NCBI GenBank assembly: GCA_021107455.1
Contig: JAIOSU010000194.1
Span: 1-54,528, forward strand
DNA length: 54,528 bases
Source of the DNA: Clostridiales bacterium
GTDB taxonomy: Bacteria > Bacillota > Clostridia > Peptostreptococcales > Acidaminobacteraceae
Reading direction: 5' to 3'
How positions within the stretch are numbered: the stretch's first letter is position 1; each line of letters starts with the position of its first letter. Below, piece by piece: positions 1 through 54,528 of the stretch. Under the pieces are notes generated by a model. It had not been told where the DNA came from and did not search any database. It saw nothing but the letters and a program-made list of their open reading frames with translations. The position numbers and the translations under genes are program-made.

Positions 1-1978
1 TGCCATGGGTGTCGTTAAGATCCAAAAAGACAGCATCACTGAAATAATCATAAGCCTTTTCTCTGTAGCCACACCTTGAGGCCATGATCCCATAAATACA
101 GCTTGATAATGAAGAATCATGTGTCGTGATCTTTTCATAATAATCAAATCCCCTGCATATGCTTCTATCATCCGCATAATCTTCAAGTAAGAAATGAGCT
201 AATATGGTATCCGCTTGTTTGAGTACCTGATGTCTATAAATAGTCAATGGATGGTAGTGAAGCAACAGTGGTTTTTTAGACGGATCTACCTTTTCAAATG
301 GCCAAACCGCTTTACTTAGAAATGTGGCGTCCTGAGCAAAAATACCAAGTGCTTCATCATATGGCAGCACCATACGCTGGGACGCGTCCATCATTTGCTT
401 TAGTTCCTCTGAGGTTAGATCAATGCGTTTCATCATCTCGGAAAATTTAAATCTGATCTCAGAGTCTTCATGGTCACGAAGCTGCTCATAAATTTTATAA
501 GCCCAAAGCATATGGTGTTTAGCCATGGCATTAGTATAATAATTATCGCTGACAATCGCTGTATACTCATCAGGACCGGTAACACCATGGAGGTGAAATT
601 CTTCGTTATGGAAATGTCCGATTTCAAGCCAAGTCCTTGCGGTCTCAAAAATGACCTCGGCCCCCTTCTCAACCAAGAAATTCCAATCTTCTGTGTAGAG
701 GTGATACTGTATGAAAGCATGAGCAATATCTGAATTGATGTGATATTGTGCTGTTCCTGCTGGAAAATATCCCGAACATTCAATTCCGGAAATCGTCCTC
801 CATGCATATGCAGCACCTTTGCTTTGACCTAACTCTTTAGCGCGTTTTTTTGCATGTTCCAGTATATGATAACGATACTCGAGCAAGTGTTTTGCACGTT
901 CAGGTTGATTGATCATAAGGACCGGCAAGACATAGATTTCAGTATCCCAAAAATAGTGACCTTCATAGCCCTCGCCAGAGAGTCCTTTGGCTGAAACGTT
1001 TGAATATGCGTCAATTCCAACAGATTGTAGTAATTGGTATTGCATGAATCTGATCGCTCTTTGATCGGATGGATTGCCTTTGATCTCAATGTCCGAATTT
1101 TTCCAGTATCGATTCAAGTATAATGTCTGTGACTGTCGCAAATCTTCATAAGAATGCCCTTCGATGGCACTTTGGATAGATATTGCTCCACCAACTGCAT
1201 CTTCCATCCTTATACTGTCCGTCAACACACAAATTTTATCAAGTGTAAGATGATTTTTGCCTGTGATTTTCGTCACGACATTTTTTTCATTAAGAACATG
1301 ATGGAGGTCATACTCCACCGGGCTTGTGACATTATGTCTCACCATCGTCGCTTGCTTGATTTTGGTGGTTTTGGTCTCCATTAATAATCTTGATTCCAAA
1401 TCAATATGATCAATTTGCAAGATTTCCATCAATTTCGTATGCCCTTGTCCGGTTCTTGGATCTTCGGGATTGCTGTAATTTTCTATATCACCATCCAGAA
1501 TACTGACGAATTCAATTTGACCGTCATAAATCACTTCAATTCTATAGGCAAGAACGTGTGGATTGACCATCGAAGCCAATCTGTTGAATTTCAAATGAGC
1601 TTTTTTTCCTGTTTGAGTGATATATATATAACTCCGTTCCGTTTCACCTTTATGATAATCCACATGACGATAATAAGTCTCGTATCGATTTTCATAGAGT
1701 GCCACACGTTCCCCGTCCAGCCAAATGAGACAAGTCTGGGTATCTGCGATTCTCGGTTGCTTGTCTTGAACCGTAGGGAAACCATAAGCCATCTCGGCAT
1801 GAATCATAGGTACGTGATCATATAAACCGTTGATGTATGTGCCACGGACACTCAGCCCCATCGGGTACTCCTCTTCAAAGCACCCTCTGACACCGATATA
1901 ACCATTGCCAACCATGAACAAACTCTCTTCAACCAGTTGCCTAGATGGATCATATTCGTTCTTTGTCAGTTTCCACAT
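1..1978 (-). CDS. GH65-family disaccharide phosphorylase, C-terminus outside window
   Basis: The frame read leftwards from an ATG at 1978 stays open to the window edge, giving about 659 residues; family members usually have 750-800. GH65 enzymes are cytoplasmic and mostly inverting phosphorylases that split an alpha-glucosyl disaccharide with phosphate into beta-glucose 1-phosphate plus a sugar. Visible family marks are NGYIGVRG near the N-terminus, GHYFWDTEIYVLP at the start of the catalytic barrel, VTGPDEYT with the expected general-acid Glu, and KQADTIL near the phosphate site. A weak GTAGGG precedes the start. It is the last visible gene of the sugar operon, 25 bp after the transporter ATPase gene. 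The substrate (maltose, trehalose, kojibiose, nigerose and others are known in the family) cannot be read from sequence alone. Family call sure, specificity open. Confidence 0.88.
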   Translation of the reverse strand, partial: MWKLTKNEYDPSRQLVEESLFMVGNGYIGVRGCFEEEYPMGLSVRGTYINGLYDHVPMIHAEMAYGFPTVQDKQPRIADTQTCLIWLDGERVALYENRYETYYRHVDYHKGETERSYIYITQTGKKAHLKFNRLASMVNPHVLAYRIEVIYDGQIEFVSILDGDIENYSNPEDPRTGQGHTKLMEILQIDHIDLESRLLMETKTTKIKQATMVRHNVTSPVEYDLHHVLNEKNVVTKITGKNHLTLDKICVLTDSIRMEDAVGGAISIQSAIEGHSYEDLRQSQTLYLNRYWKNSDIEIKGNPSDQRAIRFMQYQLLQSVGIDAYSNVSAKGLSGEGYEGHYFWDTEIYVLPVLMINQPERAKHLLEYRYHILEHAKKRAKELGQSKGAAYAWRTISGIECSGYFPAGTAQYHINSDIAHAFIQYHLYTEDWNFLVEKGAEVIFETARTWLEIGHFHNEEFHLHGVTGPDEYTAIVSDNYYTNAMAKHHMLWAYKIYEQLRDHEDSEIRFKFSEMMKRIDLTSEELKQMMDASQRMVLPYDEALGIFAQDATFLSKAVWPFEKVDPSKKPLLLHYHPLTIYRHQVLKQADTILAHFLLEDYADDRSICRGFDYYEKITTHDSSLSSCIYGIMASRCGYREKAYDYFSDAVFLDLNDTHG

Positions 1979-2003
1979 AATTTTCCCTACGTCTTTCCTA
2001 AAA

Positions 2004-3089
2004 TTAATAGATGAGTGACTCACCGGTTTCCTTGTCAAATAAATGCAATCTGTCCGGATTGAAAACTACAAAAATCTGATCGCCCATTTTCATCTGATTG
2101 GAAGCCTCGGCTTTCATGATATATTGCTTCTCAGCAATTTTAAAGTACACATTAAGATCACTACCCAAAAGCTCTGTCATTTCCACTGTTGCTGCAACAC
2201 CCTCATGAGATTCACCACACCTGATGTCCTCAGGACGGATACCCATAACCAAAGGCACATTCTTTTTATCTTTGTTCTTAACGGCATCTGTGAGCGAATC
2301 AGTCATCTTGAAAGTCTGATTTCCAACCACCAGATGGAAATCATCATTCACTTGACCGTCGAAAAAATTCATTTGAGGTGCACCGATAAAACCTGCAACA
2401 AATAAATTCGCAGGGGCATTATAGATGGTTCTTGGATCTGCAACTTGCTGGACAATTCCACCGTTCATGACACAAATTCGCGTTCCCATTGTCATCGCCT
2501 CAGTCTGATCATGCGTGACATATATGAATGTTGTTTCAAGTTCTTTGTGTAGTTTGATGAGCTCAGCTCTCATTTGAATTCTGAGTTTGGCATCCAGATT
2601 GGATAACGGCTCATCCATCAAAAAGACTTCTGGCTTTCTCACAATTGCCCTTCCAAGAGCAACACGTTGTCTTTGTCCACCTGAAAGTTGCTTAGGTTTT
2701 CTTTTCAGAAGCGGTTCAATATCCAAAATCTTTGCAGCTTTTTGTATGCGCTCCTCAATCTCACCTTTCGGTGTTTTTGAAAGTTTTAGTCCAAAAGCCA
2801 TATTGTCATAAACGGACATATGTGGGTAAAGCGCATAATTTTGAAAAACCATTGCTATATTTCTATCTTTAGGAGATATATCATTTACAACCTTATCTCC
2901 AATGTACATGTCTCCACTTGTGATGTCCTCAAGTCCCGCAATCATACGGAGTGTTGTAGTCTTACCACAACCTGATGGACCAACAAATACCATAAATTCC
3001 TTGTCTTCAACAGTCAAATCAACATCTTTGACCGCGTGAAACCCATTGGGATAAATCTTGTTGATATTGCTTATTCTCACTTTTGCCAT
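2004..3089 (-). CDS. Carbohydrate ABC transporter ATPase, MsmX/UgpC/MalK type
   Basis: This is the cytoplasmic ATP-hydrolysing subunit that would drive the two permeases of the same operon. In order one sees Walker A (GPSGCGKTT), signature LSGGQRQRVALGRA, Walker B (VFLMDEPLSNLDA), the switch His in VTHDQTEA, and a C-terminal TOBE-like regulatory part around GIRPEDI. The length of 361 residues is normal for MalK relatives. A TTG further upstream (3122) would add 11 residues, but ATG 3089 has GGGAGG at good spacing and gives the usual MAKVRI-like start. It lies 29 bp after the kinase stop. MsmX-type ATPases often serve several sugar importers, so its role may be wider than this operon. Confidence 0.93.
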   Translation of the reverse strand: MAKVRISNINKIYPNGFHAVKDVDLTVEDKEFMVFVGPSGCGKTTTLRMIAGLEDITSGDMYIGDKVVNDISPKDRNIAMVFQNYALYPHMSVYDNMAFGLKLSKTPKGEIEERIQKAAKILDIEPLLKRKPKQLSGGQRQRVALGRAIVRKPEVFLMDEPLSNLDAKLRIQMRAELIKLHKELETTFIYVTHDQTEAMTMGTRICVMNGGIVQQVADPRTIYNAPANLFVAGFIGAPQMNFFDGQVNDDFHLVVGNQTFKMTDSLTDAVKNKDKKNVPLVMGIRPEDIRCGESHEGVAATVEMTELLGSDLNVYFKIAEKQYIMKAEASNQMKMGDQIFVVFNPDRLHLFDKETGESLIY

Positions 3090-3118
3090 GAGTGTTTCCT
3101 CCCTTTGAATAAATTGAT

Positions 3119-4051
3119 TCAAACCTTACCAAGTGCGGTTAGAGCACCATATTCTGTACACACGATGGAAGCGACTCGATTGGATTTTTCAGCATATTCC
3201 ACCATTTTGTCTTTTTCCTGTATTGCTTTCTGGGGGGACTCTGCTTTACTTATTTCATAAATTAAAGCCCCTATGAATGCGTCTCCAGCACCTGTTGTAT
3301 CAACGACATTTACAACTGGGGCTGGAATGATTTCATCCCATGTCCTGTTGAAAACCCTGACACCACTACTTCCCAGTGTAATTGCAAAGACAGCCGCATA
3401 ATGTTTCTTGAAAAAAGTAGATGCTTCGGAAATATTCCCAGTTTCAGATATCATAAGTGCTTCTTCTTCGCTCAACTTCACCAAATCCGACTTTTCAATA
3501 AAAAGCTTGGCCGATTCAATGAACTCCTCCTTATCAGCTGCCCAAAAGGCGCTTCGATAATTGGGATCAAAAGAAATAAAGTGATCCGATCCGTAACTCT
3601 CCGATAAAATTTTGATATATGTTTTTCTTAATTCACCCTCAAGAAATCCGGTCGCAGCACCAAAATGAATGATTTGGCACTCCTTCATAATTTTATTGTC
3701 GATGTCAGATCGGTCTAGATCCGCATCTGCTCCTCTATTGAAAACAAAATCCCGTTCTCCGAACTGGTCCACAGATACAAATGCCAAAGTGGTATGTTCA
3801 TCTGACCTTTTGATTGTATCTGTTCCAACATTGAATCTTCTAAGTGTTCCAATCAGAAAATCACCAAATCCGTCTTTTCCAACAGCACCTGACAAATAAC
3901 ATTTACCTCCAAGCGCTCCAACGGTACAGGCTACGTTTCCAGGAGCTCCACCGGCTTTCATCATAAAAGAGTTCTGTTCTGAAATAGTTTTACCAGTTTC
4001 AGCACCGATGAAATCAATGAGTAACTCACCGATGCAAAGTATTGATTTCAT
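3119..4051 (-). CDS. PfkB-family sugar kinase, fructokinase-like
   Basis: A ribokinase-fold kinase of 310 residues. The N-terminal signature GGAPGNVACTVGALG and the C-terminal DTTGAGDAFIGAL, which carries the catalytic Asp and the anion hole, are both intact. The early sequence CIGELLIDFIG resembles fructokinases of sucrose operons. The likely reaction is ATP-dependent phosphorylation of fructose, which an amylosucrase-like enzyme in the same operon would release. A longer start at 4063 is possible, but those codons (ATG GGA GGT) form the ribosome binding site of ATG 4051, so the shorter form is chosen. Its start follows the regulator stop by one base, implying translational coupling. Other PfkB substrates cannot be excluded. 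Confidence 0.87.
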   Translation of the reverse strand: MKSILCIGELLIDFIGAETGKTISEQNSFMMKAGGAPGNVACTVGALGGKCYLSGAVGKDGFGDFLIGTLRRFNVGTDTIKRSDEHTTLAFVSVDQFGERDFVFNRGADADLDRSDIDNKIMKECQIIHFGAATGFLEGELRKTYIKILSESYGSDHFISFDPNYRSAFWAADKEEFIESAKLFIEKSDLVKLSEEEALMISETGNISEASTFFKKHYAAVFAITLGSSGVRVFNRTWDEIIPAPVVNVVDTTGAGDAFIGALIYEISKAESPQKAIQEKDKMVEYAEKSNRVASIVCTEYGALTALGKV

Positions 4052-4052
4052 A

Positions 4053-5078
4053 TTACCTCCCATGACTCTTCTCAGTACTTTGTCTTACAATCAATCTATG
4101 AGTCAATGTATGGCTCTTGCTGAGCTCCGGATTCACTTCGTTTGCAGGTCTTTCAAGCATTTCAATCAATTGTCTAACTGCGAGTTTTCCCTTTTCTTCA
4201 AAGGGCTGTCTGATTGTGCTAAGTGATGGATTGTACATTCTCGATATCTCGACATCGTCAAATCCAATAAATGCAATCTCCTCAGGAACTTTATACCCCT
4301 GTTCAAGCGCGCATTTCATGGCACCGATCGCCAAAAGATCACATGCGCAAAACACTGCAGTTGGCACTGATTTTTGCTTAAGTAAAGATGTCATCCCTTT
4401 ATATCCATCATCAAAGGAATACCAACCTTCGACGATCAAATTCGGATCATATAAATCTTTTGTTTCCATTGTGTCCTTGAATCCTTCATAACGTTCCATA
4501 CCAGAATGGGGATCTGTAAGCGGTCCTCTGATCATAGCGATCTTTTGATGCCCCAAATCCAACAAGTATTGGGTCGCTTCCGAAGCGGCACGATAGTTGT
4601 CAATTTTGACAACAGGTATGGTTTCAATCGCACTATCTGAACCAATCATCACCACCGGTTTCTTGAAACTCAAAAGTTCCTCATGAAATTCATCATTGCC
4701 GTGGTCTGTCACTAAGATCAAGCCATCTACACCTTTATCTTTCAAAATGCGGATATGTTGAATTTTCATATCCGCATTGAAATCAGTTGCGGTTATGAGC
4801 AATGAATAATCCTTATCGCGAATATAATTCTCAATTCCCGAAATGATTCGCGAAAATACAGGATTCGAGAGGTCAGGTAGAATGATTCCTATCAAATGCG
4901 ATTTTTTGAGTGACAGACTCCTTGCAACTGCATTAGGCTTAAAATTGGTCTTTTCTATGACCTTAAGCACTTTGTTTCTCGCGTCATCACTTACAGGTTT
5001 TGAATTGTTGAGCACTCTCGATACGGTTGCTTTTGAAACTCCAGCACGATCGGCGATATCTTTAATTGTGATTTTCAC
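4053..5078 (-). CDS. LacI-family transcriptional regulator of the sugar operon
   Basis: A 341-residue LacI/GalR-type repressor. The N-terminal helix-turn-helix reads ITIKDIADRAGVSKATVSRV, followed by the hinge and a periplasmic-binding-protein-like sugar domain starting near LIGIILPDLSNPVFSRI. An upstream ATG (5096) is in frame, but GTG 5078 has GGGAGG five bases before it and gives the normal start of the family. The gene sits inside the operon it probably controls. The two GAAACCGGTTTC palindromes at 8313-8324 and 10209-10220 have the central-CG symmetry typical of LacI-family operators and are the obvious binding sites (inference). The effector is probably the imported sugar or a phosphorylated product. 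Confidence 0.93.
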   Translation of the reverse strand: MKITIKDIADRAGVSKATVSRVLNNSKPVSDDARNKVLKVIEKTNFKPNAVARSLSLKKSHLIGIILPDLSNPVFSRIISGIENYIRDKDYSLLITATDFNADMKIQHIRILKDKGVDGLILVTDHGNDEFHEELLSFKKPVVMIGSDSAIETIPVVKIDNYRAASEATQYLLDLGHQKIAMIRGPLTDPHSGMERYEGFKDTMETKDLYDPNLIVEGWYSFDDGYKGMTSLLKQKSVPTAVFCACDLLAIGAMKCALEQGYKVPEEIAFIGFDDVEISRMYNPSLSTIRQPFEEKGKLAVRQLIEMLERPANEVNPELSKSHTLTHRLIVRQSTEKSHGR

Positions 5079-5105
5079 TTCTACCTCCCAGTGCATTTAC
5101 CATAA

Positions 5106-5966
5106 TTACTTGATTGAACCCGATACCATTCCTTTGATGATATGTTTCTGACCAAGTATGAAACCAACAATGATTGGCGCTGCTGCCATGAGGACAGCTG
5201 TCATGATCAAGTCCCATTTCTTTACGAATGATCCTGCGAAAGCAGCAATGGCTAGTGGAATTGTCTGTATATCCTGACCAACACCTAGGATCAGTGATGG
5301 CAAGAGGAAATCATTCCATATCCAAATGGCGTTCAGTATACTTATTGTAACAAAAATTGGCTTTAAAATCGGCATTACTATCAAAAAGAATATTTGAGCT
5401 TTAGAACAGCCATCAATCAATGCAGCTTCCTCAAGTTCAACCGGTATCGATTTGATGAAACCATGGAACATGAAAACTGCCAGTGGAGCACCAAATCCGA
5501 TATAAGCGAATATCATACCGTGATAAGTCCTGAGCATTGGTAATCCAATAGCTTCATTGATCATCCTAAAAAGTGCGACAAGAGGAAACATGACCACTTG
5601 AAAAGGTATAATCAATCCACTTATAAAAAGTAAAAATACAAATGTCGACACTTTCGATTTTTTTCTCACAAGTACCCACGCAGCCATTGCAGAGAAAACA
5701 GAAATTGTGATCAGCGAGAGGATTGTGATAATTGCTGATGCATAAACACTGGATGCATATCTGATACTTGGGCTAGTCCAAATCTCTTTGATGTTTGCAA
5801 AAAGTTGTGACCATTGATTTGGAAATGCAATCGGATCTGTTATGATTTCAAGTGAAGCTTTTGCAGAGTTAATCAGTACAATGAAAAAAGGAAACAATGT
5901 CAATAGAAATAAAATAACTGTAATGACTGTCAACAAAATCTTGGTGATTTTCTTCTTATTTTTCAT
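5106..5966 (-). CDS. Sugar ABC transporter permease, MalG type
   Basis: An integral membrane protein of 286 residues with about six hydrophobic segments. The first spans roughly residues 8-30, and the EAA loop reads ELEEAALIDGCSKAQIFF, the contact site for the ATPase. It would form the translocation channel together with the upstream permease. Its ATG overlaps the stop of that permease gene (TAATG), and the two genes share one ribosome binding region (GGGAGGTGG). The order binding protein, MalF-like, MalG-like is the usual one for carbohydrate uptake 1 transporters. Confidence 0.93.
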   Translation of the reverse strand: MKNKKKITKILLTVITVILFLLTLFPFFIVLINSAKASLEIITDPIAFPNQWSQLFANIKEIWTSPSIRYASSVYASAIITILSLITISVFSAMAAWVLVRKKSKVSTFVFLLFISGLIIPFQVVMFPLVALFRMINEAIGLPMLRTYHGMIFAYIGFGAPLAVFMFHGFIKSIPVELEEAALIDGCSKAQIFFLIVMPILKPIFVTISILNAIWIWNDFLLPSLILGVGQDIQTIPLAIAAFAGSFVKKWDLIMTAVLMAAAPIIVGFILGQKHIIKGMVSGSIK

Positions 5967-6871
5967 TACATTTCCACCTCCCTTTTCTTACTGTAGTAAA
6001 CTTGTCCAATGGATACTACTGATAAGACTAAGAAAAATACGATAGCCCTAGCCTGACCTTCAGCCATGTTGTTGTATTTGAATGCAACATTATAAATATG
6101 AACGGCCAAAAGTTCCGTCGAATTCACTGTCTGTCCTTGATAAATCGCGGTTGGGCCTCCACTGGTGAGGGCTACAATGATATCGTATTGCTTGAAAGAA
6201 TTGACAAGTGTCAAGAAAGATGTGATTGTAAATGCCTGGGCAATCATTGGAACTGTGATGTTCCACAATTTTTGCCAGAAGTTGGCACCATCAATCTCAC
6301 TTGCCTCAAGTAATTCTTGAGGGACGTTGAGTAGTGCAGCGACGTAAATCATCATAATATAACCGGCATACTGCCATGTAAATGCCAAGATCAATCCAAA
6401 TAGAGTCAGATTCGGGTCAGCTAATAGCAGTAATTCCTCAAGAAAGTTGATTCCCAGTAGTGAACCGATAGCCGGAACAACACTTTTGAAAATGAACTGC
6501 CATATGTAACCCAGTACCAAACCACCAATCAGATTGGGAATGAAAAACCCGGCGCGATAAAAGTTTCTAAATCTGATTTCACGAGTGACTAAAAATGCAA
6601 ATGTGAGTGCGATGAAATTAATGGATAAAACACTTAATAAAGTGAATAGAAACGTTCTCATAAATGAGTATTTAAATGCCACACTTGAAAACATGGCTTT
6701 GTAGTTCTCAAGTCCGACCCAATTTGCCTTCAAGTCTGCAATTGCTGTCCAATCCGTCATCGAATAATATAATCCCATGAAAAACGGAATCATAACCACC
6801 ACTAAGAAAGAAATCAAAGCCGGTGCCAGAAATAACCAAAACACCAATTTGTCCTTAACATGTCTGTTCAT
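5966..6871 (-). CDS. Sugar ABC transporter permease, MalF type
   Basis: A 301-residue membrane protein with six predicted hydrophobic segments. The first reads WLFLAPALISFLVVVMIPFFMG, which is the standard opening of MalF-like permeases without the long periplasmic loop of E. coli MalF. The EAA loop is LLEASEIDGANFWQKLWN. It pairs with the next gene, which its stop codon overlaps. A terminator-like hairpin lies between it and the binding-protein gene upstream, which would lower permease expression relative to the binding protein. Confidence 0.93.
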   Translation of the reverse strand: MNRHVKDKLVFWLFLAPALISFLVVVMIPFFMGLYYSMTDWTAIADLKANWVGLENYKAMFSSVAFKYSFMRTFLFTLLSVLSINFIALTFAFLVTREIRFRNFYRAGFFIPNLIGGLVLGYIWQFIFKSVVPAIGSLLGINFLEELLLLADPNLTLFGLILAFTWQYAGYIMMIYVAALLNVPQELLEASEIDGANFWQKLWNITVPMIAQAFTITSFLTLVNSFKQYDIIVALTSGGPTAIYQGQTVNSTELLAVHIYNVAFKYNNMAEGQARAIVFFLVLSVVSIGQVYYSKKREVEM

Positions 6872-6907
6872 AATATCTCCTTCTTAAATCAAATACAGGT
6901 ATTAAAG

Positions 6908-6938
6908 AAAAAAGGGGGTGACTGAACACCCCTTTTTC
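6908..6938 (-). terminator. Terminator or attenuator between binding protein and permease genes
   Basis: On the minus strand AAAAAGGGGTG and CACCCCCTTTTTT form a stem of about 11 bp around a six-base loop, followed directly by a T-run. It lies 12 bp after the binding-protein stop. Since the permeases have no other clear promoter, it probably terminates only partly and keeps the binding protein in excess, as in many ABC operons. Confidence 0.75.
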
Positions 6939-6949
6939 ATTGTGTATTA

Positions 6950-8197
6950 TTACTTAAGTTCTGCAATTTTTGCAGCCAATTGATTGATGAATTCAGCTTT
7001 GTCAATGTCACCTTTTGCATAACTTTCATAAATAGGAGCTATTGTACCCATACCGAAACCATCTGGCATATCGTTTTGTAGCCAAGTATATTTGGCATCC
7101 ATTGCTAACCATTCAGCAGCATTTGCAGATAGCGGTGTGTCTGGTTTAAGTTCTACATTTGTAAATGCAGGAACCATTTTAGCTTCGTTGACCATGTAGT
7201 TGTGTCCGGCTTCATTTGTAGCCATGAAGTTCAAGAACGCATTTGCCGCGTCTTTATTCTCACTATCACTATTGATGACATAGAATGAAGGGGCACCGAT
7301 GAATATGGCATTGTGCTCACCTTTTACTGAGGCATGAGGTGCAAAGCCCATTGGGAAATCAATTCCATTGTCAACAAGCCATGGATCAATCCAGTTGCCT
7401 TGATGGATAAATACAGATTGACCTGTACCAAATTGACCAACTTGAGCATCATAATTGCCTGTCAATAAAACCGATCTGTCTGAATACTCGAATAAGAGTT
7501 CAACCCAATCCGCATACTCAGTCAATCTTTGCATATCCGCTTCACCGTTGTTAAGCTTGTCAAGAACGGTAGTGTCTCCATAAGGAAGACCAGCTGACAA
7601 ATAACCATTGAAATTGTGGAGTCCAGTAACCCATCTCATATCTGGTCCGGCTGCCATAGCAACTACAGATTTGATACCAAGATCGTCTTTCATTGCATCG
7701 ATTTTCTCAAATGCAGTTCTGTAAGCTTCTTGAGATGTCAAAGTTGCAGGATCAATACCTGCTTGGGCGAGTAAATCAGCATTGTATGCCATGCCCCAAG
7801 CTTCAACAGCAACTGGGAATCCATAAGTTTGTCCATCTACTACGAATTCAAGAGTTGTAAGGTCCATCCATTCCTGGTCTTCAAATGGTGTCAATTTTGA
7901 TTCCCAAGTGTTATAACCGCCCATACCTTCAATAACATAAATATCCGGTTGGCGATCCGATTGGAATTCTGCCTTGAGGTTCTCAGCATAAGGTGAATCT
8001 CCACCTGATGTTTTAACAATTACTTCTACGCCTGTCTCTTCCTTATAGAGTTCGGCAAAAGCAGAAAGTTGCTCATGAATTTCTACTTTGTTCTGATAAA
8101 TGACAACAGATTGGTCTTCTTCAGCCGATTGCGCACAACCAGCCAACATGGCGACCATAAGAACCAAAACCATCATTAACGATAAAGATCTTTTCAT
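6950..8197 (-). CDS. Sugar-binding lipoprotein of an ABC transporter
   Basis: An extracellular solute-binding protein of 415 residues, family 1 (MalE-like). The lipoprotein signal is MKRSLSLMMVLVLMVAMLAGCAQ, with lipobox LAGC giving a lipid-anchored Cys near residue 21. Downstream, NKVEIHEQLSAFAELYKEETG matches the start of family-1 binding domains. It would deliver the sugar to the MalF/MalG-like permeases encoded next. The start is preceded by AAGGGGG. Its own promoter and operator lie about 110 bp upstream. It lacks residues that would allow me to name the ligand. Confidence 0.92.
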   Translation of the reverse strand: MKRSLSLMMVLVLMVAMLAGCAQSAEEDQSVVIYQNKVEIHEQLSAFAELYKEETGVEVIVKTSGGDSPYAENLKAEFQSDRQPDIYVIEGMGGYNTWESKLTPFEDQEWMDLTTLEFVVDGQTYGFPVAVEAWGMAYNADLLAQAGIDPATLTSQEAYRTAFEKIDAMKDDLGIKSVVAMAAGPDMRWVTGLHNFNGYLSAGLPYGDTTVLDKLNNGEADMQRLTEYADWVELLFEYSDRSVLLTGNYDAQVGQFGTGQSVFIHQGNWIDPWLVDNGIDFPMGFAPHASVKGEHNAIFIGAPSFYVINSDSENKDAANAFLNFMATNEAGHNYMVNEAKMVPAFTNVELKPDTPLSANAAEWLAMDAKYTWLQNDMPDGFGMGTIAPIYESYAKGDIDKAEFINQLAAKIAELK

Positions 8198-8283
8198 TTT
8201 TGTTCCCCCTTAATTGGTTTGAGTTTAACAGTTGACTAACACAATGTTTAAACACCACTTATGTAGTCCATACCCATTTCCAG

Positions 8284-8299
8284 ATCAGAATAATCTGAT
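8284..8299 (-). other. Short hairpin at predicted mRNA 5' end
   Basis: ATCAGA and TCTGAT flank a four-base loop. The site begins where transcription from the promoter at 8306-8334 should start, so the mRNA would carry a 5' stem. It may stabilise the transcript, or be a second half-site for a regulator. Function is not established. Confidence 0.35.
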
Positions 8300-8305
8300 A
8301 ATTAT

Positions 8306-8334
8306 ATTATAGGAAACCGGTTTCATATTTGCAA
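8306..8334 (-). promoter_or_regulatory. Promoter with LacI-type operator in the spacer, before binding protein gene
   Basis: Read on the minus strand: -35 TTGCAA (8334-8329), a 17-bp spacer and -10 TATAAT (8311-8306). The spacer contains the perfect 12-bp palindrome GAAACCGGTTTC (8313-8324). A repressor bound there would block RNA polymerase directly. The same arrangement recurs at 10202-10230. Confidence 0.82.
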
Positions 8335-8342
8335 CCCTTTTT

Positions 8343-10184
8343 TCATATTTTCGTTACAAAAAATTCATAAGGTCCTAACACAATTCTATTTTTGTCAAAA
8401 TCAATGATCTTTCCTTGAATTGTTTCACGCCATTTCCCGCTAAGTCCATAACGCTTCAATTCATTGGTATAAAGCCATTGTCTATCTTCTGATAGATTGA
8501 AAATCAAAAGTATCGTCTCGTTTTTTATGGTGGTTTGGCTGATGACAAGCAAATGATCATTACTTTGTCTCACAACATTTTCAGTTAAGATGACAGCATC
8601 GCTTGTGTAATTTTTTCTTGTTTCAATTATTTTTTTCACGGAATCAAGTACTTTTGAATGAACAGAATCTATTGGCTGAGGCTCTGATACCTGTTTCCAA
8701 TCAAATACCATCCTATGCAACCATCTTGAATCATTTTTTTTATGATCGTCTTCAAGATAGCTCAAATTATTGAGCTGACCTATTTCATCACCACTGTATA
8801 ACATAGGTATGCCCTTTCTGAACAAGAATAGCGCATGGATCAGCCTGATTCTCTTAAAAGCCAGTTCCAAAAGATAATCATCAGATAGCTTAATCGCTTT
8901 TTCAAGTCCCGCGAGACTGGCGAGTGTGCCCGAGTTTCTGGCATCCATTGTGATTGGGTTGAACTCATAAAGCTCACCTGAAGAAAAACTATCTTCCAAT
9001 GATCCAAGATAAAAATCGATCAAAAAGGATTTATGTGCATTCGGATCGAACCCCATTCTCAAAAGTCTTCCACTATCAAGTCCCCAACCGATGTCGTCAT
9101 GGCACCTTGCATAATTGATCCAGACACTTGCGGCAGGAAGTTCATAATCTTTCATCCATGAGATATGTCTTGCATCCCTTGTGGCTATCGAGTTCCAAAT
9201 TTCAACCATATAGGATGCATTATAAAGTGAGTGACATTCCAATCGCTCATTATTACCAAAATATTTGACAATAGTGTCAGGCTCAACAATAGCTTCTCCA
9301 AGTAGTGTGGTGGAAGGAGCACATATTTCGATGATTTTTCTGAACAAACCCAAAAGGACATGTACCTCAGGAAGATTTCTGCAGTTAGTACCTATGGTTT
9401 TCCATATATATGGAATGGCATCCAGCCTGATCATGTCCACACCGATATCTGTCAAATACAGTAAATTGTCTGCCATTTCATAAAAAACTTCAGGATTTCT
9501 GAAATTCAAATCCCACTGAAAAGGATAAAATGTGGTCATTACCCATTTATCCAAATTCTTCAAATAAGTAAAATTTCCTGGAGCGACTTTAGGAAACACT
9601 TCTTGAAGTGATGCTTCGAACTGCTTGGGAATCGCATCATCATCAAACATAAAGTAATATTTTTGATATTTTTCATCACCAGAAAGTGCTTTTTTAGCCC
9701 AATCATGATCATCTGCTGTATGATTGACGACATAATCAATACATATGCGAATGCCATTTGCATGATAATGTTCCACCACTTTCTTGAAATCTTTCATCGT
9801 ACCGATTCGGGAATCTATTGATCTGTAATCCTGAACCGCATACCCTCCATCATTCTCACCGGATCTAGGTTTCAAGATTGGCATAAGATGGATGAGTGTG
9901 ATTCCAAGCTCTTTGAAATAACCTGAGTGCTCAATAAGCTTAATTAAATTGTTTGAAAACAAATCCACATACAGCATAATTCCTACCGTATTTGGCGAAT
10001 ACAGCCAATCAGAACCGGATTTGTCCCTGCTTTTCAGCGCATCACTTCTGTTTGAATGATGTTTCTTCATCAATGTATATAGTCTTTTCAAGGCATCATT
10101 TCTTCCAGGGTAGAGTTCATAATATTCTTTTTCCAACATACCGCTTAAATCGGTCATTTTTTCTTCGAAATCCAAGTCAAGCAC
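8343..10184 (-). CDS. Amylosucrase-like GH13 enzyme (subfamily 4 type)
   Basis: A cytoplasmic 613-residue alpha-amylase-family protein. An N-terminal helical part (1-90) precedes the barrel. Region I is YVVNHTADDHDWA. Region II is GVDMIRLDAIPYIWK, with the nucleophile near Asp255. Region III is LLGEAIVEPDTIV, with the acid/base near Glu297. Region IV is YARCHDDIGW. ENDGGYAVQDYR and PFQWDLNFRNPEVF are typical of amylosucrases. The likely reaction is transfer or hydrolysis of the glucosyl unit of sucrose, releasing fructose for the kinase of this operon. Sucrose hydrolase or a phosphorylase-like variant is possible. The GTG at 10184 overlaps its possible ribosome site; TTG 10175 or ATG 10157 are alternative starts. 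Confidence 0.83.
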   Translation of the reverse strand: MLDLDFEEKMTDLSGMLEKEYYELYPGRNDALKRLYTLMKKHHSNRSDALKSRDKSGSDWLYSPNTVGIMLYVDLFSNNLIKLIEHSGYFKELGITLIHLMPILKPRSGENDGGYAVQDYRSIDSRIGTMKDFKKVVEHYHANGIRICIDYVVNHTADDHDWAKKALSGDEKYQKYYFMFDDDAIPKQFEASLQEVFPKVAPGNFTYLKNLDKWVMTTFYPFQWDLNFRNPEVFYEMADNLLYLTDIGVDMIRLDAIPYIWKTIGTNCRNLPEVHVLLGLFRKIIEICAPSTTLLGEAIVEPDTIVKYFGNNERLECHSLYNASYMVEIWNSIATRDARHISWMKDYELPAASVWINYARCHDDIGWGLDSGRLLRMGFDPNAHKSFLIDFYLGSLEDSFSSGELYEFNPITMDARNSGTLASLAGLEKAIKLSDDYLLELAFKRIRLIHALFLFRKGIPMLYSGDEIGQLNNLSYLEDDHKKNDSRWLHRMVFDWKQVSEPQPIDSVHSKVLDSVKKIIETRKNYTSDAVILTENVVRQSNDHLLVISQTTIKNETILLIFNLSEDRQWLYTNELKRYGLSGKWRETIQGKIIDFDKNRIVLGPYEFFVTKI

Positions 10185-10201
10185 CTCACTTTCTTAATAC
10201 A

Positions 10202-10230
10202 ATTATAGGAAACCGGTTTCACAATTACAA
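10202..10230 (-). promoter_or_regulatory. Promoter with LacI-type operator in the spacer, before GH13 gene
   Basis: On the minus strand -35 TTGTAA (10230-10225) and -10 TATAAT (10207-10202) are 17 bp apart. The palindrome GAAACCGGTTTC (10209-10220) fills the spacer exactly as at 8306-8334. It gives the head promoter of the sugar operon. Confidence 0.83.
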
Positions 10231-10239
10231 GTTTTTTCT

Positions 10240-10267
10240 TTGCTTAATTTGTAATCAATGATAAAAT
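10240..10267 (+). promoter_or_regulatory. Possible promoter of the metallophosphoesterase gene
   Basis: TTGCTT and TAAAAT are separated by 16 bp, 37 bp before the ATG at 10304. It is divergent from the sugar operon promoter. The match to consensus is moderate. Confidence 0.4.
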
Positions 10268-10303
10268 GGTCATAAATCTGAACATGATGATTTAAGGAGA
10301 TCT

Positions 10304-10885
10304 ATGAAAATTCTAGCTATTTCTGATATTGAAAGCAATTACATATATAATCATTTCGATAAGGAACGTTTTAAGGACGTCTCGCTGGTACTGGCAGCAG
10401 GTGATCTGAAAGCCAGTTATTTATCTTTTGTGGCAACTATGCTCAATGTGCCAGTCCTCTATGTTCATGGAAACCATGACGCTCGTCTGATTGAATCTCC
10501 TCCAGAAGGTTGCATCTGTATCGATGATCGAATCTATATCCACGAAGGTATAAGGATTTTAGGTTTTGGAGGCTGCATGAAATATAAAGGCGGTCCTTTT
10601 CAATACACAGAACGCGAAATGGCTCTACGCATTGCCAAGAACCGCCTCAAATATATCAAGGGCTTTGACATTTTACTCACTCACGCACCTGCTTTCGAAC
10701 TTGGCGACGGTGGTGATCTTGCACATACTGGCTTCAAAGCTTTCACAAGACTCATGGACAAATATCAGCCAAAGCTCATGGTTCATGGTCACCAGCATCT
10801 CAATTATGGTCTCTTTGAAAGAAAAATCCAGTACAATTCCACAACAATCATCAATGCTTTTGATTACACGATCATAGAATTTTGA
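10304..10885 (+). CDS. Calcineurin-like metallophosphoesterase
   Basis: A 193-residue cytoplasmic phosphoesterase of the calcineurin-like fold. The metal-binding motifs appear in order: SDIES near residue 7, AAGDLKASY near 32, VHGNHDARL near 55, and HGHQH near 160. The first motif is D-x-E rather than the usual D-x-H, a variant I recall in a clostridial subgroup. Substrate is unknown; such proteins hydrolyse phosphodiesters or phosphomonoesters. It stands alone between the sugar operon and a convergent gene whose stop is only 8 bp away. Ribosome site AAGGAG precedes the ATG. Confidence 0.82.
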   Translation: MKILAISDIESNYIYNHFDKERFKDVSLVLAAGDLKASYLSFVATMLNVPVLYVHGNHDARLIESPPEGCICIDDRIYIHEGIRILGFGGCMKYKGGPFQYTEREMALRIAKNRLKYIKGFDILLTHAPAFELGDGGDLAHTGFKAFTRLMDKYQPKLMVHGHQHLNYGLFERKIQYNSTTIINAFDYTIIEF

Positions 10886-10892
10886 TTTTAGA

Positions 10893-12803
10893 CTATAAAT
10901 CAATGATCTCCACATTGTCTGCATACCAATCCATATTCAGTATGGATTCAGCTGATAGAATCTCATCTTCCTCAACTTGTATTTTACCACTGGCATCCTT
11001 TATTGGTCCTGTAAACGGATGATACTGATCTGTGATGATCATTTTCTTCATCAATTTGATCAATTTCATAGTTTCTGATGGCAACTTGTCTTCCGCTGCA
11101 TATAGGTCAATCACACCCGATTCCATTCCCCACCAAAAGTTGATGAGTCTTTGCCCATCTGAATCGCTTGACACCATTCTTTGATAGGAACCGTTTAAGA
11201 TACTGCTGATAATCCTCTCATAAAATCCACCCCATCTCCAAATAGGGGAAGCTAGATAATTCTTAGGTTTTTGTGTGACCGGGTCTATGTCACACAGCAT
11301 GGAATATACCCCATATTTCAGAGTGACATCTCTTGGTACCAAAAGGTTCTTATTACTAATCAAATCCGCACCCCTGCGTATCATTTCCTGGCTGAGGTCT
11401 GTGGTTACTTTTGGGTTGTTCCACTCTCCAGTCCAAGTCACTAGGAGCTTGGAATTCGGATTGGTCATTTTCATTCCCTGGGCAAATGCATTGATGCATG
11501 AAAGCACTTCAGGATTGGGATCGGTGGCTGTATAACCTACAATTCCAGTTTTGGTGAGTGCTCCTGCTATGATTCCAGTCAAAAACCTTGGTTCATATGT
11601 TCTCCCAAAGTAGTTGGTCATATGAACGTAGGGTCTGTTACCTGAACAATTGAAAAATTTGATTTTCGGCATTTCCATAGCACATTTCAGAGTTGCCTTT
11701 CGATAAACTTCACTAGTGGTAAATACCACATCATATCCTTCCGATGCAAATGCTTTGATGACTTCATAAGCAGACGCATCTTCAGGCACTTCTTCGATAT
11801 ATCCCGTAGTGACTCGATCTCCAAAAACAGTCTCCATATATTGTCTGCCAAGCTCATGAGAATAGGTCCATCCTGAATGTTCAATTGTTCTGGCATAGAC
11901 AAAACCCACTTTGATATTTCTTGGAGCGATAAAAGATGATATAGCGTCAAAAAATGCGACACGGTCCATGTCCTCGGTAGTGGTCAAGATTTCCGGTTCA
12001 TCCTGTTCGCTATACTTGCTACATTCTTTGATCAGGTTCGGCATGATAGCTTTTGCGTGTTCCACATCCAGCACATCAGAGATTCCATATAGTCTTGCAT
12101 AAAGCAGAAATGCATCTCCTGTTGTAATCGGAAGTTCTTCCCCACCATTATCAAGATATAATCTTCTAAACGGCATATAAACTTCCTTAAGGAAAAATTC
12201 ATACTTTGAACTTTCATCTTGTGACTCTGGATTGTACTTTTCGAGATAAGCCAAAAGCCTCTTGTAACGGTAAGGCTTTGAAAGCCAAATATTAATTATT
12301 TTTGTTACTTTAAAAAATCCCATAAAAGCATAATATAGAACGATATCATCATCTTCAGAATCAAACTTTGGAATCAGTCTTGTAATCTCCGCCCTTACAT
12401 TCACAGCATCGTAATACTTGAGTACACTGACCCTCTTGTTGCCTTCAACAACATAGTAAAAATTCATGTATTCATAAACTTTTATAGGATCTCGGATCCC
12501 TTCAGTCAAATGAGCCTTGCAAAGGGCAGCCCATTTGCTTCCGAATTCGGAATGTTCTGATTCAAGCGGTAAAAAACTCTTCGAAAAAGTCATTCTTCTG
12601 GAGTGATAATATGTACCTACCACTTTTTTGAGGGGAATCTCGTAAGTGCCGAGATACGAAGTCCCTACAATCTCAATATCTTTCAGTATACCGTCTAGAG
12701 AAGTTAAATGACCGGAAAGCCCCTTTGATTTCAGACGGTTATATTCTTTTTTGCCTTTATTTTTGGCATCATGGTAAATTTCCTGTACTTTGACCTCAAA
12801 CAT
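10893..12803 (-). CDS. Cytosolic BMP-family ligand-binding protein with ParB-like N-terminal region
   Basis: A protein of 636 residues with two visible parts. Residues 60-160 contain IKVYEYMNFYYVVEGNKRVS, resembling ParB/Srx-type domains (the EGNKR core). Residues from about 290 to 620 resemble the BMP/Med family of nucleoside- or small-ligand-binding proteins: IKVGFVYARTIEHSGWTYSH, then GYDVVFTTSEVY and the ribose-type pocket around YEPRFLTGIIAGALTKTGIV. No signal peptide is present, so it should act in the cytosol, unlike the secreted lipoprotein members of the family. The GTG at 12812 would add three residues; ATG 12803 has GGTGA at good spacing. No transporter genes adjoin. A ligand-sensing role is inference only. 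Confidence 0.72.
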   Translation of the reverse strand: MFEVKVQEIYHDAKNKGKKEYNRLKSKGLSGHLTSLDGILKDIEIVGTSYLGTYEIPLKKVVGTYYHSRRMTFSKSFLPLESEHSEFGSKWAALCKAHLTEGIRDPIKVYEYMNFYYVVEGNKRVSVLKYYDAVNVRAEITRLIPKFDSEDDDIVLYYAFMGFFKVTKIINIWLSKPYRYKRLLAYLEKYNPESQDESSKYEFFLKEVYMPFRRLYLDNGGEELPITTGDAFLLYARLYGISDVLDVEHAKAIMPNLIKECSKYSEQDEPEILTTTEDMDRVAFFDAISSFIAPRNIKVGFVYARTIEHSGWTYSHELGRQYMETVFGDRVTTGYIEEVPEDASAYEVIKAFASEGYDVVFTTSEVYRKATLKCAMEMPKIKFFNCSGNRPYVHMTNYFGRTYEPRFLTGIIAGALTKTGIVGYTATDPNPEVLSCINAFAQGMKMTNPNSKLLVTWTGEWNNPKVTTDLSQEMIRRGADLISNKNLLVPRDVTLKYGVYSMLCDIDPVTQKPKNYLASPIWRWGGFYERIISSILNGSYQRMVSSDSDGQRLINFWWGMESGVIDLYAAEDKLPSETMKLIKLMKKMIITDQYHPFTGPIKDASGKIQVEEDEILSAESILNMDWYADNVEIIDL

Positions 12804-12933
12804 TATTTTCACCCACTTACTTTCAATTTAAAAATACATACCCTAAATTGCACCGATACACTCAAAATTGCATTCCGGTGGATACTACTACATTAACATG
12901 TTACAATATAACTATAATCCATTGGAGGTCTTT

Positions 12934-13617
12934 ATGAAATATAAAGTTTTATTGTTCGATGCTGATGAGACACTTTTTGATTTCAAGAAGTCGGAAAGCA
13001 TTGCACTTGAACATGCAATTTCTGATTTCGACATTCCCTATGACCCAGATCATCACCTCAAGATCTATGAGGCTATAAATACAGCTATCTGGAAGGAATT
13101 CGAGGAAGGAAAAATTACCCAAAACACATTGAAGGTGGAGCGATTCAAGAGATTATCACAGGAGCTTGGCATCAATTTTGATCCACATCGCTTTTCTGAA
13201 CGCTATATGTACCATTTGGCAGAGGCTTCAATTTTACTTGATGATTCAACCGCTCTTCTTGAAAAACTTGACGATAAATTCAATCTTGTCATATTAACAA
13301 ATGGGCTAGCTTATGTCCAGAACCGTAGAATTGGAAAATCTTCCATTGCTAAATATTTCAGTCACATTGTGATTTCAGAGGAAGTTGGAGTTGCCAAACC
13401 AAACCCTGAAATATTCGAACATACGTTAAAATTGATTGGCCAGGTGGACAAAAGTGAAGTGCTCATGATTGGCGATAGCCTGACATCTGATATAAAGGGC
13501 GGTAACAACTTCGGAATCGACACTTGCTGGTATAATCCGAAGAAGATTGAAAACACTTCTCAGGTAAATCCGACTTATGAGATCAATGATTTGATGTCGT
13601 TATTGGAGATAATATAA
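12934..13617 (+). CDS. HAD-superfamily nucleotidase, YjjG type
   Basis: A 227-residue haloacid dehalogenase-fold phosphatase. Motif I is FDADETLFDF with nucleophile Asp9 and acid/base Asp11; motif II is VILTNG; motif III/IV is VAKPNPEIF with GDSLTSDIKGG. Length and motifs match YjjG/YfnB house-cleaning 5'-nucleotidases acting on pyrimidine nucleoside monophosphates. An in-frame ATG at 12868 is rejected because ATG 12934 has TTGGAGGT six bases before it and begins the conserved fold. A terminator follows immediately. It is a single-gene unit, divergent from the BMP-family gene. Confidence 0.85.
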   Translation: MKYKVLLFDADETLFDFKKSESIALEHAISDFDIPYDPDHHLKIYEAINTAIWKEFEEGKITQNTLKVERFKRLSQELGINFDPHRFSERYMYHLAEASILLDDSTALLEKLDDKFNLVILTNGLAYVQNRRIGKSSIAKYFSHIVISEEVGVAKPNPEIFEHTLKLIGQVDKSEVLMIGDSLTSDIKGGNNFGIDTCWYNPKKIENTSQVNPTYEINDLMSLLEII

Positions 13618-13642
13618 AAAGAGTGCAGCTGCACTCTTTTTT
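13616..13642. terminator. Bidirectional terminator
   Basis: AAAAAGAGTGCAGCTGCACTCTTTTTT is almost fully self-complementary, with A- and T-runs at both ends. It can end both the nucleotidase gene (plus) and the M20 operon (minus). Confidence 0.85.
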
Positions 13643-13648
13643 ATTATC

Positions 13649-13690
13649 CGCGTAGTTAAGTTTCCGCAGGAAACTTATTAGCGTCTCAGT
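13649..13690 (-). repeat. Short dispersed palindromic repeat, copy A
   Basis: Read on the minus strand it opens with a 22-bp block containing CGCTAATAAGTTTCC (13690-13669), folds as AAGTTTCC-TGC-GGAAACTT, and ends in AACTACGCG (13657-13649). The same opening block (21 of 22 identical) and the same end occur at 51895-52021. It lies directly beside a terminator, as does the other copy. Confidence 0.6.
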
Positions 13691-13723
13691 ATAATTTGCG
13701 AATCGAAAGTGCTATACACTTTT

Positions 13724-14896
13724 CTAATTTTTTAAAAGCGCAAGCGCACTCTCCACTTGCATTAATATGCCCACTTTCAAACAGGATTCGTCAATTGCAA
13801 ATTTCGGATGATGTCCTTTATAAACAATCCCTTCTTTTTCATTGCCACATCCTATGTTGTAAAATGCACCTGGAGCTTTTTCGAGAAAAAATGAAAAATC
13901 CTCCGCACCAAGACTTGGTGTTTTGGCTATGCTCACCTTATCGCTTCCTAGGCATCGTCTTGCAGTATCCTCAATTACGCGTACGACCGAGTCATCGTTC
14001 ACAAGCGCACGATAGCCTTCATTAAACGAAACGGTTCCTCTCCCGCCCATCGCTTCACAAGTTTTTACAACAATCTGTTCTATAGTCTGCTTGGATAACT
14101 TTCTGATATCTTCATCCAGAGTTCTAAGTGTGCCTTTCAGTGAAACATGATCAGCGATCACATTGCCTTTGACCCCACCTTCAATTGTACCCAGAGAGAG
14201 CACCACCGATTCCACTGGAGAAATCGTTCTACTGACAAGAGTCTGAAGAGATGTGATCACTTGAGCAGAAATGACGATAGCATCAATGGAATCATGTGGA
14301 TAAGCTCCATGTCCAGCTTTGCCTTCAATTTCGATCCTAACCGTATCCGTTGAGGCATTCATTTTGTCGTATTTGAGTTCTATCATCCCCGATTCCAGTC
14401 TTGGAAATACATGGAGCCCGATGACATGATCTACTTTGGGGTTGTCCATACACCCCTCTTCAACCATACGCTTTGCACCGCCAATGGTCTCCTCTGCCGG
14501 TTGGAAAAAAAGTTTTATGTTTCCAGAAAATTCATGTCGATGTCTATTCAAAACTTTTGAAACTCCAAGCAGAATTGATGTATGAGCATCGTGACCACAC
14601 GCATGCATTTTACCATCATACTTTGATTTGAAAGATAAATCAGTCAGTTCATGAATCGGTAAAGCGTCCATATCGGCTCTTATTGCAACGGTTTTGCCCT
14701 CACCATTGCCTCTTATGATTCCCAGGACTCCCGTGTCTGCGATGCGGGTAAATTCAATGCCTTCCTTTGTCAGAAAATCCTCAACGATCTTTTGTGTTCT
14801 GAATTCCTCTTGTCCCAGTTCCGGATGTGCATGGATATCTCTTCTGATTTTTACGATTTCTGTATAAATGCCTTCAATCTCTTCCCTGAAATCCAT
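13724..14896 (-). CDS. M20-family amidohydrolase, possible N-acyl-diaminopimelate deacylase
   Basis: A zinc or nickel dependent amidohydrolase of 390 residues. Metal ligands are seen in MHACGHDAHTSILLG, FFQPAEETIGGA and IGLHVFPRLESG, and near the end SLGAEDFSFFLEKAPG. A lid domain (residues 180-290) with GHGAYPHDSIDA lies between. This subgroup (M20D) hydrolyses N-acyl amino acids and includes N-acetyl-diaminopimelate deacetylases. It follows lysA by 10 bp and closes the operon with carboxypeptidase, racemase and decarboxylase, so a diaminopimelate- or murein-peptide-related substrate is inferred. Ribosome site GGAGG precedes ATG. Other N-acyl substrates remain possible. Confidence 0.85.
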   Translation of the reverse strand: MDFREEIEGIYTEIVKIRRDIHAHPELGQEEFRTQKIVEDFLTKEGIEFTRIADTGVLGIIRGNGEGKTVAIRADMDALPIHELTDLSFKSKYDGKMHACGHDAHTSILLGVSKVLNRHRHEFSGNIKLFFQPAEETIGGAKRMVEEGCMDNPKVDHVIGLHVFPRLESGMIELKYDKMNASTDTVRIEIEGKAGHGAYPHDSIDAIVISAQVITSLQTLVSRTISPVESVVLSLGTIEGGVKGNVIADHVSLKGTLRTLDEDIRKLSKQTIEQIVVKTCEAMGGRGTVSFNEGYRALVNDDSVVRVIEDTARRCLGSDKVSIAKTPSLGAEDFSFFLEKAPGAFYNIGCGNEKEGIVYKGHHPKFAIDESCLKVGILMQVESALALLKN

Positions 14897-14906
14897 AATC
14901 CCTCCG

Positions 14907-16187
14907 CTATATCATCTCGTTTAGAATCATATCGTCATATGATTGTCTTTTGACAATCAGTCTTGCTTTCTCGTCACTTATGACCACTACTGCCGGAATC
15001 CGGATTTTATTGTAATTGTTTGCCATGGAAAAGCCATAAGCACCTGTTGAAAAAACAGCCAGTAAATCTCCGGTTTCAGGTTTTGTGCATTTTAAATTTT
15101 TGATTAAAATGTCAGTGGATTCACAACATTTTCCGCTGATGTCCACAACTGCATTTTTTGGTTCATCAGCTTTATTGGCTATAGTGGCATCATATTTGGC
15201 ACCATAGAGTCCAGGACGCATATTGTCAGTCATCCCTCCATCCACTGAAGCATAGGTCTTCACACCCGGAATTTCCTTGATGTTGCCTATTCGATAAAGC
15301 TGAATGCCAGCGTCTCCTATTATAAATCTACCAGGCTCCATGGATACGTGTGGACGGATCAAATTGTTATCACTGCAGAATTCATCCAATCTATTCATGA
15401 TTGGATCTACAAAGTCGGATATACCAAGTGGATTATCCGAATCAGTGTATTTGATTCCAAATCCACCACCCATATTGAAATCTTTGATATCATAACCAAA
15501 TTTCTGTTTTGTGGCCAACATGAGTTCAAGGATCACCTCAAGTGCACTCAAATGAGATTTCGTGTCGAGCAGCTGTGATCCCACATGAAAGTGAAAGCCT
15601 AAAAATTCAAACGCCTTAGATTCGATGGCGTATTGAATCAGTGGATACAATATATCTTCATCAAGCGGAATTCCAAATTTGGAGTCCTTTCTTCCAGTGG
15701 TGATATATTCATGAGTATCACTTGTTACAGCAGGCGTTATTCTGAAAAGGATCTTAACTTTCTTACCGCTATCCATGCAGAGTTTTTCCAGATGATAGAG
15801 TTCTGATACATTATCGACGACAATGCGCTCCACTCCGTAATCAAGTGCCATCACAAGTTCTTCTTCAGATTTGTTGTTGCCATTGAATTCAATTCGACCT
15901 GGTGGAAATTTTGCTTTGATAGCAGTAAAGAGTTCACCGCCACTCACCACATCGATCCAAAAACCTTCTTCATCCAAAAGTTTACACATATAAAGCGTAC
16001 AGAATGCCTTGCAAGCGTATGCAGCATGAGTGTTCGGATATTTGTTTAGAAACGATGTTCTGATTTCATTCAAATTTTCTTTGATTCGATGTTCTGAGTA
16101 CACATATAATGGCGTACCGAATTCATCAGCAAGTTCAAGTGCGGACACACCATCCACAAATAACGTGTTATCATTAGTTTTTAACAT
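14907..16187 (-). CDS. lysA: Diaminopimelate decarboxylase
   Basis: A PLP enzyme (fold III) of 426 residues that converts meso-diaminopimelate to L-lysine and CO2. The cofactor lysine is in AYACKAFCT near residue 60, the glycine-rich phosphate site is MGGGFGIKY, EPGRFIIGDAG follows, and the substrate-binding CCESTD motif lies near residue 345. The ATG at 16202 sits against AAAGG with no spacing; ATG 16187 has GAGGT at proper distance and is chosen. Its presence in an operon with L,D-carboxypeptidase and alanine racemase, away from biosynthetic dap genes, points to use of diaminopimelate released from murein peptides rather than only to lysine biosynthesis (inference). Confidence 0.92.
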   Translation of the reverse strand: MLKTNDNTLFVDGVSALELADEFGTPLYVYSEHRIKENLNEIRTSFLNKYPNTHAAYACKAFCTLYMCKLLDEEGFWIDVVSGGELFTAIKAKFPPGRIEFNGNNKSEEELVMALDYGVERIVVDNVSELYHLEKLCMDSGKKVKILFRITPAVTSDTHEYITTGRKDSKFGIPLDEDILYPLIQYAIESKAFEFLGFHFHVGSQLLDTKSHLSALEVILELMLATKQKFGYDIKDFNMGGGFGIKYTDSDNPLGISDFVDPIMNRLDEFCSDNNLIRPHVSMEPGRFIIGDAGIQLYRIGNIKEIPGVKTYASVDGGMTDNMRPGLYGAKYDATIANKADEPKNAVVDISGKCCESTDILIKNLKCTKPETGDLLAVFSTGAYGFSMANNYNKIRIPAVVVISDEKARLIVKRQSYDDMILNEMI

Positions 16188-16205
16188 ATTGACCTCTTTC
16201 ATCCT

Positions 16206-17363
<1,158 letters not shown>

Positions 17364-17367
17364 GACT

Positions 17368-18222
17368 CTACACCTCCTTGGTGATTTCTCGGTACACAAT
17401 ATTTCCGATTCTACTGAGTATGGATTCACCTGACGCATTGGAAGAAAGTCCATCGCTCATCACTGCAATTGTAATGTGTTTTCCATTAAACTCCAGTATA
17501 CCAGCGTCATGTACAACACCATTTATTTCACCAGTTTTGTGAAGAAACGCCACTTCAATCGGATCGATTTCACTCGTCGTTTTTCTGCACTCAGGACATG
17601 TATTAAGTGCTCCAATCATACAACTGCAATTGCCACAGAGCTTCCAATCCCTATTGATTCTGTTGTTGATTTGTTGTTGTGAAAATATCTTTTGTCCCAA
17701 TTGTAACGCCACTGGATCCAAATGTCCACTTTTTGTGAAGTGACTGAGGATCGAAACCATATCTCGTGCTGTGGTTTTACTGAAGGTATTTGTTCCAGAA
17801 ATCATCAATTTTCTGGCGAGATGAGTGTTATTTATGTTGAGATCCTTCAAAAGAGAATTGACGCTCTCTATACCAAATCTTTCAATTAAGATGTTGGTTG
17901 CCGTATTGTCGCTGATGCAGATCATAAGTTTCAACAGTTCGAGGAGATTGTAAGTAGAGCCTGATTCCATCAAATATAAAATACCACTTCCACCAACTTT
18001 CTCAGCTTCAGTGAGTTCAATCCGCTCTTCCAGATCTATCTCTTCATTTTGCCATAGGGTTAGTACGGTCAATAGAATCGGGACTTTTATGAGACTTGCC
18101 GCATGATAACTCCGATTGGGAGCTAAGGACACGAGTGTTTCATTGTCACGCTCCACTACAACTGAAAAGTTGCCTTCTTCGCTATTAATTATATTCTCTA
18201 TTTCCCTGGTAAGATTATTCAT
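17368..18222 (-). CDS. Cytosolic class A beta-lactamase-fold serine hydrolase with Cys-rich insert
   Basis: A 284-residue protein with the three catalytic motifs of class A beta-lactamases and related serine hydrolases: SxxK in AASLIKVP (near residue 45), SDN in ICISDNTATN (near 105) and KTG in FLHKTGEING (near 240). No signal peptide is seen, unlike true beta-lactamases, so it acts inside the cell. An unusual insert CGNCSCMIGALNTCPEC (17640-17585) between the SDN and KTG motifs looks like a small zinc ribbon. It overlaps the carboxypeptidase gene by 8 bp. ATG 18222 follows AAGGGG; a longer start at 18276 lacks a site. Amide hydrolysis on imported murein peptides is a guess from context. Confidence 0.82.
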   Translation of the reverse strand: MNNLTREIENIINSEEGNFSVVVERDNETLVSLAPNRSYHAASLIKVPILLTVLTLWQNEEIDLEERIELTEAEKVGGSGILYLMESGSTYNLLELLKLMICISDNTATNILIERFGIESVNSLLKDLNINNTHLARKLMISGTNTFSKTTARDMVSILSHFTKSGHLDPVALQLGQKIFSQQQINNRINRDWKLCGNCSCMIGALNTCPECRKTTSEIDPIEVAFLHKTGEINGVVHDAGILEFNGKHITIAVMSDGLSSNASGESILSRIGNIVYREITKEV

Positions 18223-19192
18223 TATTTTCCCCTTTATAAGGTGATTCTGTAAACTCAATCGTCCCCAAATCCGCATCTATTTTCACATGAACACCAAATG
18301 GAAGCATCAACTGCGGAGTATTGTGACCGGCATAAAGATTTGTAATGGTCGGTTTTCCCCAAGGGCGTATCACCTCTTCAAATATTTCCTCAAGTGATAG
18401 ATCCTTTCCTCCATAAGATTTCTTTTCTTCTTGAACACAATCGGTCCACGTCCCCAGTATAATTCCTATGCAGTCCTTGAATTTACCTGCAAGTGCAAGT
18501 GCGGTAAGCATTCGGTCCACAACATAAGCGGATTCATGCACTTCCTCGATGAAAAGTACTTTTCCTTTGGTGTCGATTTCATAGGGCGACCCCAAAGTGG
18601 AGATCATAAGCGATAAATTACCTCCGACAAGTGGACCTTCCGCTTTGCCTCCCACCAGTTTACCGAGAGGAAATTCCTTTGGATTATCAACTACGCCCAA
18701 AGGTCCTGTGCCAAAAAGATTGGCATGGTAGGACTCATAAGTGAATGTGTCGAATTTCACTTGTTGTTCTTCATCATATTGATACATATCAGATAATGCC
18801 ATTGGTCCGTGAAATGTGACTAACCCGCATTTGTTTTGGAACGCCATATGTAGAGCAGTAATATCACTGTATCCGACAAATACTTTTGGATGACGCGAGA
18901 TGATCCCGTAATCGATTTTGTCGAGTAGTCTGGTGGCGCCTGAGCCACCCTTTAAACAAATGATGCCTTTTATAGTTGTATCGCTGAATGCGTCGTGAAT
19001 ATCCTTCAGCCTTATGTCGTCTGTCCCCGCCAAATGGCCATGATGCGAAAAACACGATGGATAATATACAGGCTCAAGTCCAAGTGCGCGCAGTCCTTTT
19101 TCCGATCGCCTTACCTTGTTCGGATCCGCTGGTGTAGATGGTGCGATTATAGCTACTCTGTCCCCTTTTTGTAGTTGTTCTGGTTTTACCAT
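18215..19192 (-). CDS. ldcA: L,D-carboxypeptidase, S66 family
   Basis: A cytosolic serine carboxypeptidase of 325 residues that removes the terminal D-Ala from L-Ala-gamma-D-Glu-DAP-D-Ala tetrapeptides in murein recycling. The nucleophile Ser is in VGYSDITALH (near residue 105), the catalytic Glu in FIEEVHESAY (near 205) and the His in NLYAGHNTP (near 280). Usual S66 length is about 305-330. The in-frame start at 19252 is rejected; ATG 19192 has GGAGG five bases upstream. It is the first gene of its operon, preceded by a sigma-54 promoter and divergent from the sigma-54 activator gene. Confidence 0.92.
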   Translation of the reverse strand: MVKPEQLQKGDRVAIIAPSTPADPNKVRRSEKGLRALGLEPVYYPSCFSHHGHLAGTDDIRLKDIHDAFSDTTIKGIICLKGGSGATRLLDKIDYGIISRHPKVFVGYSDITALHMAFQNKCGLVTFHGPMALSDMYQYDEEQQVKFDTFTYESYHANLFGTGPLGVVDNPKEFPLGKLVGGKAEGPLVGGNLSLMISTLGSPYEIDTKGKVLFIEEVHESAYVVDRMLTALALAGKFKDCIGIILGTWTDCVQEEKKSYGGKDLSLEEIFEEVIRPWGKPTITNLYAGHNTPQLMLPFGVHVKIDADLGTIEFTESPYKGENNE

Positions 19193-19228
19193 GTTAACCT
19201 CCACTAAAAACTTCTCTGTGTTATTTTC

Positions 19229-19245
19229 TGCAATAAATATGCCAA
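19229..19245 (-). promoter_or_regulatory. Sigma-54 promoter of the ldcA-alr-lysA operon
   Basis: On the minus strand: TTGGCAT-ATTTA-TTGCA. The GG (-24) and GC (-12) pairs are separated by ten bases, matching the sigma-54 consensus fully at the invariant positions. Transcription would start about 25 bp before the ATG at 19192. The opening TTGGCAT and final TTGCA are identical to those at 21232 and 30309. Confidence 0.85.
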
Positions 19246-19262
19246 GTGTCAAATTCGTATGT

Positions 19263-19268
19263 TATAAT
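19263..19268 (+). promoter_or_regulatory. Possible -10 box of the sigma-54 activator gene
   Basis: TATAAT lies 27 bp before the activator start. No good -35 is seen; TGCCAA at 17 bp is poor and overlaps the -24 element of the divergent ldcA promoter, so the two transcription units may interfere. Confidence 0.35.
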
Positions 19269-19294
19269 CTAAGCAAATTGGTACAAAGGAGTAG

Positions 19295-21151
19295 ATGATG
19301 CCAGATCTTTATTATGAAAGTATTTTAGATGTAGTTGAAGAAGGCCTAGTGGTCATCGATATGTCAGGAAAAATAAAAACATATAATAGAAGAGCTAAAG
19401 AAATCACAGGGATTTTACTCAGTCATTCAAAACCTCACGGTAGTGGTCAACTTGAAAAAGGGGATCTCGTCATTATTGCAGACAACCGTCTTGGATATGA
19501 TGACGGTGGGCTGAGTGCTGAAGACCTCAAAAAAATCGGTATCGATGACAATGATATCGCGCAAGGTGAAGCTTTTGTAGCTGTGGGATTGTATGACACG
19601 CCCAAAATCAAAGGCGTACATAAGAATTGGCGCAACAGGGCCGGCAACGACCGATTGATTTTTCAGACTCAGTTTGACAACCGCTTGATCGAGGTGGAAA
19701 TTGATATCGTGAAGAAAACCATAGACATTAAAGTCGATGGTGACTCATATAAGATGAGATATTCACTTGCCATCGGGCACATGGTTGTCTATTCGCATGA
19801 CCTCAATGAAGTGAAATTTTATCAGGCCAGAGGATACAGCATCAGAAACGAAACCATTGCGGAATTGCTTGAAGGCAAGCCATTCAAAGCTAAGGGCAAT
19901 TATGAGGAAACTATTGATGTCATTGACATGCCCATCGGTAAAGTTTTTGATAGTCCGACACTGCTCAGCAGAATTGAAACCTGTATCGCAGGAGAAAATG
20001 ATTATTTTATCAATGAATATTATGAGATCCATAAAAGGCCTACAGTCTGTTCACTGATGCCACTGAAAAGCAACAAGGAAGTGTTATTGAAACTCATTGA
20101 TGTATCCAACATCGAGGCATTGATCACCGAGCGCAACCGCTTGATTGTAACAATGGAGAAAACCAACAAATCGCTGGATGTCACATCTGATCCGAAAACC
20201 GATTGGATTTCAGATGGCATCATCGGTTACAGCAGTGCTATGCAACGGATCAAGTACTTGGCACAACGCGCAGCAATGACAAAAAGTACTGTTTTGATCA
20301 CCGGTGAAAGTGGCACTGGTAAAACATTCATCGCCAGGGAAATCCACAATCTCATGTTCAAGAATTCTGAGCGTCCATTTATAAGTGTCAATTGTACTGC
20401 AATCCCTCAAAATCTGTTTGAAAGTGAGTTGTTCGGATATAACAAAGGGGCTTTTACCGGCGCTGAGAAAAGCGGTAAACCAGGCTTTTTCGAACTGGCT
20501 GAGAACGGGACTTTGTTTCTCGATGAAATTGGTGAGTTGCCACTTGAAATGCAGGTGAAATTACTCCATGTCCTCCAAAGCAAGAAATTCTACAAAGTCG
20601 GAGCAACAACACCGACAAGTGTTAATGTGAGGATTATCGCCGCAACAAATAAGGATTTGGCCGAGGAGATTCAGAAGAAAAACTTCCGTGAAGACCTCTA
20701 TTATAGAATCAACGGGTTTCCAATAGAAATTCCTCCCCTGCGTAAGCGAAAATCAGATTTGTTCCCACTCATCAATAATGCGGTGGAAAAACTGACCAAA
20801 GATTTCGATGGCGCAAGAAAGCTGCTGTCAGGGGAAGCACTCGACCTTCTTCTTCAATATGATTGGCCAGGTAATATTCGCGAGCTCGAAAATACCATTG
20901 AACTCGCATACAATATGTCAGATGGCGCATGGATCAGGGAAGAAGATCTGAACTTGCCGATCAAACCCAGAGCCGCCATGAATCTAAGGGAACATCTGGA
21001 TTTTGTGGAACGTGACTATATTTTGGAAAAATTAAACGAAGTCCAATATGATGTGAAAAAAGCGATTCATTGTTTAAGCATTTCCAAATCAGTCTTCTAT
21101 GAGAAGATAAAAAAACATAAGATCATACTGAATCGTCAACACGAGTCCTGA
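19295..21151 (+). CDS. Sigma-54-dependent transcriptional activator with PAS-like sensor
   Basis: A 618-residue enhancer-binding protein. The N-terminal part starts with a PAS-like segment ([20 protein letters not shown]) and a further ligand-sensing region to about residue 300. The AAA+ domain carries Walker [12 protein letters not shown] (near 335), the sigma-54 contact loop GAFTGA (near 386), Walker [15 protein letters not shown] and an arginine region REDLYYRI. A Fis-type helix-turn-helix ends the protein (near 575-612). Two ATGs are possible (19295, 19298); the second is better spaced from AAGGAG. It lies between two sigma-54 promoters and very likely activates them; a cell-wall peptide or D-amino acid effector is inferred. 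Confidence 0.94.
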
Positions 21152-21159
21152 ATTCAGGA
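21146..21159. promoter_or_regulatory. Perfect 14-bp palindrome, candidate enhancer site
   Basis: TCCTGAATTCAGGA overlaps the stop codon of the activator gene and lies about 75-90 bp upstream of the -24 element at 21233. That is the usual distance for an upstream activating sequence. I do not see the same sequence near the other two sigma-54 promoters, so the assignment is weak. Confidence 0.35.
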
Positions 21160-21160
21160 A

Positions 21161-21196
21161 AACAAGTCCGGAAATCCGGACTTGTTTTGTTTTTTG
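21161..21196 (+). terminator. Terminator after the activator gene
   Basis: AACAAGTCCGG and CCGGACTTGTT pair over 11 bp around a four-base loop, followed by a run rich in T (TTGTTTTTTG). It separates the activator from the transporter operon. Confidence 0.82.
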
Positions 21197-21231
21197 TACA
21201 AACCAATCGCTCTATTCAGAATATTTTGAAT

Positions 21232-21248
21232 TTGGCATGAGAATTGCA
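21232..21248 (+). promoter_or_regulatory. Sigma-54 promoter of the peptide transporter operon
   Basis: TTGGCAT-GAGAA-TTGCA, with GG at 21234-21235 and GC at 21246-21247. The start site would lie near 21259, leaving a leader of about 57 bases before the ATG at 21316, which has AAGGAGG. Confidence 0.9.
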
Positions 21249-21315
21249 GAAATATAAGTAAGCCATAGAGAAACCTAGGGGGGTTTCCAGGATACTATTT
21301 AAGGAGGTTTCACAT

Positions 21316-23207
21316 ATGAAACGAATTTTGTCGCTTGCTTTGGTATTGGTGTTGATTCTAACGGCATTTACAGGTTGCGCTGACAATTCGGCTGATGATC
21401 CCGCACAGCCTGCTGTCACACCTGCGCCTGCCAACAATGATACCACTACAACTGAACCACCTGCAACGGAACAAGTTTACAACACAATTTATTCAGGTGA
21501 ACTTACAACGCTCAACTATTTGATCACCGCATCAGAAAATGAATTTGCCATCGCCAGTAATCTTGTTGATTCTTTGATCGATTATGATCAATATGGTGTT
21601 GCTCAGCCGGCACTTGCTGAATCATGGACAGTGTCTGATGACAAGACCGTTTGGACTTTCAAAATCAGAGAAGGTGTCAATTGGTATACTTTTGATGGTG
21701 AAGAATATGCAGAAGTCACCGCTCAGGACTGGGTAGATGCAATGACCTATATCTTGAACCCTGACAACAGTTCTGCAACTGCTCAAATCGCATATGGCGT
21801 ACTTAAAAACGCAGAAGCCTTCTACAATGGTGAAGTTACTGATTTTGCCGAAGTTGGTGTAAAGGCGATTGATACTTACACACTGGAATACACATTGGAA
21901 AGACCTACCCCTTATTTCCTTTCCATGTTGAACTATGTGACATTCTTCCCTGTTAATGGACAATTTCTTGCAGATTCTGAGCATCGTTTCGGAACACACA
22001 ACTCAACACTTCTTTACAATGGCGCATACATTTTAGAAACTTATGAGCCACAATCAAGAAGAGTTCTTGTGAAAAATCAAAATTATTGGGATGCATCAAA
22101 AATCTATATCGAAAAAATCAATTACAGATACAACAAAGAAGCCAGTGCAGTTGCACAAGAACTTTACCTACCACAATCTCTTCAGCCATGTTGGATGAAT
22201 GGATGAATGATCCAGCGAAAAAAGCACTGGTACGTCCAGGACGCCCTAGCTTCTATACATTCTTCTTCACACTCAACTTCAACCCTAATTACAGTGAAGA
22301 ATATGGACCAGATAATTGGAAAATCGCAGTCAATAACCTGAATTTCAGAAAATCATTGTTCCATGGTCTTAACAGAACCGCTGTCATGCTTACTCATGAA
22401 CCATTTGACCCACAAAACAGAATGCTTAATACCATCACACCTTTCAACTTTGTCGGTGCAACAGATGGTGACTTTACTGAACTTCCTGGACTTGAAAAAT
22501 TTACAAACACTGAATCTTTCAACGCCGATCTCGCAAATGATTTTAAAGCGAAAGCAATGTCTGAACTCGAAGGCATAGTGACCTTCCCTGTTCAAGTTGT
22601 GGTGCCATACAACACAGGATCAAGTGCCAATGCCGATAGAGCTCAAGTGCTTGAACAACAACTTGAAACTTTGTTAGGCAAAGAGTACATCGATGTGGTC
22701 ATATTGCCATATCCTCCAACAGGATACCTCAATGAAACACGTCGTGCTGGTAATTATTCACTTCAAGAAGTCAACTGGGGACCTGACTACGCCGATCCTC
22801 AAGCTTACACAGATCCTTTCCACAGAGGCGGCAATTATAACTTCCCTGAGTACACTACAGAAGTTGACGAAAATGGCCTCAATAAGTTTGATGTCTATGA
22901 ATCCATGGTCGAGGCTGCAAAAGCTGAAGTCCTTGATAATGACCTCAGATACAACATGTTTGCGGACGCTGAAGGATACATGATTGAAAACGCATGGTTA
23001 ATTCCATTCTCAACTGGTGGTGGCGGTTACGTATCCTCTAAACTCAATCCATTTGATGGTCCTTTCTCTCCATTTGGCGTAGCCGGTTTGAGATGGAAAG
23101 GTCAGAAAGTTATGGATCAACCTATGAGTACAGAAGTATACTACCAATTAAGAGAAGAGTGGGAGCAAAATCGAGAATTAGCGCTAAAGAATGCTAAAGA
23201 GAATTAA
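21316..23207 (+). pseudogene. Peptide-binding lipoprotein (OppA family), frame broken near 22171-22176
   Basis: Two reading frames together encode one family-5 solute-binding protein of about 630 residues. The first (21316-22206) has the lipoprotein signal MKRILSLALVLVLILTAFTGC and typical DDKTVWTFKIREGVNWYT; it is family-like through KEASAVAQELYL. The second resumes the family pattern at ISSAMLDEWMNDPAKKALV and runs to 23207. The break lies in 22171-22176, where one base is missing. It is the first gene of the transporter operon and should capture extracellular peptides. No slippery heptamer is visible there, so programmed shifting is unlikely. Either the gene is inactivated, which would disable the transporter, or the sequence has an error. 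Confidence 0.85.
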
Positions 23208-23213
23208 TCCTCC

Positions 23214-23254
23214 AGCAGGATAGCCCGATCCACTGGGCTATCTTGCTCCATTTT
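23214..23254 (+). terminator. Attenuator-like hairpin between binding protein and oppB
   Basis: AGCAGGATAGCCC and GGGCTATCTTGCT form a stem of 13 positions with one mismatch around an eight-base loop, followed by TTTT. It lies 7 bp after the binding-protein stop and likely reduces permease expression relative to the binding protein. Confidence 0.6.
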
Positions 23255-23275
23255 ATGACTTAAGGAGACACAGCT

Positions 23276-24220
23276 ATGATCAAATACACTCTTAAACGCT
23301 CTTTGCAATCACTTGGAACACTTTTCATCGTCATTACCGTTGTCTTTCTTTTGATGAGACTTATGCCTGAAGAAGGTTATTTTGGTTCCGGTTTTGAAAA
23401 ACTAGATGAAGTTCAAAAAGAAGCGATACTTAAAAATATGGGCCTAAGAGACCCATTAGTCATACAACTTAAAAATTTTTACATCAAGTTGGCCAAGTTT
23501 GATTTTGGGACTTCTACCACTTACAGACCCAACGTCTCAGTCAACGAGATCATCAAGGACAAAATTCCCTATTCCCTATGGCTTGGACTTTCCAGCGTCT
23601 TCATCTCTATGATTGTTGGTATAGCCTCGGGCATAATGATGGCCAGGAACAAAAATGGTCCTCTTGACAAATTGGGTACACTTTACATCGTCATCATCAA
23701 TGCTGTTCCTGCGGCAGTCTATTATCTTTTCCTACAGCTTTATTTGACCAAATTTCTCAATCTGCCAATCCTCTTTGATGTAGAAAGACCTGTGAGTTGG
23801 ATCTTGCCGATTATATCTATGTCGCTTGGTTCGATTGCCGCATATGCGATGTGGATGAGAAGATACATGGTCGACGAACTCAACAAAGACTACATCAAGC
23901 TCGCTAGAGCAAAAGGTATGAAGAGCAAGAACATCATGACCAGTCATGTTATGAGAAACGCACTCGTTCCAATGGTGCAGTACTTTCCAGCGTCAATTCT
24001 CATGGCGATCGGTGGCTCTCTTTATATCGAATCACTTTATTCCATTCCAGGAATGGGTGGTCTACTTGTAGATTCGATTCAAAGACAGGACAATGCTTTG
24101 GTCCAAGCTCTGGTTTTGATATTTTCAGCCATCAGTATATTTGGACTCTTAATGGGTGACATACTTATGGCACTGGTGGATCCACGTATTAAATTCGGTA
24201 ACTCAGGAGGCGGAAGATGA
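23276..24220 (+). CDS. oppB: Peptide ABC transporter permease, OppB/DppB type
   Basis: A 314-residue membrane protein with six hydrophobic segments. It starts with MIKYTLKRSLQSLGTLFIVI, the usual amphipathic opening of DppB-like permeases. The EAA loop is YIKLARAKGMKSKNIMTSHV, followed by IESLYSIPGMGGLLVDSI near the C-terminus, a family signature. It forms the channel with OppC, whose ATG overlaps its stop by 4 bp. Ribosome site AAGGAG precedes the ATG. Confidence 0.93.
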   Translation: MIKYTLKRSLQSLGTLFIVITVVFLLMRLMPEEGYFGSGFEKLDEVQKEAILKNMGLRDPLVIQLKNFYIKLAKFDFGTSTTYRPNVSVNEIIKDKIPYSLWLGLSSVFISMIVGIASGIMMARNKNGPLDKLGTLYIVIINAVPAAVYYLFLQLYLTKFLNLPILFDVERPVSWILPIISMSLGSIAAYAMWMRRYMVDELNKDYIKLARAKGMKSKNIMTSHVMRNALVPMVQYFPASILMAIGGSLYIESLYSIPGMGGLLVDSIQRQDNALVQALVLIFSAISIFGLLMGDILMALVDPRIKFGNSGGGR

Positions 24221-25185
24221 AGCTAAAAAACCACGACAGATTAACAGAACACATAGCTGACAATCTTTTCGAATTCGCAAACGTTGAGACTGATAAATCA
24301 GAAATTGCCGGTTACTCCAATTATTCCTATTGGCGCTCTACTGTCCAAGTTTTTCTTAAAAACAAAACTGCTGTAGTCTTCCTAGGAGTCATCGTTATAC
24401 TTCTTTTATTTACATTGATTCAACCCTTTTTACCGGGCCAAAAGGATCCAACTTTCATTCACATCAATCCCGAAACATTCATGCAGTTTAGAAACATCAA
24501 GCCCGGATCGGAATTCTGGTTTGGAACAAATGCCATAGGTCAAGACCTTTGGGCTAGAATCTGGAGTGGAACGAGAACTTCACTATTGATCGGTTTTGCA
24601 GTAGGGCTTTTCGAAGTGGTCATAGGCATAATCATCGGAACACTTTGGGGTTATGTCAAAAAACTTGACCGAATCATCACTGAAATCTACAATGTTTGGA
24701 ACAATATCCCTACTACGGTGGTTCTCATTCTATTGACCTACATTTTCAGACCTAGTCTTTCCACTTTGATCTTCGCAATGGCTATAACAGGTTGGCTTTC
24801 CATGGCTAGACTTGTCAGAAACCTTGTTACAATAATCCGTGACAGAGAGTACAATATGGCGTCCAGATGTCTTGGAACACCAACTTACCGTATACTGACA
24901 AAAAATATGCTGCCATATCTCGTATCAGTCATCATGCTTAGAGTTGCTCTAGCAATACCAATGGCAATCGGAGCTGAAGTCTTCTTAACCTATATAGGCC
25001 TTGGACTTCCAGTGCAGATTCCTTCTCTAGGCAATCTTGTCAATGAAGGCCGAGTCCTTATGATGAGTGAATCTTTACGTTATCAGCTATTCTTCCCTGC
25101 AATCGTCATTTCAATGATAACAATTTCTTTTTACGTGATGGGAAATGCATTTGCAGATGCCGCCGATCCGAAAAATCACGTATAG
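24217..25185 (+). CDS. oppC: Peptide ABC transporter permease, OppC/DppC type
   Basis: A 322-residue membrane protein. It has a cytosolic N-terminus of about 45 residues, then FLKNKTAVVFLGVIVILLLF as the first membrane segment. FGTNAIGQDLWARIWSGTRTS is the characteristic DppC loop, and the EAA region is YNMASRCLGTPTYRILTKNM. TYIGLGLPVQIPSLGNLV closes the domain. It is translationally coupled to oppB and followed 9 bp later by the first ATPase gene. Confidence 0.93.
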   Translation: MKLKNHDRLTEHIADNLFEFANVETDKSEIAGYSNYSYWRSTVQVFLKNKTAVVFLGVIVILLLFTLIQPFLPGQKDPTFIHINPETFMQFRNIKPGSEFWFGTNAIGQDLWARIWSGTRTSLLIGFAVGLFEVVIGIIIGTLWGYVKKLDRIITEIYNVWNNIPTTVVLILLTYIFRPSLSTLIFAMAITGWLSMARLVRNLVTIIRDREYNMASRCLGTPTYRILTKNMLPYLVSVIMLRVALAIPMAIGAEVFLTYIGLGLPVQIPSLGNLVNEGRVLMMSESLRYQLFFPAIVISMITISFYVMGNAFADAADPKNHV

Positions 25186-25194
25186 GAGGCCACT

Positions 25195-26253
25195 ATGAAT
25201 ACTATAGATAGAACACTTGAACCCATACTCGAACTCAAGGACCTCGTCATCAAGTTCAATTTGAGAGGAAAGACTCTGACTGCGATCAGAAGTGCGTCAC
25301 TTGAACTTTACAAGGGCGAAAGCTTGGCAATCGTTGGTGAATCCGGTTCGGGAAAATCAGTGCTCACCAAATCATGCATGGGTCTTTTAGACGCAAACGG
25401 ATGGGTTGACTCCGGGGAAATCATTTACAAAGGAAACAACATCTCTACTTACAAAGTCGAAAAAGATTGGCTGAAGATCAGGGGTAAAGAGATTGCCATG
25501 GTCTTCCAAGATCCAATGACCTCACTCAACCCACTTAAGACCATAGGCAAACAAGTTCAAGAAACCCTTGAACTTCATCAGAAGTACTTGAACAAAGAAG
25601 ATGCCAAAAGAGCCACCTATGACCTTTTGACCAGTGTGGGTATCGATAATCCAGTAAAAAGATACAAACAATATCCCCATGAATTTTCCGGTGGAATGAG
25701 GCAAAGAATTGTAATCGCAATCGCCGTCGCATGCAGACCTGAAATTCTCATTTGCGATGAACCTACTACAGCACTTGATGTGACTATCCAAGCTCAGATC
25801 ATAGAACTTCTGGAAAGCCTCCAGCGTGTTTATGAACTTACAATTGTCTACATCACACACGATCTCGGTGTTGTCGCTCACGTCGCTGACAGAGTTGCTG
25901 TCATGTACGCAGGAGAAATTGTTGAAGTCGGTACGGCTGACGAGATCTTTTATGAGCCTATTCACCCTTATACCAATGCACTTTTAAGCTCATTGCCTCA
26001 ACTTGGCGTTAAAGGTGAGGATCTTAGTGCCATAAAGGGCACGCCTCCAAATTTATTCAAAACGATTAAGGGAGATGCTTTCGCACCCAGAAATCCAAAT
26101 GCACTTAAGGTGGATTTCCTGCATGAGCCACCTATGGTTCAAGTCTCTCCTACCCACAAAGCCAAAACATGGTTACTTGACCCTCGTGCACCAAAGGTGC
26201 CAATCTCGGAGAATGTCATCAGACTTAAAAACGAATGGGGGTCAAACGAATGA
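25195..26253 (+). CDS. oppD: Peptide ABC transporter ATPase, OppD/DppD type
   Basis: A 352-residue nucleotide-binding subunit. Walker A is [11 protein letters not shown], the Q-loop region [10 protein letters not shown], the signature [16 protein letters not shown], Walker [14 protein letters not shown], and the switch His lies in [15 protein letters not shown]. The C-terminal oligopeptide-transporter extension is present, but APRNPNAL lacks the cysteines of the FAPRCxxA motif that binds an iron-sulfur cluster in several DppD proteins. Its stop overlaps the start of oppF by 4 bp (ATGA). Confidence 0.93.
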
Positions 26254-27200
26254 ATGAAAGAAAAAAACTTCTCGAAGTCAAAAATATAAGTGTCGTTTTC
26301 GGGAGCAGGAAAAAGGCTTTCACAGCCGTAGACGATGTCAGTTTCGATATTTATGAAGGGGAAACATTTGGACTGGTTGGAGAATCCGGTTCCGGAAAAA
26401 CAACCATCGGGAGAGCAATCATAAGAATCAATGCGATCACATCCGGTGAAATCACTTTTGAGGGTGAGCGCATCAGTGGTAAGATTGATAAGAAGAAAGA
26501 CAAGAAGGTTGTCCAAGATATACAAATGATTTTTCAAGATCCCATGTCATCGCTGAACGAACGGGCTAAAGTGGATTATATCATCTCTGAAGGCTTATAT
26601 AATCTCAGAAACTACGCAAATGATGCTGAACGAAAGAAAATTGTCGATGATGCATTATTGGAAGTCGGTCTTTTGCCTGAATTCTCCAGTAGATTTCCAC
26701 ACGAATTCTCAGGTGGCCAACGTCAAAGAATTGGAATAGCAAGATCACTGGTTATGCAACCGAAATTTATAATCGCTGATGAGCCGATCTCCGCACTCGA
26801 TGTCTCCATTAGGGCACAGGTGCTTAATTTGATGAATCGATTGAAGAAAGACCTCGGCCTTACTTATCTGTTCATTGCTCACGATTTATCCATTGTCAGG
26901 TTTATCACCGATCGTGTAGGAGTCATTCACAAAGGACGATTGGTGGAGCTTGCTGAGACAGAGGAATTATACAACAACCCACTTCATCCTTATACAAGGA
27001 GTCTCTTATCAGCAATACCTATGCCGAATCCAAATTATGAAAAGAGCCGCAAGGTTGTGTTTTACGATCCAAGCCAGCATCAGTACGACATTGATGCTCC
27101 AAAATGGGTTGAAATCACTCCTGGGCACTTCATTCTCGCCAACCAGATGGAGATTGACGAATACAAGACCATGCTAGAATCAAATTCAAAGGGGGAATAG
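26250..27200 (+). CDS. oppF: Peptide ABC transporter ATPase, OppF/DppF type
   Basis: A 316-residue partner of OppD. Walker A is [13 protein letters not shown], the Q-loop region [11 protein letters not shown], the signature [16 protein letters not shown], Walker [15 protein letters not shown], and the switch His is in [12 protein letters not shown] 26250 overlaps the oppD stop and is preceded by GGGGG, whereas the in-frame codon at 26235 lacks a good site. The C-terminal tail after [12 protein letters not shown] carries TPGHFILA, the usual OppF ending. The next gene follows after 3 bp. Confidence 0.93.
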
Positions 27201-27203
27201 ACT

Positions 27204-28178
27204 ATGCAAAACAATTTGCTTACATGGGAACCCAAATTATATGATCAACCCTTTCACATTGAAAAAGACAACCTGACTGCCGAGTGGGTCTCTAAAGTCA
27301 AGGAAGTCTCACCATTCGAACGTTTGGTTGTCTCATGGAATACGACAACTTTCGAAAACACCAATATAGAAGTGTGGATCAGAGTCAGGACTTCACAGAA
27401 CTGGAGCATGTGGTTCAGTTATGGCAAGTGGACGACCGACGGCAACAACACTGGGAGCTTTTCAGGGCAACAAGACAATTTCGCACGACTGGACATTGAC
27501 GAACTGGTGGTTCATTCCGGTTTAGGAGAAGCTGTCCAGGTGAAATTGGCACTTACCCGAAAACACTCAGATATCAATTCTCCGTCAGTTAGGGCCATCT
27601 TTGCAACACTTAGTACACCAACAAATCGATATGAGTCCACGGTTTCCTCGGACGATTTTCGACTGGACGTCCCTACCCGTTCCCAGCTTGTTGTTGAAGA
27701 AATAGGAAACATCATATGTAGTCCCACTTCTCTTTCAATGGTCCTAGAATATTATGGTCTCAACCTTCCCACTGAGCAAGTGGCCAAAGGAACAATTGAC
27801 AATGGCACTTCCATCTATGGCAACTGGTCCTATAACGTGGCTTATGCTGGAGAATGTGGTTATAAATCTTACGTGCACTATTGTGACAGTTTCGATAACG
27901 TCCTTGAACTATTGAAGCAGGACATTCCTGTAATCGCATCCATAAGAACTAAAGATGTGAGCGAACTGGATGGTGCATCTCAAGCTTATCCCAGTGGTCA
28001 TCTCATTGTAGTGACCGGTGTTGAAAAAACGGATGACGGAGTTATGGTTTGCGTCAATGATCCTGCAACAAAAACCATTGAAAATGTATCCAGGAAATAC
28101 AAATACCATCAATTTATCAAAGCATGGAAACATTTGATCTATATCATCGAAAGGCCTTCTTATGCGATTGACAGTTGA
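27204..28178 (+). CDS. C39-like cysteine peptidase in the peptide transporter operon
   Basis: A 324-residue protein with two parts. Residues 1-150 are beta-rich (WNTTTFENTNIEVWIRVRTS) and of unknown role. The C-terminal half is a papain-like C39_2-type domain with Cys172 in ICSPTSLSMVLEYYG, His266 in SGHLIVVTGV and Asp286 in VNDPA, the expected catalytic triad. No signal peptide is present, so it should act on peptides after import, or be exported by another route. It sits 3 bp after oppF and overlaps the dipeptidase gene by 17 bp. Cleavage of imported murein or branched peptides is inferred from context only. Confidence 0.8.
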   Translation: MQNNLLTWEPKLYDQPFHIEKDNLTAEWVSKVKEVSPFERLVVSWNTTTFENTNIEVWIRVRTSQNWSMWFSYGKWTTDGNNTGSFSGQQDNFARLDIDELVVHSGLGEAVQVKLALTRKHSDINSPSVRAIFATLSTPTNRYESTVSSDDFRLDVPTRSQLVVEEIGNIICSPTSLSMVLEYYGLNLPTEQVAKGTIDNGTSIYGNWSYNVAYAGECGYKSYVHYCDSFDNVLELLKQDIPVIASIRTKDVSELDGASQAYPSGHLIVVTGVEKTDDGVMVCVNDPATKTIENVSRKYKYHQFIKAWKHLIYIIERPSYAIDS

Positions 28179-29403
28179 CGCACATAATGACACCCTTATG
28201 AAAATCATCTCAGAGGACGATTGGTCTTTTTCGGCTGATATTGGGCTGAAGACGGACTTTCATATCGATCTGGACAAACTGGCCAAAGGACATGTCAACG
28301 TTGCTTTCTTCGCTGCATTTACGGACGATATGGGGAATCCCGATCTCAACAACAGTAGACTGCTCTCGATGATGCAAGCACTGGATACGACAGTGGAACT
28401 CCATTCAGATCAAATGTCAAAAGGGTACGATTATAATGGCATCATAAAAGCAATTGAAAGTCATAAATTTGTGGCCATTCAGACTATCGAAGGAGCTTAT
28501 TCCCTGACTAAAGATAATGCTCTGGGTTTATTGAGACAATACCATGATCTTGGTGTCAGAATCATCACTTTGGTCTGGGACCACTCAAACTCACTCGGAG
28601 AAGGTACAAAAAAAATGACCGCTATGGGAGAACCTACATCCGGCGGATTGACTGAACTTGGTAAAGAAGTTGTGAGAGCCATGAATGAGATCGGAATTCT
28701 AGTCGATGTTTCCCATATGGATGAAGAAACTTTCGAGTCCACGATTCAGACTACAAGCAAACCACTTATCGCCACACTCTCAGGTGCTTAGTCGGTCAAA
28801 CCGCACGTCAGAAACCTTAAAGACAGTCAACTCAAAGCAGTTGCTGACTCCGGCGGTGTTGTGCATGTCGTCTTCTGTCGTTACTTTATCGGAGATGTCG
28901 ACTCTGGCGTGGAGGTTCTGGTGGATCATATTGAACACATCATCAATGTAATCGGTGAAGATCATGTCGGTCTCGGGTCCGACTTTGATGGAGCAACAAT
29001 GCCAGTCGACTTGCCAGACATATCACACATGCAGCTCGTTGCAAAGACCATGAAGAATAGAGGTTTCTCAGAGGACACCATAGACAAGGTCATGGGGCTT
29101 AACTCTCTAAGATTGATTGATGAAATGAACTTTTCACAACCGGACTCACCTGAAAATAATATAAATTTTATTCCTGGAGTTACCAATCACTTTGAAATGG
29201 AGTCAATTGATCTTGATAATACCATAGGCGCCCATTTCTGGTTGAATGGAATCCGCTATGACGCGAAAATTGATGCACTTACCAGCAAACTATCCTATTC
29301 AAATGATGAGCCTCTTATTGAACGATATTATGTGGCCACATTTGAATACACAGACACCTCTGGACATATCAAGCGAACCACTCAAATCATCAAGAACTTT
29401 TGA
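28162..29403 (+). pseudogene. M19-family membrane-dipeptidase-like protein, interrupted by TAG
   Basis: The two halves are in one frame, separated only by a TAG at 28789-28791. Metal-ligand motifs seen are DAHNDT (HxD), TIEGAY (Glu), VDVSHM (His) and GLGSDFDG (Asp). In the family the next His lies in a SHS-x-AY segment; here the sequence reads ATLSGA, stop, SVKPHVRN. So the His is replaced by Leu and the Tyr codon by TAG. M19 enzymes hydrolyse dipeptides, often with a C-terminal D-residue, which fits this operon. A tail of about 75 residues after INFIPG is extra. Either a decaying gene or local sequence error. The start overlaps the C39-like gene. Confidence 0.85.
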
Positions 29404-29410
29404 TGCGATA

Positions 29411-29458
29411 AATAAAACTCCCGACTACTGAAATTTAAGCAATCGGGAGTTTATTTTA
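29411..29458. terminator. Bidirectional terminator
   Basis: AAACTCCCGA (29415-29424) pairs with TCGGGAGTTT (29443-29452) over 10 bp, flanked by A-rich and T-rich runs on both sides. It lies between the convergent transporter operon and the M55 gene. Confidence 0.82.
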
Positions 29459-30253
29459 TAGAACAAACGATATCATTCTGAGCACTTCAAAATAATCATC
29501 AGCTTCAAACCGAAGCGTCAGATCATCAACGATTTCCATGCCTGGATAATAAGATTTCCTTCTCATGACCTTATGTTCCCTGAACATCAATTCCACTTCA
29601 AAATGCTCCGGCATAGTGATTTTGGCATCATTCAAATTTTGTTTAAGAGCATCTGAAGAACCTTTTTCTATCCACTCAAGTGTTGAAACTGGAGATTCAT
29701 TGATAGTCAAACCACCTGTTCCGTCTTTTACTGCAACAGTCTTAAGCAACGGATGAATGGTATGGGAATCCTCGCATAACATTGCATCTCCCGATAGAAA
29801 AACTGTCGGTACGCCTTCATATGCCGCCGCATAACTATAAATCAGAAACTCACTTGCCCACTGACCATTGATTTTCATTCTATAAGGTACAGAAGACATA
29901 GTATGTGACAAAGGATTTCCTGGTCTTCCTGCTGCTGCATGATAACCGATGAACATGGCGGCATCAAAACTCGAATCAACGCCTTCCACCATAGAATAAG
30001 GGTGACCACTCCAATTTCTGATCAATTTTACTCCCGCCGGCAACTGAGTTATGTCGATATTTGTACCTGATGAATGTGAATCCTTGACCACCACTTCTTT
30101 TGCTCCTGCTGCAAATGCACCTTTACAAGCAGCGACAACTTCTTTTGTCATCTGGTCTGCAAATCTTGAATAAAACGGACTATTCCGATCACATTCCTCC
30201 CATAGAGTAGTTCCCGTTACACCTTCCATGTCTGCACTAATGAATACTTTCAT
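29456..30253 (-). CDS. dppA: M55-family D-aminopeptidase, DppA type
   Basis: A 265-residue zinc aminopeptidase related to B. subtilis DppA, which prefers D-Ala-D-Ala and D-Ala-Gly-Gly and assembles into a decamer. The metal ligands are visible: Asp8 and Glu10 in SADMEGVTG, His in VVKDSHSSG near residue 60, and His in IGYHAAAG near 104. Length matches the family (about 270). It is a single-gene unit on the minus strand with its own sigma-54 promoter, convergent with the peptide transporter operon. Liberation of D-Ala from imported or recycled wall peptides is the likely role. Start ATG has GGGAGG upstream. Confidence 0.92.
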   Translation of the reverse strand: MKVFISADMEGVTGTTLWEECDRNSPFYSRFADQMTKEVVAACKGAFAAGAKEVVVKDSHSSGTNIDITQLPAGVKLIRNWSGHPYSMVEGVDSSFDAAMFIGYHAAAGRPGNPLSHTMSSVPYRMKINGQWASEFLIYSYAAAYEGVPTVFLSGDAMLCEDSHTIHPLLKTVAVKDGTGGLTINESPVSTLEWIEKGSSDALKQNLNDAKITMPEHFEVELMFREHKVMRRKSYYPGMEIVDDLTLRFEADDYFEVLRMISFVL

Positions 30254-30291
30254 CTTAACCTCCCAAAGTTATTTTGCCTCTATCAATATCA

Positions 30292-30320
30292 TTGCAATTC
30301 CCATGCCAATACGCTATAAT
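30292..30320 (+). promoter_or_regulatory. Sigma-70 type promoter of the DEAD-box helicase gene
   Basis: TTGCAA (30292-30297), a 17-bp spacer and TATAAT (30315-30320). It overlaps the divergent sigma-54 promoter of the D-aminopeptidase almost completely, so the two should compete. Confidence 0.65.
30293..30309 (-). promoter_or_regulatory. Sigma-54 promoter of the D-aminopeptidase gene
   Basis: On the minus strand: TTGGCAT-GGGAA-TTGCA, with the same outer blocks as the promoters at 19229 and 21232. The start site would be near 30282, about 28 bases before the ATG at 30253. Confidence 0.88.
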
Positions 30321-30360
30321 TATACGTTATGACACCCACTAAAGAAATGAGGTATTCCTT

Positions 30361-31476
30361 TTGAACTTCTATAAACTCGGTATTCGATCAGATTTGGTAT
30401 ATGCACTGGAATGCCAAAACATTCTGACTCCGACTCCAATTCAACAATTGGCGATTCCCAAAATAAACAAAGGCAAAGATCTTTTGGCTGAAGCGCAGAC
30501 CGGCACAGGGAAAACTATGGCTTTCCTACTCCCCGCCTTTCAAGCCATCGATCCTGAACATAAATCCATACAGATTCTGATCATCACTCCCACCAGAGAA
30601 CTTGCCCTTCAAATAACAGGCGTAGCCAAAACCTTGTCAGAGGTAGTACCGATCGGAATCCTGGCGGCATATGGTGGACAAGATGTCAACGCACAGCTCA
30701 GTAAGCTAAAAGAAAACATCCATATGGTCATTGGCACACCGGGCAGAATACTTGATCATATCAGGAGAGGTTCCATCAATTTTGATGCACTTTCGATGTT
30801 CATTGTCGATGAAGCTGATCAGATGTTTCATATCGGATTCAAAAAGGATGTGGATGCAATCATTGAAGCACTTCCAGCACACCGTCAAACCTTATGTTTT
30901 TCAGCAACACTGAGTCATACGGTAGATGGTTTTTCAGGCAAGCATCTTAATGATCCTGTAGTTGTCATTGCCCCTAAAAAGCAAATTACTCTTGAAGAAA
31001 TTACCCAATCGGTCATTCATACATCCAATCGAAAGAAATTCGAAGATTTAAAGACTATACTCGACAAAGAAAAACCAAACAAGGCCATGATCTTTTGCCG
31101 AAGCCGTCTGGGTACACATTCCTTATATGAGGAAATGCTGGCTGCAGGATATGATGTCGAAGCATTACATGGGGATTTGACACAGGCCAAACGTGAATTC
31201 GTAATGTCTTCTTTTAAAGACGGAAAACTAAAATACTTGGTTGCGACAGACGTGGCCTCTAGAGGTCTTGATGTTGAAGGCATAACGCATGTCATAAACT
31301 ACAACCTTCCTGATGATCCGGAAAACTATGTCCACAGAATTGGTAGGACGGGCCGGGCTGGAGAGAGCGGCATCGCCATCACCCTATTGACAGAAAAAGA
31401 CTCTAAAAGATTAGAGTCTATTGAGTCCTTTATCAATATGAAATTAACTGTTGAAGTAATACGCCCTAACCTTTGA
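30361..31476 (+). CDS. DEAD-box RNA helicase, minimal core
   Basis: A 371-residue ATP-dependent RNA helicase consisting of the two RecA-like domains only. The Q motif region is TPTPIQQLAIP, motif I AQTGTGKT, Ia PTRELALQ, II VDEADQM, III SATLSH, V ATDVASRGLDV and VI HRIGRTGRAG. No C-terminal RNA-binding tail is present, so it is shorter than CshA or DbpA. It probably remodels mRNA or ribosomal RNA. The start is TTG 30361 after GAGGT. Its last 33 bp overlap the end of convergent moeA. Confidence 0.92.
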   Translation: MNFYKLGIRSDLVYALECQNILTPTPIQQLAIPKINKGKDLLAEAQTGTGKTMAFLLPAFQAIDPEHKSIQILIITPTRELALQITGVAKTLSEVVPIGILAAYGGQDVNAQLSKLKENIHMVIGTPGRILDHIRRGSINFDALSMFIVDEADQMFHIGFKKDVDAIIEALPAHRQTLCFSATLSHTVDGFSGKHLNDPVVVIAPKKQITLEEITQSVIHTSNRKKFEDLKTILDKEKPNKAMIFCRSRLGTHSLYEEMLAAGYDVEALHGDLTQAKREFVMSSFKDGKLKYLVATDVASRGLDVEGITHVINYNLPDDPENYVHRIGRTGRAGESGIAITLLTEKDSKRLESIESFINMKLTVEVIRPNL

Positions 31477-32658
31477 TCCATCAGGTAATTGATCTAATTC
31501 CTTTGAGATGATCACATACCCGTTGGAACCTGTCAACAAAGATATCATTCCTGATTTTCCAGAAGTCGGTACAGCCACAAATTGGTTGTCGGCTTCTTTT
31601 ATTTGAACCATCTGGTAGGTATCTCTTCCTTTGGCGGGACGAATCGATCGAGATAATGTCACTTCAACACTTTTATGCCTTGGAACATCAAAGCCCCAAC
31701 TTCTTAGGATCTCAGATGCCAAAAGTTCATAGACAATGATGGATGAGACGGGATGCCCCGGAAGACCTATAACCGGCTTGTCTCCGTGTTTCGAAACTAT
31801 GGTAGGTTTACCCGGTTTGATTGCCATTCCGTTGATAAGGACGCCCTGATCACATATTTCGTCGAGCAACTCATAAGTATAATCTTTTTCTCCCACTGAA
31901 CTGCCACCTGATATAAATACCAAATCCGATTTCGATATAGCATCCTCAATAGTTGCTTTGATCTCATCATAATCATCTTTCACTATCATTCTATTAATTA
32001 CTCTGAGTCCTTGTTTTTGAGCAATGGAAGCTAACGTAAACGTGTTGATTTCCCTTATTTGACCCGTTTTGAGTGGTTCACTTGATTCAGTAAGTTCATC
32101 TCCTGTGGAAATGAAAGTCACTCCAGGGCTTTTCATGACTTCAACCTGAAAGTATCCAAGTGCAGCCAATGCTCCGATTTCGTGCGTACCAATTCTTGTT
32201 CCCTTGGTCAACACCACCTGTCCGATAGACATATCAGATCCCCGTTCTATGATGTTCTCCCTGTCGATAAACGCTTCTTTAAAATATACCGAATCCTCAG
32301 ATAAAACTTCCGTGTCTTCAATCATGACCATGGTCTCAGTTCCCTCTGGAATCATTCCACCGGTTGGAACGTAAATACACTCTCCTTTGTTGAGTACACT
32401 CATATTACCGCTTCCCATAAAAGACTCACCAACTTTTTTGAGGGTACAAGGACCATTTGAGAATTTTACAGCATAGCCGTCTACAGTAGATTTTGAAAAA
32501 TCAGGGATCATTTCTTTACTTATAATATCGCTGGCTAAATATCTACCCTGTGCTTGTGTCAGTTCCACCATTTCAATTTGATCATAAGACTTTCCGAAAA
32601 AGTCATGAATATCACTCAACACTTTTTCAATTGGATTTAAAATCATTTTTTGTTTCAT
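31444..32658 (-). CDS. moeA: Molybdopterin molybdotransferase
   Basis: A 404-residue MoeA-type enzyme that inserts molybdate into adenylated molybdopterin. Signatures are STVDGYAVK near residue 65, the MoCF-biosynthesis core LVFISGGSSVGEKDYT near 230, and LPGHPVSSIIV near 300. ATG 32658 with GGAGG four bases before is preferred over an in-frame codon at 32754, which would run far into the upstream gene. It overlaps mocA by 32 bp and ends the maturation operon. Here it would supply cofactor for the two molybdenum hydroxylases in the window. Confidence 0.92.
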   Translation of the reverse strand: MKQKMILNPIEKVLSDIHDFFGKSYDQIEMVELTQAQGRYLASDIISKEMIPDFSKSTVDGYAVKFSNGPCTLKKVGESFMGSGNMSVLNKGECIYVPTGGMIPEGTETMVMIEDTEVLSEDSVYFKEAFIDRENIIERGSDMSIGQVVLTKGTRIGTHEIGALAALGYFQVEVMKSPGVTFISTGDELTESSEPLKTGQIREINTFTLASIAQKQGLRVINRMIVKDDYDEIKATIEDAISKSDLVFISGGSSVGEKDYTYELLDEICDQGVLINGMAIKPGKPTIVSKHGDKPVIGLPGHPVSSIIVYELLASEILRSWGFDVPRHKSVEVTLSRSIRPAKGRDTYQMVQIKEADNQFVAVPTSGKSGMISLLTGSNGYVIISKELDQLPDGSKVRAYYFNS

Positions 32659-33256
32659 GTCGCCTCCACAATTCAATAATCGCTTCATATGCCTCTTCTG
32701 TATCGATATCATCAAAAAAATCAGAGTTTTGAATCTCACATTCATAAACCTCATCGGGAAATTGTCTAATCACGACTTTTCCACCTTGATCGCCTTCAAT
32801 TTTTCTGATTTCACTGAAAAAGGATTGATCGAAAAGAACTGGTGCCCCTTTCTTACCTGTTTCTTGATTCACAGGAACTACAATCTTGCCTTTTTTCATT
32901 GTAAAGGCATCAATTATTGCATTCAATCCACTGACCGTGATGAGTGGCTGATCACCCATAGCAAAAAGCACTCCTTCGACACCAGTTTTGGGCAATGTCT
33001 CCATCCCTTTAATGATAGAAGTGCTTTGACCTTTTTCATACTGATCGTTGTATAAAAGCCTTACCGGATAATACTTCAGTAATTTACGAACGAATTCATG
33101 ATCGCGTCCAGAAACCACTATGACATAATCCACTTTGGATGACAATACCGTTTTGACCACATGCTCTATTACAGTTGTTTCGCCAAGTGGCAATAACAAT
33201 TTATTTTTCTTCATTCGTGATGAGAGCCCCGCTGCGAGTATCACCGCTACTATCAT
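32627..33256 (-). CDS. mocA: Molybdenum cofactor nucleotidyltransferase, MocA/MobA-like
   Basis: A 209-residue NTP transferase. The nucleotide-binding start is VILAAGLSSRMKKNKLLLPLG, followed by AMGDQPLIT with the metal-binding Asp, and a GAPVLFDQSFF substrate segment. MocA adds CMP to the molybdenum cofactor for xanthine-dehydrogenase-type enzymes, and relatives (YgfJ) belong to the selenium-dependent hydroxylase gene set. It overlaps yqeC by 56 bp and moeA by 32 bp, a tightly packed maturation operon. Confidence 0.86.
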   Translation of the reverse strand: MIVAVILAAGLSSRMKKNKLLLPLGETTVIEHVVKTVLSSKVDYVIVVSGRDHEFVRKLLKYYPVRLLYNDQYEKGQSTSIIKGMETLPKTGVEGVLFAMGDQPLITVSGLNAIIDAFTMKKGKIVVPVNQETGKKGAPVLFDQSFFSEIRKIEGDQGGKVVIRQFPDEVYECEIQNSDFFDDIDTEEAYEAIIELWRRHETKNDFKSN

Positions 33257-34007
33257 ATTCTCTCCTAATGACCATCATTTCTTTACTATTTTCCATTTCA
33301 GCAACTACAAGTGCCGAAATCCAACTTGGTAACGCATCAAAAAACAACTTGAAATCAATGTCCACTTCAAGCATTGAAATTTTATTGAGTAAAAGGATGA
33401 CTTCCGCTTGCTCAGGAATACCTTTACCGAGTCCATTCGGATCAGATAAGTGTCTGATCAAATGTGACACTTCAATTGTATCACCTAGTTGAGCTCCAGT
33501 AATTTCACAAAATTTCTCCGTTCTAAAGATCCATTCTTCAGAAACAGGTTTTCCCACACCATCAAGACCCAAAACAATAATGATAATATCGGTTTTTTCA
33601 GGTATGACGGGTTCATGATCCAGATGAGCTTTGATTGGTCTGTGCTTTGCACCATCAGCTTCATTTAAAATAATCATCGGACTTTTTTCTATGACAAAAG
33701 CGTCCAACACCGAAGGTTCAACGCCTTTCACTTTTTGATCATTCTCTTCATGGACATTAGAAAAAAACCCCACTACACCTTTTGTATCAGGATTGAAACT
33801 AGGCAATTCATTAAAATATATTTCACTGACTTGACTGAGACTTGGTCTGAACATGGCGGTAGTGGATGTCACAAGGACTCTGTGATTTCTACTCAATATT
33901 CTACTCAATTCATAAAGAGTAGTTGTTTTCCCACCTCCACCGATGATGGACACCAGACAAGTATCGTTTTCATTAAATATGGATTCAATCCGCTTTACTA
34001 AAAACAT
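33201..34007 (-). CDS. yqeC: Selenium cofactor biosynthesis protein YqeC
   Basis: A 268-residue protein with a P-loop, SIIGGGGKTTTLYEL, near its N-terminus, then VLVTSTTAMFRPS and LNEADGAKHRPIKAH, which are typical of YqeC. The family co-occurs with selD, yqeB and xanthine-dehydrogenase-like genes and is linked to selenium-dependent molybdenum hydroxylases; its biochemical role is not settled. ATG 34007 has GGAGG four bases upstream; the longer in-frame form from 34040 is not supported. It overlaps yqeB by 23 bp. Confidence 0.88.
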   Translation of the reverse strand: MFLVKRIESIFNENDTCLVSIIGGGGKTTTLYELSRILSRNHRVLVTSTTAMFRPSLSQVSEIYFNELPSFNPDTKGVVGFFSNVHEENDQKVKGVEPSVLDAFVIEKSPMIILNEADGAKHRPIKAHLDHEPVIPEKTDIIIIVLGLDGVGKPVSEEWIFRTEKFCEITGAQLGDTIEVSHLIRHLSDPNGLGKGIPEQAEVILLLNKISMLEVDIDFKLFFDALPSWISALVVAEMENSKEMMVIRREYDSSGDTRSGALITNEEK

Positions 34008-34800
34008 CGCGCCTCCACAAGATGGCCTCAAGAACACCACCGGCGATATTTCTTCCCTTTTCGCTTATTGTATAACAATATTCAGTGATGCCACGAGGAT
34101 CCACATCCCCAACTTTCATACCTTTTGTTATTTCGACATTGTCATGAATCAAGCCCCTTAAGACACCTTCAACCTGTGAGATCACTGGCATATCGTTCAC
34201 AAAAGCGATTGTCTCGTTTTTCTCAATATGATCTCCGATTCTTTTCAAAGATTTTATGACACCATCACAAGGTGAACGAAGCACTCTTTCCGTTGTATAT
34301 CCAGCGATATCTCCAGGGCAATGAGTGTTTTCTTTCGCATATCCGGCAAAAATCAATCTTCCCAAATCATGACCTCTTGCCGTCTCAATAACGACATGAG
34401 CATCAACACCTGCATTGATCTCAGGACCTAGTCCAACAACAATTTCAGCTTTATCCAAACTATAATTCACTTTCTTCTTGGAGAGGGTCGCATCAACAAA
34501 TATGTCAGGCTTGAAAGCCTCCATGATCACATCTTCATTACATGTCAAAACAGGAATCTTATTGGCATTGAGTAGCACATCGATTTCATCGACATGTTTA
34601 CAATAAATTGCTTCAATCCCCTCAACCGAATGAGTGCCTTCATAAATTGCACTTGAAAAAGATACGGTTCTACGAACCATCTTAGGGTTCTCAAGTTCTG
34701 ATACTACTACTTTGAACCCGCTTTTAAACAACTTTTGTATAACAGCGGTGGCGAGATCGCCACCACCTCTTACAAGCACTTTATTTTGAGTTTCTGTCAC
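33985..34800 (-). CDS. yqeB: Selenium-dependent molybdenum hydroxylase accessory protein YqeB
   Basis: A 271-residue protein starting VLVRGGGDLATAVIQKLFKSG, a Rossmann-like glycine-rich site, with VDATLSKKKVNYS, GLGPEINAGVDAHVVIETAR, and AGGVLEAIL at the end. This pattern is that of the EF2563/YqeB family, which marks genomes with selenium-dependent molybdenum hydroxylases. The start is GTG 34800 with GGAGG seven bases upstream and overlaps xdhC by 20 bp. Exact function is unknown; a role in labile-selenium delivery is inferred from phylogenetic co-occurrence in the literature. Confidence 0.9.
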   Translation of the reverse strand: MTETQNKVLVRGGGDLATAVIQKLFKSGFKVVVSELENPKMVRRTVSFSSAIYEGTHSVEGIEAIYCKHVDEIDVLLNANKIPVLTCNEDVIMEAFKPDIFVDATLSKKKVNYSLDKAEIVVGLGPEINAGVDAHVVIETARGHDLGRLIFAGYAKENTHCPGDIAGYTTERVLRSPCDGVIKSLKRIGDHIEKNETIAFVNDMPVISQVEGVLRGLIHDNVEITKGMKVGDVDPRGITEYCYTISEKGRNIAGGVLEAILWRRDVFSKAD

Positions 34801-35614
34801 TTGGAGGCCTCCTTACTTTACTTAAAAATCCTCCTGAACGATTGTATTTGACTGCTTGAATCTCACCCATGATAGCAAGTGCGATCTCAGGAGGAGTCTC
34901 CCCTCCGATGTCAATTCCAATCGGCGCATGTACAGTTGCCAAAAGATCTTCCGATACCCCTTCATTCTGAAGCTGCGTAAAGCAAAAGTTTATTTTACTT
35001 TTGCTGCCAATCATTCCAATGTATCTGGCAGGGGAATCTATTACCAGTTTAAGAGCTTCCAGGTCATACAAATGACCGTGTGTAACTATGACAACACTGG
35101 TGTTTGAATCCATATCAAAGGGTTTAGCCATGAAATCTTCCATTGACATTTTTCTTTCAACATCTGGAAAACGCTCATCGCTGATGAACTCTGGTCGATG
35201 GTCAATGATAGTCACCCGATAGTTCAGCGCTTTTGCAAAAACACTTAAATCGAGTGCGATATGCCCACCTCCGAAAACCACAAGCTTGTCCTGTTCAGAA
35301 AATACCTTCACAAATATTTCCACTGCTCCACCACAAGCCATTCCAAGCGAATGTTCTGTTTCTTTGAGAGTCAGTTCATATTTGAAAGCAGTGGATTCAT
35401 TCTTTCTGATACATTCAGCAGCGTCACGTTTTGCCTGTTCCTCAACTTTTCCGCCACCGATTGTGCCATCAATCAGCTCACCGCCTACGCCCACCAGCAT
35501 CATGCTTCCAGTGTCGCGAGGACCACTTCCGAGTTTGCTGGTGACTGTAACAAGCGCAACAGCCTCTCCTTTATCGATATACTTCAACATTTTTTTCATG
35601 AGTTGAGCTTCCAT
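34781..35614 (-). CDS. xdhC: XdhC-family molybdenum hydroxylase maturation protein
   Basis: A 277-residue protein with an N-terminal XdhC/CoxI part (LVTVTSKLGSGPRDTGSMML, DGTIGGGKVEEQA, CGGAVEIFV) and a C-terminal Rossmann domain (LVVFGGGHIALDL, VIVTHGHLYDLEAL, YIGMIGSKSK). XdhC binds the molybdenum cofactor and assists its sulfuration and insertion into xanthine dehydrogenase; CoxF is its relative in the CO dehydrogenase cluster. It follows the CoA transferase gene by 9 bp and leads into yqeB, placing all hydroxylase maturation genes in one operon. Confidence 0.93.
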   Translation of the reverse strand: MEAQLMKKMLKYIDKGEAVALVTVTSKLGSGPRDTGSMMLVGVGGELIDGTIGGGKVEEQAKRDAAECIRKNESTAFKYELTLKETEHSLGMACGGAVEIFVKVFSEQDKLVVFGGGHIALDLSVFAKALNYRVTIIDHRPEFISDERFPDVERKMSMEDFMAKPFDMDSNTSVVIVTHGHLYDLEALKLVIDSPARYIGMIGSKSKINFCFTQLQNEGVSEDLLATVHAPIGIDIGGETPPEIALAIMGEIQAVKYNRSGGFLSKVRRPPSDRNSK

Positions 35615-35623
35615 TACAGCCTC

Positions 35624-36808
35624 CTACAAAACACCTTCCGCTATAAGTGTCTCAATTTCTTCGTCTGAATACTCGAAGTATTGTTTTAAAATTTCGAAAT
35701 TATGTTGTCCCAAAATCGGCGCAGGAGCATTGACTTCACCAGGTGTTTCACTGAGTTTAATCGCTACGCCAGCCATTTTTAGTTTGCCAGCTATTGGATG
35801 TTCCACTTCAATAATCATATCCCTAGCTATAACCTGTTCATCTTCAAGGACTTCTTTGATTGAATTAATTGGTCCATTTGGAACACCAGCTGCATCGAGT
35901 ATCTTTTGCCATTCTTTTGTGGCCTTCATCTTCATTTTCGCAGCGATCAAAGGCCTCATTTCATCATAATTAAGATGACGTTGCGGATTGGTTGCGAACT
36001 TGTGATCGTCTACAATATCCATAAGATCAGCGACTTCACAGAATCGCTTCCAAATCTGATCATTACCAACAGCTACTACAATTTTAGTGTCATTTGTATC
36101 AAACGGCTCAAAAGGAGCAATAGATGAATGTTTGTTTCCCGATGGTCTTGGCACTTCATTTGTTGTCACGTATCTGGCAATTGCGTTTTCGAGCATTGCA
36201 ACTTGGCAATCGAGCATAGCAACATCAACCTTTTGGCCAATCCCAGTGTTATTTCTGTGATTAAGGGCAGCAAGTACTCCTATAGCTGTAAACAATCCCG
36301 CACCAATATCTCCAATGGATGGACCAACTCGTGTAGGCTCTCCATTTTCAGGACCGGTGATGCTCATAATCCCCCCCATAGCTTGTACCACACCATCATA
36401 GGCAGGTCTAGTGCTGTAAGGACCTGAGTGACCAAATCCAGAGGAAGCAGCATATATTATTTTAGGATTGATTTCTTTCAGAACATCATAACCAAGACCC
36501 AATTTCTCCATAGTTCCCGGTCTGAAGTTCTCAACGATCACATCCACTTTTTCAACGAAAGATTTCAGAAGTGCCTTACCTCGCTCAGACTTTAAGTTCA
36601 AAGTCACGCTTTTCTTGTTTCTATTCAAACTCATAAAGTAAGCACTTTCACCATGTTGATAAGGACCAAAGTGTCTTGAATCGTCCCCTTTAACCGGTAC
36701 TTCAATTTTTATGATCTCAGCACCAAGGTCGCCGAGCATCATCGTACAATATGGGCCTGCTAAAACCCGAGTCAAATCAAGTACTTTCAAACCTTCTAAA
36801 GGTCCCAT
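35624..36808 (-). CDS. Class III CoA transferase, CaiB/BaiF family
   Basis: A 394-residue family III CoA transferase. It begins PLEGLKVLDLTRVLAGPYCTM, includes NLNRNKKS-type and NFRPGTMEKLGLGY segments, and has the expected catalytic Asp in VDVAMLD (near residue 168). These enzymes move CoA between carboxylic acids (formyl/oxalyl, carnitine, bile acids, amides). ATG 36808 follows GAGGAGG; the in-frame start at 36847 would lie inside a hairpin. It stands between the cyclase-family hydrolase and xdhC genes, so it may activate a carboxylate made by ring opening. Substrate unknown. Confidence 0.88.
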   Translation of the reverse strand: MGPLEGLKVLDLTRVLAGPYCTMMLGDLGAEIIKIEVPVKGDDSRHFGPYQHGESAYFMSLNRNKKSVTLNLKSERGKALLKSFVEKVDVIVENFRPGTMEKLGLGYDVLKEINPKIIYAASSGFGHSGPYSTRPAYDGVVQAMGGIMSITGPENGEPTRVGPSIGDIGAGLFTAIGVLAALNHRNNTGIGQKVDVAMLDCQVAMLENAIARYVTTNEVPRPSGNKHSSIAPFEPFDTNDTKIVVAVGNDQIWKRFCEVADLMDIVDDHKFATNPQRHLNYDEMRPLIAAKMKMKATKEWQKILDAAGVPNGPINSIKEVLEDEQVIARDMIIEVEHPIAGKLKMAGVAIKLSETPGEVNAPAPILGQHNFEILKQYFEYSDEEIETLIAEGVL

Positions 36809-36821
36809 AAACTTCCTCCTC

Positions 36822-36860
36822 AAAAAAACATACCCACGGGAACCCAAAGGTTCCCATGGG
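36822..36860 (-). terminator. Terminator-like hairpin just before the CoA transferase gene
   Basis: On the minus strand CCCATGGGAACC and GGTTCCCGTGGG form a 12-bp stem (one G-U pair) with a four-base loop, followed after four bases by TTTTTTT. The ribosome binding site of the CoA transferase comes only 2 bp after the T-run. It can end the upstream catabolic transcript or act as an attenuator for the maturation genes. Confidence 0.75.
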
Positions 36861-36874
36861 CACGCCCTTATCTT

Positions 36875-37672
36875 TTATTCTTGCTCTTCAAATCCTACAA
36901 TACGACAGAATGCTGACTCACCATATTGGAATTTCCATGGGAAACAGCCAATGATCAATCTTTTGTTTGATAATTCATTGATTTGTCCACCAACGTTCTC
37001 AGCATGGATGATTTCGCCATACTTTTGTCCAAACATTTGAATGTGCATAGCTTGGTATTGCTCTGGCCATGGATAAACTTCATTTAATGTTTTTCCATAT
37101 TTCTTTTGGAAGAGTTCATCGCAAGCTTTTGCTTCGCCTGGCTCCCAGTCACGAATCTTAGTGTTCATTGGGTGATCCGCTGATCCACAGTCAACACCTA
37201 TCCAAGCGATTTCCATTTCTTGAGCCCATGCCATGAAATCAAGTGATGGACCAGGATGTCTAAGCATATATCTTCTTTCATCTGCTTCTGGTTGATCGAA
37301 ACCATACTTGTTGTAACCAGTGTTGATGATAAGAATATCACCTTTTTTGACTTCAACTCTATCCATGATATCTTGTGGTGTATAAATTCCAAAATCTTCT
37401 GCTTGATCGGATAAATCAACTACAACACCAGGACCACAAAGTTTTTCAAGTTCAAGTGAAGCAATGTCTCTACCTGAAGTATCGAAGTGAAGCGGTCCAT
37501 CAAGATGGGTACCTACGTGATTTGAGGTAGTGATCAATTGACCGTTCGCACCATTTGGAGACAATCTTTTAAAGAATTTCACTTGAAGTGGCTCATAAGT
37601 TGGCCATGGTGGTGTCAAGTGGCTCGTATTTACAGTTAAATCGTACATTTTAATTTTGTCCCAGAATTTCAT
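36875..37672 (-). CDS. Cyclase-family metal-dependent hydrolase
   Basis: A 265-residue member of the cyclase/kynurenine-formamidase-like family. The metal-binding signature is SNHVGTHLDGPLHFD (HxGTHxDxPxH) near residue 60, and GVDCGSADHP occurs near 175. Known members hydrolyse N-formyl amides, isatin lactam rings and similar bonds with Mn or Zn. It lies 35 bp after the DUF1116 gene and has a GGAGG site. In an operon with molybdenum hydroxylases and FdrA-like proteins it could open a hydroxylated heterocycle (inference). Confidence 0.85.
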   Translation of the reverse strand: MKFWDKIKMYDLTVNTSHLTPPWPTYEPLQVKFFKRLSPNGANGQLITTSNHVGTHLDGPLHFDTSGRDIASLELEKLCGPGVVVDLSDQAEDFGIYTPQDIMDRVEVKKGDILIINTGYNKYGFDQPEADERRYMLRHPGPSLDFMAWAQEMEIAWIGVDCGSADHPMNTKIRDWEPGEAKACDELFQKKYGKTLNEVYPWPEQYQAMHIQMFGQKYGEIIHAENVGGQINELSNKRLIIGCFPWKFQYGESAFCRIVGFEEQE

Positions 37673-37706
37673 ATGTTACCTCCTAAAGTTATAAGATGTG
37701 TGGTTA

Positions 37707-38969
37707 CTATTTAATGATACCCTCTGAAGTCATTTTATTAACAAAAGCTTCGAGTGCATCTTCAAAACATTTCATAGGTGGTCTAACAAGACCTGCTCCA
37801 ACCTGTCCAACACCTGGATCTTTATGTGCGATACCTGTGTTGATGATTGGTAATATTTGTGTTTCGATGACTTTACGGATGTCGATACCTGTTGGTGTTC
37901 CTCTAAAGTTCATTGAAGGCATCTTGTAAGCATCATTTTCTTCTTCTGTGATTTCATACATCATTGTAGTGTAATTGATCGCATCTTGAGGAGTACCGCC
38001 AACGAATTGAACGATTGCAGGCGCTGTAGCCATTGCAAATCCACCAAGACCAGAGGTTTCAGTGATGACTGAGTCACCGATATCCGGATTGGCATCATCA
38101 AGTGTGAAACCTGGGAAGAACAATCCATCTATGACTTCTGCAGGAGCAGTAAACCACTGATCGCCAAGGCCTGATACTCTAATACCGAACTCTGTACCAT
38201 TACGTGCCATTGTATATACAACTGTTGAATAAGGGATGTTGCCAACTGGATCCAAAGTACATTTTGCAGATGGCATTGTCAAGTTCAAGAAAAAGTGGTC
38301 ATTGGAATGCATGAATTTTAACACTTCGGCTTTATCTTCTGTACTGAAATCTGTAAGAACAATATATGGAGCAAACTCTCTGATGAAAAGAGAAGTGCCT
38401 GCCTTGTTTCTGTTGTGACCCTCATCACCCATTTGAACTACTTGCGCGATCATAGATTTTAAATCGAGTGGACCGTGCAATTCAAGAGCAGCTTTAAGCA
38501 CTGGATATAAAACATTCTCCATCCATTTGAGTCTAGTGATGACTTCTTCGCTGTATGCGCCATATCTCAAGACTTTTCCAAGTCCTTCATTCAAAGTACA
38601 GTACGCATAGTTGCCAAATGTTTCATTTTTGACGATCCATACTGGCATGCTGTATGTTGTTACACCAGCCATAGGACCAACTGCGTCATGATGGTGACAA
38701 GAGTCAAACTTGATTTCACCAGATGCAGCTAATTTGACAGCTTCCTCTTCATTGTTTGCAAGACCTTCATAAATCAAGCCACCTATTACAGCACCTTTAA
38801 GAGGTCCGCTCATGTTTTCCCACTTGATTGGTGGTCCCGCATGTAAAATTGTCTTTTTGTCCATACCTGGAATCATATCTTTAGCTACACCCAATCCAAT
38901 CAAGGTAGGTCTCGCTTTTTGAAGAGTGTTTAAAGCTTGTTCATTGGCTTTTCTAATTAATTCTTCCAC
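37707..38969 (-). CDS. ylbE: DUF1116 protein, YlbE-like
   Basis: A 420-residue protein of the DUF1116 family. Conserved segments are TILHAGPPIKWENMSGPLKGA near residue 45, CHHHDAVGPMAG near 90, MGDEGHNRN near 183, and PSMNFRGTPTGIDIRKV near 370. In E. coli, ylbE stands with fdrA and ylbF in the allantoin locus, and this set has been connected with oxamate carbamoyltransferase activity. The start is GTG 38969 with AAGGAG upstream. Here the same three families occur together in one operon, so a shared complex transferring a carbamoyl group is the best inference. Confidence 0.87.
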   Translation of the reverse strand: MEELIRKANEQALNTLQKARPTLIGLGVAKDMIPGMDKKTILHAGPPIKWENMSGPLKGAVIGGLIYEGLANNEEEAVKLAASGEIKFDSCHHHDAVGPMAGVTTYSMPVWIVKNETFGNYAYCTLNEGLGKVLRYGAYSEEVITRLKWMENVLYPVLKAALELHGPLDLKSMIAQVVQMGDEGHNRNKAGTSLFIREFAPYIVLTDFSTEDKAEVLKFMHSNDHFFLNLTMPSAKCTLDPVGNIPYSTVVYTMARNGTEFGIRVSGLGDQWFTAPAEVIDGLFFPGFTLDDANPDIGDSVITETSGLGGFAMATAPAIVQFVGGTPQDAINYTTMMYEITEEENDAYKMPSMNFRGTPTGIDIRKVIETQILPIINTGIAHKDPGVGQVGAGLVRPPMKCFEDALEAFVNKMTSEGIIK

Positions 38970-38986
38970 CTCATCATCTCCTTTGG

Positions 38987-39166
38987 TTATTTATTTGATT
39001 TCAATTTATCAAGTAAGGCAACGAGTTTTGCATTGCCGCCTGCACGTGGTCTCCAATCCATCTGAACCACCGGAACTTCTTGTTTCTTAAGATCCTTTGA
39101 AAAAGATTCAAGCCCCATATTGATGACTTTCAAGTCTTGGCTGAATAAACGATCGATTCTATTCAT
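38987..39166 (-). CDS. 59-residue protein between DUF1116 and FdrA genes
   Basis: A small ORF with ATG 39166 one base after the fdrA stop, AAAGGAG six bases before it, and a TAA at 38987. The sequence begins MNRIDRLFSQDLKVINMGLE and contains VVQMDWRPRAGGN, then a Lys/Leu-rich end. I recall a similar stretch (VIN-GL-F, V--V-WRPPAGG) fused to larger FdrA/DUF1116-type proteins in other bacteria, so this is probably a free-standing domain of the same complex. Its ribosome site, position and lack of any gap make it a real gene. Function is unknown. Confidence 0.8.
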   Translation of the reverse strand: MNRIDRLFSQDLKVINMGLESFSKDLKKQEVPVVQMDWRPRAGGNAKLVALLDKLKSNK

Positions 39167-39167
39167 C

Positions 39168-40721
39168 TTAAGCTCCTTTCTTATTCAGTTGATCCATGAT
39201 TTTTTGAACAAGACGAACGGCTTGTGCGTTTGAAGGCATTACTATGAATCCTTCAGCCTCAAGTACGCTTTGTGATGCTTTCAAATCTTGAGGATCACCC
39301 TCTGTTCCTGTGATAGATGCAACGTAAATCACATTGTTGTCAAGTTTCTTATTCACTTCATGAATGGCATCTGCAACTTCTTTTGCAGGATTTTCATGTG
39401 AACCGTAACCCAAGACTACATCTACAAGTACAACAGCGACATCATTTGCAATGTCAGTCTTGAAACGATCAGATCTGGTTGAAGGATCGATCATCGGGTG
39501 AGGTCTTCCTACTGTGAACTGATCTTCACCTAGGTCAAGACATACATGCCCAGAAAGTGTGGTTAAATTCTCAATGGCGTATTCAGGAGAGAGAGGAATA
39601 TTGGAATAAATGCCTCCAAATGATTGACCAAGCATTTTCATTGCTTCATCTGCCAAGGTTCCCCCTGTGAATAAACCTCTGAAATATTTTTGCTCAGGTT
39701 TCAGTGCTGCTACTTTTGAAGTCACAACCTTATCAATTGCTTCATCCGATAATGAGAATCCGGTGAAATCCACTGGTGTCTCTCCTTTTGCAAGAGCCAC
39801 AGCTTTGTATGCTGCATCTTCCAGAGTCAGACATGGATATGCTCCAGCAGCTTTGATTGCCTCGATGTCTCCACCAATGAAATCTACTACAACGGGTTTC
39901 TTTGTCTCGGAGACTTTACCCAGAATTTTCTCTGCTACTTCAGGTGATGGCGGTTTAGAAATCAATACGATAACCTCTGTGGACTCATCTCTCATCAGTG
40001 CTTCAAAACCTTGTAGCATCATCAATCCACCAATTTCAGATTTAAGATCACGGCCACCGGTTCCGATAACTTGCGATAAACCTGAACCAAGTTTATCAAT
40101 CAAAGTGCTCACTTCTTGAGTTCCAGTTCCTGACGCTCCAACGATTCCAATAGGTCCTTTTTTGACAACATTTGCGAATGCGAGTGGTACACCATTTATA
40201 ATAGCGGTTCCACAGTCCGGTCCCATCATCAAAAGTCCTTTATCAACAGCTTTTTGTTTGAGTCTAAGTTCAGCTTCAACAGATACGTTGTCTGAAAAAA
40301 GCATAACGTGCAAATCGTTATCAAGCAGTCTTGATACTTCACCTTCTGCATACTGACCTGCAATTGATACAACAGCCATGTTTGCCTCCGGCATCATCTC
40401 AAGCGCGGACTTGATTGTGGCCGGTCTGTAATCACTACCTGCTGAAGACTTTTTCTCCTTCAAAAGTCCATTGACACGTTCCACAACTTGCTCCATAATC
40501 GCTTCGTCAACCACATCTGCTGAGATGAAGAAGTCATTAGGAGAAAGTTCATCTAGTTTCTCACTGCCAAGTCCTAAATTGTTCGACAGTTCTTTGTTCA
40601 AATCGGTACCCATTCCCACCATGACATCTTTGACACCTTCAATATTTTTGACTTCTTTGGAAATCAACATAAGTGTCACGGAATCATAGTAAGAATTTTT
40701 TCGGACCTCATAACAAATCAT
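39168..40721 (-). CDS. fdrA: FdrA-family protein, acyl-CoA-synthetase-like
   Basis: A 517-residue protein related to E. coli FdrA and to the alpha subunit of succinyl-CoA synthetase. It starts with NSYYDSVTLMLISKEV, carries a nucleotide/CoA-binding-like glycine motif GIVGASGTGTQEVSTL near residue 195, GTGGRDLKSEIGG near 220 and LDLGEDQFTVGRPHPMIDP near 395. FdrA proteins are part of the allantoin-catabolic gene set and have been linked to oxamate carbamoyl transfer with YlbE and YlbF. The ATG follows AAAGGAGG. It lies 24 bp after the DUF2877 gene in the same operon. Confidence 0.9.
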   Translation of the reverse strand: MICYEVRKNSYYDSVTLMLISKEVKNIEGVKDVMVGMGTDLNKELSNNLGLGSEKLDELSPNDFFISADVVDEAIMEQVVERVNGLLKEKKSSAGSDYRPATIKSALEMMPEANMAVVSIAGQYAEGEVSRLLDNDLHVMLFSDNVSVEAELRLKQKAVDKGLLMMGPDCGTAIINGVPLAFANVVKKGPIGIVGASGTGTQEVSTLIDKLGSGLSQVIGTGGRDLKSEIGGLMMLQGFEALMRDESTEVIVLISKPPSPEVAEKILGKVSETKKPVVVDFIGGDIEAIKAAGAYPCLTLEDAAYKAVALAKGETPVDFTGFSLSDEAIDKVVTSKVAALKPEQKYFRGLFTGGTLADEAMKMLGQSFGGIYSNIPLSPEYAIENLTTLSGHVCLDLGEDQFTVGRPHPMIDPSTRSDRFKTDIANDVAVVLVDVVLGYGSHENPAKEVADAIHEVNKKLDNNVIYVASITGTEGDPQDLKASQSVLEAEGFIVMPSNAQAVRLVQKIMDQLNKKGA

Positions 40722-40745
40722 GATTTAGCCTCCTTTATTCATAAA

Positions 40746-41666
40746 TTAGTATTTGCTTAACACCATGGCGCAGTACACTCCGAGCAAGAAATCCGCACCA
40801 GAGGTCGCACCATTGGCCAACACTCGTTTAACCAGAAATTCAAAATTTAAATTGTTACTTATAAAAAGTGATTGAACCACTTTCAAATGATTTTCGGATG
40901 CTCTTCCAAGTGCAACTTGCTTCAGCATCGTTTCACTTACTTTTGTTGTGCGATTGATCGAGAACCTGTAAACATTTTGAGCGAAATCTTCAGTGGCTTC
41001 CATGGAATCTTCACCCATCATTGCACTGGCAATATAAGTTAAGATTACGCCAGTTAAAAAATCATCAGTAGAAGGTGTCAAGCCCGGACCAAATCCGATA
41101 AACTTCGGAAGCCAATCCACAACCTCGTTGAAAGCCTTACGATCAAGACATTTGAGAATTTCTACGAAGACTTCCTGTATGAACTCACAATAAGTGTTCA
41201 TTCTAAGTCCACAAGTTTTTAACCCTAGTCCTTTATACCTTTCAACTGAATCCAATAAAGGTAATATGCCACTCGTCTCGCCACGTTCACACAAAATATC
41301 TCTCAAAAGATTCAGTTTAGTGATTTGCTCCTCTAGATGAAGACCTTTTCCTTTGAGCATCAGAACACAAGGCGTCACAGAAGCATTTGAAAAATCAAGT
41401 TGCATCTGGCTATGAACAAATGTCATTCCACTGGTTGTGATTTCAACCTCGTCATTTGCTAGAACATTTCTAAAACTCGATGATCTGCCAGCTATAACAA
41501 CACTCATTGGTGCCAAATCCTTGTTTTCAGTCAGGAGAGTTATAAGTTCACCAGAATCATCCATAAGATTGATCGCTTCTTTAAATATAGAGTGAACAAC
41601 GTATTTGTTCGATCTGCTGCGAGCGAAGTGATCCTTAAGCTCTTTGGAAATTCTAATTGCGTTCAT
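40746..41666 (-). CDS. ylbF: DUF2877 protein, YlbF-like
   Basis: A 306-residue protein whose signature is GFGPGLTPSTDDFLTGVI near residue 190, characteristic of DUF2877, with GATSGADFLLGVYCA near the C-terminus. E. coli YlbF belongs to this family and is encoded with FdrA and YlbE. It follows the PucR regulator gene by 10 bp and is the first of the three. Ribosome site GTGGGGG precedes ATG 41666. The role within a carbamoyltransferase-like complex is inferred from this conserved trio. Confidence 0.85.
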   Translation of the reverse strand: MNAIRISKELKDHFARSRSNKYVVHSIFKEAINLMDDSGELITLLTENKDLAPMSVVIAGRSSSFRNVLANDEVEITTSGMTFVHSQMQLDFSNASVTPCVLMLKGKGLHLEEQITKLNLLRDILCERGETSGILPLLDSVERYKGLGLKTCGLRMNTYCEFIQEVFVEILKCLDRKAFNEVVDWLPKFIGFGPGLTPSTDDFLTGVILTYIASAMMGEDSMEATEDFAQNVYRFSINRTTKVSETMLKQVALGRASENHLKVVQSLFISNNLNFEFLVKRVLANGATSGADFLLGVYCAMVLSKY

Positions 41667-41676
41667 AGCGCCCCCA

Positions 41677-43377
41677 CTATTTCTTAATTAAGTCCAATTT
41701 GATAACATCCATTATTTTTATAGCTATATGCACATTGAGTGATACATCGGGATTACTGAAATCAATATTTCCAATTTCTTTGATCCGTTGCATACGATAT
41801 ATCACTGTATTGTAATGCGTATACATTTCTTCAGATACCTTTTTGAGATTGCATCCACAGGAATAGTACATCTTAAGGGTATTTAGGAGCTCAGCATCCT
41901 TGTCCCTGTCGTAGTTGACTATAGGACCAAGGACTTCCATGAAAAACTGAACAAGTTCCGGTTGAATGCTTTCATTGGATAGAATTCTATATATGCCCAA
42001 ATCATCAAAATGAAGTGCATTTTGATCTGAATTGCTGAGTTCCAGTTTGTGAATAGCTCGTTCCGATTCTTTGTAGCTTTTATGAAGCATGCCTAGTGGC
42101 GAATAAACTCGACCTATTCCAATGTGTATCTTTTTGTCGATGTTTTCAAATTTTGCAAAATTTGTTAATTCCTTGGAAAAAGAAATCATGTCATTTTTGC
42201 TTTCTTCAGGAGAGGCATACGGATCAAAACTGAGTAAAAATATGACTCTGTCACTTTTATTTCCGTAAAGTAGCGCGCCCTTATAATGTCTTTGCATCCT
42301 CTCAACAACACTGACCAGTTTAGAGTTAAGCTGCTTCATGATTTGAGTGTTGTTTGGAGTCATTCTTACATCATATGGAGCGTCCACTGTTTTAACCAAT
42401 ACCACACCGTGTGCTTTGTTTCTATCAAAATCAAAATAATTGGATTTTTCGATTGCCCTCTGTTGTTGACTCTCTTGGGGCGATAACAATTCCTCGATAA
42501 ATTCAATCTTATGTTTGTTTTCATTCTCATAAATAGATAATTTTTTTGTTGAATGGAGTGCAATAAGTGATACTGCTGCCTGAATCATGAATAAAGTCTT
42601 CTCTTCGACTTTCTCATCAATATTCCAAATGATGACCTGCCCGTAAAGGACTTCTTCCGAGAAAATCGGAATCATCAAACGCTTCACCGGATGACCATCT
42701 ATAACATCCACAGCTGTTTCAATACCTTGGTCTTTATAAATTCTTCTGAATTTATCAGTACGTTTAAAAAGCATTTTGTTGACAATTTCTTCGATTTCAC
42801 CTTCAAGTTCTTGATTTGAACTTATGACGAAATCCTTGAACAATTCTTCTGTGATTGCCACCGGAGCCGAAACGACCTCCCCAATCATGTCGCATATCTC
42901 CCTCAAATCGCCACCCCTAAGCATGATATCTTTGAGTTGATTGTTGAATGCGTCAATTTGGATCAGCAAATTGGTCTGGTTGCTAACTACTGTAGTAAGA
43001 ACAGAAGTGATCAAATCACCGAAAGATATATCCATTGGTATCTTAATAATTGGAAATCCTAACTGATCTGAAAGTGTGATGACTGATGCAGGCAATTCTT
43101 CGATATAACGTTTCATTTTGATTCCAAGTCCAGCGACTCCGATTTCATGCATTTTCGGAATCAGTTCATTTAACTTGAAAACATTGTCTTTTATTGAATA
43201 TGCAGTAGTAAGTAAGAGTTCTCCAGGTTGAAGCCACTGGACGATGTCGGGAACTTCCATGACATTGACTTTGGTAACCGGTCTCGACAGGCCGTTTGAA
43301 CCACTAATAACTTCACACCCCTCAAAAGCTTCAAGAGAAATAATTTCGCTCAGTCGAACTCCCATTTTATTTTGCAT
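41677..43377 (-). CDS. PucR-family transcriptional regulator
   Basis: A 566-residue regulator. The N-terminal PucR domain starts GVRLSEIISLEAFEGCEVISG and includes VPDIVQWLQPGELLLTTAY. The middle part has a CdaR/GGDEF-like region (KIHIGIGRVYSPLGMLHKSY). The C-terminal helix-turn-helix contains LKMYYSCGCNLKKVSEEMYT. B. subtilis PucR activates purine catabolism genes with allantoin-type effectors. ATG 43377 has GGGAGG seven bases upstream and is preferred to the in-frame codon at 43395. It heads the catabolic operon and shares an upstream motif with the hydroxylase operon (43468 and 48519). Confidence 0.92.
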   Translation of the reverse strand: MQNKMGVRLSEIISLEAFEGCEVISGSNGLSRPVTKVNVMEVPDIVQWLQPGELLLTTAYSIKDNVFKLNELIPKMHEIGVAGLGIKMKRYIEELPASVITLSDQLGFPIIKIPMDISFGDLITSVLTTVVSNQTNLLIQIDAFNNQLKDIMLRGGDLREICDMIGEVVSAPVAITEELFKDFVISSNQELEGEIEEIVNKMLFKRTDKFRRIYKDQGIETAVDVIDGHPVKRLMIPIFSEEVLYGQVIIWNIDEKVEEKTLFMIQAAVSLIALHSTKKLSIYENENKHKIEFIEELLSPQESQQQRAIEKSNYFDFDRNKAHGVVLVKTVDAPYDVRMTPNNTQIMKQLNSKLVSVVERMQRHYKGALLYGNKSDRVIFLLSFDPYASPEESKNDMISFSKELTNFAKFENIDKKIHIGIGRVYSPLGMLHKSYKESERAIHKLELSNSDQNALHFDDLGIYRILSNESIQPELVQFFMEVLGPIVNYDRDKDAELLNTLKMYYSCGCNLKKVSEEMYTHYNTVIYRMQRIKEIGNIDFSNPDVSLNVHIAIKIMDVIKLDLIKK

Positions 43378-43467
43378 GATTATACCTCCCAACAATATTA
43401 TACTAAATATTCTGTGTTCTTTTTATACTATTTATTGTTGTTGAGATACAATGTTTTGTGTAATATT

Positions 43468-43483
43468 TCATTATTGTTGTAAT
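43468..43483. promoter_or_regulatory. Motif shared with the hydroxylase promoter, copy 1
   Basis: TCATTATTGTTGTAAT lies 91 bp upstream of the PucR gene start. A close relative, TCATTATTGTAAT, occurs at 48519-48531 before the molybdenum hydroxylase operon. It could be the PucR site. Two occurrences in AT-rich DNA give only weak support. Confidence 0.3.
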
Positions 43484-43496
43484 CAACTAACAAATT

Positions 43497-43521
43497 ATGC
43501 CGGTAAGCTGCTTACCGGCAT
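43497..43521 (-). terminator. Hairpin after the purine permease gene
   Basis: ATGCCGGTAAG and CTTACCGGCAT form a perfect 11-bp stem around a three-base loop, 27 bp past the permease stop. The following bases on the minus strand (AATTTGTTAG) are only moderately T-rich. A terminator that separates the permease from the PucR gene is likely. Confidence 0.6.
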
Positions 43522-43547
43522 AATAGATTAACGAGAAGCGTACTTCA

Positions 43548-44780
43548 TTATTCTGGTAAAACTACGTTTAAGAAAATGCCGACGATTGCTGCTAGTGCCA
43601 TACCTTCAATATTGAGAGATAATGCGCCTATGTTGATCGGAAGCACCGCTCCACCAAGTCCTAAAACGACTATGACAGCCGCGATGATCAAGTTTCTAGA
43701 TTTGTTGAAATCCACTTGGTTTTCAACAAGTGTTCTAGCGCCGATAGCTGCGATCATACCGAAAAGAATTATAGAGATACCACCAATTACTGCTGTTGGG
43801 ATAGTTCCAATCAGTGCGCCTAATTTAGGTACAAGACCTAAAATTATTGCAAATACGGCTGCGACTCACATAATCTTTGGATCCCAAGCTTTTGTAAGTG
43901 CCAAAACGCCTGTATTCTCAGAGTAAGTAGTATTCGCAGGTCCACCAAACATTGCTGAAACTGATGTTGCAAGACCATCACCAAGAAGTGTTCTGGATAA
44001 ACCAGGCTTTTTGATAAAGTCTTTCTCTACAGTTGCGCCAATTGCTACGACGTCACCGATGTGCTCAACCATTGTAGCAAGAGCTATAGGTGCTACCGTC
44101 AATATGGCATCGAAATTGAATTTAGCAAGTGTAAATGCAGGAATTCCAAAGAATGCCGCGTCATTAATCGGAGAGAAATCAATCAAGCCGAATACTGCAG
44201 CAATGATATAAGATCCAATCAAACCTATGATTACAGGAATAACTTTTAAGAAACCCTTTGCAAATACACTGACGACAGTTACGATTGTAAATGCAACGAT
44301 AGCAAGCAACCAGTTCTCTGAAGCCATTCCAACTGCAGTAGGTGCAAGCTTAAGACCGATAACAAGAATGATCGGACCTGTAACTATTGGTGGGAAAAAT
44401 TTGATGATTCTATCAGTACCGAAAACTTGCATCAAACCTGCAAGAATCAGGTAGATGATACCGGCGACAACAATGCCGCCTCGCGCATAATCAAGTCCGT
44501 GACTGCTTGCCACAGCGAGCATTGGTGCAATGAATGCAAATGAAGATCCTAAGAATGCAGGTACCATACCACCTGTTACAAGGTGGAATAAAAGTGTACC
44601 TACACCGGCCAAGAACAGTGATACTGAAACGTCAAGACCTGTGATGATTGGAACAAGTACAGTAGCACCAAACATTGTAAATGCGTGCTGTAAGCCCAAT
44701 GTAAGCATTTTTGGTGTTCCGAGTGCTGTTACATCAGTAATTGCGTGCTTATTTACTGAATGCTCATCTTTTTTAGACAT
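43548..44780 (-). pseudogene. Uracil/xanthine permease (NCS2 family), interrupted by TGA
   Basis: One reading frame of 411 codons contains a single TGA at 43868-43866. Before it, 304 residues resemble NCS2 nucleobase permeases (LTLGLQHAFTMFGATVLVPI, the substrate-site loop ATMVEHIGDVVAIG and MFGGPANTTYSENTGV). After it VAAVFAIILGLVPKLGALI, then TAVIGGISIILFGMIAAIGA and a tail to 43548 complete the usual fold. Relatives often have Arg at the stop position, so a CGA-to-TGA change would explain it. Purine uptake fits the PucR and dehydrogenase neighbours. Loss of the last four or so membrane segments would destroy transport unless the stop is read through or is a sequence error. Ribosome site GGGGAGGGG. 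Confidence 0.85.
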
Positions 44781-44813
44781 AAAACCCCTCCCCTTAATTA
44801 AATAGCTTCTCCG

Positions 44814-47126
44814 TTAATCGTTGTTTTTCGCCTTGATTGCATTTAAAACTCTTTCTGCAGTCAATGGCATTGTATTTAAGCGAATACCTGTAGCAGCATA
44901 TATCGCATTCGCTATTGCAGGTGCGGTAGGAACCATTGCCGGTTCAGCAACGCCTCTGGCACCAAATGGGCCAGTATCCTCCGGGTTTTCCACAAATTTT
45001 ATGACCATTTCAGGCATATCATCTGCTGTAGGAATCTTGTAATCGACAAATGATGGATTGAGAACTTTACCATCTTTTAGCATTAGTTCCTCAAAAAGTG
45101 CTGTTCCAATACCTTGTGCAATCGCACCTTCCATTTGTCCTTCAAGCAATTGTGGATTCATGACTTTACCGACATCGAATACTGAGACAACTTTGAGAAT
45201 TTTTACTGCCCCAGTCTCGAGATCTACTTCAACTTCAATACCTTGAGCTCCATATGTCCAGAATACAACCGGATGTTCCCCAAGACCGGTTTTTTTGTCT
45301 GCGTTACGAACATTTGGAGGAATGAATGCACCACGACCGATAATCGGTCCGTGAATACCTGATCCATCTTCAAAAGTAAGTCCCAGTGCAAGTTCTGTAA
45401 TCGCAACTTTTCTATCTGGATAGATTTTTGAGACCACATAACCATCTCTAAGTTCCAAGTCGCGTTTGGAGAGTCCTATTTTGATTTGGGCAAGTTCAAG
45501 CAATTGATTCATTGCGTCATTTGCAGCTTCAAATACCGCTCTGCCCGCTGAATAAGTGATTCTAGAAGCGACCGTTTGCCACTCATAAGGTGTTTGATCC
45601 GTGTCACCTGTTCTAATGGTAATTTTCTCAGGTGAAATGGAAAGTACTTCCGCTGCTATTTGTGTCATGACAGTATCAGAGCCCTGTCCGATATCCTGTG
45701 CACTCACAAGTAGATGTGCAGTTCCATCTTCATTAAGTTTGATGATTGCTGAGGATGCCGCATTTGTTGGCATTGATGGAGCCTTCCAACCACATGCGAT
45801 TCCTTTACCTCTTACTTTTGTAGGACTTGTGGATTCGCTTTTCTCATAGAATTTGATTTCTTCTACTGCAATATCCAGACATTCCATCAAACCGGCAACT
45901 TCAACCACTTCACCTGTACCAGTTACACCACCTGGCTTCATTCCGTTGATTCTTCTGATTTCAACCGGATCGATTCCAATTTGTTCAGCTACCATATCGA
46001 GGTTTTGTTCAATACCGAAATGAATTTCACTCATTCCGAAGCCTCTGTACGGTCCTCCTACCGGATGATTTGTATAGACACAATAAGAATCTGTATAGAC
46101 GTTTTCAATATCATAAGGACCTGCTGAAGCATAACCAGCAGCTTTTGCGATGTTTACACCGTACTCATTGTACGCTCCACCATCCCAAATGAATTCATTT
46201 TCCACTGCTATGATCTTACCATCTTTATTGACACCTGTCTTTATTCTCGCATGCAGACCTTGTCTAACATATGCGTTTTCAAACTCATCTTGTCTGGAAT
46301 ATGTCAATTTTACCGGATGATCCGGGAATTTTTTTGCAAAAGGAATCAAAATACCTTCAAGAGTGGTTCCCGCTTTTGATCCAAATCCACCTCCGACTGC
46401 CGGCGAAAGAACGCGCAATCTATTGAGTGGAAGGTCAAACGCCTCTGAAAGTGCTTGTCTCACAGCATAAGGCGATTGACAACTTGCCCAAACTGTCATG
46501 AAGCCATCCGCATCCATTTGGGCAATTGCTGTATGTGTCTCTATTGGCACGTGCTGCACATGCGGTACATAGAAATCATTTTCCACTACAAAATCAGCTG
46601 TCTCAAATGCTTTTTTAGCATCGCCTTTTCTAAGTGTATAATGATTGGAAATGTTCGTTCCTGGAACCGGGAAAAATACTGGTGCCCATTTATATTCTCC
46701 CAAATCAGGGTGAACAAGCGGTGAATCAGGTTTCATGGCATCTTTGGCGTTGGTGACTGCCGGTAACACCTCGTATTCAATATCGATGAACTCAAGCGCA
46801 GATTGGGCGATTTCCTCTGAAATAGCGCAAACAGCCACAACAGCTTCTCCTCTATATCTTACTTTTCCAACAGCTAAAAAGTTCTTGTCTTCAAGGTAAA
46901 GTCCACCACGTTTTGTGAATAAATCTCCCGTAATTATGTCTTTGACACCTTTGATGGCCAAAGCTTTTTCAAAATTGATGCTCAATATTTTTGCGTGTGG
47001 ATGAGGACTTCTCTTTACAGCGACGTAAAGCATTTTTGATAATTTGATGTCATCCACATATTTTAAGGAGCCTGTGACTTTTTTAACTCCGTCGACACGT
47101 TTTACGCTAGTTCCTACAAATTTCAA
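44814..47126 (-). CDS. Xanthine-dehydrogenase-like enzyme, molybdenum-binding subunit (set A)
   Basis: A 770-residue molybdopterin-binding large subunit of the xanthine oxidase family. It starts KFVGTSVKRVDGVKKVTG (domain a/b hammerhead), followed by the cofactor motifs VGGGFGSKAG near residue 255, PVGGPYRGFGMSEI near 365, DIGQGSDTVMTQI near 505, and GPFGARGVAEPAM near 725 with the catalytic Glu. TTG 47126 has AGGAGG eight bases upstream; the in-frame GTG at 47135 overlaps that site. It hydroxylates an N-heterocycle such as a purine using water as oxygen donor. With YqeB/YqeC nearby a selenium-containing site is plausible. The exact substrate is not readable. Confidence 0.92.
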   Translation of the reverse strand: MKFVGTSVKRVDGVKKVTGSLKYVDDIKLSKMLYVAVKRSPHPHAKILSINFEKALAIKGVKDIITGDLFTKRGGLYLEDKNFLAVGKVRYRGEAVVAVCAISEEIAQSALEFIDIEYEVLPAVTNAKDAMKPDSPLVHPDLGEYKWAPVFFPVPGTNISNHYTLRKGDAKKAFETADFVVENDFYVPHVQHVPIETHTAIAQMDADGFMTVWASCQSPYAVRQALSEAFDLPLNRLRVLSPAVGGGFGSKAGTTLEGILIPFAKKFPDHPVKLTYSRQDEFENAYVRQGLHARIKTGVNKDGKIIAVENEFIWDGGAYNEYGVNIAKAAGYASAGPYDIENVYTDSYCVYTNHPVGGPYRGFGMSEIHFGIEQNLDMVAEQIGIDPVEIRRINGMKPGGVTGTGEVVEVAGLMECLDIAVEEIKFYEKSESTSPTKVRGKGIACGWKAPSMPTNAASSAIIKLNEDGTAHLLVSAQDIGQGSDTVMTQIAAEVLSISPEKITIRTGDTDQTPYEWQTVASRITYSAGRAVFEAANDAMNQLLELAQIKIGLSKRDLELRDGYVVSKIYPDRKVAITELALGLTFEDGSGIHGPIIGRGAFIPPNVRNADKKTGLGEHPVVFWTYGAQGIEVEVDLETGAVKILKVVSVFDVGKVMNPQLLEGQMEGAIAQGIGTALFEELMLKDGKVLNPSFVDYKIPTADDMPEMVIKFVENPEDTGPFGARGVAEPAMVPTAPAIANAIYAATGIRLNTMPLTAERVLNAIKAKNND

Positions 47127-47138
47127 GTCTCCCACCTC

Positions 47139-47609
47139 CTACGCTTTATTTTGGTCGGCAACTACTTGGATTGCCTCTATTATTTTTTTATAGCCGGTAC
47201 AACGGCATAAGTTTCCGCTGATGCCTTCTTTGATTTCATTTTCAGTCGGATGTGGATTTTCTTCGAGCATCGCTTTTGCAGTCATAATCATTCCTGGTGT
47301 GCAATAGCCACATTGAAGTGCCGCATTGTCTATGAATGACACTTGAAGAGGATCAAGCTCTCCATCTACTACCAATCCTTCTATTGTTGTAATCTCAGTA
47401 CCATCTGCTTCTACCGCCAGTACGAGGCAAGCATTCAGCGCCTTGCCATTCACAATGATTGTGCATGCACCACATTCACCAGCGCCACAACCTTCTTTAG
47501 CGCCTGTAAGGTCGAAATCTTCTCTGATCATCTTAAGTAGGGTTCTTTGATTATCTACCAAACACTCAACAACTTCGCCATTGAGCGTAAATTCTATCAA
47601 TGTTTTCAT
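47139..47609 (-). CDS. Molybdenum hydroxylase iron-sulfur subunit (set A)
   Basis: A 156-residue protein with two [2Fe-2S] clusters. The plant-type ferredoxin motif is KEGCGAGECGACTIIVNG near residue 38, and the C-terminal helical cluster has QCGYCTPGM near 98 and NLCRCTGYKKI near 137. It passes electrons from the molybdenum site to the FAD subunit. ATG 47609 has AGGAGG seven bases upstream, which overlaps the stop of the FAD-subunit gene. Length and cysteine spacing are normal for the separate small subunit. Confidence 0.95.
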   Translation of the reverse strand: MKTLIEFTLNGEVVECLVDNQRTLLKMIREDFDLTGAKEGCGAGECGACTIIVNGKALNACLVLAVEADGTEITTIEGLVVDGELDPLQVSFIDNAALQCGYCTPGMIMTAKAMLEENPHPTENEIKEGISGNLCRCTGYKKIIEAIQVVADQNKA

Positions 47610-47620
47610 GATTAATCCTC

Positions 47621-48451
47621 CTATAGCCATTCTGTGAGCGCATGGCGAAGCATAACTCCGACCATTTCACGTCTGTACTCTTCCGAAGCTCTGATGTCGC
47701 TGATTGGAGTAACTTCTCCAGTAGCTAATTTGCATGCCTCATCGATAATATCACTAGTCAGTGTCTTTCCAGTTAAAAACGCTTCAGTTTTAGCTAATCT
47801 AACAGGTGTAGGCGCTACAGCCCCACAACTGATTCTATATTCGGATCCTGAACGTATTACAGTGGAACACACAGTGGAAAGATCCACTTCTTTACGACGT
47901 GACATTTTTGTGAATATGCCAAGCGCATCAGGATCTTGTTTAAATGAAATGCCTGTAACGATCTCAGTTGGTTTCAATATTGTTTTTCTAACAAAAACAA
48001 AAAAATCTTTGAGTGGTACAGTCTTTATACCCTCTTCTCCATATATATGGACATCTGCATTTAAAGCGAGAAGCGGTGTTGCTGTATCAGCTAGTGGTGA
48101 AGCGTTGCAAATATTGCCAATACATGTCGCTCTGTTTCTGACTTGTTTCGATCCAACCGACAATGAGGCTTGTGCCAGATATGGATATCTGGTTTTAATG
48201 ACTTCGTTCAATCCCAAATCATTGAGTAATACAGTCGCGCCGATTGTGATACGGTCTTCATCAACTTGAATTTGATCAAGTCCAGGTATTTTTTTGATGT
48301 CCATAACGATTTCTGGTGAAGAGTGACCTTCGCGCATCCTCACTATAAGGTCAGTACCCCCATTGAGTATGGATACATTTCCGTCATGTTTCTTTAACAT
48401 GTCCAACGCTTCTTTTAACGACGTTGGTCTTAAGTATTCAAATGTTTTCAT
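47621..48451 (-). CDS. Molybdenum hydroxylase FAD-binding subunit (set A)
   Basis: A 276-residue flavoprotein of the CoxM/XdhB type. FAD sites are ILNGGTDLIVRMREG near residue 35 and CIGNICNASPLADTATPLLA near 110; the C-terminal CO-dehydrogenase flavoprotein domain starts near 175. ATG 48451 follows GGAGG; the in-frame codon at 48493 lacks a site. It is the first gene of the set A operon (FAD, Fe-S, Mo subunits). A TATAAT on the minus strand at about 48500 may be its -10 box. The divergent VWA gene begins 223 bp away. Confidence 0.93.
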   Translation of the reverse strand: MKTFEYLRPTSLKEALDMLKKHDGNVSILNGGTDLIVRMREGHSSPEIVMDIKKIPGLDQIQVDEDRITIGATVLLNDLGLNEVIKTRYPYLAQASLSVGSKQVRNRATCIGNICNASPLADTATPLLALNADVHIYGEEGIKTVPLKDFFVFVRKTILKPTEIVTGISFKQDPDALGIFTKMSRRKEVDLSTVCSTVIRSGSEYRISCGAVAPTPVRLAKTEAFLTGKTLTSDIIDEACKLATGEVTPISDIRASEEYRREMVGVMLRHALTEWL

Positions 48452-48518
48452 TTTAATGACCTCCAACAATAATTCAGTACGTCTCACACTCATTATATCT
48501 TTTTTTACACATTTATCT

Positions 48519-48531
48519 CATTATTGTAATA
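48519..48531. promoter_or_regulatory. Motif shared with the PucR promoter region, copy 2
   Basis: TCATTATTGTAAT lies about 20 bp upstream of the likely -10 box of the hydroxylase operon, a fitting place for an activator. It resembles 43468-43483. The rest of the 223-bp divergent gap (48452-48674) is AT-rich, and I see no riboswitch-like structure in it. Confidence 0.3.
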
Positions 48532-48674
48532 GACTAAATTTTCAGACGATAAAGTCATTTTATTTAGTAGTAAGCAACAAACATTATTAGTGAATTTGGC
48601 ATTATAATTGTTATCAGATTATGAAGTGTACTTTAGGGTAAACATTTCTACATCATAATAAAGGCGGTGATGTT

Positions 48675-50618
48675 TTGCAAAGCAGAGTAACCCACAACTT
48701 AATGGATGAGCTTATATTCACGGAAACCCTTGCAAACTCAAATTTGTTGAGACAGTTCATCGACAATGGTCAAAGACTCATTCCCGAGTTCGATGTAATT
48801 TCAATGGATCTATATCTTATTCTATACAAAATTGTAATAAAACTCAACTCCGAAGATTCCGTTTCAATGCACGATGTCATTATTGAATCATTCGCCTCAC
48901 ATCCCAGAACTACAATTCTTAGGATGAGGTGCGCAGGTTCAAAAGGTGAATCTTATCTTGCCATGAAACTCCTGCTGGATCAGCTACTCGAAAAACTGAG
49001 AGGAACCGAATTTCTGAGCGAGATGGAAGAGCACATAGAGTCATACAACAATTTATTGTCAAACACTAAAAGTAACGACTTTCAAAACTATGAATTTACC
49101 GATATCCTAAGTTCATTAGAAATCGATATGATCAATGAGATTTTATCTCTATCCTCCTCTGAAACAGAAGACCCTAAAGATTTTTTAATGACATTGATCC
49201 CACTTCTCAGTAAAAATGACGAATCTTCGAAGCACTCTGATTATTCAGAAGCAGAGCCTGATAAAGCATTACCTTCGATACCTTATAAAAACGAGGATAA
49301 AAAACCACTTACTGACTACATTGAAAAAGTGAGGGAACATCTCGATCAATCAGAAACATCCACAACTGTCGAGGAAGCTCTGGAAGAAGTACTTAGAAAA
49401 GAAGGCGAAGTCGATTCAGATTATGAAGAATATGTCAAAGAAGATCTGGAATCCCGGTTCAAACCTTTTATAAAATCCTTTTCCATCGGTGAATCACAAG
49501 TAGCCACTCCGTTCCACAAACAAATGGACACTATTGACGACAATGAACATGTGGATGAAAATAAGATCATTGATGGAAAAGCTTCTCCAAAAAGCCCACC
49601 TTCTGAAACCGAGATATTGAAAATGACCCCTGAACTTAAAAATGAACTCAAAGATAAACGCGATGAACTTAGGAATAAGATGGAGTCGCTGGATTGGGAT
49701 GACATTATTGTGGCTACAAGTGAAAAACTCGATCACTTCAACAATCAAATAAAGACGCTTGGTATACCAGGACGTAGTATTTCAGATCTTACATTTGATG
49801 AGATCATATCCCTATATAGTCGCACTAAATCTACCCGATTCATAGAATTCATCAACAAAGTGGGAAAAAACAAAAAACACGCCAGCACCATTGCCTATAA
49901 AAAAAAGCGGGAGAAAATAACGCCACAAGATGGCATACGTTACTCAAACGACATCGATGGACTCATTGAGGATGAATTCATCGGTATCGCACTGGATATC
50001 GATGCATTTGAGAATGACTTTTATGACAGATATCTCAACGACAATCTTCTTACCATTGAGATGGCAGCCAAAAAAGACAAAAGAAAGGGACCTATCATTT
50101 TATGTTACGACGGTTCTGGATCCATGCAAGGAAAGAAGTTCGATGAGACACTTGCTCATATTTTGGCGATTCTGGAAATTTCAAAAATTCAAAAACGGAA
50201 GTTGGTGCTGATCCAATTCGCATCTGCGTCCGAGCCTTTATACATCAAGGAAATCAACCCACTCACAATAACTGCGGGAGACGTGCTGGACATCATGGAT
50301 ACTTTCATCTGTGGTGGCACAGACTTTGAGAAACCCCTCTCCACGGCTATGGAAATCATAAAACAAGCCAAACATAAGAACAGCGACATTTTATTCATTA
50401 CAGATGGTCAATGTGAGATTCATCCGAATTTCAGAGAAAAATTCCTCGAGCTCAAAAGAGAGCGAAAGTTCAAACTCTACACCATAATCATGCATTCATA
50501 TACCTATAACGACTACGGTGACATCGGCCTCATTTCAGATGAGATCCTCGACATCAGAGGCGATAATTTAGGCAATTGGAACAACCTTACAAATCAACGA
50601 TTATACACTTTGATATAG
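48675..50618 (+). CDS. VWA-domain protein, ViaA/CoxE-like
   Basis: A 647-residue cytosolic protein. Residues 1-190 are helical, and residues 190-340 are highly charged and probably flexible. The C-terminal half (from about 470) is a von Willebrand A domain with an intact MIDAS: CYDGSGSMQG (DxSxS) near 478, the GGTDF threonine near 545, and FITDGQ near 575. The start is TTG 48675 after GGTGA; ATG 48702 is an alternative. It precedes the AAA+ ATPase gene by 13 bp, the usual MoxR-VWA pairing. Similar pairs (RavA-ViaA, CoxD-CoxE) act as metalloenzyme chaperones. Position between two molybdenum hydroxylase operons suggests such a role here. Confidence 0.85.
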   Translation: MQSRVTHNLMDELIFTETLANSNLLRQFIDNGQRLIPEFDVISMDLYLILYKIVIKLNSEDSVSMHDVIIESFASHPRTTILRMRCAGSKGESYLAMKLLLDQLLEKLRGTEFLSEMEEHIESYNNLLSNTKSNDFQNYEFTDILSSLEIDMINEILSLSSSETEDPKDFLMTLIPLLSKNDESSKHSDYSEAEPDKALPSIPYKNEDKKPLTDYIEKVREHLDQSETSTTVEEALEEVLRKEGEVDSDYEEYVKEDLESRFKPFIKSFSIGESQVATPFHKQMDTIDDNEHVDENKIIDGKASPKSPPSETEILKMTPELKNELKDKRDELRNKMESLDWDDIIVATSEKLDHFNNQIKTLGIPGRSISDLTFDEIISLYSRTKSTRFIEFINKVGKNKKHASTIAYKKKREKITPQDGIRYSNDIDGLIEDEFIGIALDIDAFENDFYDRYLNDNLLTIEMAAKKDKRKGPIILCYDGSGSMQGKKFDETLAHILAILEISKIQKRKLVLIQFASASEPLYIKEINPLTITAGDVLDIMDTFICGGTDFEKPLSTAMEIIKQAKHKNSDILFITDGQCEIHPNFREKFLELKRERKFKLYTIIMHSYTYNDYGDIGLISDEILDIRGDNLGNWNNLTNQRLYTLI

Positions 50619-50631
50619 GAGGATACGATTT

Positions 50632-51843
50632 ATGAAACCAAACGAACTCATAGCTGCAAGCCAAAAATTACACGATATCCGCAACCACATCGCTTCCAAA
50701 TATTATGAAGTGGATGAATTTGTTACCTGTCTGATGCTATCCATGATCTCAAGGACCCACATGATTGTACTGGGAGAACCCGGGATAGCAAAGTCTGCCA
50801 TTCTAAGAGAGTTTGTGGCTCACATGGATTTCGATCAAGCGAAAGGCACTCCCTATTTTCACATTCAAATGGGCGCTGACATATCCCCAAACAATATTTT
50901 CGGGGCTCCAGACATCGCGTATTTCAAAACACACGGCATTATCAAGCGCCATTACAAAGGTTTTTTACCCGACGCCGTGATAGCCTTTTGCTCTGAATTC
51001 TACAGGGTCAGCGATCAAGTAGCCAACTCTGGTTTATTGACCATACTAAATGAAGGTGAGTTCAAAAATGGAACAGAGACCATAAAAACCAATCTCCGAT
51101 TCTTCATGGCTGACACCAATTTCTTCCCAAAACAAAAGGATGATCTAGATGCCGAGGAAGTCGACTTCAAACTTCAGGCACTTCACGACAGATTCCTGGC
51201 ACGATATCATCTTAAACCTTTAAAAGATCCCGACAATAAAGTCAAGATGATTCTGATGGATGATGATTTGACCTGTGAATCCAGAATCAAATTATCAGAG
51301 CTCATGTTGATCCAAGACGAACTTCCCAATATAAAGATGAGTTCCGAAATAGCAAGAAGCATGGTGACCATCGCCACTCAACTAGAGGGAAGGCACAATA
51401 TTTCCATTTCACCAAGACGATTGAAACTCAGTAGAAATCTGGTCAAAGCAAATGCGATATTTGAAGGTAGAACCCATTGTATCCCAGAAGATTTAAATGC
51501 CCTCCAATTTTCATTCTGGCAGAAAGAAGAGGACATTCCGAAGGTCAAAGAAGTCATTTATGAAACTTTGGATAAACCTGGTAGAGATGCAAAGAAATAC
51601 GAGAAAGTCCTTACATCCATTCTCGACGAATTGGATCGACATATTGAAAATCAAAAGGATTTTCCAAATTTTGATATTGACAAACTTTACAAGCAGGCAT
51701 TATCAGATCTGATGAAACTGATAGAAAATATCTCTACCACTTATAAAGACACTGCACAATATCCAGAAATCAAAAATGTTTTGGAATTCATCGACAATAC
51801 CTATAAAAGACTTACAAATGAACGAATGGCACTTAAAGCGTAA
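50632..51843 (+). CDS. MoxR/RavA-type AAA+ ATPase
   Basis: A 403-residue AAA+ protein. Walker A is GEPGIAKSAIL near residue 48, sensor 1 FFMADTNFF near 160, the arginine-finger region LHDRFLARYHL near 190, and sensor 2 SPRRLKLSRN near 262. The Walker B equivalent reads IAFCSEFYRV, so the usual Asp is Ser while the catalytic Glu remains. A helical tail after 300 resembles the C-terminal extension of RavA. GGAGG lies nine bases before the ATG. It is co-transcribed with the VWA gene upstream and probably remodels a protein together with it. Confidence 0.88.
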   Translation: MKPNELIAASQKLHDIRNHIASKYYEVDEFVTCLMLSMISRTHMIVLGEPGIAKSAILREFVAHMDFDQAKGTPYFHIQMGADISPNNIFGAPDIAYFKTHGIIKRHYKGFLPDAVIAFCSEFYRVSDQVANSGLLTILNEGEFKNGTETIKTNLRFFMADTNFFPKQKDDLDAEEVDFKLQALHDRFLARYHLKPLKDPDNKVKMILMDDDLTCESRIKLSELMLIQDELPNIKMSSEIARSMVTIATQLEGRHNISISPRRLKLSRNLVKANAIFEGRTHCIPEDLNALQFSFWQKEEDIPKVKEVIYETLDKPGRDAKKYEKVLTSILDELDRHIENQKDFPNFDIDKLYKQALSDLMKLIENISTTYKDTAQYPEIKNVLEFIDNTYKRLTNERMALKA

Positions 51844-51861
51844 AAGATAGGAAGAGCCCGC
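51838..51861. repeat. 24-bp direct repeat, left copy
   Basis: This block begins with the last codon and stop of the ATPase gene and ends inside the first terminator stem. It recurs identically at 52019-52042, 181 bp away. The hairpin halves that follow both copies also match apart from an AA/TT loop. Confidence 0.85.
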
Positions 51862-51875
51862 AAGCGGGCTCTTCA
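51850..51875 (+). terminator. Terminator hairpin after the ATPase gene
   Basis: GAAGAGCCCGC-AA-GCGGGCTCTTC forms an 11-bp GC-rich stem directly after the stop. The right flank (AGTCAC) has no T-run, unlike the second copy of the hairpin at 52023. Confidence 0.65.
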
Positions 51876-51894
51876 GTCACATTTCGTTAGTTTT

Positions 51895-52021
51895 ACTGAG
51901 GCGCTAATAAGTTTCCAATCGTACTGTTTAGAACATAGACATTTGTGGCTAGTATAGTTTCGCTTCGCGAGAACCATACCTACGCCCAATGTTTCGCTTC
52001 ACAAAACATTGTAACTACGCG
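51895..52021 (+). repeat. Short dispersed palindromic repeat, copy B, with hairpin modules
   Basis: It opens with a 22-bp block (21 of 22 identical to copy A at 13690-13669) and ends with AACTACGCG. Inside are two further hairpins with the common core GTTTCGCTTC: 51952-51979, followed by CTACGCC, and 51988-52010, followed by GTAACTACGCG. Copy A lacks these modules. The whole gap between the ATPase and Fe-S genes is this element plus two terminator hairpins. Confidence 0.6.
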
Positions 52022-52042
52022 TAAAAGATAGGAAGAGCCCGC
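52019..52042. repeat. 24-bp direct repeat, right copy
   Basis: Identical to 51838-51861. The two copies bracket the palindromic repeat element, as would a long target-site duplication or a recombination between terminators. Confidence 0.85.
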
Positions 52043-52063
52043 TTGCGGGCTCTTCTTATCTTT
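52023..52063. terminator. Bidirectional terminator
   Basis: AAAAGATA-GGAAGAGCCCGC pairs with GCGGGCTCTTCT-TATCTTTT around a TT loop, a stem of about 19 bp with A- and T-rich ends. It serves the convergent ATPase and Fe-S genes. Confidence 0.82.
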
Positions 52064-52547
52064 TATTACTATTTTTTTCCTGAACATTCTTCTGCGCGAG
52101 GGTCAGTGCCTTTTCTATACCTTCGTATCCAGTACAACGGCATAGATTGGCACTGAGCCAATCTTTCTTTTCCGCTTCGTCTGCATCAGGATTTGTCTCG
52201 AGCAATGCAAATGCGTTCATAAGAAATCCAGCAGTACAAAAACCACACTGGAATCCACCTTCGGATATGAATGCCTTTTGAATCTCGGTATCTTCAAGAC
52301 CTTCTACGGTCAATACTTCTTTTCCTACTGCTTCAACTGCAAGCATGAGACATGCCTTAACAGGTTTTCCATCCATCAAAACCGTACAAGCTCCACAATC
52401 TCCGTTCTCACACCCCGCTTTAGGGCCTGTGTATCCAATCTTTTCTCTCAATACTCTCAGTAATGTATCTTGAGGCATCACAACCACTTCATGGATTTCA
52501 CGATTGACATTCAACTGAATACTGACATTTCCACTATAATGAATCAT
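52056..52547 (-). CDS. Molybdenum hydroxylase iron-sulfur subunit (set B)
   Basis: A 163-residue [2Fe-2S]2 protein. Its first cluster motif is KAGCENGDCGACTVLMDG near residue 45 and the second QCGFCTAGF near 100 with NLCRCTGYEGI near 138. It is clearly different from the set A subunit (for example CENGDC versus CGAGEC), so it serves a separate enzyme. ATG 52547 has GGAGG five bases upstream, while the in-frame GTG at 52553 lies in that site. It overlaps the FAD-subunit gene by 14 bp and is the last gene of its operon. Confidence 0.94.
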   Translation of the reverse strand: MIHYSGNVSIQLNVNREIHEVVVMPQDTLLRVLREKIGYTGPKAGCENGDCGACTVLMDGKPVKACLMLAVEAVGKEVLTVEGLEDTEIQKAFISEGGFQCGFCTAGFLMNAFALLETNPDADEAEKKDWLSANLCRCTGYEGIEKALTLAQKNVQEKNSNKR

Positions 52548-53355
52548 ATGCACCTCCGGTAAATAAAGCGATTTGGTTCTTTAAAAGATGAACTCGGTAT
52601 TCCTTGCTGGCACGCTCATCCGATTTGGCATCTTTTTCAAACAAACCGGCAATTGAACCTACCGGATCAGACCACTCGTCGTACTCATTTCTTGGTATCA
52701 GCTGATAAACCGGAAAACTCGCGAATCCAGATAAACCAACGAATACTTCAGTATCAGAAACACTCATCACCACGTGTAAAACCGGGTAATCGACTTCAGT
52801 GTGTGCCTCCATTCTCTTTGACATCATTTTGCCACCAACTTTTCTAGGGATCATAATCTGATACAAAAATGCATTCGGTGGCAATTTCAATCTTTTATCA
52901 AAAACATCTCTAAGCAAAGATTCATTGATTCCATTCTCATCAACCCATTTTACCAATGAATTCAAGGCCAAAAGTGGGAGAACAGCCTCTCTAAATGGCA
53001 ATTTTCCACAAATGTTTCCCCCGATGGTCAATGCATTTCTGACTGTATGATCAGCGATTTTGTTCAGAATAGACTTCAAAGATTGCAGTTCCGAATGTTC
53101 TATCATCACATTCAGCGGAACATTTGCTCCAACAACGATATATTCATCATCGACAAGGATTTCCGACATTTCGCCAATTCCTTTAAGGTCTATTACCGCA
53201 TCTGCTTTAAATGCACCCTTTCTTAGATTAGTAATCACCTCAGTGCCACCAGAATAATAAAGCGCATTGACTTTATCCTCTTTTAGCGTTTTCATGCATT
53301 CATAGGCTTCTTGAGTTGTCTCTGGTTTAAAGTAATCAAGATTGTATGCGATCAT
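52534..53355 (-). CDS. Molybdenum hydroxylase FAD-binding subunit (set B)
   Basis: A 273-residue flavoprotein subunit. FAD-binding segments are YYSGGTEVITNLRKG near residue 35 and TIGGNICGKLPFREAVLPL near 110. The CxxNxSP-like segment of set A (NICNASPLAD) is here NICGKLPFREA, which may alter flavin or partner contacts. ATG 53355 overlaps the Mo-subunit stop (ATGA) and has GGAGG seven bases upstream. Gene order Mo, FAD, Fe-S differs from set A (FAD, Fe-S, Mo), suggesting independent origin. Confidence 0.9.
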   Translation of the reverse strand: MIAYNLDYFKPETTQEAYECMKTLKEDKVNALYYSGGTEVITNLRKGAFKADAVIDLKGIGEMSEILVDDEYIVVGANVPLNVMIEHSELQSLKSILNKIADHTVRNALTIGGNICGKLPFREAVLPLLALNSLVKWVDENGINESLLRDVFDKRLKLPPNAFLYQIMIPRKVGGKMMSKRMEAHTEVDYPVLHVVMSVSDTEVFVGLSGFASFPVYQLIPRNEYDEWSDPVGSIAGLFEKDAKSDERASKEYRVHLLKNQIALFTGGAYDSL

Positions 53356-54528
53356 CTCTTCACCTCCATTGATGTCTTCCAAACTTTCTCGGGTGTCATT
53401 GGAATCTGATTCATTCCTTTGCCAACAGCTCTTGAAAGTGCGTTTGCGATCGCACCAGGCATTCCAATTACGGATTGTTCCCCAAGACCTCTCGCTCCAT
53501 ATGGTCCATCTTGCTGAGGTGTTTCGAGAAATTTGACTTGATATTCCGGTTCATCGCCATAACGCATGATCTTATAATCTCTAAGAACACCATTGGTGAC
53601 CTGTCCCCTGTCATTGAAGGTGAAACCTTCCATGGTTGTATAACCCATACCCATTGCCATGCCGCCAACAATCTGTCCTCTTGCCAATGCCGGACTAATT
53701 ACTTTGCCGACATCGATGCAACAAACAGCTTTTAATATCTTATATTTTCCTGTGTTTAAATTCACTTCAATTTCAACACCCTCAGCACCAAGTGTCCACT
53801 CAAGATCCGGATGACCTTCTCCGGTCTCTGGATCTAGATCTGTAAGGTGCTTTGCGATATATTTTCCCGAACCAATCACTTGTCCATAGATGGCGTTGCC
53901 ATTTGGGTAGACATATCCTAGCACCACTTCTGAGAGGTTCAGTCCTATTTTAGGTTCATCCGGTACAAAAACACGTTCACCATCCACTTTCAAATCTCTT
54001 TTCGGCACTCTCAATACTGCAGATGCGATTTCTTTGATTTGATTTTCTGCATCCTCACACGCTTCGAGTGTTGCCATCCCAGCCATCATAAGACCTCGAC
54101 TTGCAGCTGTCGCCCAATCACTAGGAGAAACGCTTGTGTCCACTTCCATGACAACATGTACCTTATCCACAGGAATCCCCAAACGTTCTGAAACAATTTG
54201 AGCAAGCCCGGTCTTTGTACCTTGACCGATTTCAACTACGCCAGTGTTTAAATTACAACTGCCATCGGAATTGAACGTAAGAATAGCGCCTGCATCTGTA
54301 TTGGTAGGCATTGCAGGAGCTTTCCAGAGTCCTGAAACACCTTTTACACGAACCGTATTGTTTTCAAGCTGCTGAGTAGCTCCAATATTACCGCCAAGCA
54401 TGGCTCCAACTTCTTCGAAACATTTGATTATATCTCCTGTGCTCTCATTGAGGACACTTTGGACAGGTGTGGTATCATGTGGTTTGACACCGTTTTTTAT
54501 TCTAAGTTCCAGCGGGTCCATATCCAGC
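53352..54528 (-). CDS. Molybdenum hydroxylase large subunit (set B), N-terminus outside window
   Basis: The frame is open to the right edge; 391 residues of the C-terminal half are visible (LDMDPLELRIKNG onwards), while family members have 700-800. Cofactor and active-site motifs present are VEIGQGTKTGLAQI, SDWATAASRGLMMAG, the FDVGKV-like CIDVGKVISPALARGQ, and GPYGARGLGEQSVIG with the catalytic Glu. An apparent ATG at 54521 is internal. It belongs to the xanthine oxidase family like the set A enzyme but has distinct sequence, so it likely acts on another heterocycle or another position of the same one. Confidence 0.92.
   Translation of the reverse strand, partial: LDMDPLELRIKNGVKPHDTTPVQSVLNESTGDIIKCFEEVGAMLGGNIGATQQLENNTVRVKGVSGLWKAPAMPTNTDAGAILTFNSDGSCNLNTGVVEIGQGTKTGLAQIVSERLGIPVDKVHVVMEVDTSVSPSDWATAASRGLMMAGMATLEACEDAENQIKEIASAVLRVPKRDLKVDGERVFVPDEPKIGLNLSEVVLGYVYPNGNAIYGQVIGSGKYIAKHLTDLDPETGEGHPDLEWTLGAEGVEIEVNLNTGKYKILKAVCCIDVGKVISPALARGQIVGGMAMGMGYTTMEGFTFNDRGQVTNGVLRDYKIMRYGDEPEYQVKFLETPQQDGPYGARGLGEQSVIGMPGAIANALSRAVGKGMNQIPMTPEKVWKTSMEVKR

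Follow-up and report, generated by a model that had tools for sequence, protein, structure and literature searches.

A RavA-branch MoxR ATPase and a VWA protein encoded beside a molybdenum hydroxylase operon in a family of the class Clostridia

The stretch of clostridial DNA analysed here (the window; 54,528 nucleotides of contig JAIOSU010000194.1) encodes a MoxR-type AAA+ ATPase and a VWA protein side by side in the midst of molybdenum hydroxylase genes, and raises the question of which enzyme this pair serves and in what way. An adjacent MoxR AAA+ ATPase and MIDAS-bearing VWA protein, the general mark of MoxR/VWA chaperone pairs, are both present, and the pair has no match among PADLOC defence systems at a threshold of 1e-3, so a role as a defence system was set aside.

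The gene pair and its neighbours

The VWA gene (48675..50618, + strand; 647 aa) comes first, with a TTG start codon preceded by AAAGGCGGTGATG, and is followed by the MoxR gene (50632..51843, + strand; 403 aa, ATG start), both as called from open reading frames; a hairpin at 51851..51874 lies directly 3' of the pair. As the first-pass annotation had indicated, the two genes stand between two molybdenum hydroxylase operons in the window. The right operon (52056..54528, - strand) encodes a [2Fe-2S] subunit (52056-52553), a FAD subunit (52534-53382) and a Mo subunit that runs from 53352 to the contig end, where it is cut, and which is 38% identical to the Mo subunit of the left operon. This arrangement is shared by two congeners (L004 and L005), and the right operon was seen beside the pair in the window's genus alone: other genes follow the pair in L007 (Acidaminobacter hydrogenoformans DSM 2784) and L009-L012, the five other-genus loci whose right flank is visible, and in L006 (Acidaminobacter sp. 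JC074) the contig ends just past the pair. The placement between two operons is thus a feature of one genus, and the second hydroxylase was discarded as a conserved partner.

The left operon, transcribed divergently from the pair, encodes the FAD subunit (47621..48493, - strand) and [2Fe-2S] subunit (47139..47630, - strand) of the partner hydroxylase, both identified by Pfam, and its molybdopterin subunit (44814..47135, - strand; 773 aa), which resembles xanthine dehydrogenase and 4-hydroxybenzoyl-CoA reductase. The molybdopterin subunit falls below every listed equivalog cut-off; it scores 580.4 bits against the 4-hydroxybenzoyl-CoA reductase model and 552.4 bits against XdhA, above the CO dehydrogenase models (378.6 and 319.6 bits, with cut-offs of 950 and 991.15). 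It carries a YRGFG loop, presumably at the position of the loop in which form I CO dehydrogenase has its Cys motif. The operon also contains an NCS2 nucleobase permease gene (43866..44780, - strand), interrupted in this assembly by an in-frame TGA, and is followed on the same strand by a PucR-type regulator (41677..43395; Pfam) and an oxamate carbamoyltransferase-type trio of AllH (40746-41666), FdrA (39168-40721) and AllG (37707-38969). The partner hydroxylase belongs to nucleobase-type breakdown, and is an anaerobic, probably selenium-dependent enzyme.

About 13 kb from the pair, and in keeping with the annotation's remark that an xdhC-yqeB-yqeC-mocA-moeA operon is near, lies a selenium/Mo-cofactor maturation block (31444..36847, - strand). 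It comprises a CoA-transferase III (35624-36847), XdhC (34781-35614), YqeB (33985-34800; TIGR03309 at 330.3 against a cut-off of 220), YqeC (33201-34040; TIGR03172 at 163.2 against 73.05), a MocA-like protein (32627-33256; 179.8, just under its cut-off of 186.45) and MoeA (31444-32754). A selD gene is also found in the window's genome (406.6 against a cut-off of 125), so that yqeB, yqeC and selD, the genes of the selenium-dependent molybdenum hydroxylase (SDMH) trait, are all present, the first two in the same operon region. Because selD occurs in 40 of the 41 genomes of the family at an E value of 0.001 (38 over the cut-off), it is of no use as a profiling marker.

The pair and the hydroxylase operon diverge from an intergenic region (48494..48674) that holds the motif ACTAAATTTTCAGACGAT (48533-48550), conserved in several relatives and adjoining a promoter-like site of the hydroxylase operon (ATGAGA at 48521 and TATAAT at 48492, - strand). 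The motif occurs once in the window at 0 mismatches, with no second site found there, and shuffled sequences give 0.87 occurrences at up to 3 mismatches. A shared operator for the pair and the hydroxylase was considered and rejected, as the motif persists in G019 and, differing at one position, in the pair-less genome G039; it may for this reason serve the hydroxylase promoter alone. One more exact match to the motif was seen in an unrelated locus, L127.

Relationship to known MoxR/VWA systems

The closest known system by profile is RavA-ViaA of E. coli. The MoxR protein matches the Pfam families bpMoxR (5.8e-28), AAA_lid_8 (1.6e-12) and AAA_5 (7.5e-11), its best named model is RavA (NF010054, 107.6 bits), and RavA is its closest solved relative in the PDB both by sequence (E 7e-32) and by fold. 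The VWA protein matches VWA_2 (5e-11) and has ViaA as its best named model (NF008230, 59.2 bits). The MoxR ATPase is thus of the RavA branch and not of the CoxD type, yet both proteins fall far below the curated cut-offs of 681 and 500 bits, respectively. Further differences set the pair apart from RavA-ViaA. The VWA gene precedes the ATPase gene in the window and in eight other loci, whereas the ATPase gene comes first in the RavA-like loci L050-L052, and the window's pair is linked to one catabolic molybdenum enzyme. The 403-aa MoxR protein also lacks the LARA domain with which RavA binds LdcI: no Pfam match to it was obtained, and residues 299-402 of the predicted structure contain helices only (299-313, 315-341, 349-370 and 378-402), mostly at pLDDT >80. 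These predicted helices could match the triple-helical bundle that RavA has behind its AAA+ lid and that ViaA stimulation requires. The two structure models have modest mean pLDDT values of 69.4 and 64.1, with ATPase residues 71-186 below 50, and were for that reason used for gross fold only.

A further departure from RavA lies in the ATPase site. Taking the MoxR motifs to be Walker A (GEPGIAKS), Walker B (S121-E122), sensor 1 (N163) and R187 within DRF, the Walker B aspartate is replaced by serine in all ten MoxR orthologues, with the remaining ATPase motifs kept. The other MoxR proteins compared (18/18), and E. coli RavA, have D-E at this position; L050, whose called ORF lacks the N-terminus, is left out of this count, and VFLDE is still visible there.

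The VWA protein is predicted to consist of an N-terminal helical domain (residues about 1-136) followed by a low-confidence stretch, middle helices (about 319-415) and a C-terminal VWA domain (about 470-647). Its sequence identity across genera is 31-44%. Residues D479/S481/S483, T549 and D577, which we take to be the MIDAS, are invariant in the nine intact VWA proteins; L008 is omitted from this alignment (A2) because its VWA gene is broken. By fold the model matches VWA domains, with a chain of the NorQD complex at rank 18. NorD is similar in size and layout, with an N-terminal domain, a disordered linker and a C-terminal VWA domain with a MIDAS, and NorQ-NorD acts on a single enzyme encoded in the operon that holds its genes, nitric oxide reductase, as described in PMC9976466. 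The client and cofactor of NorQ-NorD are unrelated to those considered here, and the window's MoxR protein has RavA as its best match by profile, sequence and fold.

The annotation had treated the pair as an equivalent of CoxD-CoxE, which with CoxF acts on aerobic CO dehydrogenase and is likewise a MoxR ATPase and VWA protein encoded beside a molybdenum hydroxylase. This equivalence did not survive: the VWA_CoxE family (PF05762) has no match in the window's VWA protein at 1e-3, nor in a whole-genome search of G000, the best models are ViaA and RavA, and the low CO dehydrogenase model scores show that the hydroxylase is not of that type. In addition, the XdhC-like gene of the window lies 13 kb away and is not contiguous as CoxF is, and the setting is a yqeB-linked one in a Clostridia-class family. 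CoxDEF (PMC4240915) and NorQD (PMC9976466) nonetheless provide reported precedents for MoxR/VWA proteins acting on one neighbouring metalloenzyme. The terms 'MoxR', 'AAA' and 'von Willebrand' are absent from the main text of the SDMH-trait literature that was term-searched.

Distribution of the pair in the family and the class

An intact pair is found in nine of the 41 genomes of the bacterium's family, and in all nine it divergently adjoins the same FAD-FeS-Mo trio; among the relative loci fetched, the pair lies beside the left trio in 8/9, a recurrence that speaks against chance. Since no intact copy found stands apart from this hydroxylase, the pair probably works as a dedicated helper of the left enzyme. 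In a phylogeny-aware test, the intact pair and the Mo subunit gave a likelihood ratio of 17.5 (chi-square p 0.0015), a value reached by 0 of 120 simulated nulls, for which a draw was kept if its bearers numbered 5-16 and 8-22. The corresponding test against yqeB also gave 17.5 (p 0.0016), and with all ten MoxR ORFs the values were p 0.00056 for yqeB and p 0.018 for the Mo subunit. These tests covered 40 of the 41 genomes, G012 having been left out because no marker was found in it, and in the tree G000, G002, G007, G015 and G034 carry SelD columns only. An independent-pairs test points in the same direction among the results listed, but its 4-5 pairs on supported branches for the gene pair are too few for significance. 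Co-occurrence with molybdenum hydroxylases in other genomes, the check proposed by the annotation, was therefore found both as adjacency (9/9) and as correlated presence and loss, and supports correlated evolution of pair and hydroxylase.

Loss is visible in G022 (locus L008); no other genome combines a whole MoxR orthologue with the absence of a hydroxylase orthologue. Here the left trio is gone, the CoA-transferase is truncated and the VWA gene is reduced to matches to residues 51-164 and 633-687, as though the pair were decaying along with its hydroxylase neighbour. The intact pair is in turn missing from six of the 15 hydroxylase genomes. G016 and G039 have the hydroxylase and yqeB without the pair; G019 has yqeB and the hydroxylase at 85% identity, but gives no VWA match and of the MoxR gene retains a remnant of 132-139 aa; and three genomes, G005 (73% complete), G006 and G013, carry the hydroxylase yet lack both yqeB and the pair. 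The assemblies of G019 and G022 are drafts. Some relatives can do without the pair.

The correlation may partly reflect physical linkage within one catabolic island. Linkage alone can yield correlated loss, and together with the patchy distribution of the pair (by parsimony the MoxR gene changes five times on the 40-genome tree) it would suit a generic RavA-ViaA-like stress or membrane function hitchhiking in a mobile nucleobase-catabolism island. Such a hitchhiker should also occur apart from the hydroxylase, which none of the nine intact pairs does, and in the five other-genus loci the conserved block ends with the pair, beyond which gene content is not kept; we consider this reading very unlikely.

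All 11 intact or decayed pairs (nine intact and both decayed) lie in genomes with yqeB, which is present in 9/9 of those with an intact pair, and the three hydroxylase genomes without yqeB (of 15, one being 73% complete) all lack the pair. The annotation's proposal that the pair helps to insert a selenium or sulfur ligand, taken here as insertion of the terminal ligand at the molybdenum together with XdhC, YqeB and YqeC, would account for this pattern, and sulfuration of the Mo site reportedly requires CoxD (PMC4240915). A class-wide sample points the other way. Among 391 genomes, 47 have yqeB and only the window's own has the pair, as seen in a first look scoring only 4 to 6 candidates per genome; the two class-sample searches are taken to cover the same sample, since both comprise 391 genomes and their handles agree. 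The 47 genomes hold 50 yqeB places, of which 40, in 40 genomes (39 of other families and G016), were fetched as stretches of 9.3-19.9 kb. None of the 40 contains a VWA match; only 18 of them hold a Mo subunit and several are cut by contig ends, and of their two AAA matches one is a ClpA/B-type protein and the other a sigma-54 activator. With 46/47 yqeB genomes lacking the pair, 0/40 stretches having a VWA match, and G016, G039 and G019 keeping hydroxylase and yqeB without an intact pair, selenium insertion in general does not need the pair, and a general selenium-insertion factor was rejected. A part in ligand insertion at this one enzyme, against which the pair-less G016 and G039 also speak, appears improbable. 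Nine Mo-subunit columns differ by yqeB status, confounded by phylogeny, and one differs by pair status among yqeB genomes.

A second MoxR/VWA-hydroxylase link was considered in G015 (contig C78), where VWA_CoxE exceeds its cut-off. The operon there is DUF4132-MoxR-DUF5682-VWA_CoxE, which we take to be YehL/YehP-like, and a hydroxylase trio of unrelated type lies about 4 kb upstream of it, with three other genes in between; the link was not retained.

Proposed role of the pair

On balance we think it probable that the pair is a MoxR/VWA machine dedicated to the divergently encoded FAD-FeS-Mo hydroxylase, acting late in its maturation or in its reactivation. By analogy with NorQD, CoxDE and RavA-ViaA, the MoxR ATPase would form the usual AAA+ ring, on which the VWA protein would dock and grip the folded hydroxylase by its MIDAS face; ATP-driven remodelling could then open the enzyme so that its active site can be matured at a late stage or reactivated. 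This would be an accessory step, with the hydroxylase needing the pair under some conditions and not always. Against this, ATPase activity could be weak given the Walker B change.

Dispensability is also what a regulator would show. The pair might act as a brake or gate, binding to the flavin/FeS hydroxylase so as to reduce or tune its activity, as RavA-ViaA is reported to lower fumarate reductase activity through a ViaA-FrdA contact (PMC10585395), and the RavA-branch sequence and fold of the MoxR protein fit such a role. A brake would not obviously track yqeB, and the fumarate reductase effect is itself disputed according to the discussion in PMC10585395; we rate this role as unlikely. Within the preferred reading of a dedicated machine, a more specific form is offered tentatively: a lineage-specific RavA-branch MoxR subfamily with a fixed Walker B Asp-to-Ser change may have become dedicated to assembling or reactivating an anaerobic selenium-dependent hydroxylase, as a slow, partner-gated clamp that would keep the enzyme open while YqeB and XdhC load the ligand.

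Which clients RavA-ViaA-type machines truly have is debated; with one branch linked genetically to just one Mo/FeS/FAD enzyme here, that question can be put to a direct test. A specific enzymological prediction follows from the fixed Walker B serine, and G016, G019 and G039 provide natural with/without comparisons for the pair. Little is understood of how YqeB and YqeC mature the (probably) selenium-dependent molybdenum hydroxylases, to which the pair adds a candidate accessory step.

Gene layout and neighbourhood of the pair

The window is the whole of contig C143 of genome G000, an assembly of 3.5 Mb in 333 contigs. VWA (48675-50618) and MoxR (50632-51843) are encoded in the same direction with 13 bases between the two genes, and a gap of 181 bases separates the pair from the divergent left molybdenum hydroxylase operon, with its FAD (47621-48493), [2Fe-2S] (47139-47630) and Mo (44814-47135) subunits. 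Pfam and NCBIfam identified the VWA and MoxR proteins, these three subunits and, in the right operon (52056-54528, reverse strand), the FeS and FAD subunits; the right Mo subunit, which the contig end truncates, shares 38% identity with its left counterpart. This confirms the observation of the first-pass annotation that a VWA and MoxR pair lies between Mo-hydroxylase operons. Beyond the subunit trio, the left operon encodes an NCS2 permease, PucR, AllH, FdrA, AllG, a cyclase and a CoA-transferase, followed by the maturation block XdhC-YqeB-YqeC-MocA-MoeA. YqeB scored 330.3 (cut-off 220) and YqeC 163.2 (cut-off 73.05), and selD was found in the genome. A dispersed repeat of ~130 bp (51895-52026) separates the pair from the right operon and is bracketed by a duplicated, terminator-like hairpin of ~36 bp (flanks 51838-51874 and 52019-52055); the 218-base stretch around it has 45 matches in its own genome, counting itself and short partial ones. 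At the corresponding place, the congener locus L005 has a 31-base gap with a single hairpin only.

A short-peptide scan of one genome per species (84,980 species) identified nine loci at 56-98% identity, all in genomes of the window's own family; Acidaminobacter hydrogenoformans, a named bearer of the pair, is placed by NCBI in the Acidaminobacteraceae, Peptostreptococcales. A profile search of 41 family genomes found 10 full MoxR orthologues, including that of the window, and one 139-aa remnant. No orthologues outside the family were detected among 297 sampled genomes from the order or 391 from the class, in searches whose first look is limited to a few scored candidates in each genome. Three weak class-sample matches (E 2e-26 to 6e-22) were RavA-ViaA-like pairs, which differ in their ATPase-VWA gene order and intact Walker B motif, and none of the ORFs near them matched hydroxylase subunits of the window or its relatives.

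FAD-FeS-Mo orthologues of the left trio are directly divergent from the pair in eight of the nine relative loci, and in 9/9 intact pairs when the window is included. The right-hand operon is retained only in two congeners (L004 and L005). Five loci carry other genes beyond the pair (L011; L007, a membrane transporter; L009, an NCS2 permease; L010, an ABC permease; L012, an amidase), and the L006 sequence stops just past it. In the remaining locus, L008 of genome G022, MoxR is present as a whole ORF, what is left of the VWA gene matches residues 51-164 and 633-687 of the sister VWA, and the CoA-transferase lacks its first part; within this 21-kb stretch AllG, FdrA, PucR and the hydroxylase subunits were unmatched, the cyclase match covers 27 residues only, and no Mo subunit anywhere in the G022 genome exceeds 33% identity. 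Genome G019 is the reverse, with the hydroxylase intact (85%), MoxR reduced to a C-terminal remnant and no VWA match found; both are draft assemblies.

Correlation with the hydroxylase and yqeB

A Mo-subunit orthologue, at 66% identity or more against 44% for the next best match, is present in 15 of the 41 family genomes, and YqeB over cut-off in 14. Every one of the nine genomes with an intact pair has both. The hydroxylase is accompanied by neither intact pair nor yqeB in G005 (73% complete), G006 and G013, and by yqeB but no intact pair in G016, G039 and G019. Pagel-type tests on an RpoB and SelD tree of 40 genomes rejected independence of the intact pair and the hydroxylase (LR 17.5; 2x2 counts 9/0/6/25), a value matched by 0 of 120 simulated nulls (largest 12.9). 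The profile against yqeB proposed in the first-pass annotation gave the same result (LR 17.5; 9/0/5/26), the simulated nulls covering the hydroxylase comparison only. With all 10 MoxR ORFs, LR was 19.8 for yqeB and 12.0 for the hydroxylase. Because yqeB and the hydroxylase are themselves correlated (LR 19.7), these two signals are not separate, and physical linkage within one island can contribute to them; an independent-pairs test had too few events. The proposed association with molybdenum hydroxylases is supported, and narrowed by the 9/9 adjacency and correlated presence to the left enzyme.

The left Mo subunit carries the motifs YRGFG, GARGVAE and GGGFGSKA (in place of the last, bovine XDH has GGGFGGKE), and its best models, 4-hydroxybenzoyl-CoA reductase alpha (580) and XdhA (552), both fell under cut-off, as did uracil permease, the best model for the NCS2 transporter. 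Given this transporter, PucR and AllFGH, the enzyme probably acts on an N-heterocycle of the nucleobase type. The AllF/G/H-type oxamate carbamoyltransferase genes (37707-41666) share the operon region with the cyclase and the Mo hydroxylase, which suggests that N-heterocycles are broken down by an unusual anaerobic route; the scanned window ORFs, a set exclusive of 17368-18276 and 23276-28178, among others, included no allantoinase. In the permease ORF (43866-44780), 304 codons are followed by an in-frame TGA, and the 410-aa permease of L004 aligns through to 43551 at 94%; the stop is either a nonsense mutation or an error of assembly. Elsewhere in the window, a solute-binding protein gene is broken into two ORFs (21316-23207) and the C-terminal part of a membrane dipeptidase is a separate ORF (28861-29403; 28162-28791 lay outside the scan), through either frameshifts or decay.

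The ATPase and the VWA protein

The solved protein nearest to MoxR by profile is RavA (E 7e-32), and Foldseek matched the MoxR model to RavA structures 4upb, 3nbx and 6q7l; the equivalence to CoxDE drawn in the first-pass annotation is rejected. The orthologues keep Walker A, the Walker B glutamate, the sensor 1 asparagine, the arginine of DRF and the region of sensor 2. Where Walker B would carry its aspartate, 10/10 have serine (FCSEF in nine, FFSEF in one) and all 18 other MoxRs compared (16 general, two RavA-like) have aspartate, a contrast which indicates, at the sequence level, a change derived and fixed within the compared set. In AAA+ proteins this aspartate binds Mg2+ and the following glutamate is catalytic, according to PMC9976466. 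The serine (S121) may slow hydrolysis or make it partner-dependent. Unlike RavA, the window MoxR is missing the LARA domain, and its predicted model has C-terminal helices at high confidence. PMC10585395 reports that LARA binds LdcI, that RavA without LARA is more active, and that ViaA has no influence on the AAA+ domain when this is isolated from both bundle and LARA.

In the VWA protein model, the first 136 residues are a helical domain predicted for the most part with confidence. After it come a stretch of low confidence, helices in the middle and the VWA domain, in which the MIDAS (metal-ion face) positions are invariant in 9/9 proteins. This layout resembles NorD, described in PMC9976466 as an N-terminal domain, disordered linker and C-terminal VWA domain, with a MIDAS required for cNOR activation and not for NorQ binding. 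A sequence profile found no PDB chains at 0.001; Foldseek returned mostly VWA domains, with a NorQD-complex chain at rank 18. The pair is a variant of the MoxR/VWA chaperone kind. One bearer, G015, also has an operon DUF4132-MoxR-DUF5682-VWA_CoxE (L169, G015:C78, 4157-11747), which we take to be YehL/YehP-like.

Relation to the selenium-cofactor trait

In the searchable full text, which leaves most subscription papers outside, searches linking MoxR and VWA with Mo hydroxylases or selenium brought up a paper on CO dehydrogenase (PMC4240915) and otherwise unrelated materials science, and the main text of those papers on the selenium-cofactor trait that were searched contained no MoxR, AAA or von Willebrand. 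The association of this pair with a hydroxylase is thus undescribed in the full text searched. Clostridioides difficile needs yqeB to grow optimally on xanthine and urate (PMC11448449). Among the 38 family genomes with a SelD match over cut-off, the SelD reading frame contains one in-frame TGA in 36 (e.g., at L091), for which reason these bacteria probably decode selenocysteine.

YqeB was found in 47 of the 391 class-sample genomes, and among these 47 the pair is confined to the genome of the window. Forty yqeB-centred stretches (9.3-19.9 kb; Mo subunit in 18) contained no VWA match, and two weak AAA matches in them were other proteins. These genomes and stretches without the pair place it outside the general selenium-cofactor trait; it is an accessory of the left-type hydroxylase within the window's family, one that may act at the selenium or sulfur ligand step suggested in the first-pass annotation, and not a general selenium-cofactor component.
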